Source of the DNA: Crambe crambe
Taxonomy: Eukaryota; Porifera; Demospongiae; Poecilosclerida; Crambeidae
Direction: 5' to 3'
NCBI GenBank assembly: GCA_963924555.1
Contig: OZ004587.1
Location: 4,340,001-4,404,000, forward strand
DNA: 64,000 nt
The notes beneath the pieces were generated by a model that ran no database searches, was not told the origin of the DNA, and was given only the letters and a program-made list of their open reading frames with translations. Below are positions 1-64,000 of this stretch, in pieces. Each line of letters starts with the position of its first letter. The first letter of the stretch is position 1. The translations under genes and the position numbers were made by a program.

Positions 1-75
1 AGCTGTTGTATGAAGCTTTCATGGCAGACTAACCAGCTTTAGCACTTTGGTCAGAGTTTAGTTAAGTTTAGTTAG
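1..75. repeat. Fragment of a dispersed repeat
   Basis: The words 'gaagctttcatggcagact' and 'tttagcactttggtcagagt' recur, slightly altered, near 18145-18225, 41750-41830 and 61060-61140. In the copies at 1 and about 18.1 kb a minisatellite array lies within about 1.5 kb. This is a dispersed element edge lying in the upstream intron of the vigilin-like gene. No coding content was seen. Confidence 0.6.
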
Positions 76-106
76 TTAACAGCCGTATTTTCCCAAAATG
101 AGTCAC

Positions 107-600
107 ACATTGAGTATCTGATCTAATTCTGATCTCAAATTTGAGTATCTATTCTAATTCAGAACTCAAATTTGAATATCAAATCTTATCCAGGTCTCTA
201 TTTTGAGTACCAATTTTTACTCAAATTTGAGCACCTATACTAATTCTTGTCTCAAGTTTCAGTAGCTAATCTTATCCATGACTCTAATTTGAGTCCCATT
301 TCGTATTCAAATAATATAATTCAGGACTCAAAATTATGTCAGGATTCGAATTTGAGTACCCTAAATTTTAGTACCTTCTCTAATTAAGGACTCAAATTAG
401 AGTACCTAATTATATCCAGTAATCAAATTTGAGTACCTGTTCTAATGACTCGAATTAGAGTACCTCTGGACAGGTCTTATATTTTGAGTACCTAATCTTA
501 TTCAGGACTCTAATTTAGGTACCTATTCTAATTCAGGACTCCATATTTAATCTTGTACCAACCCAACTTACTTGGACTCAAATTTGAATACTTTGATTTA
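107..600. repeat. Degenerate minisatellite built on CTCAAATTTGAG
   Basis: Units of roughly 25-60 bp alternate 'actcaaatttgagtacc' with 'taatctaattcagg'. The core CTCAAATTTGAG is a perfect 12 bp palindrome. Units are diverged and irregularly spaced. The same array type appears at 16022-16460, 19648-20000 and 45110-45545. Here it sits in an intron of the vigilin-like gene. Confidence 0.75.
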
Positions 601-809
601 AATTCAGGGCTCTGTTTGACATTCTATTGCTTTTGTACTCTATCTTTCAATAAGGGAAAAAAAACATTTCCGTGAAATGAAAAAAAATGTATTGCTCAAA
701 GAAGTAAGGAAACAAGGGTAGGGATGAATGGAAGGATTGAAATGGATTTGTTCTGTTCCCTCCTAAATATTCCAATCATTCTCAAATCCATTCCTTTTTC
801 TAACTGAAG

Positions 810-2354
810 ATCCCCAAGGACCACCATCGCTACATCATTGGACGGAAAGGCCGGAAGTTGAAATCAATTGAGTTGCAGACTGCTACAAAGATACACGTGC
901 CCCCTTCTGACCAGAGCACTGACATCATCAAGATTATGGGAACCAGGGAAGGTGTGGACAAGGCTCGCCATCAGTTGCAACGGATTTCCAATGAACAGGT
1001 TAATTTCATCGCATAGTATCATCTTCTCAGTTATACACACACACCTCCCAACTGGGTGATTGTCTACATGTACTTTGAACTCTTTTCAACCCTAGAATTT
1101 AGTAAATCTCTCTCTGTGGCCAACACACTTTGAGCTTTTCTCAGTCATAGGCAGCCCTAACTGCTCTCTGGTCTACTTGTACTTTGAACTCGTTCATAAA
1201 GGGTTCTATTGCCAGTAAAGTCAACCTTGTGGTGCTAAGTGATGCTTCAATGGAAGGAAATTAGTAACCCTTTCAGCTGCTTAATTTACAGAAACCAGGT
1301 GGACTCTTAGAAACACTCTTAGAGACACTATGTAACATTGAAAGTACTTATTGCATCCTTAACATAAAGAAAAGATCGACTTTTTTAAATAATTATCTGG
1401 TGTTAAAATATACTGTTTTGTTTTGCCTAATATAAGAACTTTGATCACGAAAAAATCCGTTCCCAAAGCTTTATAGCAATCCCTACATTACTGCCTAAAC
1501 CAAGCAGAACACTTTTACACTGATTAAAGCAGCTTGGTGGAAGGCGGATTGTTATTGAAGGCAGCATAATTTTGATGTTCGTTCACAGAAACTGCTATAG
1601 GTAAAAGTATTATGTAGATCAACCCTACATGGCCTTTTTATTTAGCATAAATTTTTTCCCCTTCATACTATTATCGTTTCAAGTTGTTTCACTTTTAGGC
1701 ATCTGAGCGTTTGGAGATATCGAGGAACTTTCATCCTTTCATCACTGGAGCAAACAACACTGTCGTCAAATCCATCAGTAAGTCAACAGGAGCGCGTATC
1801 AATATCCCTCTCTCTGTGAATAAGAATGAGATCACGGTTGCCGGGGATAAAGAGTGTGTTGCTAAGGCTGTGTCACAGATCATGAAGATGACTAGTGAAC
1901 TGGTGAGCAAATTAAGAAGTAATTTCAGTAGATATTCTTAAAAGTAGAATTTAATATTTCAGCAGGAAACATATTTTCAAATATTTGAAGTAATTCTATG
2001 GCTATCCCTACTTTACTTTTTATTTAGAAGAAATTTTTTGCACTCATGCTGAATAGATACAGATAACCTTCACACTTGAACTGAACAGAATTCATTGCTT
2101 GTTAAAGAAAAGCATTATCTGATGAGTCAACTACAATGATTTTCCTCTTTCTCTAGAAACAGACTGTGTGCTCTGTGTCAATGGAGGTTCGTAAGAGCCA
2201 ACATAAGTACATAGTTGGTCCTCGTGGTCGTGTCTTGCAAGAGATCCTTGAGAATACTGGTGTGTGGGTGGAGGTTCCACCCATTGAGTGTGAGAGCAAC
2301 ATTATTACTGTCTGTGGACCGCAGAAGAAAATAAGGCATGCACTCACTCTGGTT

Positions 2355-2393
<39 letters not shown>

Positions 2394-3332
2394 GTCACTA
2401 TAGATATCCTTTCTTCCTGTAGGTGTATGAGAAAGCCAACAGTATATGCATAGAGGAAGTCTATGCCCCCCAGTGGCTCCATCGCTTTATCATCGGACGC
2501 AAGGGACGGAATGTGCGGAAGATCACTCAGAACCTTCCCAGGGTCCATGTTGAATTCAACTCTGATAACGACAAGATCATCTTGGAAGGACCTCCCGAAC
2601 AAGTCCAGCAAGCTAAGGAAGCTTTTGTTACGTTCACGGAAAATTTGGTGGGTGTGGTTTATACCTACCTAGTTGTATAGGCGGAATGAAGACTGTAATC
2701 ACTAATGTATTATGTGTGGTTGATTTGATGAATTAGAACTAAGGTCTATTTGCATTCACCTTGCCCCTTGATCATTCACTATAATTGCTATAACCTTCTC
2801 AATTTATAACCAAATTTTCTAGTTTAATGCATTAAAAGAGAGCTCTCTCTGCTGGTATTTGAAATTAAAAATTTGGTTAGCAGTTATAGTGAATGATCAA
2901 GGGGGAAAGGTGGATGCATGGGCAATAAATAGATCAAAAAGATGTGTGGTTCAGAGGAATGTGTAAAAGGATGTGGTGAATCAAAAGTATAAATGGAACC
3001 GGAAAAAAAACAAAAAAACTTGATTTAGATGGCAACCAAGGATTATGCTGAGATTAAAGTGGATCAGAAGTATCATCGACACATCATTGGGAAGGGTGGA
3101 GCTAGTGGTGAGTGCTTAGATTCAATGTACCCTTTACCAACTTAAAAATGGGATAAGACTGTGATATCTTTACCATATTAACATAGTGAGTCATATCAGG
3201 ACAGAGACAGGCACCTCCATTATCATCCCTCCTGATATGGAGAAGAGTGACATTATCCGGATTGAGGGAGATCCAGTGGGTGTGCAGGCTGCAAAGACTA
3301 TGCTGTTAGAAATGGCTGCCAACAATCCATAA
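810..3332 (+). CDS. Vigilin-like multi-KH protein, 3' exons (5' part outside window)
   Basis: RNA-binding protein of the vigilin type (tandem KH domains; in other animals a cytoplasmic or ER-associated RNA binder). Exons with AG/GT borders and consistent phase: 810-998, 1699-1902, 2157-2351, 2423-2647, 3029-3107, 3187-3332 (TAA). Each encodes about one KH module. The GxxG loops read IIGRKGRK, ITGANNTV (degenerate), IVGPRGRV, IIGRKGRN and IIGKGGAS. The first four exons are all phase 0, which suits module-by-module duplication. The order of canonical and degenerate loops matches my recollection of the middle of human vigilin, which has 14 KH domains, so this gene stops early, right after a KH domain. 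The start lies left of the window. An intron holds a CT microsatellite (about 2359-2391). Family assignment is firm; orthology is inferred. Confidence 0.88.
2743..2935. repeat. Small inverted-repeat element in vigilin intron
   Basis: 'tgatcattcactataattgc' near 2769 is mirrored as 'gcagttatagtgaatgatca' near 2880, with further partial pairing outward, giving a hairpin of about 190 bp. It looks like a MITE inserted in the fourth intron of this model. No coding potential. Confidence 0.6.
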
Positions 3333-4340
3333 TTATGCATACCAATAGTGCGTACTTCATACTTCTAAAATATTCAATTCCCTACTTGACGGGAAATCAC
3401 TAGAAAGCTAGCTAAAACGTAGCTCTTTTGTCCCTACATGACTAATGCCAACAGATAATGTACTCACTCTATCTGTATTAGGAATTCTATGGAACATGGT
3501 AGAATAATTGAATGGAAGGCTAAACATGAAAATTGAAGTGAAGGTCCTAAACTCGTGGTTCAGGAGTTAATGATTATTAAGCTCTCGATCACAGAGCAAT
3601 TCTTATTATAAATGATAAATACACTAGCTATGTACTAATAATAATTGTATTAGCTACTGAAGTATATAGGTAAGAGGCTCCTGCATAGGCCAAACGGATG
3701 TAGCTAGGCAATGAGTATTATTTTGGGGGATTAGAAATCCTTTGATCATTCAAGATAGCTACATGTTATTACTTGGAAGGAAAAAGGGGTTCATATTACT
3801 TACACAGGATTTCGAGTAGCTACACACTTTCTAGTGGCTAGTTCTAAATAACATCTCTTCAAGCTGCCAACTATCCATTATCATGCAGTCTGCTATCTTA
3901 CTCTATTCTCCAACAAAAGTGCCTATTAGCTAACTCATTGACTCTCTACAGTGAAAATCTCTGATAAAGGACACTCTGAAGGAGGACAAACCTCTTGACA
4001 AAGGACACATTAAAAATACACAAAATAACCTCTAACTTCTCTAGCTACAAGGGACAACAGACTGGGTCCCAAGTATTTCCATAGTACTTGACTTATCCAG
4101 CAAAACAGTAAAGGCTTGTAAATTTTAGCTACAAGCTACACATAGCTATAAAATGCACATGAGATGCTGATTTAGCTAAACACCATAATTATAAATCTCC
4201 AGATTCCAATAACTCCATTTCTCCAGAAAACCACTTTTCTTAAGCAGCTACTGATATGGACACGATTTATGGAAGAGAGAATTAAACTTTAGGATAGAAC
4301 AAATTCCAAATCCAAGTGTGGAAGATGAGAGTGGAGAGTA
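3333..4340. other. Intergenic, no gene seen
   Basis: AT-rich spacer between the vigilin-like gene and DD1. The stretch near 3960-4010 ('aaaggacactctgaaggagg') resembles part of intron 2 of DD1 (5636-5790), so it is probably another copy of a small repeat. I see no ORF, RNA gene or clear regulatory element. Confidence 0.5.
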
Positions 4341-4360
4341 ATAACTATAATGCAAGAAAT

Positions 4361-4400
4361 TTACGTCATTATGACGTCACTAATGATTTTACGCATGCGT
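4361..4400. promoter_or_regulatory. CRE-like and NRF1-like sites upstream of DD1
   Basis: A perfect CRE palindrome TGACGTCA lies at 4372-4379, with a second half-site TTACGTCA just before it. ACGCATGCGT (NRF1-like) is at 4391-4400. The paralogue DD2 keeps a degenerate pair (TGACATCA at 54414-54421, TGCGCATGCGTCA at 54432-54444). Conservation in both copies about 400 bp upstream of DD1 exon 1 supports a promoter role. Factor identity is inferred from motif knowledge only. Confidence 0.45.
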
Positions 4401-4776
4401 CCTGAGTTTGTTATCCAACCACACCCAGATATTTGGCCTTTATCATTTTCTTTAAAAAATAGCTTTGTCATCTTGTAAGTTGCCGCTGAAAAGCTGAGAT
4501 TTGAATCGCTAGACAGTCGTAATAAAATCTACATCCTATTAGGCTCTAGCTACCGCTAATATCATCCATTCATCGAACCTCTACAGGAGGGCGGGGCTTG
4601 TAACACAGCTAGTGCTACTGTACATACTTCTCACCATCTAAAGAGGTACTTATAGCACCAAGTGGTCCGTCCCTACTGATGATCAGATAGTGTAGTTGTT
4701 TTATTTCTCCCTTATAAATCTCCCTATCTAGTTTCATCCTTCTCACTCCAACCCCTTGTATCATCAAGACTACCAA

Positions 4777-4885
4777 ATGGACCCTGGCTCCCTGTCCCAG
4801 GTCCTCAATCTCTCCTTCTCATTGGTGCTTCTCTCTGCTCTACTGATGTTGAGTGGAGATGTGGAACTCAATCCTGGACCTGAAA
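4777..4885 (+). other. Exon encoding combined signal peptide and 2A-like motif
   Basis: ATG at 4777 in the context taccaaATGG. The motif DVELNPGP is residues 28-35, so skipping between G34 and P35 would release a 34-residue leader and start the death-domain product at proline. Without skipping, the hydrophobic leader stays attached. The GTGAGT donor follows immediately, so the leader plus 2A is one complete exon module. DD2 has the same exon at identical length (109 nt). Confidence 0.75.
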
Positions 4886-7800
4886 GTGAGTCCATAGTTA
4901 ACTGGACATGTTGGTAGGTCAGTCATTCAATCATACATGATAAGTGCATGGTTATAGCTGGGATCTTGGCTTACCTAATGGAAAATTTAGCACTACAGAA
5001 TGCTTTTGTTCAGAATTCAGGGGACTAGTAACTTTGACTATAGAGTGAGCATTTGAATTTTCAATCAATTATTGTTATGAGATACCCTGGGTGATTAATG
5101 TATCCAATCCGATAATAACAATTGTGTGTCACACAGCTTTATCATTGGACAAGGATCTGAGGGAAGTGAAGAACTTTACTTGGAATGCTCACACAAAGTG
5201 GTCCCACTTAGGATTAGAGTTGGGACTGCCTTTTTCCACCCTTGAAGCCATTAGAATAAAATTTGGAAATGATCCAGCCGAGTGCTTCAGTCAAATGCTG
5301 GTGGATTGGTTGGCAGGTCAAGGTTCAGAGTGTACTTGGAAAAATCTTGCCTTAGCACTGAAATCAGCACCAGTCAACTTACCTGCACTGGCTGATCAAG
5401 TTGAGGGGACTTATCTCAAGACGACTTCTCATCAATCAGGTAGCTACACTGAAGTGCACAAACTAGGCCACACTCTGTTGCATGGAAACAAGGGTTGAAG
5501 TGGATGAATTAAAAATATCAGCAGCTATGATACGTTATTGAAATTAGGAGGGCTAGGAGGCTATCCCTACTTCACTTTTTATTTAGAAGAAATTTTTTGC
5601 GCTCATACATACTAGCAAATGCAGACCTGAAATCTCAAAGTAAAGGACACCTTGGGATCAGCCACTTTATCCTTTGTAGAGAGGTTGTTAAAAATCCACT
5701 AATGCTATGGGAAAGGAGCCCAAAAGAGCGTCCTTTATTAGGAGGTTGTTCTCTTCTTGGAGGGTCCTTTATCGAAGGTTCCACTGTAACTTCCACACAC
5801 ATTTTATTTTTAGGGGCTGAACTATTGCTACATGACAGTACCACTGTATCTAACATGACTTCTGAAGGTATGTGCCTTATTATTTACTTTCTACACCTTC
5901 TGATGTAATTTGCGAACCTATCCATATCAGATCTATAGATATGTTATAACATTTGCATTTGCTGCTGCTGCTTCCTTGATCCATCAGAGCCTTGCTAGGG
6001 TATCTGTTATAGCTTAGTATTAGTTTCAAAGCATTGGATCATGAGCTTGTCTTGAAATTGAGTCATCAGTGCTACACAATAATTTAATCTCACTTGACTC
6101 TAGGTGCAGAACTTTTGCTACCAGATAATACACCTACTTCATGTACAAGTTCAGAAGGTAACTAGTTTAGTGCTTACCTGATTATTAAATTGAAGTCAAG
6201 TCTTTAATTTTAAACATGGTGTATAAGAATAGCTACTAAATAATGACACTGTGTAGACAGATTCCTCCCCAGGGGATAGTACTTTATTGATTGCTTCCCT
6301 TTGGCTATGTATAAAGTCCTCATAGTTAGCTATGAATAAGTGCAGTAATGAAAAGAAGACATGCACTAATGAATAGTATAATAAATTTACTGGGTACTCT
6401 ACATGTTGGGCGTATTATTTGTACGTACGTAGCATGGGCAGATATGGGCATACTCGGTTTGGAAATGGGTAAGCCACTGATTATAGACCACGATTTTTAT
6501 GCTATAAAATATAACATGGGTACCAGGGTTTTATGGGTTATAAATAACCCGAGTCCTGAGGGTGTAGCCCGAGGGCAAGGGTTGTTTATAATCCATAAAA
6601 CCAATGGCACCCATGTTATAACTATTTTATATCCTGCTCAGGCGAGTATAGACTAGGCTAGCTACAGTAAAGTAACTTACCTTGACACTTTAGCTGTCGT
6701 GCTACATGTCTCCATGGAGATTAAATGTTGTTTCCATGGACTACGGACAATATGACTTATACTTACACCATGGGCCTTTGATCTCGCCCATGCATGGGAT
6801 ATAAATCATCACAACAAAGCTTTCTTATCATAAACATAACTGCTGAAATCTTCATTGGTCTATGTTAGAGAATCTATCCATCCACTATAACTAACTAGCA
6901 GCAAATTTGACTTTAGTTTTAAACGATCTCCTGGAGCCATAGAGGTTATATGATAATACTTGCTGTTGCAGTCCATTTTTCCCTGTACAGCTTGTAAGAT
7001 TCTTAGACTCCATTAATTTTGTGTTCGTTTACTACTTTCAGTATACTAAGTTTAGTGGATAATGTTCTGGTCAATAACTGCATGGTGGCTTATGCTAGCT
7101 AAAGGTATATCATGGTCTAAAGGCAGTAGTCAGGTAGAACTTTTATATTGATTTCCACATTCTAGTCCACTGAATAATAAAACAGCACCTCAAATTTTTG
7201 TACAGAATGTTGGGATCATGTTATAAGAAATATTTGTTTTATTTTCATATTTTCTTGAACTAGATTCATTGAAGCCTCAATATCCTGAATCTATTATTGC
7301 ATCTACAATTAGTTCATGCTCCAGCTCTGGTAAGTTTACATGATAGTAAGTACGTACCTGTGAAGATGACTTTAAATACTCTCAGAGCTAAGTGCTGTGG
7401 ACCTCACTCCATGCTTTCCTTTCCTTGCTACTGATGACTTGTCAGAAGCTGAAAAAGACTTTCAGAGGCAGCAGCTCTACAGTGAGACTCAGGATATCAG
7501 ACGAAAGTTTGCAGGTCTTGTTTTTGATTTGCAGAAGTCTACAGAGAAGTCGTATAAACTTGAAGATGTCATCAATGTCTTAAAATTCCATGATAAAAAA
7601 TTCGAAAAGATATTAAAGGACTGTGCATCGATAGCAGAAGTATTTGGAAAGGCTTCTAACTATTGGTCCTTTTATGACCATGGAATCATCAAGCTTTTGA
7701 CACAAAAACTTGGCACGAGTTCAAGTAAGAGAAAATTTCAACGATTTGAAGAAAAATTTCAGGAGTATTCTCGGAGAAGAATCTGCGAATGTCCCAGCAA

Positions 7801-8406
7801 TGTATTTGGTGAAAAAGAAAAGTCAGAAACAGTGCTTGTCCTTAAGAGTGAATTGGAATTGGAAGACATGACTCTTAAAGAGCTTCGTATATATCAGCAT
7901 CGAATGAATCGTATTCTGAAAACATCCACCATGCGATTGCTACACGTCGATAAAGGTTGCATGGAGCTAAGTTTCAGAGTACTAGAAGATTCTCTTCATA
8001 TGGAAGCCATCACTGAAGAGAAGCAACACGCATTGAGAAATATCGGAGTCATCAGCATTAGCTATGGAGAGTTTCATTGCGATCTTACTTCCCTTGTCAA
8101 AGGAGGTGACATTCCACTTGCAATTGAGGAAGGTTAGAAAAAGTATTTATTTTGAAAGGTTGTAGCTAGTTAAAGGAACTTTAATTTTTTGCAAAAATTT
8201 ATCTTCCTTGTACAGACCCTCTCACTTCTGACCTCTCTCTGGTGGGACCAATGGCTGCCCTCAATATCAAAAGTGGTGCTGATGATAATATTGATGCTGA
8301 CTCAGCACTTGGCACTATCAGTGACGTGACTGTGGGTAGCTATCCTACAGACGATATGAGCATAGTCACTGCAGGTCTCAGGACTGAGGTCTCTGATGAG
8401 TTCCAG
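4777..8406 (+). CDS. DD1: 2A-like signal peptide + death domain + sponge-type C-terminal module
   Basis: Seven phase-consistent exons: 4777-4885, 5137-5439, 5814-5867, 6104-6157, 7264-7329, 7386-8132, 8216-8406 (at least 508 aa). Exon 1 (36 aa) has a hydrophobic core (residues about 10-25) running straight into SGDVELNPGP, which matches the 2A skipping consensus D(V/I)ExNPGP. Exon 2 (about residues 37-137) is a death-fold domain: W-x-x-L-G-x-E-L-G, a central C-F-x-x-M-L-x-x-W-L and T-W-x-x-L-x-x-A-L. Exons 3 and 4 are two 54 nt paralogous linker exons. Residues about 196-444 form a charged helical module (landmarks YWSFYDH, YSRRRICECP, VLVLKSE, GC.EL.F and a GVISISYGE motif); I recall it beside death domains in sponge proteins but know no function. 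The tail is acidic and Ser/Thr-rich. Exon 7 ends at CAG|GTAAGG; a possible last exon at 8531-8542 would add IGH and a stop. Likely an adaptor or receptor in death-fold signalling. DD2 is its paralogue. Confidence 0.82.
5540..5790. repeat. Small repeat insertions in DD1 intron 2
   Basis: 'ggctatccctacttcacttttt' followed by 'atttagaagaaattttttgc' recurs near 2000-2050 and 54340-54372. An adjoining stretch with 'aaaggacaccttggg' and 'gaggttgttaaaaatccac' is palindromic with 'gtcctttattaggaggttgt'. These are MITE-like insertions; the DD2 intron lacks them. Confidence 0.5.
6500..6634. repeat. Palindromic MITE in DD1 intron 4
   Basis: 'ataacatgggtaccagggtt' and 'ccaatggcacccatgttat' face each other, with inner arms 'ttttatgggttataaataac' and 'gttgtttataatccataaaa'. 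This near-perfect hairpin is absent from the corresponding DD2 intron. Confidence 0.65.
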
Positions 8407-8542
8407 GTAAGGAGTGAAGGAAGTGTATTCAAGATTCTTTTTCATAGCTATACATACCCCATATTCCAGTGAAATACATTCTGTAGCTACAGTGGCTAGC
8501 ATTGATCTTCAAGGAGCTCAGATTTCACAGATTGGCCACTGA

Positions 8543-9289
8543 AGGATTTTCTAGAAATAAATATTAATGGTAGAAGGCAGAAACAAATCCTTAGGTCCTG
8601 GCTCTGAGTTCCCACTTTTAGTAACTGGGCATGAGGCTGAGCTTTTTTTATTTATGTGTGGGCACAACATACAGGCAGTTATTGAGTAACTACAATCAAC
8701 TTCAAGATCAAGCAGTTAAATGCTAGTTTGAATACATGCATAAATCAGTGAGTAAGCTTAGTAATACTCTCAGGACATGACTATGGTGGCCGAGAAGGGC
8801 ACATTTTTAAGGCTCTTTCTTCAGTTGCAGAAGACTTGTGGTGCAAGTACAGCATATGTGTGGCACATTTAAATAGGTGCAGAGCACGCAAATAATTGCG
8901 GAACATGCAACAAATAGTTGCAGAGAAAGCAAATAGTTATTGAGTGCACAAATAGTTATGGAGTGTACTAGAATCACCTGCGACCTCTTTGCAAATATTC
9001 ACTGCACCAGCGGTATCCACAAATCCGCCAGTGGTACCCGCCACATACACTCCCCCCCCCCCCCCCCCCCCCCCTGCACGGTTATAGGGAATATGCATGA
9101 GCTGCAGATCCGGAAAACCTTTACCCAGTCATTATACCGCGTGTTGTGACCCTTTACCCAGTTATTTATGTACTTGTAATTGTACCGACATGAAACTATT
9201 TTTTCAATGGTTTTGATACTGAAAGGAATGCATCAACTTCTATATCCAGTTCCTTACTAATATCTTATATAGCATAGGCTACCAATTAT
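8543..9289. other. Spacer after DD1 with a 23-base C tract
   Basis: 8500-8660 still aligns with 58725-58880 downstream of DD2, so the duplication includes the 3' flank. Beyond that there is low-complexity text with an AAATAGTTG-like motif (8890-8960) and a C23 homopolymer at 9052-9074. No gene seen. Confidence 0.5.
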
Positions 9290-12085
9290 AAACCGGCATC
9301 TATTGTCGACCGTTTTAGCACCTATTATCGACTACTTAGTATACAGAAAGTCTACGGTAGTAAACAAATGTAAAAGGAGTCAAGAAATGGCTGCATTGAA
9401 AAATATATGGGGAAAACTCTAGAGAGAAAACAGGACTTCAACATATTTATTGACTGCAGTATGAAAGTAAGTTACTACCCATTGTCATTGGCTCTGAAAG
9501 ATCGCTTAAAGCTATCGAATTAGAGTCGAATTTGGTGCTTGTTTAGTGGGTGATTCTGTAGGAATATGTAACACAGACCAATGAAGACTGTCCGAAAAGT
9601 ATCATCAAAAAGGAGAGCTTCTGCAGCAGTTCCATTCTACCGTTAGATTGTGAAGCGGTTTATGATTGAAAAACTTCATTCATTTTTTGTTATGATGATG
9701 TATAAATAGTATAACAGTATCTTTTTAAGGGCCCTAACATGTAGTGGAGCAAAACTGAAAGAAAGAATGGAACGGAGAATGATTGATATTAGGGTTAGGG
9801 TGGGGATAATGGTGGTCGATTAATGATTTCATAGTTGACATAATAGATTCGCATAGCAAAATTTCTATCCAATTGTGATTCATATGACGTTATAGAGGAT
9901 GAAATTGTTTTTAGTTGTTTCCATTTAGCAGAATATAAATATCAACATGTGCTATAATATTACTTTACTTACTAAAATATCAAAGTGTTCCTCATGTTCA
10001 GCTCTATAAGCACACCAGAGTTATTATTATAAAAAACTATCTTTCTATCTTTCACATTTCAATCATTCAGATCAGAGCTCCTTTTATCATTTTAAGTTGA
10101 GAGCATGTCCAAAGCTATGTGTAAACACTGCCTTCAGTTCTATCTGTTGAATTTTAGCTGCTATACCGCCTTAACTCTAGCCATTGTGCTGAAGCCATCA
10201 TAGCTTTGGCCTTGTAATTTGCTATTTCAAATGCATCATTAGTGGAAAGAAGGTTGAACTCTTGATTAGATTCAAAATTCATATGTACCTACCTTATCAC
10301 CAAAGTAGGTTTGGATTTTCATCCACCATGATTGTGAATCATGGATGTCACTAAGAACACTACTGACATGACATAATGTTTGTTTGTTTTGAAATGAATA
10401 TCCTCCAACTTGTTCTAACCACTTACAAGAGGTGGGTGGTCTTTAGCCCTAAGATCAAGCAATAATATTGCTTCATCGTGGCCTTGTAAAGCAAGACCTT
10501 GTATTGATAAATACCTCACACTGATAGTAGAATATCTCTGCATGGCTAAGTGTTTTCAATGTGTGAGCAGAACTTCAAAGTCTGATTTTATCGTTTTTGG
10601 CCATTTTACTGATTTATTATCCACAGCTCTTTAGCTCTCTACTACGCATAATTATTTCAAAGCTATGAAACATGAGGAACAGCTCCATGAATGCTCCACA
10701 TAGCTAGTGTCCATTAGTATTTTAATTTTGTAGAGCCTTGTTCCCAGGCCCATTAAAATAGGACCTGATATACACCGATTGCACATGGACAAGATTAAGT
10801 TGTCATAATGACAGCCACGTGGTTATTATGACATACGTAGTAATCAATACTATCCTGATTCCTTTCTGACACAGCAGGCTTGTCGAGAGCATCCCTCCAC
10901 CTAGACATGAACAGGGCCTTAGGATCACAAAAGAAGTGAGTCTGAAGCAAGTGATACCGCTCTGAGATGAGATGACCACTGATTTCACGCCTCTCTTTCT
11001 AAGAGTTTCAACCTGGTCAACTGTCAGTGTGATGAATGGAGATGCTACCAGCACAGCACCGGTCTTCTGACTGCCAGCCAGGAAGCAAGCCAGCCAGCCA
11101 GCCATGAACACTTGGTAATCTGGTTCACGAGACTACCTGTGGGGAGACACACCTCTCCCCTCGTAAATGGCAGGCGCTGCTCTTCTTTCAAAGCAAGAAT
11201 GAACCAAACTTCTCTGAAAACGATCAACCTCTGTCAGAGCTTGATCAAACTCAGAATTGTCAGTTAACCATAGACTTTTCTTATACTAAGTGGTCGATAA
11301 TAAGTGCTGCAATGGATAAGTGCTGCAATGGTTGATAATAAATGCTGCAATGATTGATAATAGGTGCTGCAATGGTTGATAATTAATGGTCCGTCGTAGC
11401 CCCACCCTTTTTCTCCCGATCATAACCCCCGCCCAATGTGCTAACGTTTTGGCATAGGGTTGTGGCCAGCAACTAGTGCACCATACTTATCCTCATTGTC
11501 CTTATTATCCTTGCCACCAACGACTTCTTTGACTGCCTATCCCTTGAGGAGTTATCTTGGTAAGTTTTTTGGTAACCTGCCATTATCTTTTCCTTTTAGA
11601 TTGCCTATTTTTATTGGTTTGCCTACTTTCTTTCCTTTCTTTCGGATAAGTTTGGGGGTATTTTGGGTCCAGTATCTGGGCCCATTGGTCCTACTAGCCA
11701 CAACCCGAAGTCACGTCTAACGACGGAATAAGGTATTGGCAACAACACCATCACATGTGGGCTGGGTATGATTCCATCCAAGGGTGGGTGGGTGGAATAG
11801 AGAACTGCACTTGCTTGTTCCAGCAATGATAGCTACTGCTGCCCTGCTTTCGCGCACTTTTTTCAATCCCTCTGCACATGCCCAGTGATAAACCAATCTC
11901 TGCCTTGTGCACCAGCTACTGGCCCCTCCCCATACTCCTCCCATTAACTACGTTTGAATCTGTGGGATTAAACTTCATTAAGTGCTGCAATGGTTGATAA
12001 TAAGTGCTGCAATGATTGATAATAGGCACTGCAATGGTTGATAATAAGTGCTGCAATGGATGCTGGTCAATAATCGACAACTTAC
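9290..12085. repeat. Composite repeat region with CGATAATA-type minisatellite ends
   Basis: The left edge has 'agcacctattatcgacta'. The right side has two arrays of a roughly 20-24 bp unit (GTGCTGCAATGGTTGATAAT), at about 11288-11385 and 11975-12070, in the opposite orientation. Inside are a block shared with 16795-17235 (9600-10130), another block shared with 14.8, 42.4 and 61.7 kb (10080-10560), and a RecQ-like fragment. It reads as nested mobile elements, perhaps one larger element with subterminal repeats; exact ends are unresolved. Confidence 0.45.
10803..11230 (-). pseudogene. RecQ-like helicase fragment, copy 1
   Basis: On the minus strand, pieces read LKEEQRLPFTRG...VCLPTGS, then an Ala/Trp-rich stretch, then VLVASPFITLTVDQVETLRKRG. 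These resemble the RecQ region from the Q-motif and Walker A to motif Ia (SPL..L..DQV..L...G). The frame changes between the Walker A piece and motif Ia, and the GKSLCYQ part present in copy 2 is missing. Non-functional debris of a repeated helicase-bearing sequence. RecQ attribution is from motif memory. Confidence 0.6.
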
Positions 12086-12429
12086 ACTACATGAGCAGCT
12101 AATAGTTAGCTATGTCAAACTGATATTCTTCTTGACTTTCTATACCATACATCCTGACCACTCTCAGAGAGCACTTAAGTACAATTCTTCAACTCAATAC
12201 AGCAAAATTGGCATTTACTTATGAAAATGGTAGAATTACCCAACAATGAGTCTTAAGTAAAATTTTCTTTCATGCTCTGCACAGGAGGGGGCACATCTCC
12301 CTCTCGCACCCTTCCCCTCACTGTAGCCTACGGCCACATATAGATCCACTTTTCCTTTGCCCCCTCTTTTTTCTACACCCCAAGTTTGCGCCCCGCCCCC
12401 CCTACCAAATTTCTGCATACAGCTCAACA

Positions 12430-13400
12430 GAAATTTTGAGAGGCATAATACACGTTTTAATGTGGTAGTTTATGCTGTCATCAATAATAATTACGTATGC
12501 CAATAATTATCTTTATGTGCTTGTACATCAGTTCAAAAGTCAATTGATAATGCATATGCATTTTACTCACTTCATGACAACAAAGCTAAGGTAAGGAAGA
12601 GTGGCTCGATACACCAAAGTACTTTAATTTTCAGCTATGGGCTCAACTCAACAATGAATCTCGACACTCCAAGGGTCCGACAACAAGCAAGGTACCAGAT
12701 ACTGCACAGGGAGAGCCTCATTGAATGAAGAAGAGCACAGTATAGGCTTAGCTAGAAGAAATCAGCCCAATTACACAAAATTATGATTGTCAGATTACCT
12801 GCAGCATGTTGAAGAATATTAGCTAATAACATGTGCTCTGATCACTATAATTGACAGCAATGTGTCCTGTCCTACAGATTTCATAGATGGAAAGTTGGAA
12901 ATTCTTAGCCTCCTTCAATGGGCATCTAACATGACCTCACATGCAATAATTGCTTATGACAGTACTGTGTACCCAGTTTGCTGAACAGAGACACATCATC
13001 ATTAGGGAAGTCTACATGCAACCCTTTCCTCCACTTCATCCACATATTAATCATTAATAGTACACTATACCTAAGTTACGGGCAATAATTGTATGACCAC
13101 GTTTTAATATCAAAGTATTCCTCATGTCCAGCTCTTTAAGATGATTAATAAAGCACACCAGACTTATGATTAATTTGAAAATAATCTTTTAATCTTTCGC
13201 ATTTCAATCTTTCAGATCAGAACTCCTATTAATTGTATCATTTATGCTTAAGTAGCAATGTGTAAAGACTGCCTTCTTTTCTGTCTGTTGAATTTTAACT
13301 GCTACACCACCTTTAACTCTATAGCCATCATAGCATTGGCCTTGTATTTTATAATTTACTATTTCAAAATGCAAAAAGATAATAGATGCTATGTACAACA
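12430..13400. repeat. Dispersed repeat block (also near 43.7-44.5 and 63.0-63.8 kb)
   Basis: 'gagaggcataatacac', 'tgtgcttgtacatcagttca' and 'aacagagacacatcatcatt' all recur at 43.7-44.4 kb. At 63.0-63.4 kb the first part is direct, while 63.57-63.93 kb carries the later part as reverse complement. No gene is supported; short frames inside differ between copies. Confidence 0.6.
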
Positions 13401-13654
13401 AGTGAGCGCAAAAAAGTAAAGTAGGGATAGCCATAAATATAGCTCCATTATTTAATACTATTTCTATTTCAGTAACCACGCCTATATCCAACTTAAATCC
13501 CTACTTCACTCCCACCAGTGAATCAAGTAACCACCAAACTCAAGAATAACAGCAATATTACAATATTACGCTTGTTCCTTGAACATTTGAATAAAGTTAG
13601 ACCTTCAATTAAATTTACGGTAGAGTTAGAGAAAGATGGTAAACTTCCCTTAAA

Positions 13655-14410
13655 TTCTTAGATTGTTTATTAGAGGTAGACAATGATGGTAAAATTTTAT
13701 CTACAGTATATAGGAAACAGACACACACAGATAGGTATTTCAATTATAGATCACACCATCCAATACATGTAAAAAGGGGAGTTATTAAAAGCTTATATGA
13801 TAGAGCCACGAGGGTTACTACACATGAAGAGGACTTAGTTAAGGAACATACGCATCTTAAAAAAGTTTTTGTTAATAATGATTACCCAGAAGCCTTTCTC
13901 TCTGCAACTTTAAATCCCGTAGCACCAAAACCTAGGGAAGATAATAGTAATAGGGAAGAAAGAAAAAAACAAATAATAATTCCATATGTTAAAGGTCTTA
14001 GTGAAGACATTAGGAGGGTTTGCAGAAAATTTGATGTTAAGGTTGTTTTTAGATCAGGGGTTAGTTTGAGATCCAAACTTTCTAAGGTTAAGGATAAGTT
14101 GCCATCTGACCAAAATTCTAATGTTGTTTACAGGGTACCTTGTAGTTGTGGAAAATTTTACATTGGTGGAACGGTGAGAAGGCTGGAAACTAGGTTGAAG
14201 GAGCATAAGGAAGCTTGCCTACGAGGAGAACAAGAAAAGTCTGCAGTTGCTGATCATGCCTGGAGTAGTCATCATCCTATATTATGGAAGGAAGCTTCAG
14301 TTGTAGATCAAGCTAGGACTAGGAAGGAGCTGCTTCTAAAAGAAGCACTTCACATTAGTTTAACTTCAGAAGAACAGTGTTTTAATAGGGATGTAGGTCT
14401 AGAACTTTAA
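13655..14410 (+). pseudogene. PLE reverse-transcriptase tail plus GIY-YIG nuclease ORF
   Basis: Open for about 250 codons without an ATG at its head. It includes the post-catalytic RT region (HTDRYFNYRSHHPIHVKRG) and a GIY-YIG fold with the usual Y-x-G and an Arg on the following helix (RRLETRLKEH). The PLE endonuclease nicks target DNA during insertion. It is truncated and separated by a frameshift from the preceding RT fragment, so it is scored as a pseudogene. Confidence 0.78.
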
Positions 14411-14712
14411 GGAAATAGTGTTTTATAACTCTGGGTAATGGCACGCTATAACATAATATCCATAGGCGTATGCATGTGCGTTGTCAAGATAACAAGCGTA
14501 AATTTATAAGGTCGTTTCTGTGTGCATTTTTAGTATCACCCTGATGAAGGCTAGAGTATTCTGGTCGAAACGTTGGTGGTTTGTTTCATAAGCTAATTAC
14601 TAATTACGCTTGTTGAAATAGTGTTTATGACTTCTGGTAATGACATGCTATTGACATGGTAACATAATATCCATAGGTGTATGCATGTGCGTTGTCTAGA
14701 TAACAAGCGTAG
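14404..14712. repeat. Direct repeats flanking the PLE 3' end
   Basis: 14413-14500 ('aatagtgttttataactctg' onward, ending 'gataacaagcgta') and about 14622-14712 ('aatagtgtttatgacttctg' to 'gataacaagcgta') are about 85-90% alike by eye and about 210 bp apart. Related text flanks the other PLE tails. This fits the pseudo-LTR organisation known for Penelope elements. Confidence 0.6.
14536..14579 (+). ncRNA. Hammerhead-ribozyme-like motif in PLE 3' region
   Basis: The core CTGATGA (14541-14547) and GAAA (14567-14570) are separated by an 8 bp stem II (GGCTAGAG / TTCTGGTC, with three G-U pairs). Stem I is TCACC before the core pairing with GGTGG after CGTT. Stem III is the two-base-pair palindrome ACGT, followed by U as H17, so cleavage would fall between 14574 and 14575. 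Very short stem III is characteristic of Penelope hammerheads that act as dimers. One blemish is an A-C mismatch at the base of stem II. Activity is untested. Confidence 0.6.
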
Positions 14713-14749
14713 CTCTATGGTATATGGTTTGTTTCAAGAGTTATGATTA

Positions 14750-15420
14750 TTAAAAACAATCTTTCACATTTCAATCATTTAGATAAGAGCTCCTTTTAAT
14801 GTATCATTTGTGCTCAATTCGAGGGCATGTCTAAAGCAATGTGTAAAGACTGCCTTCATTTCTATCTGTTGAATTTTAGCTGCTACACCACCTTTAACTC
14901 TAGCCATTGTGCTGCAGCCATCACAGCATTGATCTTGTATTTTATAATTGGCTATTTCAAAATGCATCATTATACTAAACTCTTCACCACTGGATTCAAA
15001 ATTACATATGTACCCATCTTATCACAAAAGTAAATCAGTGGTTTCATGGATGTCACTAAGAAGCTTCGTCAAAACTCTACATGACATAATTTCTTTATCC
15101 TTCAGCTTTGTTCTAATCACTTACAAGAGGTGGGTGGTCTTCAGCCCTAAGACCAAGCAATATTGCTTCAATGTGGCCTTGTAAACCAAGACCCTGTCAC
15201 ACTGATATTGAAATATCTCTGCATGGCTTCTTCAATGTTTTGTGAGCAGAACTGCAACATCTGATAACACTAATTTTTGTCCTCATCCAATTTATTACTT
15301 TTTTGGCCTTTTTCTATTCATTATCCACACTTTTTATTGATTCATTATCCACATCCTTTTGGCTCTCTACTGCACATATTTCAAAGCTATGAAGCATGAG
15401 GAACAGCTCCTAGTGTTTAA
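14750..15420 (+). repeat. Dispersed repeat unit A (also 42355-43080, 61670-62390)
   Basis: Near-identical over more than 600 bp to the two other copies, from 'tttcacatttcaatcattta' to 'gaggaacagctcctagtgtt', and partly to 10080-10680, 13130-13390 and 17170-17240. In three places it is preceded by PLE 3' sequence. A frame of about 100 codons (MSKAMCKDC...) opens in the copies but looks incidental. Confidence 0.7.
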
Positions 15421-15424
15421 GATG

Positions 15425-16790
15425 CACCAGAATATATATATATTTTAGACCATCTTTCAATCTTTCAGATCAGAACTCATTTTAACGGTATCATTTGCAC
15501 TGGAAAGAAGGTTGTATATCCAAAGGAACTCTTCACTAGTTTGATCTACCTACCTTACCACTTAAGTTGCTCTTCATTGGATACATCAGTGGTTTCATCC
15601 ACCATGATTGTTAGAAAGGAGAGTCATGGATGATACTAAGAAGCTTCCTCAGAACACTACTTTTTTTATTGGTATTCATGTGAAATGAATTTCTTCCAGC
15701 TTTGTTCTAACCACTTAACAAGAGGTGGGGGTCTTCAACCCTAAGACCAAGCAATATTTCTTCATTGTGGCCACATAAAGCAAGACCCTGTCTTGGTAAA
15801 TACCACACACTGATATTAGATTGGCTTCTTGTTTTGAACATCTGAAAACATGTTGCAAACTATTTTGTCCTTTTCCAATTTGAAATCACCCACACAAATC
15901 TGGACATTTTTTATAAAACAGTAAAGATTTCTAAATTGTGCACTTAACATATTCAAAACATGGACTGATACCCTATAATTATATCTCCATCTTGAACTAT
16001 TGTATTCAATAGCCAGAGCGAGTCACACATTGAGTACCTAATCTAATTCTGGTCTCAAATTTGAGTACCCATTCTAATTCAAGACTCCAATTAGAGTACC
16101 TAATCTTACCCAGATCTCTAATTTGAGTACCAATTCTTACTCAAATTTGAGTGTGTATCTAATTCAGGACTCAAATTTGAGTACACGTTCTAATTCAGGA
16201 CTCACTTTTTAAGGACTCAAATTAGAATACCTAATCTTATCCAGTTATCAAATTTGAGTACCTAGTCGAATTTATGTCTCAAATTAGAGTATTCAAGACT
16301 TAAATTTGAGTACCTACTTAGACTCAAAAATTAGAGTACCCAGTACTCCAATTCAAGTACCTATTTTAATTCAGGACTCAAATTATGTACTTAATCTTGT
16401 ACCTAATCTTACTTACTTGGACTCTTATTTGAATACTTGATCAAAACTCAGGGCTTGTATCTTTCAATAATGGCTCATACATACAGTATATAAGGGATAT
16501 GTGTATGTGTATGTATGTTCTAACATACACTGCACTTCATTTTTGTCCTTGTCTTGCTCCACATCCCCTAGTAGTTTATATGAGAAGGCACAAACAAGGG
16601 ACTCTTCTAGTGAAGAACATATCACTATTAGAATCAGAGCTCAAGATAATCAGCATCACCTTGTTTTATACTGAAAACATGAAATACTAGCCAAATAAAT
16701 ACAAAGAGTGCGCATTAATTGACCCCATAAACTATGAATAAGTTATGTGTGTAGTTACACCGACTACAGGTTAATTTCGATATTGTCATA
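15425..16790 (+). repeat. Dispersed repeat unit B with minisatellite (also 44500-45905)
   Basis: From 'ccatctttcaatctttcaga' through the CTCAAATTTGAG array to 'tgtgtagttacaccgacta', this parallels 44.5-45.9 kb in the same order and strand. It is a segmental copy of a repeat mosaic rather than a single recognisable transposon. No gene. Confidence 0.65.
16022..16460. repeat. CTCAAATTTGAG minisatellite, array 2
   Basis: Same degenerate unit as 107-600, with many 'caaatttgagtacc' and 'ctaattcaggactc' alternations. Framed by 'gccagagcgagtcacacatt' on the left and 'tacttggactcttatttgaa' on the right, as in the array at 45110-45545. Confidence 0.75.
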
Positions 16791-16794
16791 ATTA

Positions 16795-17235
16795 AGGAGA
16801 GCTTCTGCAGCAGTTCCATTCCACATTAGATTGTGAAGCGGTTTATGATTGAAGAGCTTCATTCATTTTTGTTATGATGATGTATTTAATAGTATAACAG
16901 TATCTTTTTCAACGGGTGGTCGAAAATAGGTAATGGTGGTCGATTAATGATTTCATAGTTGACATAATAGATTCGCATAGCAAAATTTTTATCCATTATT
17001 GTGAGAAAAATAATTCATATGACGTTATAGAGGATGAAATTGTTTTTAGTTGTTTCCATTTAGCAGAATATAACTATCAACATGTGCTATAATAATACTT
17101 CACTTACTAAAATATCAAAGTGTTCCTCATGTTCAGCTCTAAGCACACCAGAGTTATTATTATCTTTCTATCTTTCACATTTCAATCATTTAGATCAGAG
17201 CTCCTTTTATCATTTTAAGTTGAGAGCATATCCAA
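16795..17235 (+). repeat. Repeat copy matching 9600-10130
   Basis: 'gagcttctgcagcagttcca', 'tggtggtcgattaatgattt' and 'gaggatgaaattgtttttag' occur in both copies in order. It leads directly into the second RecQ-like fragment, as the first copy does after an extra inserted block, so both belong to one repeat family. Confidence 0.65.
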
Positions 17236-17338
17236 AGACATAGTGTCCATTAGTGTTTTAATCTTGTAGAGCCTCGTTCCCAGGCCCATTAAAATAGGGC
17301 CTGATATACACCGATTGCACATGGACAAGATTAAGTTG

Positions 17339-17790
17339 TCATAATGACAGCCACGTGGTTATTATGTCAATACTATCCTGATTCCTTTCTGACACAGCAG
17401 GCTTGTCGAGAGCATCCCTCCACCTAGATGAACAGGGCTTTAGGATCACAAAAGAAGTAAGTCTGAAGCAAGTGATGCCGCTCTGAGATGTGATGACCAC
17501 TGATTTCATGCCTCTCTTTCTAAGAGTTTCAACCTGGTCAACTGTCAGTGTGATGAATGGAGATGCTACCAGCACAGCGCTGGTCTTCTGACTGCCAGCC
17601 AGGAAGCAAGCCAGCCAGCCAGCCATGAACACTTGGTAGCACAGACTCTTCCCGACGTCTGGTTCATGAGACTACCTGTGGGGAGACACACACGAAGACA
17701 TCTCTCCCCTTGTAAATGGCAGGCGCTGCTCTTCTTTCGAAACAAGAATGAACCCTTCTTCTCTGAAAACGATCAACCACACCCATTATT
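17339..17790 (-). pseudogene. RecQ-like helicase fragment, copy 2
   Basis: On the minus strand this copy keeps the Walker A remnant GKSLCYQVF (about 17654-17628), followed in frame by the SPFITLTVDQVETLRKRG motif Ia region. Upstream, SKEEQRLPFTRG is recognisable but out of frame, with a stop between. Flanking sequence on both sides matches copy 1, so the helicase piece travelled with the repeat. No intact domain remains. Confidence 0.65.
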
Positions 17791-17891
17791 CTTACATAAT
17801 AGTAATGGTATATGGATGATATTATGATATAGGCACTGGAATGCCAGGGCATTTTAGCACATGCACGATCAGTGTATACCAGGCCCTATTT

Positions 17892-17914
17892 CCCCCCCCC
17901 CCCCCCCCCCCCCC
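17892..17914. repeat. C23 homopolymer
   Basis: A run of 23 cytosines on the plus strand, similar to those at 9052-9074 and 43149-43168 and to a G27 run at 55019-55045. Length is probably unstable and assembly-sensitive. Confidence 0.9.
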
Positions 17915-18228
17915 ATAATAGGCCTGCGAACAATGCTAAGAGAAAACCAACATGATCATTACCTCCAATCACATGCATTTACTAAGAAGTTAGTGGTGGA
18001 GTTACGAACTAGATTCAGAGAGAAGCTAGTTTCTCACCTCCTGGCAAAATCCAGAGATGAGTAACAATGTGCCGAAGGTAGAAACTGTTTGTGCACATTC
18101 TTCAAGCGCACGAGCTGGAAAATCTACCTTAGTTTTGGCATGACTCAGCTGTTGCATTCTCCATGCATAAAGCTTTCATGGCAGACACACTTTGGTCAGA
18201 GTTTAGTTAAGGATCATAGTTTCGATTG

Positions 18229-19262
18229 GGTAACTGACATGAAAAAATTATTTCTCAGTTTATTACATTTTTGGGTTGTTTTGTATGCCTACATTACTGG
18301 GAAGAAATATGAGAAGCATTGGTGGAAGTCTCACTGAGAAAATAGCAGTAGAAGTTGGCCATTTCATTTATATCCTGTTTGGGGCGGGGCTTACTTGTGA
18401 TGTCATAGAGGGAACTCATTGTACAATCTCTATTGAAAATAATAGAAATGTTGGAGTCTGTGTTTCACATAAGGTTTGATACTTCCATTCCAAAGTTTGC
18501 ACTAACAAATGCTAGGGTATGTTAAAGGCTGTAACAAAATTTAAAGTCCATGCCTCTGATCAAAGGTGAGCTATCCTTCACTACATACAAGATGTAAAAA
18601 CAGGCTTTCTGAGCTGAGGCCAATCTAAGTATGCTGTAGGTAGGGGCCTAAAAGTCTTAGATAGACTTACTGGAGTATGTGTGAGCTGTCTTAGATATGT
18701 GTGAGCTATACAGCACAAAGATGATGCCTAATGGCTAGGCTAGCTGGCTAGTCAGCTTGTATGCTTAGTTTGACAACCAGTAGGTATGATGCCTTGTGCT
18801 GTATAGCTCACACATGCTCCAGTAAGTCTATCTGAGAATTCTAGCCCCCTACCTACAGCATAATAAGCTGGTCATCAGCTCTGAGAGCTTGTTTCTACAT
18901 TTTGAAGTGATTCTTTGGATATCTCACCTTTGGTAATAGTCATGAACTTCAAATTTTGGTATAACTTTTAGCATACTCTAAGATTAACTTGTGCAAAGTT
19001 TGGAGGGAATACACTGAACCATGTGTGAAATACAGACTCCAGCATTTGTATTATTTTCAATAGAGATTGTACAATGAGTTCCCTCTATGACATCACAAGT
19101 AAGCCCCGCCCCAAACAGGATGTAAATGAAATGGCCAACTTCTACTGCTATTTTCTCAGTGAAATTTCAACCAATGCTTGTCATATTTCTTCCCAGTAAT
19201 GTAGGCATACAAAACAACCCAAAAATGTAATAAACAGAAATGATTTTTTCATGTCAGTTACC
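18229..19262. repeat. Foldback element, about 1.03 kb, arms about 500 bp
   Basis: The left arm ('ggtaactgacatgaaaaaat', 'ggggcggggcttacttgtga', 'ctcattgtacaatctctatt') is mirrored by the right arm ('aatagagattgtacaatgag', 'tcacaagtaagccccgcccc', 'catgtcagttacc'). Pairing continues inward through 'agatagacttactggag' / 'ctccagtaagtctatct' to a short centre near 18757. Arms differ by scattered substitutions and small indels, suggesting some age. No transposase frame; a non-autonomous foldback or large hairpin element. Confidence 0.8.
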
Positions 19263-19271
19263 GAATATTAT

Positions 19272-19618
19272 TACATAGGCGTAGGAAGATGATTTAGAGC
19301 ATGAGGGCACCAATCATATGTAATAAGAGGGTTTCATCTAGGAATTTCACCTTGGGGGGAAGCTCGCTGCACATGGCCATCAAGCCAGGGGAGGGTGCGG
19401 TAGGGAGACGTGTCCCCTCCCGCAAAGCCAAAAAATGCTTACTACTCTAAAGTATCCCCCTTTGTAACAACCTGTGGTCACCAAGGGAGTAGCCTATAAA
19501 AAATATCTAACCTGCAGTCAGAATGAGTATAGTCGGTAACTCAGAGGGCATGGGGGCCAGGCCCCCACGAATAAAAGAGCATGGGGGCCATGGCCCCCAT
19601 GCTTCCTACGCCTATGTA
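19272..19618. repeat. MITE with TACATAGGCGTAGGAAG termini
   Basis: 17 bp perfect terminal inverted repeats: TACATAGGCGTAGGAAG at 19272-19288 and its complement at 19602-19618. The interior carries 'catgggggccatggccccc'-type palindromes and no coding frame of note. It abuts the foldback on the left and a minisatellite array on the right. Confidence 0.7.
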
Positions 19619-19647
19619 TTATTTCGGCTAACTGCCGTGTTTCTCCA

Positions 19648-20000
19648 GAGTGAGTTACACATTGAGTACCTAGGTAGTATCCATTCTAATTCAGAAATAT
19701 CTAATCCTCCAGGTCTCTATATAATTTGAGTACCAATTCTTACTCAAATTCGAGTACCTACTAATTCTGGTCTCAAATTTCAGTAGCTACTCTTATACAG
19801 GACTCTAATTGGAGTACCATTTTGTATTCAGTAATCATATTTGAGTACCTGTTCTAATGACTCAAATCAGGTCATAAATTTGAGTACCTAATATCCAGGA
19901 CTCTAATTCAAGTACCTATTCTAATTCAGGACTCCATATTTAATGTACCTAATCTTGTACCTAATCCAACTTACTTGGACTCAAATTAAATACTCGATTT
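19648..20000. repeat. CTCAAATTTGAG minisatellite, array 3
   Basis: A shorter, more decayed member of the same family, with units such as 'tactcaaattcgagtaccta' and 'ctaattcaggactccatatt'. It ends in the same 'tacttggactcaaatt' border as the other arrays. Confidence 0.7.
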
Positions 20001-21424
20001 TAGTTGGACATTCTATTGCTTTTGTACTCACTATTATTCGACATAGAACTGAAGAAAAAATTAATTTATACCTTTCTCTGAAATAACAACTCAAAGAATT
20101 GGATTTTCTTCCAACTGTGAATTGGCACTCATAATAAGCATGCACCTTTTATACTGATCCCCTTGATGCATAATTCGATGATTGGGTATGATTTTTTGGT
20201 GATTCAGAGCAAACCTTCAGACCCGTCAAATAAAATCCCCCAAGTAAAGTACTATAATATGGTATAACATTTACATATCTACTACCTGAGTATGTGTTCA
20301 TCACCAAAACTCATTAGTTACCGTAACATTTCCTGATTTCCTGTAAAGCAGAAAACTCTTCCTATTCATGCTGTTCCCTCCCTGGTCGGTACAGTGATAA
20401 AAAAGGACATTATTTCTCCCCACTCAGTGCTCCTTACAATAATTATGTCTGAAGATAACAATGCACATTTTGTCATTACTGCATGTGATGTACTGTATGT
20501 GTTAGTAAACAATAACTTATATATCATGATGGCACTATCTAGTTGAATTTCCATTAGTGTGGACCACAGAGCATTAATGACAACATTGCACGACTACTTG
20601 TAGACCATGCAGCAAGGACCATACAGGGATCTGTTAGACAGTCACAGCTAATAATTGATTTCTAGAGTTCAGTGACTAAAGAGGCAGACAATACTTCAAA
20701 AGGTAACTTTTATGGGACTAGTGAAGGACAAAGCACGAACACATCACTATTAGAACCAGAGCTGGAAATAATCAGCATCACCTGAAAACTTGAAATACTA
20801 GCCTAAATAATCCAAATAGTGTGCATTAATTGACCTTTTCCTACATAAACTATATGTTGTGCTTGTAGTTACACTGACTATGAGACGCTATAGTTGAAAG
20901 CTGACTACTTCCTACTCTACAACTGAGGGCAAACCAGACGACTTAGCTGTCGATCGAGCAATTGAATGGCTCAAAAGTGCCATAGCTCTCGCCTACATTG
21001 GCTTATTTTCAAAATCTCTTGGACTCGCACTGCCCACTGGTTCATACGCGAGTACATATGGTCATTCAGCATATTGCTGCTGCTCAAGAAATTTGACAAC
21101 TGAAAATAGTACTTGCCTCATTATTCATGAGCAAACATTATACCAAAGTGACTTGATAGTTACTGTACTCATTATTAGTTGTGATTTTCTAAATTCTAGT
21201 TGCTGCATGATCTCTAAGTAGTCATACATGTAGCTGTAATTAGCCAGCGATTGTTTACTACACATACAATGGTACATCACATGCTGTAATTACAGTCAAC
21301 ATGTAAACAATGACATTATCATGTGTGGTGTGTGACATACAGGGCACAATCCATAAACTTCCAACTTAGTAGCTCTATGAGAACATTAGTACTAGAGTGA
21401 GAGTTTTCTTCCTTCACATCACAG
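20001..21424. other. Upstream region of ANK1, no separate gene seen
   Basis: 20740-20880 matches 45755-45905. At 20879-20880 the TA dinucleotide is the empty site corresponding to the element at 45906-46752. 21150-21420 matches 46890-47184 almost base for base and ends at a polypyrimidine-AG acceptor before the ankyrin exon. A promoter or 5' exon for ANK1 may lie here, but I cannot place it. Confidence 0.5.
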
Positions 21425-22007
21425 GACTATATCGGGAGAGACTTAAAGGACCCACGACTAGACATGATAGTCTCAGCAGAAACAACAACCGAATACAGCT
21501 CAGAATTACACGATGCAGCCAAAGCTGGAAATCTAGACTTGGTGAAGCAGCTCATAGCAAAGGGCCACAACCCTATGGTGAAGGATAGAGATAATAATAC
21601 TGCTCTCCATTATGCAGCTCGATATGGTAAACTAGATGTTATCAAGTTCTTAATCGAAGAAGTGTCGTGTAACCCAGCTCCCTCTGGCTGGCATGGAAAA
21701 ACTCCTCTACACTCTGCAGCCGAAGCAGGGCATCTCTCAATCGTGGAATACCTGACAGAAAAGCACCAAGTAGATCCCCTCAGCCAGGATGAGGAAGGCT
21801 CCTCCCCTCTACATAGAGCCTGTGTGGGTGGTGATTTAAATGTAGTGAAATTCATGATGAAGACAATGCTCAAGTACATGAAAATAGAAGAAATATTTAC
21901 CGATTCCTCAAAACATGAAACTACCCCCATTCGTGAAGCAGCTTTGAAAGGACATTTAAACATCGTGAAATATATGATCAGTGAATGCAAGTGTGACCCC
22001 AATCGTG
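21425..22007 (+). pseudogene. ANK1, 5' part (ankyrin repeats 1-5), interrupted by transposon
   Basis: The exon begins after the AG at 21423-21424 (DYIGRDL...); the first in-frame ATG is 21464. Five ankyrin repeats are visible (LHDAAKAG, LHYAARYG, LHSAAEAG, LHRACVGG, IREAALKG). The frame runs into the inserted element and meets a stop at 22013-22015, giving 183 aa from the ATG. The paralogue ANK2 continues without a break at this position. Ankyrin repeats are protein-binding modules; the partner is unknown. No earlier disabling change is seen, so disruption by the insertion looks recent. Confidence 0.85.
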
Positions 22008-22250
22008 CACTGTAAAAACGAATCAGTGAACATCACTACACAATCGGTGACCTTCAATACCAACTACGTTCACTACATAGCAGTGAAAAATGAAGTAGTA
22101 AGCTTCACCACAAATTTAGAGACCTTCACCACCATTATAGTCACTGCCCAGTAGTAAAACCTAACTGTAGTGATGTTCACTCCTTATGTAGTAACCTTCA
22201 CACCGGCCAAGTAAATTCACTACCATTTTGTAGTGAACCCCACAACTTAA
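22008..22250. repeat. EnSpm left terminal and subterminal repeats
   Basis: TIR CACTGTAAAAACGAA, then multiple copies in both orientations of a GTGAACATCACTAC-like word, with 'agtagtgaa' and 'gtagtgaac' variants. Subterminal repeats are the usual transposase-binding arrays in this superfamily. The right end (31040-31256) mirrors them. Confidence 0.8.
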
Positions 22251-22268
22251 CTTAGACATTGAGAAATT

Positions 22269-25200
22269 TCAAATAATATGATACTTCAAACAAACAAAAA
22301 GAGTTCTATCGGAACCAAATGTTTTACAAATGTGTAATGGGTGATGGTCAGCAAAGTCAGAATGCTTACACACAGATACAGTTGATGTAGGATTAACTGC
22401 AAAAGCATGATAATGGTGATCAAAATAAGTAGTGCTTAGAAGGCGCATAATGAATAGAGTCTCTGAAGCTGGAGTCTCATAAATGTCCAGTATTTGCCCA
22501 AACATGGGCTCTTCATCTGTTATACTGCTCACAATGATGTAGTCTTTCTTATATGTGGTGCCATTAAATGTAGTTGATTTGGCCCTGATGCGACAAAAGA
22601 CTTTATTATTATTCTGATATTACCAGATGACTAACCTCCAAAGTGTACTCTGATCAGTAAGTTCTGGTACCTTCATTAAAATCTCTGTACAAAAACTGGT
22701 ATCACCAACTTTGACCTCAGACACTGCATAGTAATGTGCATGCCTAAATTGATTGTTTCCTGTTCTGTTAATATAACCACAAAAATGTATAATAATTAGC
22801 TGTTACACAGGTGCCACTACAGTGCTGTGTGAAGCCAAGATGGAAAAGATGAAGCATGCCTCTTATTTATGATGGTGAGTAAAGTAATGAGCTACCCTAA
22901 GGTAAATTGATTATGGACCTGTTCAATAGAGAGATCGAAGCCTTCCATGCTAGGATTGTAGTTAGCACATGTATGTAGGGATGGATTAGCTAATGTGCTA
23001 TGATCATGCATTGTACACACTATACAGTGTGTGTGTGTAGTGTGACCATACCATAAAACAGTAGGACAGTGTGACCATAATAATTATGACAGCAGGACAG
23101 TGTGAGACCATACGACCACAGGACATGCAGTGTGACTATAGGACTGTGTGATCATAATGACAGTGACTATAGGACAGCAGGACAGTGTGACCATACAATA
23201 GGATGGTCATGCTGTCCCGCTGTGGCCTATGGTCACACTGTTGCTGTTCTATTGTCACACTGTCCTATTGTCATACTGCATGTCCTATAGTCACACTGTC
23301 CTGCTGTCCTATATCACACTGTTGTATGGCCTGTCTGCTGTTTTATGGTATGGCCTGGCCACACATGCACACATTGTATAATGTGATAATCATTATCCCT
23401 ACATATACATGTGCAAACATCTTTAAAGCTTATTAGTTCAAACAAGCTTGAGTGCTTCAAGTTGTACTAAAATGTGGACATTCAAAAGTGTCCTGATTAG
23501 AGACTGAAGGGGGGGAGGGGACAGGTGTGTGAGCATTCCAAAACCCAGCTCAGTTTTGCTTACCTCCTGTGTAAGTGACATAATGCCTTAGATATGTTTG
23601 AGGATTCAGCATCTGATAGCACATAAAATGCTGATGTTTGGCAGCTAGTGTTTTTGGAAGGTTCTTAAAGTTCCTTAGCACATTAGCAATATGCTTGAAG
23701 AAGCTGTGCTTGGCTTCATACCGCATGCACCACAATCTAATCAAGGGGCCACACCTATAACCAGATAAGCAAATAATTAATCCAATGGGGATGACATAAA
23801 CTGGAAGCCCATGTACCATGAAATCCATGTTGCAATATGCACTAAATAGTGCATCTTTGGAGTAAGGGGCCTTTCGGGATATAGTCTTTTGAACTCCTTG
23901 AGGAAATCCTCAACAAGCATACACACATAATCAGTACGTTCTTCATGTATAATCGGTGCAAAAACTTCATCCATAATCTCCAAATGAGCTAGATAATTGT
24001 CCCAGTATTGGTGTCCACTAGGAATTTTATCCCCAATTATGAGAGGAAGAAATCGTCCTAAGCACCACATTTGGCTAGCTAAAAGGGGGAAAAAAAGCAA
24101 ATTGCATGTTCAGTAGGGATACTAAAAACCTTGACTCTGTATTATGGACTGGAATATGGACTGGACATGGACTTAAAATTGACTTTTGAAATACCCATTC
24201 AGTTAAAATGACCTTTGAGCACCCTTTCTCAGCTTAATATGAACTGTGAAAACCCCTTTTCAAACCTACTTTCCTTAGTATTGAAAGAACTTGGATCGCA
24301 TAGTGTCCCCATTCAGTAATGGAATGACACTCTTACTCACCAGATTGCTTAATATCGCTATTCCCAGTAATGTGCTTCAGATTCAAGCAAGATGGTTTAT
24401 TTGGATCATCAGGGCCGAAATGAAATGACCTTATTCTACTGTTAAGTAGTTCAAGTGAAAAAAGCTTGTCCTCTACAATGCACTGATTCAATAAGTGTTT
24501 CATACATAACTTCAAGGTACCTTCAGGAGATAACAACAATGATTAATTCAGAACAACTTCTGAAATGTGGACACACCCTGTACACACAGTGATCTCTCTC
24601 TAATCTTGCTCCCAGAAATAAGGCCACCCCTGTACTTGGGCCACTTCAAAAATATGCCTCCTAGTGGAAATATACGTACCCCTGAAACGAGGCCACCTAT
24701 CATCAAAATACAATTCAATTATTGACCCTCGTTAAGTGGGCATCATTTGGAAAAGAAATTTGGCAAATGAAAATAATTAAGGCAAAGATCATACTGGTGA
24801 GCCTCTAAAATGGGCATTATTATCTCTAGTATTTAGGGTATAGTATACAAGTAAGTTACAAAATTTACTGGATTATTCATGAAACTAACCTTCCAGAATG
24901 TTGTGCATTATGTCTGGAACTAAGCCTGTAGTGACATGAAAGTACTTAAGATCGTTGAGAACAGAATTTCTAACCACGCCAAAAGTCGTTGCAATGTGGT
25001 CATTTAGAGGGCCACCTAAGTCAGCACAGTGAGCATCATATATATCCTTTGTCCTCAACTGTAGGTTTTCTTCAGAAAACTAAGTGAAATCAGTCCATAT
25101 AGTGATAAACAAAGTCATTATATTAATTGTTTTTGTTTTCTAGATTACCTCTTGCTGCATTATATCATCAGTAACCATACAGTATTGGCATTTACGAAAT

Positions 25201-26619
25201 GCTGACATAAGAGCTTTGTACCCCCCTATTGACCAGGCAGCTAAATTATCTGCGGAGAAGACAGTAACTGTGCCTCTAAATGACACTACAGTTCCGTCAA
25301 AGTCAAATTCAACTCCATTAACCTTCAAAATCAAAAGATGAGTTCAAATAGCCATATAGCTATAATACTTTCGTACATACCCTTTCAAGCTTCAAAATAT
25401 CATCAACCACTGGCTTTATCATCTCATCTATTCCATAAGCACATATGTGCTCATACTTAGCAACACTAAGTAGGTGAATACTTTTTAGGGAAGAGCGAAG
25501 TACTGGATCCAAATTACCCAGTGTATAATACAGAAGTCCTGTATATAATAATTATGTATATATCATGTGATAAGGCTTCTAGAACCTTGATACACTCTAA
25601 AAGTAGAGTTGCAGCAATGAATATATCCATTACCTAGTTTGTGTTTTTTGGCTTTACTTCCAAGCGGGTTGCAGACCTCTAGCTCATCATAATACAGCTG
25701 TATTTGAAGAGCACTTGGGTCTTCCTTGAACAACTCATTTTCAGCAAATAATTTCCCATCACAATAGTCACCTAACATTTTGTTCTTCTTTCCATGAGAA
25801 TTTCTGATCTAATTAGTCCCACACATAAACTTAGAAATTCCGTGTATGTATGTATACAGCTATCTACCTGTTCTTGAACTGAATCCATATATAGTAGCTT
25901 CTGTAAAGAGTCTAGCAAACTGATATCATAGCAGCAATCAGCCACTTCCTTAGATTGCCCACCCCTCTCCACTAAGCATCGTCCTAGTACTCGCTCAGTT
26001 GGCTCCTAAAAATAGCACTCCATTGAACTTATATATAAGGGCTACTGTTTCTGGTTGTACTCACAAGATAATGAAAATTGTCTTTATAGTACTTCAGCTG
26101 CTTACGTTCTGTTTCTAGGTCATCTAGTGGGAAGCTATTGTTAAAGTGCTCTTCCAAAGAATTAAAGTCTATATCTGGTTCTAACAATTTTGTCTTCAAA
26201 GATTCCATGCTTGTCATCCACAGCCCCTTTATATCACTGATTATCATATTAAGGGTAGATTGGGGAATTTGATACTGGTCTCTAGCTTTGAGCAGAAACC
26301 TGGCTCCAGAATTGTGCAAGTCAATTTCTTGGCTGACACTTTCTGTTACAAAAGGTTCTGGGGGTTCAGTTTCAGTTTCTAAGGAATCAGATGCTTCTGC
26401 TGCTGTCAGAATAGGTGATGTTACTGTATGGAGAGCATTTCTATGTTTACGGTAAACATGAGAACGGAAAGACTCATAATTCATATACGTTTGAGGGCAA
26501 TGATCAATCCCACAACGAATTGTAAGTCCAGCATCAAACCTGTGTGCTTCACCAATGTGCCTTAGAACAGCAGCAAAAGAGTTCCCTCCAAACATATTGC
26601 ATATTGAACACACATACAT
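22269..26619 (-). CDS. EnSpm transposase, 11 exons, about 820 aa
   Basis: Catalyses cut-and-paste movement of the surrounding element. Exons read on the minus strand: 26619-26065, 26005-25868, 25808-25634, 25538-25381, 25322-25149, 25079-24890, 24520-24341, 24078-23817, 23754-23564, 22759-22636, 22584-22269 (TGA). Every junction is GT-AG and phases agree, totalling 2,463 nt. The N-terminus has two C2H2-type fingers (CSICNMF...H, CGIDHC...H). Family landmarks follow: QLYYDELEVCNPLGSK, YYTLGNLDP, SADNLAAW, YFHVTTGLVPDIMHNILEG, ASQMWCLGR, PLTPKMHYLVH, LWCMRYEAKHSFFK and C-terminal HHPLHICKTF. These match my memory of animal EnSpm/CACTA proteins along the whole length. No premature stop seen. Transcribed divergently from the SAM gene. 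Confidence 0.92.
23030..23345. repeat. Palindromic minisatellite inside transposase intron
   Basis: Repeated 'aggacagtgtgaccata' units (23040-23200) are followed by the inverted version 'tatggtcacactgtcct' (23215-23340), centred near 23208. It lies in the 804 bp intron between the ninth and tenth transposase exons. A transcript through it could fold into a long imperfect hairpin. Confidence 0.75.
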
Positions 26620-26835
26620 TTCTACTATTAAATAGAATTAATAATTAAGTTGCTATAGTTGCTAAATTCTCTAACCTTTTCACAAAACACAGCTTAGTAA
26701 GTAGAAGTTGCTTTTTAGGCTTTCATCAGCTCAGCTCATAGGCATACAATAATTGCTGCTGCTCTCGATCTCTAGCTCAAAATAATCTACTGCACATGCT
26801 CAGTAACAAAAAGAGCAGCTGCATTAAATTTAAAT
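26620..26835. promoter_or_regulatory. Shared divergent promoter of the EnSpm genes
   Basis: 216 bp separate the transposase ATG (26617-26619, minus) from the SAM-gene ATG (26836, plus). The interval is AT-rich and must hold both start sites. I see no unambiguous TATA box or factor site. Confidence 0.55.
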
Positions 26836-29800
26836 ATGGAAGATTTCAGAAGCTTATCCATTGAGGAGCTAGGGGGATATCTCCAGAATAAAAGTGTTAG
26901 TGATGATGCCATTGAAGCCTTGAAAGAGAATAAGGTGTCAGGACTTGCTCTGCTACTGGTTTCTGAGAGTGAGCTTAAAGATTTACTTCCAACAATTGGA
27001 GATAGAGCCATTGTGCGTTCACTTTTGAGTGATATTAAAGTAAGTATCATCTTAGAGATTACTATGCCCCTTTTTACCTCTGGATATTGTAGTTATGTTT
27101 GACAAAAACGGGATTGTAAGTAGATAATCTCCATTTTTATAGATATAATATAGCTATAGGCATAAAATATGCAGTGAGTAAGAGCTACTTGAGGTTAAAA
27201 CTCCCTGAGACTCCCTATAGAGATTATTAGTGGCAGCTTTTTGGTGTCCTTTGGGCTAAAATACATTTTTCTATGAGAAATTTGATAGCTATACATGACT
27301 GAAAGAAAGTAGAACAAGTACCTTCCTAACTGCTGGCACACTTGGATACACTATAAGAAATATACTTGTATAATTTCCTTAGGGACATAGATCTACTATA
27401 ACTGAAGATGTGGCTCCTGTTAACAGAAAGGTAGAATTTTACGTTCGTTAAATCCTAAGTCATAACTACATGGAATCTAGTTTCAGCATCCAATTTTGCA
27501 ATATACATATTATGAGCAGGGCCTATATAGCATTTATGTTTGACTAAACAGCAACATTGCACTTTGATAGGACAGTGTAAATTATATTTATAGTTTCAGA
27601 TCTACAACCCTACCAGTAGCTATAGGCAAATTTTATACTAATGATTATGACGATGATTATAGGTAACCACTAATTTTGATTCTGATAGTTCAGATTTTGA
27701 AGAGGTACAAGAAGATGGTGTAAGTACATTGCTAAACCTGATGTTGTCATATCTTGTTTCATTGATGATTATTGTCCTGATTACTATAGAAATATGGAGG
27801 ATCTAGATCTCCTTCTGATGATGATGATGAGCATTCAGTTGTGGAGGAGCTTGATGTAAGTTCGGAGATGTGGTAATCTTGCCATACAAAGTTATTAGAA
27901 TAATTGTAGGATCCTAAATGTAAGAAGTCCAAGAAGGAAATTCCTCAAGCTATTAAGAATGTTCCCATACTCAGTAAAAGAGGGCATGAACCTCCACTTC
28001 CTAGTCCATATGTTGTGCCACAGAACTTTCCACAAGCTATTATGAATGGGTTAGAAAATAAGAAATTAATCGGGAAGCCAAGGACCAAGTTTATCACTAT
28101 CATCGCACAGTCCATTTACAGGTCAGTTATAATGGGTGAGCACTCTAATTAGTGCCACACAATGCTATATTCTGCAGGTATAAAAGCTATCCAACTGATA
28201 TGGAATATTTTCATGTGGCACAAGAACTTGCAAAGAAGTGGCCCTTCCTAGATGGTGGAAAAGGCATAGTAAGTTTTTTCTCCATAGTAGTGTAACTAAT
28301 ATGTTTCATGGTCGGGCAATACAGAAATACTTGGTGGTTGCTATGCGAATGAGAATGGCATACCTGAGAAAACCTGACAATATGAAACGGGGTAATCCCT
28401 CTACTGAGAGACAAAAGCCAGCTCGTAAAATGAAGCCAACAATGCCTGCAGTTCCAGCTCCTAATTTGCTACCAGTTGGAGAAGATGATGCTTCACAGCT
28501 TAGGCACTCTAAACTCCTTAAATCCGAGTTGAAGAAAGTTAACCCTAATAAGCGGACTGTTAGGGAGTTAATGAAGAGGACATTTCCACTTCGAAGGGAA
28601 GAAATTGTTGAAGGTATGGGTTCTGTGCAAGATGTGTTGTCCTCCTATGCAGCACTTAAGTATCCTGAAGAGGTAAGTTCTTTCTAATCTACCTGCGCAA
28701 GACATAGTTGGATGCATTACCTGGTATTAGATGTAATGGAATATCCCATAATAGAATATCCTGTAAGAGATTATACGTACTTCCTGAATGTGTTATTACC
28801 TGGGTATTGATCAAGAGATCAAAATTGACCCCAATGGTGTGTGGGTAAATCCCAAATTTTGTATTGATTCATAGATACAGTAAACTTTGACACTTTAACA
28901 GCCACGCTTTCTTGTCTCCATGGAGATCAAATGTTTCCTTAGACGACAGGCAATATGACTGATATTGCCTGTCACCATATACCATGCTGTGGCCCTTTGA
29001 TTCCCCCCACACATAGGAATTTACACTAATCTGAACCTTCAGAAATCCAAATAGCCAAAAATAATATTCATGGCTATCTTGAGGTGCATTAAATAAAAAC
29101 TATAAAGTGCTCCATTCAAACTGTATGCATTCACTAATCTAAATCTTTCACTAATCCAAACAGGTTCTGGTCCCAAGTTATTCGGATCAGTGAGGGTCCC
29201 ACTCTAGTGTGTACTGTGTAGGACAGAGGAAATTTATTAGAGAGAGCAGTAGCTCTCTCTATGTAGGGATGATGCGGATGGTGGCGTGCACCGCCTATAG
29301 ACTAATACAAAAGTGAAATTCTAGCTCCACCACTTAGACTTAACAAAAAGCTACTGTGAATGATTATCCAGCCTACTAGCTAGAGCCTACTAGGATGTGC
29401 AGACCAAGTTTCAGAACCAGGGAACTTACCGTTTCAGAAATACGGAAAGCAGGTAAATCGCTGGATTCTTCTTCTTCTCTATTCTTCTTCTTCTTCTTCT
29501 TCTTAGACAACCATATCTCTCGAACCACTCAAGCTACAGCTATGATTTCTGGATAAATCCACTCCAAATTCTACCAACTACGATCTTTTGTACTCGTCAA
29601 TCCTCGAAGGAGTTGATGTAAAAAGGAGACACTACGGAACACACTCGACTAACTTAATTATTGAAAAGGAGACAAGGGTAGGGATGAAGGATGGAAATGG
29701 GATCAATCTTTGTTCTATCCAGCCAACAATCCCTACATATACGTACATTACTGCACTATAATCTGAAGCTACCCGACTTATATGTAGGGATTGTTGGCTG

Positions 29801-30940
29801 GATATACAGAACAAAAGATTGATCCCATTTCCATCCTTCATCCCTACCATTGTCTCCTTACTTTTTTGAGCAATGGTCATCCCTACATTTTTTTTCATTT
29901 CACGGAAATGTTTTTTCCCCTTATAACATTGAGCTTTATTGTATGAAAAAGTCTTTCCTTGATCCTATCCTCTCCCTGCTTCAAAATATCTTTTCTAGGC
30001 TCCTTTTTTTTCTTCAGATAATTCTGGAATTTAGTAGAATAATGGAGAAGGATATGAATGAGGCTATCATGGATTCTTGGAATAACTTTGTTCCTAAGAT
30101 ATTGGATATGTGCACTGATAGTGACTCTCCTGGACTTCAACACTTTCTGGATCTATACTCACTGGATGAGGTATCTGATGGTAAGTGGAGTAGGGAAAAT
30201 CTTTATAGGTGAATGTTATAGCTATAACTTATAGGGAGAACGCATTAGCTAAGCCTATTAAATTTGTTTTGTATATTATTTTGTTCACAGGTTATCGAAG
30301 CATTCTTGCTCTGTGCTCTTTAGTTTACCTCATTCCTGATGTCAGGACTAAAGTTGATCACAACAAAGTAGCTATTTTAATTGAAGTAAGCCTAACCCTT
30401 AACACAGAAAATAGTTGTATTAAGCTTGTACAATTTGTATGTTTACAAGCTCTTGCATGCTTCAGTGATTTTTGTGTTGCATCTAGTACATACACAGTGG
30501 AACCTCTATGTAAAATACTTTGGGACTAAGTTGGAGGTCAGCTAGCTTCTTGACTTTGGCTGAATATGGAGAGTCCAAGAGGTTCCACTACTCCCTTGCT
30601 AATACTGACACTATTTTCCTTATAATTATAGGACACTGCAATTGTTGCTGAGGAGCTCCCTAACCTGGGTACCACACAACCCTGTCTGATCGTGAGAAAG
30701 AATGACAGTGGACAGATCAAAGATGTTTTCTTGGTGATAGAAAAACTTGTAATCAACAAGGTTGAAGTTAACACTGCCATACTAGTTTTATTTTCCTCCT
30801 TTTTTGTTTTTAATGTCAACTATCCACCTGGATGTAGTAATTTCTATACTTTATTAGAATGCATTTTTCTGAATAAGCAAATTCAGGGACGAAAGCCTAG
30901 ACTAGCAGCCATTTTAGCTGAACTAACAGTTATGGACTAA
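26836..30940 (+). CDS. SAM-domain accessory protein of the EnSpm element, 10 exons, about 530 aa
   Basis: Exons: 26836-27039, 27383-27430, 27663-27719, 27790-27855, 27910-28121, 28178-28268, 28325-28672, 30018-30180, 30291-30385, 30632-30940 (TAA). All borders are GT-AG with matching phase. Exon 1 (68 aa) is a SAM domain (LSIEELGGYLQ, GLALLLVSESELKDLLPTIGDRA). Exons 2-5 encode an acidic Ser/Asp-rich linker and a basic patch. Exon 7 contains the RKMKPTMPAVPAPNLLPVGED region, and the last exon a hydrophobic stretch LVLFSSFFVFNVNYPPG. Fish genes labelled 'SAM domain-containing protein 3-like' have, as I recall, this same architecture and derive from EnSpm elements. The role in transposition is unknown; SAM domains usually oligomerise or bind protein or RNA. 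The intron 28673-30017 holds a nested hairpin repeat. Confidence 0.85.
29465..29510. repeat. TTC-rich microsatellite
   Basis: 'ttcttcttcttcttcttctt' and an interrupted neighbour lie in the long intron of the EnSpm SAM gene. Simple sequence, no function inferred. Confidence 0.8.
29660..29930. repeat. Nested hairpin MITE in the EnSpm SAM gene
   Basis: 'gggtagggatgaaggatgga' and 'tccatccttcatccctacc' face each other, with inner arms 'ccagccaacaatccctacat' and 'atgtagggattgttggctgg'. Flanking 'catttcacggaaatgttttt' resembles 663-690 in inverse orientation, so the family recurs in the window. It inserted into the transposon's intron, leaving its exons intact. Confidence 0.7.
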
Positions 30941-31256
30941 CACTGAGTTGTGTAAACTTGTCACTATTCTTGTGTAAACTTTATAATTATAATTAGCTAT
31001 ACATTATTATTATTGTGATCATTATTAATTTTGTATAAAGTGAGCTTCACTAATAATAAGTGGTGATTTATGCTATATTTCAGTAGTGACTTCTAATGCC
31101 ATCTAGTGATCATCACTACAGTAAGTGGTGATGTACACTACTACTTCTGTAGTGAAATACGCGGTGGTGAACCCCACCACACCAAATGAGGTGACTCCTG
31201 TGGCAAGTCATTCACTACCTTTTAGTGGTGATGTTCACTATTTCGTTTTTACAGTG

Positions 31257-31950
31257 TGGTGGTTATTATGGTAGAGGACTAATTTTTGCTGCTGCCCAGA
31301 AGGGTCACTTGTCCATTGTCAAGTTCTTGACATTGGAGTGTGGTTGTGACCCTGAGAGTACAGACATGGAACAGTCGACCCCACTACATCTTGCTGCAAA
31401 GCACGGACACTTGCCAGTAATCAAGTTCCTTTCCCAAAAAATGAAGAGTAATCCCAACTACAGGGACGAGCGCAACAACACTCCCCTTCATTCAGCAGCC
31501 CTTGCTGGTCATTGTGAAGTGGTGGAGTATTTCATCGACACCTTGCATTGCAGTCCAAACACTCCTGGTGATAAGTATGGAAGAATGCCATTACATATGG
31601 CTTCCCAAGAGGGTCACCTCAACCTTGTCAAGAACCTCATTGAAAAGTACGCCTGTGACCCTAATAGCTTGGACGACCATAAAGTCACACCTCTCCACAT
31701 GGCAGCTAAGAATGGACACTTGTCCATCGTCCATTATCTATCCCAGAACAAAGAATGTAATAACATGTGCCAAGATATCAATGGAAATACTCCACTCCAT
31801 TGGGCTGCCAAGTACGGTCAACTCTCAGTAGTCAAGCATTTCGTTGAACATCTCCATTGTCCCCTACACACCAAAAACAAGTTTAACCAGACACCACTCC
31901 AGCTGGCCCTAGAGGAGGGTCACAGTGAGGTGGTTGATTATTTCGAATAA
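31257..31950 (+). pseudogene. ANK1, 3' part (ankyrin repeats 6-12)
   Basis: Resumes exactly where ANK2 continues (GGYYGRG...) and keeps an open frame through seven ankyrin repeats (IFAAAQKG, LHLAAKHG, LHSAALAG, LHMASQEG, LHMAAKNG, LHWAAKYG, LQLALEEG) to the TAA at 31948-31950. It starts with the duplicated TG of the insertion site. It has one extra codon relative to ANK2 (TPGDKYG versus TPGQYG). Without excision it lacks its own start. Confidence 0.85.
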
Positions 31951-32070
31951 CCATGGAAAATTCATAATTTATTATGTTATTTGTATTACTCACCTGAGCT
32001 TGTTTATGTTTATTAGAATGATCTATTATTGGAATGGAGTGGAGCAAGAAAGATGCTTGACTAGATAACG

Positions 32071-32624
32071 AGTGGCGTATCTAGAGTTTGAGCTAGGAGG
32101 GTGGTTGCTAGCTAGATAATGCGCGCGTTAGCGCGCGCGAAATTTTTTGGTAACCACGCCCACTTTTGATTAACCACACCCTCTTTATTATACCAGATGA
32201 TGGCTTAAGTATTAGCTACCCTACTTTACCAGCGTACAGGATCAGAAGTGAGAAGACACTGGTGCAGACTGAATAAAGAAGCACAGAAATTTTAGATGGA
32301 GATGTGCATTATTTAGGGTAAAAACGTGCCGGGCGCATGCGCCTCGCCGATGTGATTATTGAACTCTGACCCAATGCTGCTCTTTCTGTGACTACTTAAA
32401 GCTGTATCATTATAAAACATCATGTGATCTGAAGTTATAAACAAATGACATCATGAAATCCAGCGTAGATTATTTCATTCCCGATCCCAAATTTAATCAA
32501 AACGGGCGTGTTTAATAAAAAGTGGGCGTGGTCTACAAATTTTTCGCGCGCGCCGCTTGAAAAAGCTAGCTAGCAGCTGAGGGGGGTGCTCGAGCACCCT
32601 GAGCACCTCGCTAGATACGCCACT
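32071..32624. repeat. MITE with AGTGGCGTATCTAG termini
   Basis: TIRs AGTGGCGTATCTAG (32071-32084) and CTAGATACGCCACT (32611-32624). Inner inverted segments include 'gcgcgcgcgaaattttttgg' / 'aaatttttcgcgcgcgcc' and 'ccacgcccactttt' / 'aaaagtgggcgtgg'. It is absent from the equivalent ANK2 flank. CG-rich arms stand out in AT-rich surroundings. Confidence 0.75.
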
Positions 32625-32629
32625 GATAA

Positions 32630-33209
32630 TTGCTTCATAATGAGTGATATGGATGATGTTATTATCGTTATCTAGTTTCAAATTATTGTGTGAGATGTTG
32701 GACCATGAAAAAGTGTCTTCAAACACAGAGGTGTGCTAATCGATGTGATCGAAAAATAAAGAGTATGGAGAGTACCCTGGTAGTGGAATAAAGGCAGACT
32801 TGGATTAGCTACCATACCAACCATCTCGTGTGTGGCTTATTATAGGGAACTTTTGTTTGAAATGAAGCTACTGGTAACTGGTTACAGAAGTTATAAAAGT
32901 TACAAATGTCTTCCTAGCTACATATACCACTTAGTGTGTAGCCACCTGGATACTAAAGTCATATGGTTTCAAAGTAACTGGTTACAGAAGTTACAATGTC
33001 AACAAGTTCAGCAGCAAAAACATAATTATCAGGAAGAGTTTGAGTTTGAGGACTAACTATGAATACAATAACTCCATAGTAACTCCACAGTAACTCCACA
33101 ACTAAGGCAGACTTGGATAACCATACTAATCAATGCAATCCAAAGGATAAAGAATATCGATGAGCCATCCATTTCATATAACAATAATAATAACATATAT
33201 TGTAATATA
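32630..33209. other. ANK1 downstream spacer, duplicated elsewhere
   Basis: Contains one copy of the unit with GTAACTGGTTAC palindromes ('aagctactggtaactggtta'), which occurs twice near 49303-49480 and 49670-49835. It belongs to the block duplicated with the ankyrin gene. No gene seen. Confidence 0.55.
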
Positions 33210-33720
33210 GGATGATGATTACTCCAGGCATGATCTTTACATTGGTGGAACTGTGAGAAGGCTGGAAACTAGGCTGAAGGAGCATAAGGAAGCTTGCCTA
33301 CGAGGAGAACAAGAAAAATCTGCTGTTGCTGATCATGCCTGGAGTAATCATCATCCTACGTATATTATGGAAGGAAGCTTCAGTTGTAGATCAAGCTAGG
33401 ACTAGGAAGGAGCTGCTTCTAAAAGAAGCGCTTCATATTGGTTTAACTTCAGAAGAGCAGCGTTATAATAGGGATGTAGGTCTAGAACTTCAAGGTTGCT
33501 GGGTTTCTACGCTTAAAGCCTTAGGGAAATAGTGTTTATGACTTCAGGTATTGGCATGCTATAATATAATATCCATAGGCGTTTACATGTGCGTTGTCTA
33601 GATAACGAGCGTAGCTGTATAAGGACGTTTCTGTGTGCATTTTTTTGTATCACCCTGATGAAGGCTAGAGTATTCTGGTCGAAACGGTGGTTTGTTTCAT
33701 AAGCTAATTTTATGAGAACT
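33210..33720 (+). mobile_element. Penelope-like element, severely 5'-truncated copy 2
   Basis: Begins within the GIY-YIG domain (YIGGTVRRLETRLKEHK) and runs through the same 3' region to the hammerhead-like motif (33650-33690) and 'gtttgtttcataagctaatt'. One or two small indels break the reading frame. The first 26 bp (33210-33235) are an exact reverse complement of 33331-33356 in the same element, a snap-back junction. The hammerhead core is kept but stem III/H17 is altered (GAAACGGTGG). Confidence 0.82.
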
Positions 33721-36180
33721 AATTCTATTGAAGTCTTAAAGTCAATGATAATAATATATCACTCATCATGAAGCAATTATCTCTTGGAGCATCTTCATTG
33801 CACCAAATGCCTCAATGCTTCATTACCTCCAAATGTGACATTCAGTACTCTTAGATGAATTAAATCCTATATACGTACGTAGTACCATGAATCACAACAA
33901 TCCATTTTTGCAAGATTCACACTAGCATAACTTAATCAAAACTGCTACTGAATTATTACAATAAAAGTGGGTACAATAAAGTGGGCGTGACCATACAAAA
34001 TTTTTACGTACAAGCACCAATATTCTGTTTATACCCCCCTGTAAAAATATCCAAAATGAAAAGGATATCATTCGAGCTACAATCAATCGGATTTGCAGTA
34101 TTAAATTCTTGATGACAGGGTAAGGGGAGGGGCTTTAAGGAGGAGGATAAGGGGATGGCAGGGGCTTTAGTCAATATTTTGCATAATCAGCTGAGAGAGA
34201 ATAGCTCACTACATGGAAAAATCAGTAAACCAGTCTAATAATGGAATCGAATAAAAGAAATGATATCGAAGTGCTACTGCAATTGGTAACAAGAACTGGA
34301 AATGACTGGATAATGCAGTATTTCTCTTTGACAATCAAGTATTTCTTGATTGAGCTCTGTTAAAGATTAATAATTTCTGTCCATATAGCTATAGATATTT
34401 CAGATATATCTTTCAATGTAATCATATAGAACCAGGAAAATAATAGACACCATTCTAATTTTACCCTTTGTGATGCTATAGTTTCAATACAGGGGTTATT
34501 TTAGGACCATTGAAATTATCAACTCACCAGCCTCCTCAATTCCCGCATGAACTTCTCAAGCTTTAATCATGAGTGCATTAATGGAAAGGAGGGCACCCAA
34601 AAGAGTGGCAAATGTTCTCCTGAATAAAGTAAGATACCAGCAAAGATAAGGACAAAGGGACAAAGGAAAGCCCAAGATGATGAGTCAATGTTTGCTGAAT
34701 TTATTACATAGTTCTATCAATCAATCAATCAATCATCATAGCACTATAAAGCATACAAGGCATATTCTATATATAAATATGAAGCATGAAACAAACACAC
34801 AGAGTCATAAGAAGCAAAATTAAGAGACTCTTGTTGGAAACCGAGGGTCTTATTGGCAACAGAGGCTCATGATGCAGTAGAAATCTGTCCAAGTATGGGC
34901 AGGTATTGAAGCATACACCACATGCATCCATCCAGCAAAAGACCCCACTAGCTACGTATCTCCTGACTGTCAGCAATGCACACTGAAGAGGTAAGGCAAG
35001 GCAAGGCAAACATTTATTGACCACAGATGGGCTTATAAACAAGAATGATGTTGCTAGCTATAATAACTCAATGTTAACACTGTCACATATGAAAAGGAAA
35101 TTTGATTTTCTCAAGTTGTTGGATACGTCCAAAGGCAAGTGATGTGATCGAGGTTGCTTGTAAACAAAATGTTCTGTATCAGTAGAAAAACAATGTGGGC
35201 AAATATGCAGGATCTTGAAGGTGTTCTGATCTATCTTTGTGCCCTTGGTGCCATGCTTTAGAGCACTGTTCCACACTTCACACCAACCAATCTCTCATCA
35301 GTAATGTACGTAAGGGAGGGTGATTGTTATCACATTAACTATAATAGCTAGCATTTCTACCAATTGCACTAGTGAGTCTTACTTGTGTTGTATTGCTGTA
35401 TTCTTTTTCATACTCTGACTAAAATGCATTCATTTGGATCAGCATAAGTGTTACACAAATAAATCCTTAATGGATAGGATGATGTTCATCACACTCCTCT
35501 TCCTTTCTCCTGCAACATCAGTGGTCCTCGGGAGAGTTAATCTTTTGGTGGACAGGTAATTTCTCTTTCATTTGGAGTTGGGAGGGGAGGAGGGTACTGC
35601 ATGAAACCCCTATATTATATTATGTATAATTTAAGCTTAATTTGATCATGGCTGTGTAGTTAAACACTGTTATCCACATTGTTAGAAATGAGCCCCCACA
35701 CACTAAAATAAATTAAAAACCCTTCCTAAATTTTGTCTGTGTCTATGAGGCCTTCCTTTCAATGTCAACCTCTGACCTCCAATGTATAAAAGCTAGATAT
35801 ATTGGCATATTTTTGCTGTTGTTATACACTGTAGCTATTCCTTCTTTCAGCAATTGCAAGTTGCATTTATTCCTCACTGCATTCCCATGAATTTAAAGGG
35901 ATAGCTTGATATATGCTCGTTTTGCTGACAGTTTGAACTTTGAACTAACCTTAAGGTATAGCTTAGCCCACTCTTAACAAACTTAACAATACCATGCTAA
36001 GGCCTACATGATATATAGAAGAAAATTTTCCCCTTTTTATTCATACTTCAACTTGACGTTATGCAGTGCAGATATATACTGATTATTTAGATCTAAACAC
36101 TGACTAGGAATATTAAAGATCCCATGCTATCAGGACAAATAGCATTCTGATAATCCGTGTAGAAGGTGCTCATACTAACC
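33721..36180. other. Duplicated spacer, no gene seen
   Basis: 33750-36000 parallels 50680-54250 in order, with a local inversion (35225-35602 versus 53501-53886). Landmarks include 'ggaggataaggggatggca' (34142), 'gtagaaatctgtccaagt' (34877) and a TCAA microsatellite at about 34714-34733. Short frames on the minus strand (34767-35276) recur in the copies but have no recognisable domain. Confidence 0.55.
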
Positions 36181-38790
36181 AGAGAGGAGTGTTGCTAAAT
36201 GATGATATTTCCTACCTAATGCGTACATTCATTCCCATAGAGCTGGTGTGTGATAACACACTCCCTCAGGCTAGAAGTGAGATGAATCGTACTGATATAT
36301 CAGCACTTTGGATTGCAGGCAAATCATATCAGCACTTTGGACTGCAGGTTTTTTTTATAACAGCCATAGATACTGTATACATGAAGGAGTGCAACTGTAT
36401 GCTATGAATGAAGCACAGCTGACTTGGAGTTCCAGGGCTGAGGCACTCAAATCACAGCAAATGTGGAGGATGCCAAAGAGTTGCAAGTTCACAACCGAAT
36501 TATTTGGCAAGTAAGTGACTACCCTTCAAACACTGGCTACCATCCAGGCACTATAGTTGCTGTTTATTTTAATCTGCTCACCAGTATGTTGCTGGCTATG
36601 TTCTAAATATAAAGTTAGATAGCTCAATCAATGATTCATAGTGGCACTCAGGCAGCTACAGCCCAGGGCCATTGGGTTTCTAGATCCCTATTGTAAAGAT
36701 TATCATGCAGCTGTAAAAAGATCATAGCTACATGTCTCATTTTCCTGAATATTGACCAAAGAGTTATAATTTATTGCTTAGAAAGACAGTCTATAGGCAA
36801 AAAGAGCAAGGTATACAGTGAGCGGAACTTTGGCATCCATTCTCCATTCAAAACTGCACTTGAATGTGCAGACTCCATGGAAACAGTGGCACATTCCATT
36901 TTTTTGTATAATTATTTCACTTTCATATAATCCTACCTAGTACTGGAATTAAAAATATCTACATAGCCCATTCTATGCACAGATCAGAAGACACTCAGTG
37001 ACTACTTTTAAGGATGCCTACTCTTCAGATCTTTAAAAAATCATTTTAGGGAAGAAAGTATCTTGTGTACTCAACCAAAGACAATGCAGACCAGTTACGT
37101 AGCTATCAAAGTCTGAAATGGTCAATATACAAAAAATCTGCCATAGCTATTATCAATTATCATAACTGTAATTGCAGCGAGCGAGCGAAGCGAGTGAGCT
37201 GACTCTCAGGTCATGACTCATTGAAATTTTAAATATATATATATATATATCTAGGTCTACACTCCAAAATGCCCCAGGCGTACGTACGTACGTACATGTC
37301 CCGAAATAGTAGCGCTGTGCGCGTGCATAATGCGCATGCTCCAATTAATCAAGCTGCTACTAGGCTTATCTAAGTGGATTGTAGGCGCTTGTTATCTAAG
37401 TGCTTGTGGTAAGTATTTACAGCTTTCTATGTATGGAGCTTCCTGGTTGGAACCACAACTTACATGACTCTTGTCTCTGACAGCAATAAGCTTATCAAGC
37501 TTGCAAGTATTGGAGCCTATCAGCTGCTCACAGTCACTTGCTCACTGTCAAATGCTGCACATTACTATAGTAGTAGTTGTAGAGGCTCTAGCCTGGCTTG
37601 GCTTATTTAATTACATATAAACTCAACAGCAAATCTTCTGAAACAGTTGTAGCACTAACTTGCTTGCTTGCTCACTGTCAACAGCTTTTGATGTGTGGAG
37701 TTTTCTGGTTGGAACCACCACTTACATGACTCTTGTCTCTGACACAATATCAAACACTGAAGCCTATCATGCTCACTTGCTCACTGTCTAAATAGTTGTA
37801 GCTTATCTAATACATATATGAACTAAACAAAATCTTCTAAAGAGTTGTAGCACTAAAGAATACTTGCTTGCTCGCTCGCTGTCAACTGAATGTTGAACAT
37901 TGCCCTAGTAGGTCACAAAGTCTCTGAAGAGAAAAAGGAGTTGCAATAAGGACTACATTTGGACTCTCTTCTCACGTCAGCATTGGGCCATAATTCATCC
38001 CTATACTGATGACTGGTACACAAAGTTAGGGTTGAAATCTGTCATTTGGACAACTGCCATTATGATAGTGCAATCCAATTCCATTAGAACAAAAATCAAT
38101 GTAGAGTAAAAGAAATCAACTAAAGGAAATCTTTGTAATAGTAGCTAGCTATGTACGATGCAGTGGAGATTGATAGCTCAGCTATAAAAGGCTTCTCTAG
38201 AATCAGATTTGTAACTTTTGAAGTGGGAGACTAGAAGGCCAAAAGCAATCTCAATAGGTGCTGTGAATGAACTCTTGCACCTGACACATAGAGTAAGGTG
38301 TACGTACAATTCAGAATGGCAGAAAATAGCTAATAGTAATTTACTATGCTATACACAAAGTCTTCTATATGATCCACAACAGATGACTCAGACTGTGCTA
38401 CCCATAATTGATCTTTTGCAGACATTTTATATCTCTTTTGCCATCAATATCCAAGCAAAGTGGCAATCCAAACCCCACCCTATTGAAAATCTGAGGTCAA
38501 AGACCTATCCTAATACTAGAAGTACATATATGCGTGTTACATAACAACTAGTAAGAGAGGTTGATACCCATTGAGTTGAATATTCTTGTATAGGGTTAGC
38601 CAACTCTCAATACATATGTGGTTATGTACGTGGTAGTGATTAAGCATACCACTGGAAAGCAAAATCTCTCTTTGTGATCTGCATAAAGTTTGTTTCCATG
38701 ATCACACTTAGCTACCTTCTCCTCATGCAGGTCAGCTTCTTTATCAATCAAAGGACAGTGTGCAAGTCATATACAGCTTTTACTCCATTT
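36181..38790. other. Spacer with a local tandem duplication, no gene seen
   Basis: About 37420-37660 and 37680-37880 are diverged tandem copies ('ttggaaccacaacttacatg' and 'ttggaaccaccacttacatg'). TA and CGTA microsatellites lie at 37230-37295. An open frame at 38218-38544 has no domain I recognise and no splice-supported extension. Confidence 0.45.
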
Positions 38791-38794
38791 ACAT

Positions 38795-39980
38795 TATTGT
38801 GGTCAGATTGATATTCATGATAATGAAATTCATTGATTATCTGCGCATGCGTGGCTCTTTGTCGTACCCACCCTTTTTTTTTTTTTTTTTGGTCATAGCT
38901 GGGTCGTTAGCGTGACACCGAGTGTTGAACTTCATTGTGTTAGCTAGTAGATTGTACATGGACTACTACTAATAGGTAGATTCTATTCTACTTGATAACT
39001 ACAATCGTTCTAAGTCGAAACAGCTTTTATAGACTACTGGACGGTCGGGCGTGGCCCATCCACTGGCTCACCTCCAAACCATCCTAAAAGGTACCTGAAA
39101 TAACAGAATCAACATAATAGTTTCTCTACTCCTTTTTCCAAGTACTCAGCTTATGCTCCCCCAGATGGCTTAGTAAATGGGAGAGAATTAGAATAATATT
39201 GTGCCAACCCCTTTATGACTCTCTTTCAATCAGTAATTCTTTATATTAGGACAGTGTCTTTCAGTCAGTAAGTCTTGCCCCAAAATGCTTGATGCAAATG
39301 CACAAGTTATAACATATTGAAACACATCCTCTGTATTTAATAATAGGATTTTTAATTAGTTATTGTTATCAGACTGATATTCATGATATTAAATGAGATT
39401 CATTGATTATCTGCACACATGTGTGGCTCTTTGATTTCAAACCTCACTCATTTTCTTGTAAGAGAGCTGGTTCTTTCTAGTTACATTTTTGTATGAGTTC
39501 TTTGTATGAGTGTTCAAGTTCAGTGTATGTTCATACATATTATGTAGTGCTAGCTAGTCTTGTGTGCCAACCCTTTACCAACCGCGAGGGAAGGAAAGGG
39601 TCTGGTGACTTGCCTGTACATGACTCATTTTAGCAGAATGCAATTAATGGGGCGCGCGGTATTGTCAACATACACAATACGAGATTGCAACAGTAGTAGC
39701 ATGCCAAGTGCCAATCATAACATGTGGTTTTCCACAAACCACGCTTACTCCATAAGGAACACACACTAAGTATTATTCCCCAGGAATCCTGAGGAAACAG
39801 GATGAGTCATATACAGGCAAGTCACCAGACCCTCACGGTTGGTAAAGGGTCGGCATGTGAGACTAAGTGCTAGCAAGAGTAAGTTCTATTCTACCTTGCT
39901 TGCTATACCCCCCTCTGTATTATTAGGGGCCACTGGCTCACATCTATACCATCTCAAAAGATATCCGAGTAATCAAAATA
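38795..39980 (+). promoter_or_regulatory. Duplicated upstream region of the kinase gene
   Basis: 38795-39120 and 39355-39975 are diverged direct copies sharing 'attcattgattatctgc', 'ctattctac' and 'ccactggctcac'. In the first, CTGCGCATGCGTGG is an NRF1-like site; in the second, the same position reads CTGCACACATGTGTGG, with the CpGs lost. The second copy is split by the MITE at 39566-39854. A promoter role for the kinase at 40073 is inferred from position. Confidence 0.4.
39566..39854. repeat. MITE with long terminal inverted repeats
   Basis: 'gccaaccctttaccaaccg' and 'gggtctggtgacttgcctgt' at the left are mirrored by 'acaggcaagtcaccagaccc' and 'cggttggtaaagggtcggc' at the right. Arms are about 60 bp and the interior has no coding frame of interest. 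It lies about 220 bp upstream of the kinase start. Confidence 0.75.
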
Positions 39981-40072
39981 GTCTTTCTACAATCCTTTAG
40001 CTACTAACTGCTCTGATAATCTAGCTTTAATTATGATCAAATTTAGCAGGTTATTCTCCCTAGAAGACTTCA

Positions 40073-41374
40073 ATGGCAAAGCAGTTACGTTATGGTTCTG
40101 TTGAGATCTACATCGACGATATTCTTGGTGTTGGCTCCTATGGCAAGGTTTGCAAGGGCAAGTGCGGTCAGCTGCCTTGTGCTGTCAAGCTTCTCCATGA
40201 CACCATGTTCCAACATGGTGATCCAGGGATTCACAGCTTTGTAAGGAGGTTTGAACAAGAATGTCAGTTTCTCAGCTCCATAAAGCATCCAAACATTGTT
40301 CAATACCTTGGTACTATCGCAAATCCTGAATCAGGAAGACCTGTTCTCCTGATGGAGCTAATGGATGAAAGTCTGACCAAATATCTTGAGCGATCTACTG
40401 GGCCCCTCCATTACTACACCCAGGTGGATATCTGCCATGACATATCACTCGCCCTGGCCTACCTCCACTTCAATGCAATTATCCACAGAGATCTCTCTGG
40501 AAACAATGTCCTACTGATTGGTGCTGGCAGTAGAGCCAAAGTTACTGACTTTGGGATGTCCAAACTCGTGGACATGAACCCTCGCATGACCCCTCTCACC
40601 CAGTGTCCAGGAACGTCAGTCTACATGCCTCCAGAAGCACTAATAACATCACCTGGCTATTCCAGCAAACTGGATTGCTTCTCTCTTGGTGTTCTTGGTA
40701 TTCAGATAGTCACCAGGAAGTTTCCTAACCCTGGTGATGCATACACATATATCAAAGATCCCAAGTATCCAACTGGACGTGCATTAATACCAGTCCCAGA
40801 AATCGACCGGCGCAAAGAAGATATTGATTTAATATCAGCTGATCACTCCCTCCTTCCTGTCATGTTGCAATGTATCAAGGACTTGGATGAAGACCGACCG
40901 TCAGCAGATGAACTGTGTGAGCAACTGTCTTCACTGAAGAGGGAAGCAAAGTACATGCACAGTAAAGATCAAAGCAATGATCAATCTTCACTAGTGCAGA
41001 GGCTCCAGTTAGGAGTGGAAACCAAAGAGCAAGAAATTCAATTGACTATCGAAACAAAAACCAAAGAATTTGAAACCACTCTTCAGCAGAAAACAGAAGA
41101 GCATAAGAAAGCTATTCAGAGGAACACTGAAGAACGCAAGAGAGCACTTCAGCAGAAAACAGAAGAGCACAAGAGAGAGCTCCAGCAGAAAGCAGAAGAA
41201 CATAAGAGAGAGCTCCAGCAGAAAACAGAAGAGCTCCAGCAGAAAGCAGAAGAACACAAGAGAGAGCTTGAGGAAAAAGAACAAATCATTCAAGGATTAC
41301 GTGATTTGAAAAGTGGAACTGATGTACAGCACAAAGAAGATGAAATGGACCAGTCTAATAATGTGAGTATATGA
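40073..41374 (+). CDS. Protein kinase (TKL-like) with repetitive coiled-coil tail
   Basis: A 433-codon frame; the in-frame TAG at 40061 supports the ATG at 40073. Kinase domain about residues 13-285: glycine loop GVGSYGKV (19-26), VAIK-type lysine K39 (CAVKLL), catalytic HRDLSGNN (138-145), TDFGMSK (158-164), activation segment end YMPPEAL (184-190). All catalytic residues are present, so it is predicted active; the HRDLSGNN/MPPEAL style matches a tyrosine-kinase-like (Ser/Thr) group that I recall as expanded in sponges. Residues about 300-415 form a charged coiled coil from near-identical units (Q-Q-K-T/A-E-E-H-K-R-E-L), a recent in-frame expansion. The last codons lie over AAT|GTGAGT (41363), a good donor, so the true protein may continue into another exon and the stop at 41372 may be intronic. 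It sits between the two ankyrin copies. Substrate unknown. Confidence 0.88.
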   Translation: MAKQLRYGSVEIYIDDILGVGSYGKVCKGKCGQLPCAVKLLHDTMFQHGDPGIHSFVRRFEQECQFLSSIKHPNIVQYLGTIANPESGRPVLLMELMDESLTKYLERSTGPLHYYTQVDICHDISLALAYLHFNAIIHRDLSGNNVLLIGAGSRAKVTDFGMSKLVDMNPRMTPLTQCPGTSVYMPPEALITSPGYSSKLDCFSLGVLGIQIVTRKFPNPGDAYTYIKDPKYPTGRALIPVPEIDRRKEDIDLISADHSLLPVMLQCIKDLDEDRPSADELCEQLSSLKREAKYMHSKDQSNDQSSLVQRLQLGVETKEQEIQLTIETKTKEFETTLQQKTEEHKKAIQRNTEERKRALQQKTEEHKRELQQKAEEHKRELQQKTEELQQKAEEHKRELEEKEQIIQGLRDLKSGTDVQHKEDEMDQSNNVSI

Positions 41375-41640
41375 ATCGTTTATCTTAAGAATCATTGAAA
41401 AGTGAATGTGCACTTCATTGCAAGTAAGGTGATTATAATTATTAATGATTTAGCATGGGGACAATAATATCACATTCAGAAAATGACATCCACAAAGCAA
41501 TTTTTATTTGCTAATGTAATTGTATCATACAAAATTGTATGGAACTTCTTGTATACCCAAATATTTAGCTTTGTAGCTAACTACTACTTATAAAGTCAGA
41601 TTTCAATTGTAGCTAGCTACATGTACATCTCTACAGAGCA

Positions 41641-42130
41641 CTAGATAAAGCCAGAAGGTGACGAAAATAGAATAGATAGCTTAATTAGTTCAGATTTACG
41701 AGCGCATTAGTAGTAAAGCCTACCTTAATCTTGGCATGACTTGAACTGTTGCATTCTCTATTCTTGAAGCTTTCATGGCCGACTAGCTAGCTTTAGCACT
41801 TTATAAAACTTAGTTTAAGGATCATAGTTTCGATTTGTACTGAAGAAATTTTTTGATAAAAATGATTTTGCTCACTAAAACTATTGTAGGGCTTGCCAAT
41901 TATTTTTTCTGACTGCAATGCTTTCCTGAAGCAAGTTATACGTTGACTACATAATCTATTTCAGTCTCAAATTAATCAGATTCAGGACTGAACTGTGATT
42001 TGTACAGAAAATGATTTGGCTCACTAAAACTATTTTGAGCTCTGATGATTAGTAAAGCATATAAGAGTTATGATTCTGCTTACATATTTTTCTCAGCTAA
42101 CATGATAAAAATTCAATAGAATTAGTTCTA
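41641..42130 (+). repeat. Duplicated repeat block, start (copy at 60951)
   Basis: From 'actagataaagccagaaggt' onward this is nearly identical to 60951-61430. The similarity continues through 42131-44090 against 61432-63435, making a roughly 2.5 kb segmental repeat with only scattered substitutions and small indels. No gene. Confidence 0.8.
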
Positions 42131-42240
42131 GCTTATGAAACAAACTACCAGCGTTTTGACCAGAATACTCGAGCGTTCCATCAGGGTGATACAAAAAATG
42201 CACATAGAAAAGTTCTTATATAGCTACACTTGTTGTTGAA
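42131..42240 (-). mobile_element. Penelope-like element 3' tail, copy 3
   Basis: The reverse complement carries 'tatcaccctgatgg', 'gagtattctggtc' and 'gtttgtttcataagct', the PLE 3' region. The hammerhead core is damaged (CTGATGG, CAAAAC). Just beyond it, 42230-42340 carries PLE-type terminal repeat sequence in the opposite direction. Confidence 0.7.
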
Positions 42241-42354
42241 ATAGTATTTATGACTTCTGGTAATGACATGCTATTGACATGGTAACATAATATCCCAAGG
42301 CATATGCATGTGCGTTGTCTAGATAACAAGCGTAGCTCTGGTTTGTTTCAAGAG

Positions 42355-44450
42355 TTATGATTATTTAAAACAATCTTTCACATTTCAATCATTTAGATAA
42401 AAGCTCCTTTTAATGTATCATTTGTGCTCAATTTGAGGGCATGTCTAAAGCAATGTGTAAAGACTGCCTCCATTTCTACCTGTTGAATTTTAGCTGCTAC
42501 ACCACCTTTAACTCTAGCCATTGTGCTGCTGCCATCACAGCATTAGCCTTGTATTTTGTAATTGGCTATTTCAAAATGCATCATTATACTACAATGCTAT
42601 CAGCAGTAGTGGAAAGAAAGTTGAACTCTTCACTAGATTCAAAATTACATATGTACCCATCTTATCACAAAAGTACATCAGTGGTTTCATCCACCATGAT
42701 TGTGAGTCATGGATGTCACCAAGAGGCTTCCTCAGAATTCTACATGACTTTTTGGAAATGAATATCCTTCAGCTTTGTTCTAATCACTTACAAGAGGTGG
42801 GTGATCTTCAGCCCTAAGACCAAGCAATATTGCTTCGATGTGGCCTCGTAAACCAAGACCCTGTCACACTGATATTGAAATATCTCTGCATGGCTTCTTC
42901 AATGTTTTGTGAGCAGAACTGCAACATCTGATTTTTGTCCTCATCCAATTTATTACTTTTTTTGCCTTTTTCTATTCATTATCCACAGCCTTTTTACCTT
43001 TTTGTTGATTCATTATCCACATCCTTTTGGCTCTCTACTGCACATATTTCAAAGCTATGAAGCATGAGGAGCAGCTCCTAGTGTTTAAATGTTATAAAGA
43101 AAAGGCTGAATAACTTATTTACGTACTATACTTCAATGTGCTGCCACTCCCCCCCCCCCCCCCCCCCCAAATAGGCATGGGAACAATGCTTTATTTCTAG
43201 AGTACAATAACTAAAGAGGCGGACAATACTTCAAAAGATAACTTTCATATATAGTTTCGAGATAATCTGCAGTTAGTTTGATAATATTTTTTTCCCTCTC
43301 TATATCTGGGCAGTCCAAATGTTGTTCATAGCCCTGAGACCATTATTAAGGTCAGCATAAAATACAACTTGATTGGAAATCTGACTTAGGCAAATTAACT
43401 TTCGGAGATCACTGTCATGATGCCAGGTCAGTGTAGTCCTTGAAACAGTTCAAACAGCTTATTGAGATGAGCCAAAGGTCAAGGGGTCAAGATGATTTCC
43501 ACAATAATTTCCATGAGCACAACTTTCAGGTAAACGTTTGAATACCATGAATGTTATGCTCTTATACTATGTTATGACAATAATAATACCTATTACTGCA
43601 TAACCTAGTTGCTGTAGTTTTCTGTAGTCCTTATAATTCTCAATATCAAGCCAGCTCAGAAAAAGAGAATACATCAAGCAAAGCAAGCAAGCCTCTCTAT
43701 AGTCACGTCAATACAAATTTTTTAGAGGCATAATACACATGGTTTAATCTGGTATTTTGTGCTTGTACATCAGTTCAAAAGTCAATTGATAATACGCATG
43801 CATTTTACTCACTTTATGACAATAAGCCTAAGGTAAGGAAGGGTGGCTTGATATGCTCAAGTTTTCAGCTATTGACTCGACTCAACAAAGAATCTTGACA
43901 ATCCAAGAGTCCAACGAAGAGGAGAGAGAGAGAGAAAGAGGTATAGTTCAAAGGTCAATTGCTATGTAGAGAACAAGGCATCAGAGCGTAAAAGTGCAGC
44001 GCTGCAAGATGGTGAACAACCAAGGCACCAGAGACTGTTGTAAACTTAGGCAAGTGAAGAGAGTAACATGTAAGGAGCTGTACTACAGCCAGCCGACAGC
44101 AAACGATGTATCATGGACTGCCTCATTGAATGCCTCATTGAATGAAGAAGAGCATAGCATAGGCTTAGCAATCAGCCTAAATATGATTATATTATCTGCA
44201 GCATGTTGAAGAATGATTTGTAGCTAATAACACGTGCTCTGATCACTATAATTGGCAGCAATGTCTCTTACAGATTTCATAGACAGAAGGTTGAAACTCT
44301 GTTAATGCTCCCCAGCTAAGGGGCACTGCACCTCCTTCAACATCACCTGCTGAACAGAGACACATCATCATTAGGAAGGTCTGCATGCAACCCTTTCCTG
44401 GACTTCATCCACATATTAATCATTAGTATACCTGAGTTACGGGCATGACT
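42355..44450 (+). repeat. Dispersed repeat units, copy at 42-44 kb
   Basis: 42355-43080 is the third copy of the 14750-15420 unit. 43200-44090 equals 62500-63435. 43149-43168 is a C20 tract; the paralogous spot (62457-62462) has only C6 followed by A7. A GA microsatellite at about 43921-43940 is also shared. No protein-coding gene is supported. Confidence 0.7.
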
Positions 44451-45109
44451 ACGTTTTAATATCAAAGTGTTCCTCATGTCCAGCTCTTTAAGATGCACCA
44501 GAGTTATGATTATATATATATTAAAAAACCATCTTTCAATCTTTCAGATCAGAACTCAATTTAATGGTATCATTTGCGCTAGAAAGAAGGTTGTATATCC
44601 CAAGGAACTCTTCACTAGTTCGATCTACCTACCTTACCACTTAAGTTGCTCTTCATTGGATACGTCAGTGGTTTCATCCACCATGATTATATATTAGAAA
44701 GGAGAGTCATGGATGATACTAAGAAGCTTCCTCAGAACACTACTTTTTTTATCGGTTTTCATGTGAAATGAATTTCTTCCAGCTTTGTTCTAACCACTTA
44801 ACAAGAGGTGGGGGTCTTCAACCCTAAGACCAAGCAATATTGCTTCATTGTGGCTTCATAAAGCAAGACCCCGTCTCGGTAAATACCACACACTGATATT
44901 AGATGATCTATGTATGGCTTCTTGTTTTGAACATCTGAAAACATGTTGCAAACTATTTTATCCTTTTCCAATTTGAAAATCTGGGAAATCACCCACACAA
45001 ATCTGGACATTTTTTCATAAAGACTTTCCAATTGTGCATATTCAAAACATGGACTGATTCCATATAATTATATCTCCATTTTGAACTATTGTATTCAATA
45101 GCCAGAGCG

Positions 45110-45545
45110 AATCACACATTGAGTTCCTAATCTAATTCTGGTCTCAAATTTGAGTACCCATTCTAATTCAAGACTCCAATTAGAGTACCTATAATCTTAT
45201 CCAGGTCTCTAATTTGAGTACCAAATTTGAGTATGTACCTAATTCAGGACTCAAATTTGAGTACATGTTCTATTTCAGGACTCACCTTTTCTAATCAAGG
45301 ACTCAAATTAGAGTACCTAATCTTATCCTGTTATCAAATTTGAGTACCTAGTCTAATTTATGTCTCAAATTAGAGTATTCGTGACTTAAATTTGAGTACC
45401 TAATCTTATTTACTTAGACTCAAAAATTAGAGTACCCAGTACTCCAATTCAAGTACCTATTTTAATTCAGGACTCAAATTATGTACTTAATCTTGTACCT
45501 AATCTTACTTACTTGGACTCTTATATTTGAATACTTGATCAAAAT
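45110..45545. repeat. CTCAAATTTGAG minisatellite, array 4
   Basis: Unit order closely follows the array at 16022-16460, so the two were copied together within a larger segment (15.4-16.8 and 44.5-45.9 kb). Several units here keep the full CTCAAATTTGAG palindrome. Confidence 0.75.
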
Positions 45546-45905
45546 TCAGGGCTTGCATCTTTTGATAATGGCTATCATACATACATACATACAGTATATA
45601 AGGGATATGTGTATGTATGTTCTAACATACACTGCACTTCATTTTGTCCTTGTGTAAACTGTATGTGCCCCACATCCCCTAGTAGTTTATATGAGAAGGC
45701 AAAGAAAAATTAAGAAAAATTAAGGCTTACTTACAGATAAGGGACTCTTCTAGTGAAGGACAAAGCATGAGCATATCACTATTAGAATCAGAGCTTAAAA
45801 TAATCAGCATTACTTTAAAACTTTGAAATATTAGCCAAATAAATACAAAGAGTGTGCATTAATTGACATGAATAAGTGATGTTATGTGTGTAGTTACACC
45901 GACTA

Positions 45906-46752
45906 CCATAGGGCAGGTTAATTTTGACAGGAAAAAATTCCGTCATATCAGGAATCGTTACAGAGGTTTGCACGGTTCTTGCACCTTGAAGTGCCATGCG
46001 CATGCTCATTATAATTCCATAGCAATGACTTCTTGTGAACCTACTCATTGCAGTGCTTGCAGTGAGGACCTTCGTTGGCGAATTGTGTGGCAGACAGAAG
46101 CTCTTCACTATACTAGTCAACTTTGTCTAGCTACACTATCACAAGAAGTCGTCATTCTACTATATTGCCATGGAATTTACACGCATGCGCGTGGCGCTTT
46201 CCATCAATAAAGGTGCAAGAACCATGCAGACTCTGTATACTAATGAAAAAATTAAACAGATAAATCTAGCACATGCGCATTGAAGACGAAATTTTCCCCC
46301 CGCCATGTTTCTGTTGAAGCAAAGATGGACTATTTCGAGAGAGAGACTTGTGTTTGTGGCTATCACAAATGCACTCTTGTTGCTGGCTAACCTCGTTAGA
46401 CATCTTAATGTATGGACCTCTCTTTTTAACCTGACGCATCTCTTCAACTGCACTGTTAGCTGCTACTATAGCCTTTGGTGATATCAAAGCAGACAATGGT
46501 CCATCAGGATTGGGGAGATCCCTACCAGGTATAACTTTGAAGTATTTGAGAAGAGCCATGAGCAGCATTTGGAGCAGTTCTCTTACAGCATTCTCTAGCT
46601 AGCTCTCGCATGAAGCGATTGATGATCTACCACGTGTGTGCTGTGCAAAAAATATGTGCAAAAATTTATGACAGTAAAAAATTTAATTTCAACTTTATAC
46701 CAATGGTGAAATAGACGAACTTTTTTCCTGACGAAATTAACCCGCCCTACGG
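45906..46752. mobile_element. TA-flanked DNA transposon remnant (Tc1/mariner/pogo-like), 847 bp
   Basis: TIRs of about 35 bp: CCATAGGGCAGGTTAATTTT at left, with its counterpart ending AAATTAACCCGCCCTACGG at right. TA flanks both sides (45904-45905, 46753-46754), and the related empty site at 20879-20880 has a single TA. A minus-strand frame (46266-46568) begins LLKYFKVIPGRDLPNPDGPLS and contains KKRGPYIK, resembling N-termini of sponge transposon-derived proteins as I remember them; it is truncated. Superfamily is inferred from TA and size. Confidence 0.7.
46266..46568 (-). pseudogene. Fragment of a transposon-associated protein (KRGPY motif)
   Basis: 100 codons from ATG: a short leader (LLKYFKVIPG), a Pro/Gly-rich stretch, a helix ending AVEEMRQVKKRGPYIKM, then degenerate sequence. 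The KKRGPY motif followed by a helix-turn-helix region is what I recall in repeat-encoded sponge and cnidarian proteins; here only the start remains. No function can be assigned. Confidence 0.4.
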
Positions 46753-47184
46753 TATGAGATGCAATAGTTGAAAACATCATACTGAATAGCTCTGAAATGG
46801 ACATTCTAGAAAGTAGGAAGTGCTAGTCAGTATGAAACTGTAGTTTTCAACTATGGCATCTCATAAGTCGGTGTAACTACTTGCCTTATTATTCATGAGC
46901 AACCAAAGTGACTTCATAGTTACTGTACTCATTATTAGTTGTGATTTTCTAAATTCTAGTTGCTGCATGATCTCTAAGTAGTCATACATGTAGCTGTAAT
47001 TAGCCAGTGATTGTTTACTACACATACAATGGTACATTACATGCTGTAATTACAGTCAACATGTAAACAATGACATTATCATGTGTGGTGTGTCATATAC
47101 AGGGCACAATCCATAAACTTCCAACTTAGTAGCTCTATGAGAATATTAGTACTAGAGTGAGAGTTTTCTTCCTTTACATCACAG

Positions 47185-48456
47185 GACTATATCGGGAGAG
47201 ACTTGAAGGACCCACGACTAGACATGATAGTCTCAGCAGAAACAACAACCGAATACAGCTCACAATTACACGAGGCAGCCTCAGCTGGAAAGTTAGACTT
47301 GGTGAAGCAGCTCATAGCAAAGGGCCACAACCCTATGGTGAAGGATAGAGATAATAATACTGCTCTCCATTATGCAGCTCGATATGGTAAACTAGATGTT
47401 ATCAAGTTCTTAATCGAAGAAGTATCGTGTAACCCAGCTCCCTCTGGCTGGTATGGAGAAACTCCTCTACACTCTGCAGCTGAAAAAGGGCATCTCTCAA
47501 TCGTCGAATATCTGATAGAAAAGCACCAAGTAGATCCCCTCTGCCAGGATGAGGAAGGTTGCTCCCCTCTACATAGAGCCTGTGTGGGTGGTGATTTGAA
47601 TGTAGTGAAATTCATGATGAAGACAATGCTCGAGTACATGAAAATAGAGGAAATATTTACCGATTCCTCAAAACATGAAACTACCCCCATTCATGAAGCA
47701 GCCTTGAAAGGACATTTAAACATCGTGAAATATATGATCAGTGAGTGCAAGTGTGACCCCAATCGTGGTGGTTATTATGGTAGAGGAGTTATCTTTTCTG
47801 CTGCACAGAAAGGTCACTTGTCCATTGTCAAGTTCTTGACATTGGAGTGTGGTTGTCACCCTGAGAGTACAGACATGCAACAGTGGACCCCACTGCACGT
47901 CGCTGCAAAGTGCGGACACTTGCCAGTAATCCAGTTCCTTTCCCAAAAAATGAAGAGTAATCCCAACTACAGGGACGAGCGCAACAACACTCCCCTTCAT
48001 GAAGCAGCAGGTGCTGGTCATTGTGAAGTGGTGGAGTATTTCATTGACACCTTGCATTGCAGTCCAAACACTCCTGGTCAGTATGGAAGAATGCCATTAC
48101 ATATGGCTTCCCAAGAGGGTCACCTCAATCTAGTCAAGAACCTCGTTGAAAAGTACGCCTGTGACCCTAATAGCTTGGACGACAATAAAGTCACACCTCT
48201 CCACATGGCAGCTAGGTTTGGACACTTGTACATCGTCCGTTATCTAACCCAGAACAAAGAATGTAATAACATGTGCCAAGTTATCAATGGAAATTCTCCA
48301 CTCCATTGGGCTGCCAAGTACGGTCAACTCTCAGTAGTCAAACATTTTGTTGAAAGTCTCCATTGTCCCCCACACATCAAAAACAAGTTTAACAAGACAC
48401 CACTCCAGCTGGCCCTAGAGAAGGGTCACAGTGAGGTGGTTGATTATTTACAATAA
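47185..48456 (+). CDS. ANK2: 12-repeat ankyrin protein (intact paralogue of ANK1)
   Basis: Exon after a pyrimidine-AG acceptor (47183-47184). Either a short upstream exon feeds DYIGRDLKDPRLD, or translation starts at ATG 47224 (410 aa). Twelve ankyrin repeats fill the protein, with TPLH-type helices such as LHYAARYG, LHSAAEKG, IHEAALKG, LHVAAKCG, LHMAARFG and LHWAAKYG. Repeat 5 is preceded by an atypical insert (MKTMLEYMKIEEIFTDSS). There is no enzymatic domain, signal peptide or membrane segment, so a cytosolic scaffold or adaptor is inferred. It is very similar to ANK1 across both halves, with an uninterrupted frame at the transposon site (47761-47780). The 3' flank includes 'gtacaaaattagctaattat'. 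Confidence 0.88.
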   Translation, partial: DYIGRDLKDPRLDMIVSAETTTEYSSQLHEAASAGKLDLVKQLIAKGHNPMVKDRDNNTALHYAARYGKLDVIKFLIEEVSCNPAPSGWYGETPLHSAAEKGHLSIVEYLIEKHQVDPLCQDEEGCSPLHRACVGGDLNVVKFMMKTMLEYMKIEEIFTDSSKHETTPIHEAALKGHLNIVKYMISECKCDPNRGGYYGRGVIFSAAQKGHLSIVKFLTLECGCHPESTDMQQWTPLHVAAKCGHLPVIQFLSQKMKSNPNYRDERNNTPLHEAAGAGHCEVVEYFIDTLHCSPNTPGQYGRMPLHMASQEGHLNLVKNLVEKYACDPNSLDDNKVTPLHMAARFGHLYIVRYLTQNKECNNMCQVINGNSPLHWAAKYGQLSVVKHFVESLHCPPHIKNKFNKTPLQLALEKGHSEVVDYLQ

Positions 48457-50790
48457 CCGTACAAAATTAGCTAATTATGCTTCACCATTATCTGTTTTAC
48501 TTCTATTTTTAATCTTAGTTTGTATTACTCACCTAAGCTTGTTTATGTTTATTACAATGATCTATTATTCCATACCATTCAATGTCTTCTTTTAGAAAAA
48601 AAAATTTTTTTGGGGGGAAAAAAAATTATGAAGGAGCGTTCAAAATGGATTTGTATTGGTATCATTTTAAAGCACATAATCTGGCGTTTTAGTATGGTAC
48701 ATCAAACTTCGTTCTTGGGATAATTATACTGAACATCTCATGCAGCTACTATGTGGCTTGTACACTTTACAAGCCTTTAACAGCTTTTCATGTTTTGCAC
48801 CCATTACCTGTCTCAAGTATATAGCTACTATCAGTAAAGAAAAAATGTCACAGTCCTAAATTGTGCAGATCAGTAATTACAAGTGTAGAGTTCATGGTTG
48901 TCCAAGTCCCAGTGCCAGGATACTTTCAACCACTCTGGAGTTAATTACTGTATTCACTCATATCAATAGCTAGCTACAATAATAAGATGAAACAAAAAGA
49001 GTCATATAAATCTCAGTTTTTAAGAGATAATAAAATGTTGACGTGATTAGTATATAACTACTTCTTTGGTTTGCTGTGTAATGGGGTCATGTAATGATGA
49101 TATAATGGTGGGTGGAGCAACAAAGAATGCTTCACAAGGTAATTGCTTCATAATGAGTGAAATGGGATATGTTATTATCATGAAAAAGTGTCTAGAGAGG
49201 TGTGCTAATCTATGCAATCCAAAAGATAAAGAGTATCGAGAATACCCTGGTAGTTGAATAAAGGCAGACTTGGACTAGCTACCATACCAAGCATCTCATA
49301 TGTGGCTTATTATAGGGTACTTTGGTTTGAAATGAAGGTGCCGGTAACTGGTTACTGAAGTTACAAAGGTTACAAATGTCTTCCTAGCTATATATACCAC
49401 TTAGTGTGTAGCTACCTGGATACTAAAGTCATATGGTTTCAAAGTAACTGGTTATAAAAGTTACAAAGGTTACAATGTCAATAAGAGCAGCAGCAAAAAC
49501 ATAATTATTAGGAAGAGCTTGATGAATACAATAACTCCATAGTAACTCCATAGTAACTCCACAGTTGTGGAAAATATTCTGGCACTGGGACTAAGGCAGA
49601 CTTGGACAACTATACTAATCAATGCAGGATGAAGAATATCAAGGAACCATCCATCTCATAACTATGTGTCTTTGTTATAGGGTACTTTGGTTTGAAATGA
49701 AGCTACTGGTAACTGGTTACAGAAGTTACAAAGGTTACAAATGTCTTCCTAGCAACATATACCACTTAGCGTGTAGCCACCTGGATACTAAAGTCATATG
49801 GTTTCAAAGTAACTGGTTACAAAAGTTACAAAGGTAATTAGGAATAGCTTGAGGACTAACTACTCTCTTTCCTGTGGTGTAGCGGTAAGTAATGTAGCTA
49901 TTTCTACGTTTCACAAGTTTATGCAAATAAAAAAGAAAGTGGCACTTGTTCATGGCACACATTATCTTCTTATGCCTGCTGAGCCAGGTAAATGTTTGTT
50001 CAGAGGCCATGGTGGTTTTCAGCCCTTAAATTACATTATTTTGGCCTGCAAGATTGATCCCTGTGGTTCCGCATGTGGAGATCATCAATTATTGTATAAA
50101 AATCATCAAATTAGCTACCTGTAATAAGCTAGCAACTGTGCTATGTTTGAATGTTGTTGCCATAACTTGGTGATGTTGGACAAGATATACTTCAGGTCTC
50201 CTGGCAAAGGTAAAGGTGATTTAACGACTATAAGGTTATCAAGTTGACACATGTTGTCATAAGATGAAATTATTTTCCTACACCCAATTCTTCCTAATAA
50301 TTCAAAGGCAGCCACTAACAATGTCAGAACCAAAAAAGAAGACTTGTGCTGGACTGGTAGCTTGTACACTTACGTACAAGCCTTTGTGGCTTGTGGCTTG
50401 TAGCTTGCATGTCCTCTGTAGCTTGTAGCTGTAGCTTGTACACCTACAAACCTTTCATGTTTTGCACAATAAGACCCCTTTTCTCTCATATGTTATAGTT
50501 ACGTTTGCAAGCTTGGCATTGCATGTCACAGTCCTAAATTGTGCAGATAATAAACGAGTACAATAAAAATAATGTCAATAGCTATGACCCGTTGGGGCAC
50601 ACACCTCTGCATTTTGCAGCTAAATTACATTGTGGACACCTTTCCATGGTCTAACACATCTCATTTAACAGTTTTAAAGTCAATGATAATAACATATATC
50701 ACTCATTATGAAGCAATTATCTCTTGGAGCATCTTTGTTGCCCCAAAATGCCTCAATGCTTTGTTGACATTCAGTGCTCTTAGATTACGT
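48457..50790. repeat. ANK2 downstream spacer with 365 bp tandem units
   Basis: 49303-49480 and 49670-49835 repeat a unit containing 'ctggtaactggttac' and 'ccacctggatactaaagtca'. ANK1's flank has one copy (32850-33000). 50600-50790 matches 33740-33850. Short frames at 49849-50124 and 50115-50369 have no recognisable domain. No gene supported. Confidence 0.55.
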
Positions 50791-50795
50791 ACAAA

Positions 50796-53460
50796 GCACC
50801 ATGACCAGAGAATCACGACCATCCATTTTTGTAAACTTCATATCAGCATAACTTAATAATCAAAACTCCTACTGAATTATTACAATAAAAGTGGGTATAT
50901 ACAATAAAGTGGGCATGGCCATCCAAATTTTTTTACGCACAAGCACACCGGACCACTCAAGATTCTGTGGATACACCCCTGTCAAAATATCCAAAACAAA
51001 GACGATATATCATTCGAGCTGCAATCAGCAGTATTAAAATTCTTGATGACAGAGTAGGAGGGAGGGTAAGAGGAGGGGCTTAAAGGAGGAGGATAAGGGG
51101 ATGGCAGTTGGCTTTAGTCAATATTTTGCAATAGTTGTATAAATCAGCTGAGAGAGAATAGCTCACTACATGGAAAAATCAGTAAACCAGTAGTACGTCT
51201 AATAATGAACTCAAATAAAAGAAATGACATCAAAGAAAATGGTGCTACTGCAATAGGTAACAAGAACTGGAAGTGACTGGATAATGCAGTATTTCTCTTT
51301 GACAAGCAAGTATTTTATGATGGAGCTCTGATGAAGATTAATAATTTCTTTCAGATATATCTTTTACTGTAATCATACAGAACAATCTTTTGGCTGCCCT
51401 CCTTTCCATTAACGCACTCATGATTAAAGCTTGAGAAAGTCCGGAGGAGGCTGATGTGCTGGTGAGTTGATAATTTCAATCGATTGAGCTATATATAATT
51501 CAGCAAACATTGACTCATCATCTTGGGTTTTCCTTTATCTAGCTATGCTGGTGTCTTACTTTATTCAGGAGAACATTTGCTACATAATGTAATAAACACC
51601 ATTCTATAATTTGATGCTATAATTTCAATACAGGAATCATTAGAGGATGATTAATCATCATAGCACTATAAAGCATATTAAAAAATGAGGCACAAAAGAA
51701 ACACACAAAGTCATAAGAAGCAAAGAGACTCTTGTTGGCAACAAAGGCTCATGATGCAGTAGAGATCTGTCCAAGTGTGGGCAGGTATTGAAGAACACTG
51801 CATTCATCCAGCAAAAGACCCCACTCGTCAGTAATGCACACTGAATTAAAAGGCAGGACAAGGCAAGGCAAACTTTTATGGGCATTCACTGTCACACATG
51901 AAAGGAAAACAAGTTTGATGGATAGCTATTCTGATAAAGTCCAAAGGTAAGTGATGTGAGGTTGCCATGTGATTGGTAAACAAAATATTCTGTAACCATT
52001 GGGCTGCCATGTTCAGTCAACTCTCAGTAGTCAAGCATTTCGTTCAACGTCTCCATTGTCCCCTACACACCAAAAACAAGTTTAACCAGACACCACTCCA
52101 GCTGGCCCTAGAGGAGGGTCACAGTGAGGTGGTTGATTATTTACAGTAACCATACAAAATTAGCTGATTATGCTTCACCATTATCTTTTTTACTTCTATT
52201 TTTAATCTTAGTTTGTAAGGAGCGTTCAAAACGGATTTGTATGGCACCATGACCAGAGAATCACGACCATCCATTTTTGTAAACTTCACATTAGCATAAC
52301 TTAATCAAAACTCCTACTGAATTATTACAATAAAAGTGGGTACAATAAAGTGGGCATGGCCATCCAAATTTTTTACGCACAAGTACACCAGACCACTCAA
52401 GATTCTGTGGATACACCCCTGTCAAAATGTCTGAAAGGAAGAGGATATCATTTGAGCTGCAATCAAATTTGTAGTATTAAATTCTGGATGACAGAGTAGG
52501 AGGGAGGGAAAGGGGAGGGGCTTAAAGGAGGAGGATAAGGGGATGGCAGTTGGTTTTAGTCAATATTTTGCAATAGTTGTATAAATCAGCTGAGAGAGAA
52601 TAGCTCACTACATGGAAAAATCAGTAAACCAGTAGTACGTCTAATAATGAACTCAAATAAAAGAAATGACATCAAAGAAAATGGTGCTACTGCAATAGGT
52701 AACAAGAACTGGAAGTGACTGGATAATGCAGTATTTCTCTTTGACAAGCAAGTATTTTATGATGGAGCTCTGATGAAGATTAATAATTTCTTTCAGATAT
52801 ATCTTTCACTGTAATCATACAGAACAATCTTTTGGCTGCCCTCCTTTCCATTAACGCACTCATGATTAAAGCTTGAGAAAGTCCGGAGGAGGCTGATGTG
52901 CTGGTGAGTTGATAATTTCAATCGATTGAACTATATATAATTCAGCAAATATATATTGACTCATCATCTTGGGCTTTCCTTTATCTATGCTGGTGTCTTA
53001 CTTTATTCAGGCGAACATTTGCCACATAATGTAATAAACACCATTCTATAATTTGATGCTATAATTTCAATACAGGAGTCATTAGAGGATAATTAATCAT
53101 CATAGCACTATGAAGCATATTAAAAAATGAGGCACAAAACAAACACACAAAGTCATAAGAAGCAAAGAGACTCTTGTTGGCAACAAAGGCTCATGATGCA
53201 GTAGAAATCTGTCCAAGTGTGGGCAGGCATTGAAGAATACCAAAAGATCCCCACTCGTCAGTAATGGACACTGAATGAAGAGGCAGGACAAGGCAAGGCA
53301 AACTTTTATGGGCACTATAAAATTGCTAGCTATGATGACTCAATGTTAACACTGTCACATATGAAAGGGAAAGAAGTTTGATGGATACTCTGATAAAGTC
53401 CAAAGGTAAGTGATGTGAGGTAGCCATGTGATTGGTAAACAAAATATTCTGTAACAGTAG
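50796..53460 (+). repeat. 1.4 kb tandem duplication
   Basis: 50796-51985 and 52243-53460 are near-identical direct copies, starting at 'gcaccatgaccagagaatca' and including 'ggaggataaggggatggcag' and 'gtccggaggaggctgatgtg'. A further single copy lies at 34000-35220. The spacer between the two copies is the ankyrin 3' fragment at 51996-52149. An AG-rich spacer, no gene. Confidence 0.8.
51996..52149 (+). pseudogene. Ankyrin gene 3' fragment
   Basis: The last 150 bp of the ANK coding sequence (WAA..GQLSVVKHFVQRLHCPLHTKNKF...LALEEGHSEVVDYLQ stop) plus about 90 bp of its 3' flank, fused to the tandem duplication. It shares details with both copies (PLHTKNKFNQ like ANK1, DYLQ like ANK2), so it marks a third, mostly deleted ankyrin copy. 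Not expressible alone. Confidence 0.85.
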
Positions 53461-53500
53461 AGGGCAAATATGGTCACCAAACACAGGATCTTGAAGGTGT

Positions 53501-53886
53501 CATGCAGTACCCCTCCCCCTCCCCTCCCCCTCCCAAATGAAAGAGAAATTACCCGTCCATCAAAAGATTAACTCTCCTGACGACCACTGATGTTACAGGA
53601 GAAAGGAAGAGGAGTGTGATGAGCATCATCCAATCCATGATTAAGCAAACAATTGGATCTATTAGTGTAACACTTATGCTGATCAGAATGAATGCATTTT
53701 AGTCAGAGTATGATCAATACAACACAAGTATAAGATTCACCAGTGAGTGATAGAAATGCTAGCCATAGCTAATTTGATAACAGTCACCAATCCCTTACGT
53801 ACATCACTGATGAGAGATTGGTTTGTGCAAAGTGTGGAACAGTGCTCTCAAGTATGGCACTAAGGGCACATAGACAGATCAGAAGA
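53501..53886 (-). other. Inverted segment relative to 35225-35602
   Basis: Outside this interval the two blocks align directly ('ggatcttgaaggtgt' before, 'cccctatattata' after). Inside, 53501-53886 is the reverse complement of 35225-35602, for example 'catgcagtacccctcccc' against 'gggagggtactgcatg' and 'agattggtttgtgcaaagtg' against 'cacttcacaccaaccaatct'. A clean small inversion in one paralogue. Confidence 0.75.
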
Positions 53887-54458
53887 CCCCTATATTATAA
53901 TTCAAGTTTAATGTGATCATGGCTGACTATTACTAAGTTAAACACTGTTATCCACATTGTTAGACTACCAAAATTCAATGAGCCTCCACCCATTAAATTA
54001 AATTTAAAACCCTTCCCAAATTAATCTGTGTGCTTCCTTTCAATATCTATCTCTGGCCTGCAATTTATGAAAGCGGCTATCCTGAATTAGATATTGGCAT
54101 GTTTTTGAGGCTGTTGTTATACACTGTAGCTATTCCTTCTTTCAGCAATAATTAGCTAATTTATTCCTCACTGCATTCCCATGAATTTAAAGGGATATTA
54201 AAATAATGATATTCTGACAGTTCGAACTTTGAACTAGCTAGCTAAATTTAGTACCCATTAATAGCCTGGGGACGAGGTTATTAGCGTGGTTATTGAAATA
54301 AGGAGGCTAGGAGTGATAGGAATGCAGCTAAATTTTATGGCTATCCCTACTTCACTTTTTATTTAGAAGAAGGTTAGTAAAGGTCAATTATATTCATGAC
54401 ACAAATGTAATTATGACATCACAAATTTATTTGCGCATGCGTCATACGTTTGTTTATC
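53887..54458. other. Spacer between the ankyrin block and DD2
   Basis: 53887-54240 continues the block homologous to 35603-36000. 54293-54372 carries the 'ggctatccctacttcacttt' repeat, and 54400-54450 aligns with the DD1 upstream region. No gene seen. Confidence 0.5.
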
Positions 54459-55586
54459 CATAGATATAAGAGGTTTTACGGGATTGGAAACGCCCAATGA
54501 ATTGCACAACCGTGGCGCGTTGACAGATGCGCACGCGCATGCAGCATTAATTATATTAATCGTTGTGAAAAGAGATCAATATTCACTCCTTTCAAGGCAG
54601 TTAAAGTGATATTCTGCCCCTACAGCTCACAGAATAGTACAAGTAAGCTAAGAGGAAGGTATTGAAGAAGTGAAGAGTCAGAGAGTTGAAGTTGGAGAGT
54701 CTGAGGAAGGAAGTTATTAATTATTCATAACTTTTTTCCTTGTAATTATAACTATGAGTACCTCTCATTGCTCATTATACATTAATTTTATGTGATTGAT
54801 TTGAAAGAAAGGCCAGAATGACTTTTGGTATTAAAATTAGACATAAATTCATTATTATTATAGCTAGATAATTTTGCCCCAAAGTTATCCGCCAGTTTCT
54901 GCTCAGTTCTCCCTCATCAACATTATTGCAATACTTCCAGCTTTTGGCTGTTGGGTTTTGACACCATCCACCTCAAGAATTCGGCTCAGTCAGCTGTCCT
55001 GTGGACCCTATGGATATTGGGGGGGGGGGGGGGGGGGGGGGGGGGAATATAGTAAGCTTGCCATCTCCATAGGATGACTATTGTATAGAAAACGAATGCA
55101 CCAATTCCATTTACTGTTCTATCCTTTCCCTGAAATAACTAATACAGTTTCAATATTGTTAATCTATTTCTTGGGAGAGGGATTACAGTTTTAACACCAC
55201 TTGCAAACGCTAGAGACAATATATGTCAGCTAATACAAAAACCAACATTACTATTCCATGTAGCTAAAGTTTACATGCCTTTTGATCAGAAAATGGGCAA
55301 CAGCAATTGATTCCATCAAGCGTGAGAGGGATTACAGTCCCATTAACCACTACAGTAGTATTTGTAGGAATAAACTTGAAAATCTGAGCTGAAATTTATT
55401 TCATACAGTAAATCTATGCCCTAGTGTATTATAGTATCATTGGCATAAGTCTTACCTCACGGATCTTGTCAGAACAGCAACTTTGACAAAAGTGCTATGT
55501 CATTCAGCTGTCAACGCGCCTCGGTTGTTAGTTGCTAACGAGAGCACGTGATCCGTTTCCAATCCCGTAAACCTCTTATATCTATG
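54459..55586. mobile_element. Non-autonomous DNA transposon (hAT-like) upstream of DD2
   Basis: TIRs CATAGATATAAGAGG...ACGGGATTGGAAACG at left, mirrored at right by CGTTTCCAATCCCGTAAACC and CCTCTTATATCTATG. The flanking GTTTATC (54452-54458 and 55587-55593) is a 7 bp duplication, extendable to about 8 by one base. The DD1 paralogue (near 4410) has the unoccupied version 'tttgttatccaacc'. 1,128 bp with no transposase frame; it contains a G27 tract (55019-55045). The duplication size suggests hAT. Arms also include matching 'gcgcgttgaca' / 'tgtcaacgcgcc' words. Confidence 0.8.
55019..55045. repeat. G27 homopolymer
   Basis: A run of 27 guanines within the hAT-like element, preceded by 'ctatggatatt'. 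Likely unstable in length. Confidence 0.9.
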
Positions 55587-55920
55587 GTTTATCCAACCAC
55601 ACCCATTTTTTGTCTTTATCATTTTTTCTTTAAAAAAAGCTTTGTCTTCTAGTAAGTTAGCACTGAAATGAATTGCTAGACAGACAGTCGTAGCAAAACA
55701 TACATCCTATTAGGCTCTAGCTATTGCTAATATCACCCTATCATCGAACCTCTACAAGGAGGGCGGGGCTTGTACCACCGCTACTAGTGTACTTATAGCA
55801 GCTAGTGGTCTCCCTATTGATAAATCAGATAGTGTAGTTGCTTTATTTCCCCCTCGTGAATCTCCCTGTCAGTTTCATTCTCCAACCCATACAGTACCCT
55901 CGTATCATCAAGACTACCAA

Positions 55921-58600
55921 ATGGACCCTGGCTCTTCCCAGCCCCTCAACCTCTCCTTCTCATTGGTGCTTCTCCTCTCTACTCTACTGATGTTGAGTGG
56001 AAATGTGGAACTCAATCCTGGACCTGAGAGTGAGTGCATTGTTAGCTGGATGTGTGGGTATAGGTCACTTGATCATAATAGCTTAAGTATTGGAAATCAG
56101 TCATTATAATTTTTGAGCTAAGTTAACTCTGTCCTCAGAGCTATATAAGATAACCTACTTAACTACCTGTCAAAAAAGTAGATTTACCATGTAATAAAAA
56201 GTAATACTAGCTACAGATGCAAATAAAGGCAGGGGACTAATATACCTATAGGTGAATACAGTGAGTTTTTAAAATGTCAAACTAAAGCTTGTGATTCCAT
56301 ATTCCTAATGCCAAATATAGCTATGTAAGTTGGTATGAGGGATGATTGCTCTCATTATGTTCCTACAGCTGTCTTAGTTGCAAGGGATCTTAAGATGGTG
56401 AGGAATTTCATATGGGGAGCCCATACCAAGTGGTACCACATAGGTGTGGAGTTGGAAATGGATCCTTCCACACTACAAGCAATCAAGGAGAATTTCTCCA
56501 ACAATCCTGCTAATTGCTTTAGTCAAGTACTGCTGGACTGGCTGGAGGGACAAGGCTTGGAATCTACGTGGTCAAATCTAGCTGCAGCTTTAAAGGCACC
56601 ACCTGTTGGTATGTCAGCTCTAGCTGAAGCAATTGAAGCAAAATATCTTGGAAATACACATCAACCTGGTAAGTAATGCTAACTAATCAGTCTTTGCTTA
56701 TTCCATTTACCTTTCTGTTCAACTAACATCAATCTGATGCTCGCAGTAGTTATATTACTTCTCCTACAAACTTTCATTTATTTCCACATATGGGTTGCTA
56801 CTAGTGTAATACATTCCAAACATTAATTGGATCATGAGATTGAGTAAAAGCAAATCATAAAGTGCAATGCATTGATTTAATCTTATCACACTTCACTTGA
56901 CTAGGTGCACAACTTTTGCTACCAGATAATGAACTGACTTCATCTTCATGTACAAGTTCAGAAGGTAACTAAATCTTAGTGTTGTAAAGCTGCTTACGTA
57001 CAACATTGATCTCTATAATTATTAATTATGGTGTGTAAGAATAGCCATGCCTAAGCAATGACATTGTGTATAGATAAAGGACAATACAATAATTGGTCCA
57101 TTAGCTACACATTACAAAAATGTTTCACTATTACAGTGAAATGTAACTACTGAAGAACCTCTCCTTTTCCTAGATTTAGGTAGACACAATCTTCATTGGT
57201 CTATGTTTCATATTCATAGAGAATCTAGATATATTAATCATAATCCTTTCTAAAACAAACTAGCAGCAAATTCAACTTCTTTAGTTGATAGTTTTCATAG
57301 CTATTAATAAAAAATACAATAGCTACTTCTTGTTACAGTCCATTATTCTCCCTACAGCTCGTAAGTTTTCCTTGACTCCATTAATTTATCTACTACCATA
57401 GAGTAGCTAGAAACATTCATTTTCTTGATCTAGATTCATTGAAGCTTCAATATCCTGAATCTGTTATTGCATCTACAATTAGTTCATGCTCCAGCTCCGG
57501 TAAGTTAAGATTATGTAAATGATACTATCATTATGACTATTATTATTCCCAGAGTTAAGTGCCATAGACCTTACTCCATGCTTTCCATTTCTTGCTAATG
57601 ATAAGTTGTCAGAAGCTGAAAAAGATTTTAAGAGGCAGGAACTCTACAGTGAGACTCAGGTTATCAAACGAAAGTTCGCTAGTCTCGTTTTCAATCTGCA
57701 AAAAACTGCAGAGAAGTTTCACTCAGTTAAAGATGTCAAAAATGTCTTAATATATCATGACAAGAACTTTAAGAAATTGCTACAAGGCTGTACAGCTGTA
57801 GCAGATGCATTTGTTGAAGCGTCTCAGTATTGGTCTTTTTATGACCACGAAATCGTCAAGCTTTTGACCAAAGAACTAGGAACGAGTTCAAATAAGAAGA
57901 AATTCCGCCAATTTCAAGAAATATTTCAGGAGTATTCTCGAAGAAGAATCTGCGAATGCCCCAGCAATGTATTTGGTGAAGTAGAGAAGTCGGAAACAGT
58001 GCTCGTGCTTAAGAGTGAAATGAAAGTGGAGGACACTACTGTTGAAGAGCTTAATATATATCAGCACCGGATGAATCGTATCCTGAAATCATCCACCATG
58101 TGATTACTACATGTTAATAAAGGTTGCATGGAGCTAACTTTCAGAGTACTTGGAGATGCTTTACATATAGAAGGCATCACTGAAGAGAAACAGCAAGCAT
58201 TAAGAAATATGGGAATCATCAGCATTAGTTACGGAGAGCTTCATTTTGATCTGACCTCCCTTGTTAAGAGTGTAGGAGGTGACGCTCCACTTGGAATCGA
58301 GGAAGGTGAGAAGAACTATCAAGTTATTAACTTGATCAAATCTAAGGTTATACGTAGTTAAAGGTAGTTTCAAATTTCACAGATGTCCTTCCCTATCCAG
58401 ACCCTCCCATTCCTACCCTCTCTCTGGTGGGACCAATGACTGCTCTTGATATAAAAGGTGATGCTGATGACAACACTGATGCTGACTCAGCACTCGGCAC
58501 TATCAGTGACGTGACTGGAACAGATGTGGGTAGCTATCCTACAGATGATATGAGCATAGTTACTGCAGGTCTCAGGACTGAAGTCTCTGATGAGTTCCAG
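55921..58600 (+). pseudogene. DD2: paralogue of DD1 with in-frame TGA
   Basis: Exons mirror DD1 phase for phase: 55921-56029, 56369-56668, 56905-56964, 57434-57499, 57553-58305, 58401-58600; one of DD1's two 54 nt linker exons has no counterpart. Exon 1 encodes the same hydrophobic leader ending SGNVELNPGP (D changed to N at the first 2A consensus position). Exon 2 is the death-like domain (about residues 37-136). The third module is open until TGA at 58101-58103, where DD1 has CGA (Arg 379), so translation would stop after 361 residues, losing the GC.EL.F region and the tail. After the stop the frame stays open and conserved. It may be a young pseudogene, a truncated protein or a polymorphic allele. 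The upstream region is split by the hAT-like element. Confidence 0.82.
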
Positions 58601-60003
58601 GTAAGGAGTAGAGGAGTTTATTCATGTAAGATTCTTCCTCATACATACACAATGTTATGTTGATAGCAATTCAAAGCATGTTAATAAGTAGAGGAATAAT
58701 ATTTTGTTACAATCAAAAATTTCTGTAGCCTACAGCTAGCATTTTGAGTAGCTCAGCTTTCACAGATTGGCCACCAAAGGATTTTCTAGAAAATGAAATA
58801 ATTATAGAAAGCAGAAACAAATCCAGGCTCTAAGTCTCCACTTTAGAAGCTGGGGATGAGGCTGGGTGTTGTTTATGTGTGCACAGCTATTGAGTCAAGA
58901 CCAAACAGATGAGACAAAGAAGTTTGCTAGAATACAGTGAGCAAGTTCATGAGCTGAGCAAAAACTGAGTTCTGGAGCTATTACATGTCACTGTCAAATG
59001 TTGCACATTGCGCTAGTCATTTCAAATGTCGGATCACTAAAATAATGTTACTCATTAATAGAAATGGATTAACAGCCAATTCAAAGTGTTCACGCTTAAA
59101 GTTAATAAAATTTACCTTTCTACTGTCTTTTTATAGTACTGCCCATCACCCGATTTGTAAGTGGCATGGGGGTGGGTTGCATAACTTGAAATCAATTCAG
59201 GTAATAGACAAAATTAATTGGCAACCTGAACAATAAGATCGATACAAAATATGAAAGTAGGGAAGGCTTAAAGGGGTAATACTAATTAATAGTACATTTT
59301 AGTGATGTTTCCATTTAGCTGAATATCAACATGTTACTATTACTCACTTATTAGCTAATATCGAAGTGTTCCTCATGTCCAGCTCTGAGCACACCAGAGT
59401 TATGATTATTAAAAACAATCTTTCTCTCTTCATATTTTAATCAGAGTTCATGTCCAAAGCAATGTGTATAAACACTCCCTTCAATTCTGCTACACCACCT
59501 TTAGCTCTAGTCATTGTGCTGCAGCCATCATAGCATTGGCCTTATAATTTGGTATTTCAAAAGCAAAAGAATATATTTAATAGTTGCTGCAATGCAGCGG
59601 AAAGAATGTTGTACATCCCAAGGAACTCTTCACCAGATTGAAAATCTTATCTACCTACCTTATCACGATACATCAGTGATTTCATCAACCATGATTGTTA
59701 GAAACTTAAGGAGAGTCATGGATGTCACTAAGAAGCTTCCTCAGAACATTATTTCTAAAACTTCTTTTTGTTCTCATGTGAAGTGAATTTCCTCCAGCTT
59801 TGTTCTAACCACTTAACATTAAAGAGATGGGTGATCTTCAGCCAAGCAATTGCACGAGTCTGCTTCATTATGGCCTCGTAAAGCAAGACCCTGTCTTGCT
59901 AAATACCACACACTGATATCAGAACATCTCTGCTATAGCTTCTGTTGTGAGCAGAACTTCACAACTTCTAATAAACGATTTTATCCTCATTTACCATAAT
60001 AAT
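58601..60003. other. DD2 downstream spacer with repeat fragments
   Basis: 58725-58880 aligns with the DD1 3' flank; a possible small terminal exon lies at 58766. 59340-59990 is a diverged copy of the 'cctcatgtccagctct' repeat unit seen at 13.1, 15.4 and 44.5 kb. No gene seen. Confidence 0.5.
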
Positions 60004-60494
60004 TATAGCGGTTATATTTCAAGGGGCGAAAGTTTCGCCCTTAGACCTTTTTGTCTTATTTTGCGGGGAAATCATTTGCGGTTTAGAAAAAAATAAAACC
60101 TGGCCAGCGGCCATGTGCGCGCATGCACACACACAGAGCTAGCTGAAGCTTCAATGGCATCCAAATCTAGGCCATCTTTCATTTGAGACTACGTTCTGAT
60201 TAAGTTTAAAATGATATCTAGAGTGCCGTAGTTACCAAAGCATTATATTGTGCAGTGATCCTTCTGCCGTGCCACCTCGAAGCCATCAGACCATCTGATC
60301 ATGTGGCTCTATTTTTCTTCAGCGAGGTGTGTCTATCCATTGTAGAGTCACAGACACATGAACTAGACGCAACTCTAGTGATTAGTCTGAGAGACTGGAT
60401 TTTCTGAAGTGATTCGCGTGGTTAAATATTCGTGGACGAAAGAGAAATCACGAAATCCGCGAAACTTTTGCCCCTCGAAATATACCTGCTATAC
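60004..60494. repeat. TA-flanked MITE with GAAAGTTTCGC arms
   Basis: The left arm 'tatagcggttatatttcaag' with 'gggcgaaagtttcgc' is mirrored by the right arm 'gcgaaacttttgcccctcg' with 'aaatatacctgctata'. About 490 bp with no transposase frame; CpG is relatively retained. Typical of a Tc/mariner-type MITE by its TA ends, though I cannot assign the family. Confidence 0.75.
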
Positions 60495-60950
60495 GGTATT
60501 TATTTTTTGCCTTCTAAATTAATAGAATCTATGAAAATCATCCACCATTTAAATAGATTGAGATAAATCAGGAGAATTTATAAAACATTAATTCACTTTT
60601 TTATCAATAAAGTTGAGATCAATTTAAGGCCAAAACTTGATGGCAACGCTTAAACGGAATGCTCTATTTTGATGTTAAGTATTCGTCAGTGCTTCATGAA
60701 TTGAGAGGAGTAACAAGTCTTACTCAAATTTGTGACCTTCTCTGGGAGAACCCAGCAGTCAGCCCAAAATAATAATTATCTACAGCCTTTGGCTCTCTAC
60801 TGCACGTATTTCAAAGCTCTAGCTCCTATGATGCCTGAGGAACAGCACCTAGAAAGCTCCAGGTAGCAACCATTAACTTTTTCATAAAAGGCTGAATAAG
60901 CAACGTGAACTAGTTTCTCACTTCCTGGCACTACAGAACACTAGATAAAG

Positions 60951-63435
60951 CCAGAAGGTGACGAAAATAGAATAGATAGCTTAATTAGTTCAGATTTTCG
61001 AGCGCATTAGCAGTAAAGCCTACTTTAATCTTGGCACGACTTGAACTGTTGCATTCTCTATTCTTGAAGCTTTCATGGCCGACTAGCTAGCTTTAGCACT
61101 TTATAAAACTTAGTTTAAGGAGCATAGTTTCGATTTATACTGAAGAAATTTTTTGATAAAAATGATTTTGCTCACTAAAACTATTGTAGGGCTTGCCAAT
61201 TATTTTTTCTGACTGCAGTGCTTTCCCGAAGCAAGTTATACATTGACTACTTAATCTATTTCAGTCTCAAATTAATCAGATTCAGGACTGAACTGTGATT
61301 TGTACAGAAAATGATTTGGCTCACTAAAACTATTTTGAGCTCTGATGATTAGTAAAGCATATAAGAATTATGATTCTGCTTACATATTTTTCTCAGCTAA
61401 CATGATAAAAATTCAATAGAATTAGTTCTAGCTTATTAAACAAACTACCAGCGTTTCGACCAGAATACTCAAGCGTTCCATCAGGGTGATATATACAAAA
61501 AATGCACATACGTAGAAAAGTTCTTATATAGCTACACTTGTTGTTGAAATAGTGTTTATGACTTCTGGTAATGACATGCTATTGACATGGTAACATAATA
61601 TCCCAAGGCATATGCATGTGCGTTGTCTAGATAACAAGCGTAGCTCTGGTTTGTTTCAAGAGTTATGATTATTAAAAACAATCTTTCACATTTCAATCAT
61701 TTAGATAAAAGCTCCTTTTAATGTATCATTTGTGCTCAATTTGAGGGCATGTCTAAAGCAATGTGTAAAGACTGCCTCCATTTCTACCTGTTGAATTTTA
61801 GCTGCTACACCACCTTTAACTCTAGCCATTGTGCTGCAGCCATCACAGCATTGGCCTTGTATTTTGTAATTGGCTATTTCAAAATGCATCATTATACTAC
61901 AATGCTATCAGCAGTAGTGGAAAGAAAGTCGAACTCTTCACTAGATTCAAAATTACATATGTACCCATCTTATCACAAAAGTACATCAGTGGTTTCATCC
62001 ACCATGATTGTGAGTCATGGATGTCACCAAGAGGCTTCCTCAGAATTCTACATGACTTTTTGGAAATGAATATCCTTCAGCTTTGTTCTGATCACTTACA
62101 AGAGGTGGGTGGTCTTCAGCCCTAAGACCAAGCAATATTGCTTCGATGTGGCCTCGTAAACCAAGACCCTGTCACACTGATATTGAAATATCTCTGCATG
62201 GCTTCTTCAATGTTTTGTGAGCAGAACTGCAACATCAGATTTTTGTCCTCATCCAATTTATTACTTTTTTTTGCCTTTTTCTATTCATTATCCACAGCCT
62301 TTTTACCTTTTTTTGATTCATTATCCACATCCTTTTGGCTCTTTACTGCACATATTTCAAAGCTATGAAGCATGAGGAGCAGCTCCTAGTGTTTAAATGT
62401 TATGGAGAAAAGGCTGAATAACTTATTTACGTACTATACTTCAATGTGCTGCCACTCCCCCCAAAAAAATTGGCATGGGAACAATGCTTTATTTCTAGAG
62501 TACAATAACTAAAGAGGCGGACAATACTTCAAAAGATAACTTTCATATATAGTTTCGAGATAATCTGCAGTTAGTTTGATAATATTTTTTTCCCTCTCTA
62601 TATCTGGGCAGTCCAAATGTTGTTCATAGCCCTGAGACCATTATTAAGGTCAGCATAAAATACAACTTGATTGGAAATCTGACTTAGGCAAATTAACTTT
62701 CGGAGATCACTGTCATGATGCCAGGTCAGTGTAGTCCTTGAAACAGTTCAAACAGCTTATTGAGATGAGCCAAAGGTCAAAGGTCAAGATGATTTCCACA
62801 ATAATTTCCATGAGCACAACTTTCAGGTAAACGTTTGAATACCATGAATGTTATGCTCTTATACTATGTTATGACAATAATAATACCTATTACTGTATAA
62901 CCTAGTTGCTGTAGTTTTCTGTAATCCTTATAATTCTCAATATCAAGTCAGCTCAGAAAAAGAAGTTGTCTAGAATACATAAGTTATGTAGCTGTTTTAA
63001 AATCAAGCAAAGCAAGCAAGCCTCTCTATAGTCATGTCAATACAAATTTTGAGAGGCATAATACACATGTTTTAATCTGGTATTTTATGCTGTAATTACG
63101 TATGTCAATAATAATCTTTATGTGCTTGTACATCAGTTCAAAAGTCAATTGATAATAGGCATGCATTTTACTCACTTTATGACAATAAGCCTAAGGTAAG
63201 GAAGGGTGGCTTGATACGCTCAAGTTTTCAGCTATTGACTCGACTCAACAATGAATCTTGACAATCCAAGAGTCCAACGAAGAGGAGAGAGAGAGAGGTA
63301 TAGTTCAAAGGTCAGTTGCTATGTAGAGAACAAGGCATCAGAGAGTCAGATTGCAGTGCTGCAAGCTGGTGAAGATAGAAACAACCAAGGCACTTGAGAC
63401 TGTTGTAAGCTTAGGCAAGTGAAGAGAGCAACATG
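60951..63435 (+). repeat. Second copy of the 41.6-44.1 kb repeat block
   Basis: Near-identical to 41641-44090, including the PLE 3' tail, repeat unit A and the GA microsatellite near 63282. Differences are scattered point changes, C6A7 instead of C20 at 62457, and a few indels (for example near 62960 and 63330). The similarity breaks at about 63435, and 63560-63960 is the reverse complement of the 12.7-13.0 / 44.2-44.4 kb repeat. Confidence 0.8.
61432..61548 (-). mobile_element. Penelope-like element 3' tail, copy 4
   Basis: The reverse complement holds 'atcaccctgatgg', 'gagtattctggtcgaaac' and 'gtttgttt'. The hammerhead GAAA is intact but CTGATGA is changed to CTGATGG. Paralogous to the tail at 42131-42240. 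Confidence 0.7.
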
Positions 63436-64000
63436 TAACATGTCATGGGGCAATCATCTACAGTGCTTCTTCCTTTTAATTTCCAAGAAAAAGCATGAAA
63501 ATTGATTGTGTAAGGTTCACAGTTTACTAGACTACCTACCTGGAGCACTATACCACTACACTACCTTAGAAGTACAGGAAAGGGTTGCATGCAGACTTCC
63601 CTAATGATGATGTGTCTCTGTTCAGCAGGTGATGTTGAAGGAGGTGCCCCTTAACTGGGGTGATTGATAGTATCAACAGAGTTTAATCAGAGTTTCCAAT
63701 CTTCTGTCTATGAAATCTGTAGGACACATTGCTGCCAATTATGGTGATCAGAGCATGTGTTATTAGCTATATATTGAAATCATTCTTCGACATGCTGCAG
63801 AAAATATAATCTGCAAGAATCATTGAGTAATTGGGTTGATTTCTTCTAGCTAAGCCTGTGCTCTGCTCTTCTTCATTCAATGAGGCTCTCCCTGTGCAGG
63901 CCCTGGTACCTTGCTTGTTGTCGGCTTGCTGTAGTGTAGCTCCTAATTATTACTTAAGAAAATGAACCACATTCAAAACATGGACTGATACTGCTATAAT

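What the first reader, a model, noticed from the sequence alone, without database searches (positions are those of the whole stretch)
4777..5439. 2A-type ribosome-skipping motif merged with a signal peptide ahead of a death domain
Exon 1 of DD1 encodes a 34-residue hydrophobic leader ending SGDVELNPG, then P; the next exon is a death domain. The motif fits the 2A consensus D(V/I)ExNPGP exactly. Skipping would release the death-domain protein into the cytosol, while read-through would keep the leader and send it to the secretory route, giving one mRNA two destinations. I recall this dual-targeting idea being reported for 2A-like signal sequences in sea urchin NLR proteins; here it sits directly in front of a death domain in what looks like a sponge gene.
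Basis: partly seen in the sequence, partly recalled or inferred. Interest (0 to 1): 0.88.

Follow-up and report, generated by a model that had tools for sequence, protein, structure and literature searches.

The report
Ribosome-skipping leader before death domain
Two neighbouring animal genes each begin with a short greasy leader that ends in a ribosome-skipping (2A) signal and is followed by a probable death domain, so one mRNA could make both a cytosolic and a secreted form of a cell-death-type protein, as reporter tests showed for a sea urchin leader.

Summary
Exon 1 (4777-4885) encodes 34 residues ending SGDVELNPG, then P; a GT-AG intron follows; exon 2 (5137-5439) is a probable death domain (Pfam Death, 20.2 bits, just under the 22.6 cutoff; weak six-helix model whose 21 best Foldseek hits are all death-domain entries). 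Both fit the expanded core (D/G/C/N)(V/I)ExNPGP and the L-rich, SG-ending upstream class of a 2026 StopGo study. They are the only two NPGP words in the six-frame window.

Most likely: StopGo release of most product to the cytosol, with a minority of read-through sent to the secretory route, as reporter tests support for a sea urchin NLR leader. No activity, transcript or signal-peptide test was possible, and the species is unknown.

The promoter-leader block is 88-93% identical between copies, while the death-domain exon is synonymously saturated in an otherwise largely unalignable stretch. This suggests a common 2A leader joined to exchanged or fast-diverging death-domain exons. New variant of a known kind.

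The parts
4411..4776 (+). Gene A: conserved upstream (promoter/5'UTR) block before the leader exon
   Evidence: 88.5% identical over 323 aligned bases to 55589-55920; the 400 bases further upstream align no better than shuffles
4777..4885 (+). Gene A exon 1: 2A/StopGo leader, 34 aa then P E, ends in phase 1; octapeptide DVELNPGP, p6-p11 LLMLSG
   Evidence: compared with motif classes in PMC12846837
4858..4881 (+). 2A core octapeptide DVELNPGP; predicted skip between G (codon 4876-4878) and P (codon 4879-4881)
5137..5439 (+). Gene A exon 2: probable death domain, phase 1-1 exon
5814..5867 (+). Gene A exon 3 (linker; resembles exon 4; no counterpart modelled in B)
6104..6157 (+). Gene A exon 4 (linker)
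7264..7329 (+). Gene A exon 5 (linker)
7386..8132 (+). Gene A exon 6: 248-aa conserved region of no known family
   Evidence: no Pfam family other than Death in the spliced protein at E<=0.1, no NCBIfam family at E<=1, only two weak PDB matches (E 0.38, 0.40); model unusable
8216..8406 (+). Gene A exon 7 (acidic linker); either spliced on or read through to a stop at 8467-8469
55589..55920 (+). Gene B: conserved upstream (promoter/5'UTR) block
55921..56029 (+). Gene B exon 1: 2A leader with D to N (NVELNPGP), same length (109 nt, 34 aa then P E)
56369..56668 (+). Gene B exon 2: probable death domain, 56% identical to A
56905..56964 (+). Gene B counterpart of exon 4
57434..57499 (+). Gene B counterpart of exon 5
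57553..58305 (+). Gene B counterpart of exon 6, with an in-frame TGA at 58101-58103
58401..58600 (+). Gene B counterpart of exon 7

Best explanation
Exon 1 is a stand-alone StopGo (2A) leader that is also signal-sequence-like. When the ribosome has added G34, the L-rich tract and the D/E/N residues lock the nascent chain in the exit tunnel, the G-P bond is skipped, the 34-residue leader is released, and translation resumes at P35, giving a cytosolic death-domain protein that begins PETLSLDK... (inferred; the steps are shown for viral 2A, and skipping for a sea urchin leader). The leader is about one tunnel length, so the skip should be decided before the hydrophobic core can reach SRP (inference from general knowledge). 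Ribosomes that fail to skip expose the leader as a signal sequence and send the same protein to the ER. The paralogue's D to N change may set a different split, or may be neutral. Sequence, exon layout, duplication and motif class are shown. Skipping, targeting and purpose are inferred.
For: Exact core motif, and only two NPGP words in the six frames, both directly before death-domain exons of paralogues. p6-p11 is LLMLSG in both, like the LLLLSG-like, (A/S/C)G-ending L-rich class of PMC12846837, where a motif-6 example was active in vitro and p12=N variants exceeded 95% in natural contexts. Leader A matches the tested sea urchin leader SpNLR2A6 at 15 of 26 residues, 8 of 18 upstream of the octapeptide (46 of 20,000 shuffles did as well). 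Leader length stays 34 aa in both copies through a one-codon loss and a one-codon gain. The death-domain exon is constrained: pN .26 against pS .77.
Against: No transcript, translation or localisation data. No SignalP-type prediction; the n-region has no Lys or Arg. The wild-type sea urchin leader gave a mainly cytoplasmic product in HeLa cells, so a useful secreted share is not assured even there. Copy B has a premature TGA, so both copies may not be working genes. Leader conservation is partly regional (upstream DNA 88.5% identical), so it does not by itself prove selection on the peptide. Two copies only; no outside relative was found (exon 6 in viral contigs: none; leader DNA in prokaryote genomes: none, and none expected; leader core codons in viral contigs: none).
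Confidence: 0.62

Rival explanations
1. Leader disposal: a signal-like exon with its promoter came to lie in front of a cytosolic death-domain gene, and the 2A keeps the protein cytosolic. The secreted form is waste; there is no functional dual targeting.
For: The upstream-leader block behaves as one unit, 88-93% identical between copies while the rest of intron 1 does not align and the death-domain exon is diverged. The most active 2As give 90-99% separated products (passage). The wild-type sea urchin leader product looked cytoplasmic in HeLa cells. Death domains are known to act in the cytosol (general knowledge).
Against: The hydrophobic tract is itself part of what drives skipping in this class (mutations in it lowered skipping in the sea urchin leader), so its presence is not spare; that leader skipped only about 80% in vitro.
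Confidence: 0.25
2. Dose gate: the 2A acts mainly as a nascent-peptide pause or termination point, tying output of the death-domain protein to translation-factor state (eEF2, stress), with location secondary.
For: Roulston et al. proposed stress/eEF2 control in their Discussion. Atkins et al. [quoted passage not shown]
Against: No data here separate it from dual targeting.
Confidence: 0.08
3. Not functional: exon 1 is not joined to the death-domain exon in the real mRNA, or both genes are decaying copies.
For: No transcripts available; copy B has TGA at 58101-58103.
Against: The same GT-AG junction and phase in both copies, an open 508-codon frame in A, purifying ratios in exons 2 and 6 (exon 6 dN/dS .24 before and .20 after the TGA, so the stop looks recent).
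Confidence: 0.05

Closest known systems
N-terminal '2A-like' signal sequences of Strongylocentrotus purpuratus NLR proteins (SpNLR2A; Roulston et al. 2016, PMC4981915)
   Same: N-terminal, Met-started, L-rich, SGDVExNPGP ending, in a protein family with an N-terminal death domain; 15 of 26 residues of leader A match SpNLR2A6.
   Different: 34 rather than 25 residues before the final P; L rather than R at position 11 from the end (R11A lowered activity there); no NACHT domain found among the large open frames examined; a paralogue with N for D; a discrete phase-1 leader exon whose copies show mosaic divergence (exon layout of the sea urchin genes not checked).
Viral StopGo/2A, L-rich upstream classes 2 and 6 (PMC12846837)
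   Same: Core octapeptide (D/N)VELNPGP and p6-p11 LLMLSG.
   Different: At the very N-terminus of an intron-containing animal gene model, not between domains of a viral polyprotein.
2A-like sequences of non-LTR retrotransposons (mentioned in PMC4981915)
   Same: Same core motif in animal genomes.
   Different: No 2A-bearing retrotransposon in this window: the only two NPGP words are the two leaders.

Membership tests
StopGo/2A recoding element | Core D(V/I)ExNPGP or the expanded (D/G/C/N)(V/I)ExNPGP | tested here: met
   A: DVELNPGP (both forms); B: NVELNPGP (expanded form only)
StopGo/2A recoding element | Suitable upstream context | tested here: met
   LLMLSG at p6-p11, compared by eye with the LLLLSG-like class and (A/S/C)G ending described in PMC12846837; no motif program was run
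StopGo/2A recoding element | Measured skipping of the G-P bond | not testable with these tools
   needs a translation assay
N-terminal 2A signal sequence (SpNLR2A kind) | Lies at the N-terminus of the open frame | tested here: met
   first in-frame ATG; nearest upstream in-frame stop at 4729 in A and 55711 in B, with no in-frame ATG between
N-terminal 2A signal sequence (SpNLR2A kind) | Predicted co-translational signal sequence | tested here: inconclusive
   hydropathy like SpNLR2A6 (2.27 and 2.41 against 2.33); no SignalP available
N-terminal 2A signal sequence (SpNLR2A kind) | Two sub-cellular destinations | not testable with these tools
   needs a localisation assay
NLR (DEATH-NACHT-LRR) receptor | N-terminal death domain | tested here: inconclusive
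   just below the Pfam cutoff in both copies; weak model with death-domain best hits, none at E<=0.001
NLR (DEATH-NACHT-LRR) receptor | NACHT and LRR domains downstream | tested here: inconclusive
   none in the 508-aa model of A, nor in 6 of the 7 + strand frames of 150 aa or more downstream of it (frames listed; the seventh is B's exon 6, not scanned with Pfam); small or more distant exons cannot be excluded

The most novel reading that the evidence does not exclude
A promoter plus 2A-leader exon is a fixed front end to which different phase 1-1 death-domain exons are joined or allowed to diverge, and the D to N change at p12 in one copy is a naturally selected dial for the cytosol/secretory split. 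That would make ribosome skipping an evolving control layer over death-fold proteins beyond the sea urchin NLRs.
Probability: 0.22. Interest if true: 0.82.

Novelty: new variant of a known kind. Interest (0 to 1): 0.6.

Why it matters
PMC12846837 calls cellular use of StopGo rare and names the sea urchin leaders as one likely example of useful partial skipping. A further animal gene pair with the same trick, whose copies differ at a key StopGo residue, is a natural experiment on whether partial skipping is selected and what a secreted or cytosolic death-domain form does. It also suggests a check on sponge NLRs reported with transmembrane segments (PMC12909245, passage): some such segments might be 2A leaders (my conjecture).

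Tried and rejected
Chance motif: rejected (shuffles; second copy). One simple conversion tract: does not explain the whole pattern. By blastn the alignable blocks between the copies are 4411-4921 (77.8%), 5153-5350 inside the death-domain exon (67.8%), 6033-6255 (71.7%), two short patches in intron 4, and 7249-8660 (77.3%). Synonymous divergence varies even within the last block (exon 5 .07, exon 6 .41, exon 7 .20), and the death-domain exon is the extreme (pS .77; Fisher p 5e-8 against the leader and 9e-7 against exon 6, on rounded counts). Leader against exon 6 differs less (p 0.009). Exon 6 identity: no Pfam family in the spliced gene A protein other than Death, no NCBIfam family, two weak PDB matches at E 0.38 and 0.40, no viral-contig relative (5 pattern matches, none confirmed); its model had pLDDT 37 and was not searched. 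Leader DNA in prokaryote genomes: 0. G(D/N)VELNPGP codons in viral contigs: 0 (that collection may hold few RNA viruses). Rfam and tRNA scans of the window: 0 and 0. Pfam on 10 further frames of the window: 0 matches at E<=0.01. Species: not determinable with the collections on hand.

Results against the reading: Foldseek gave 0 of 52 matches at E<=0.001; both Pfam scores are below the curated cutoff; copy B has a stop; leader conservation is nearly matched by non-coding upstream conservation; 18 of 382 other ATG-started stretches are at least as hydrophobic as leader A.

Full report
Observation. Exon 1 runs 4777-4885 and encodes MDPGSLSQVLNLSFSLVLLSALLMLSGDVELNPG, then P and E; exon 2 runs 5137-5439. 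All introns of the model are GT-AG, and seven exons give an open frame of 508 codons up to the donor at 8407. The frame may instead run on unspliced to a stop at 8467-8469 (seen in the sequence). The ATG is the first in frame after an in-frame TAG at 4729.

Is the motif chance? NPGP occurs twice in the six-frame window and D.E.NPGP once; 40 base-shuffled windows averaged 0.425 NPGP and had no D(V/I)ExNPGP. The second NPGP (56014-56025) sits at the same place in a second gene of the same build, which settles the question for me.

The second gene. Gene B starts at 55921 with a 109-nt leader exon identical in length to A's (MDPGSSQPLNLSFSLVLLLSTLLMLSGNVELNPG, then P, E), followed by a death-domain exon (56369-56668) and counterparts of exons 4 to 7. 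In the alignment the length is kept by one lost and one gained codon. The only change inside the octapeptide is D to N. Gene B has an in-frame TGA at 58101-58103 in exon 6; the sequence on either side shows purifying ratios (dN/dS .24 before.20 after), so the stop looks recent.

Death domain. Pfam Death matches both copies just below its cutoff (20.2 and 22.5 bits against 22.6). A two-sequence AlphaFold2 model of A has six helices (mean pLDDT 66.6, pTM 0.54). Its 21 best Foldseek hits are all death-domain entries (Fas/FADD, ankyrins, RAIDD, an oligomeric death-domain complex, TNFR1, p84), the best with E 0.11 and probability 0.99; 0 of 52 reach E 0.001. phmmer found three weak PDB matches: ankyrin-1, PIDD-CC and a leucine-rich repeat and death domain protein (E 0.25, 0.33, 0.54). 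'Probable death domain' is the fair wording. Exon 6 (248 aa) has no known family: nothing but Death in the spliced protein by Pfam, nothing in NCBIfam, two weak PDB matches, and an unusable model.

How the two copies differ. Upstream DNA is 88.5% identical over 323 aligned bases and the leader exon 93.4% over 106. Similarity then stops 36 bases into intron 1. Between there and 6033 only the death-domain exon aligns: 62% identical at DNA level, 56% in protein, and saturated at synonymous sites (pS .77, against .15 leader.15 exon 4.07 exon 5.41 exon 6.20 exon 7). Fisher p is 5e-8 for leader against death domain (rounded counts). From 6033 alignable blocks return, and 7249-8660 aligns throughout at 77%. 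The death domain is nevertheless constrained (pN .26). The leader exon ends in phase 1, and exons 2 to 6 of A all have lengths divisible by three and lie between phase-1 introns, the layout that allows whole-exon exchange. I read this as a common promoter-leader front end with an exchanged or long-diverged death-domain exon; with two copies this is an inference.

Mechanism. [quoted passage not shown] other passages by search) describes F2A clamped in the exit tunnel through an L-rich helical stretch and D12/E14/N16, finds L-rich upstream motifs ending (A/S/C)G, and widens the core to (D/G/C/N)(V/I)ExNPGP. p12=N was over 95% active in natural contexts, whereas D12N had been only modestly active in a foreign context. 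Both leaders here have LLMLSG at p6-p11. PMC4981915 (abstract, part 1 of 2 of the Results, Discussion and passages) reports for one sea urchin NLR leader about 80% skipping in vitro, cytoplasmic product with the active leader, and mainly Golgi product when skipping is blocked. Leader A matches that leader at 15 of 26 residues, 8 of 18 upstream of the octapeptide (46 of 20,000 shuffles did as well), which is similarity of type, not proof of common descent. So: skipping very likely (about 0.85), signal function likely (about 0.65), selected dual targeting open (about 0.4). These three figures are my estimates.

What is not shown. No transcript, no assay, no SignalP, no species. The leader's conservation cannot be credited to protein selection alone because the non-coding DNA beside it is nearly as conserved. 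De Felipe et al. 2010 (PMC2978324, abstract only) report that the 2A reaction is inhibited by the C-terminal region of some proteins when these are translocated into the ER; with a leader this short the skip should be decided before SRP contact, which is my inference.

Novelty. In the listings of the library searches (at most 20 rows each) I saw no paper reporting such a leader outside the sea urchin NLRs. NPGP with 'death domain' gave 0 papers. In the 2026 Dysidea NLR paper (PMC12909245, passages) 'signal peptide' and 'ribosome skipping' do not occur in the main text, though transmembrane segments in NLRs are mentioned. Rao et al. 2025 (Cell Rep), which by its title surveys eukaryotic and viral 2A sequences, is not held, so this gene may already be on a list. 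I rate it a new variant of a known kind: same trick, no NACHT seen, a D/N paralogue pair, and a discrete leader exon with a divergent death-domain exon behind it.

Noticed in passing
window 22008-31256: A 9.2-kb insert bounded by 32-nt inverted repeats (CACTG...CAGTG, 91% complementary) splits an ankyrin-repeat frame; the related frame at 47161-48453 is uninterrupted at the same point. It looks like a CACTA/EnSpm-type DNA transposon with a 2-3 base target duplication (class recalled from its ends).
   Followed up: partly
window 57553-58305: Gene B carries an in-frame TGA at 58101-58103 with purifying ratios on both sides: a recent stop or a truncated product.
   Followed up: partly
window 7386-8132 and 57553-58305: A conserved 248-aa region (motif ...YWSFYDH...RRRICECPSNVFG...) downstream of the death domain with no Pfam or NCBIfam family and only weak PDB matches (library scans made on copy A).
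   Followed up: partly
window 41631-44073 and 60931-63438: A 2.5-kb repeat, 94% identical, plus several shorter diverged copies (10017, 14610, 59487): probable mobile repeat family.
   Followed up: no
window 40064-41371: A 436-aa open frame with a protein kinase domain (Pfam Pkinase E 1.6e-38) and a weak apolipoprotein-like tail match, between the two death-domain genes.
   Followed up: no
window 13643-14407: Frame with a weak GIY-YIG match (E 0.0016, below the curated cutoff), possibly a Penelope-like retroelement remnant (class recalled).
   Followed up: no
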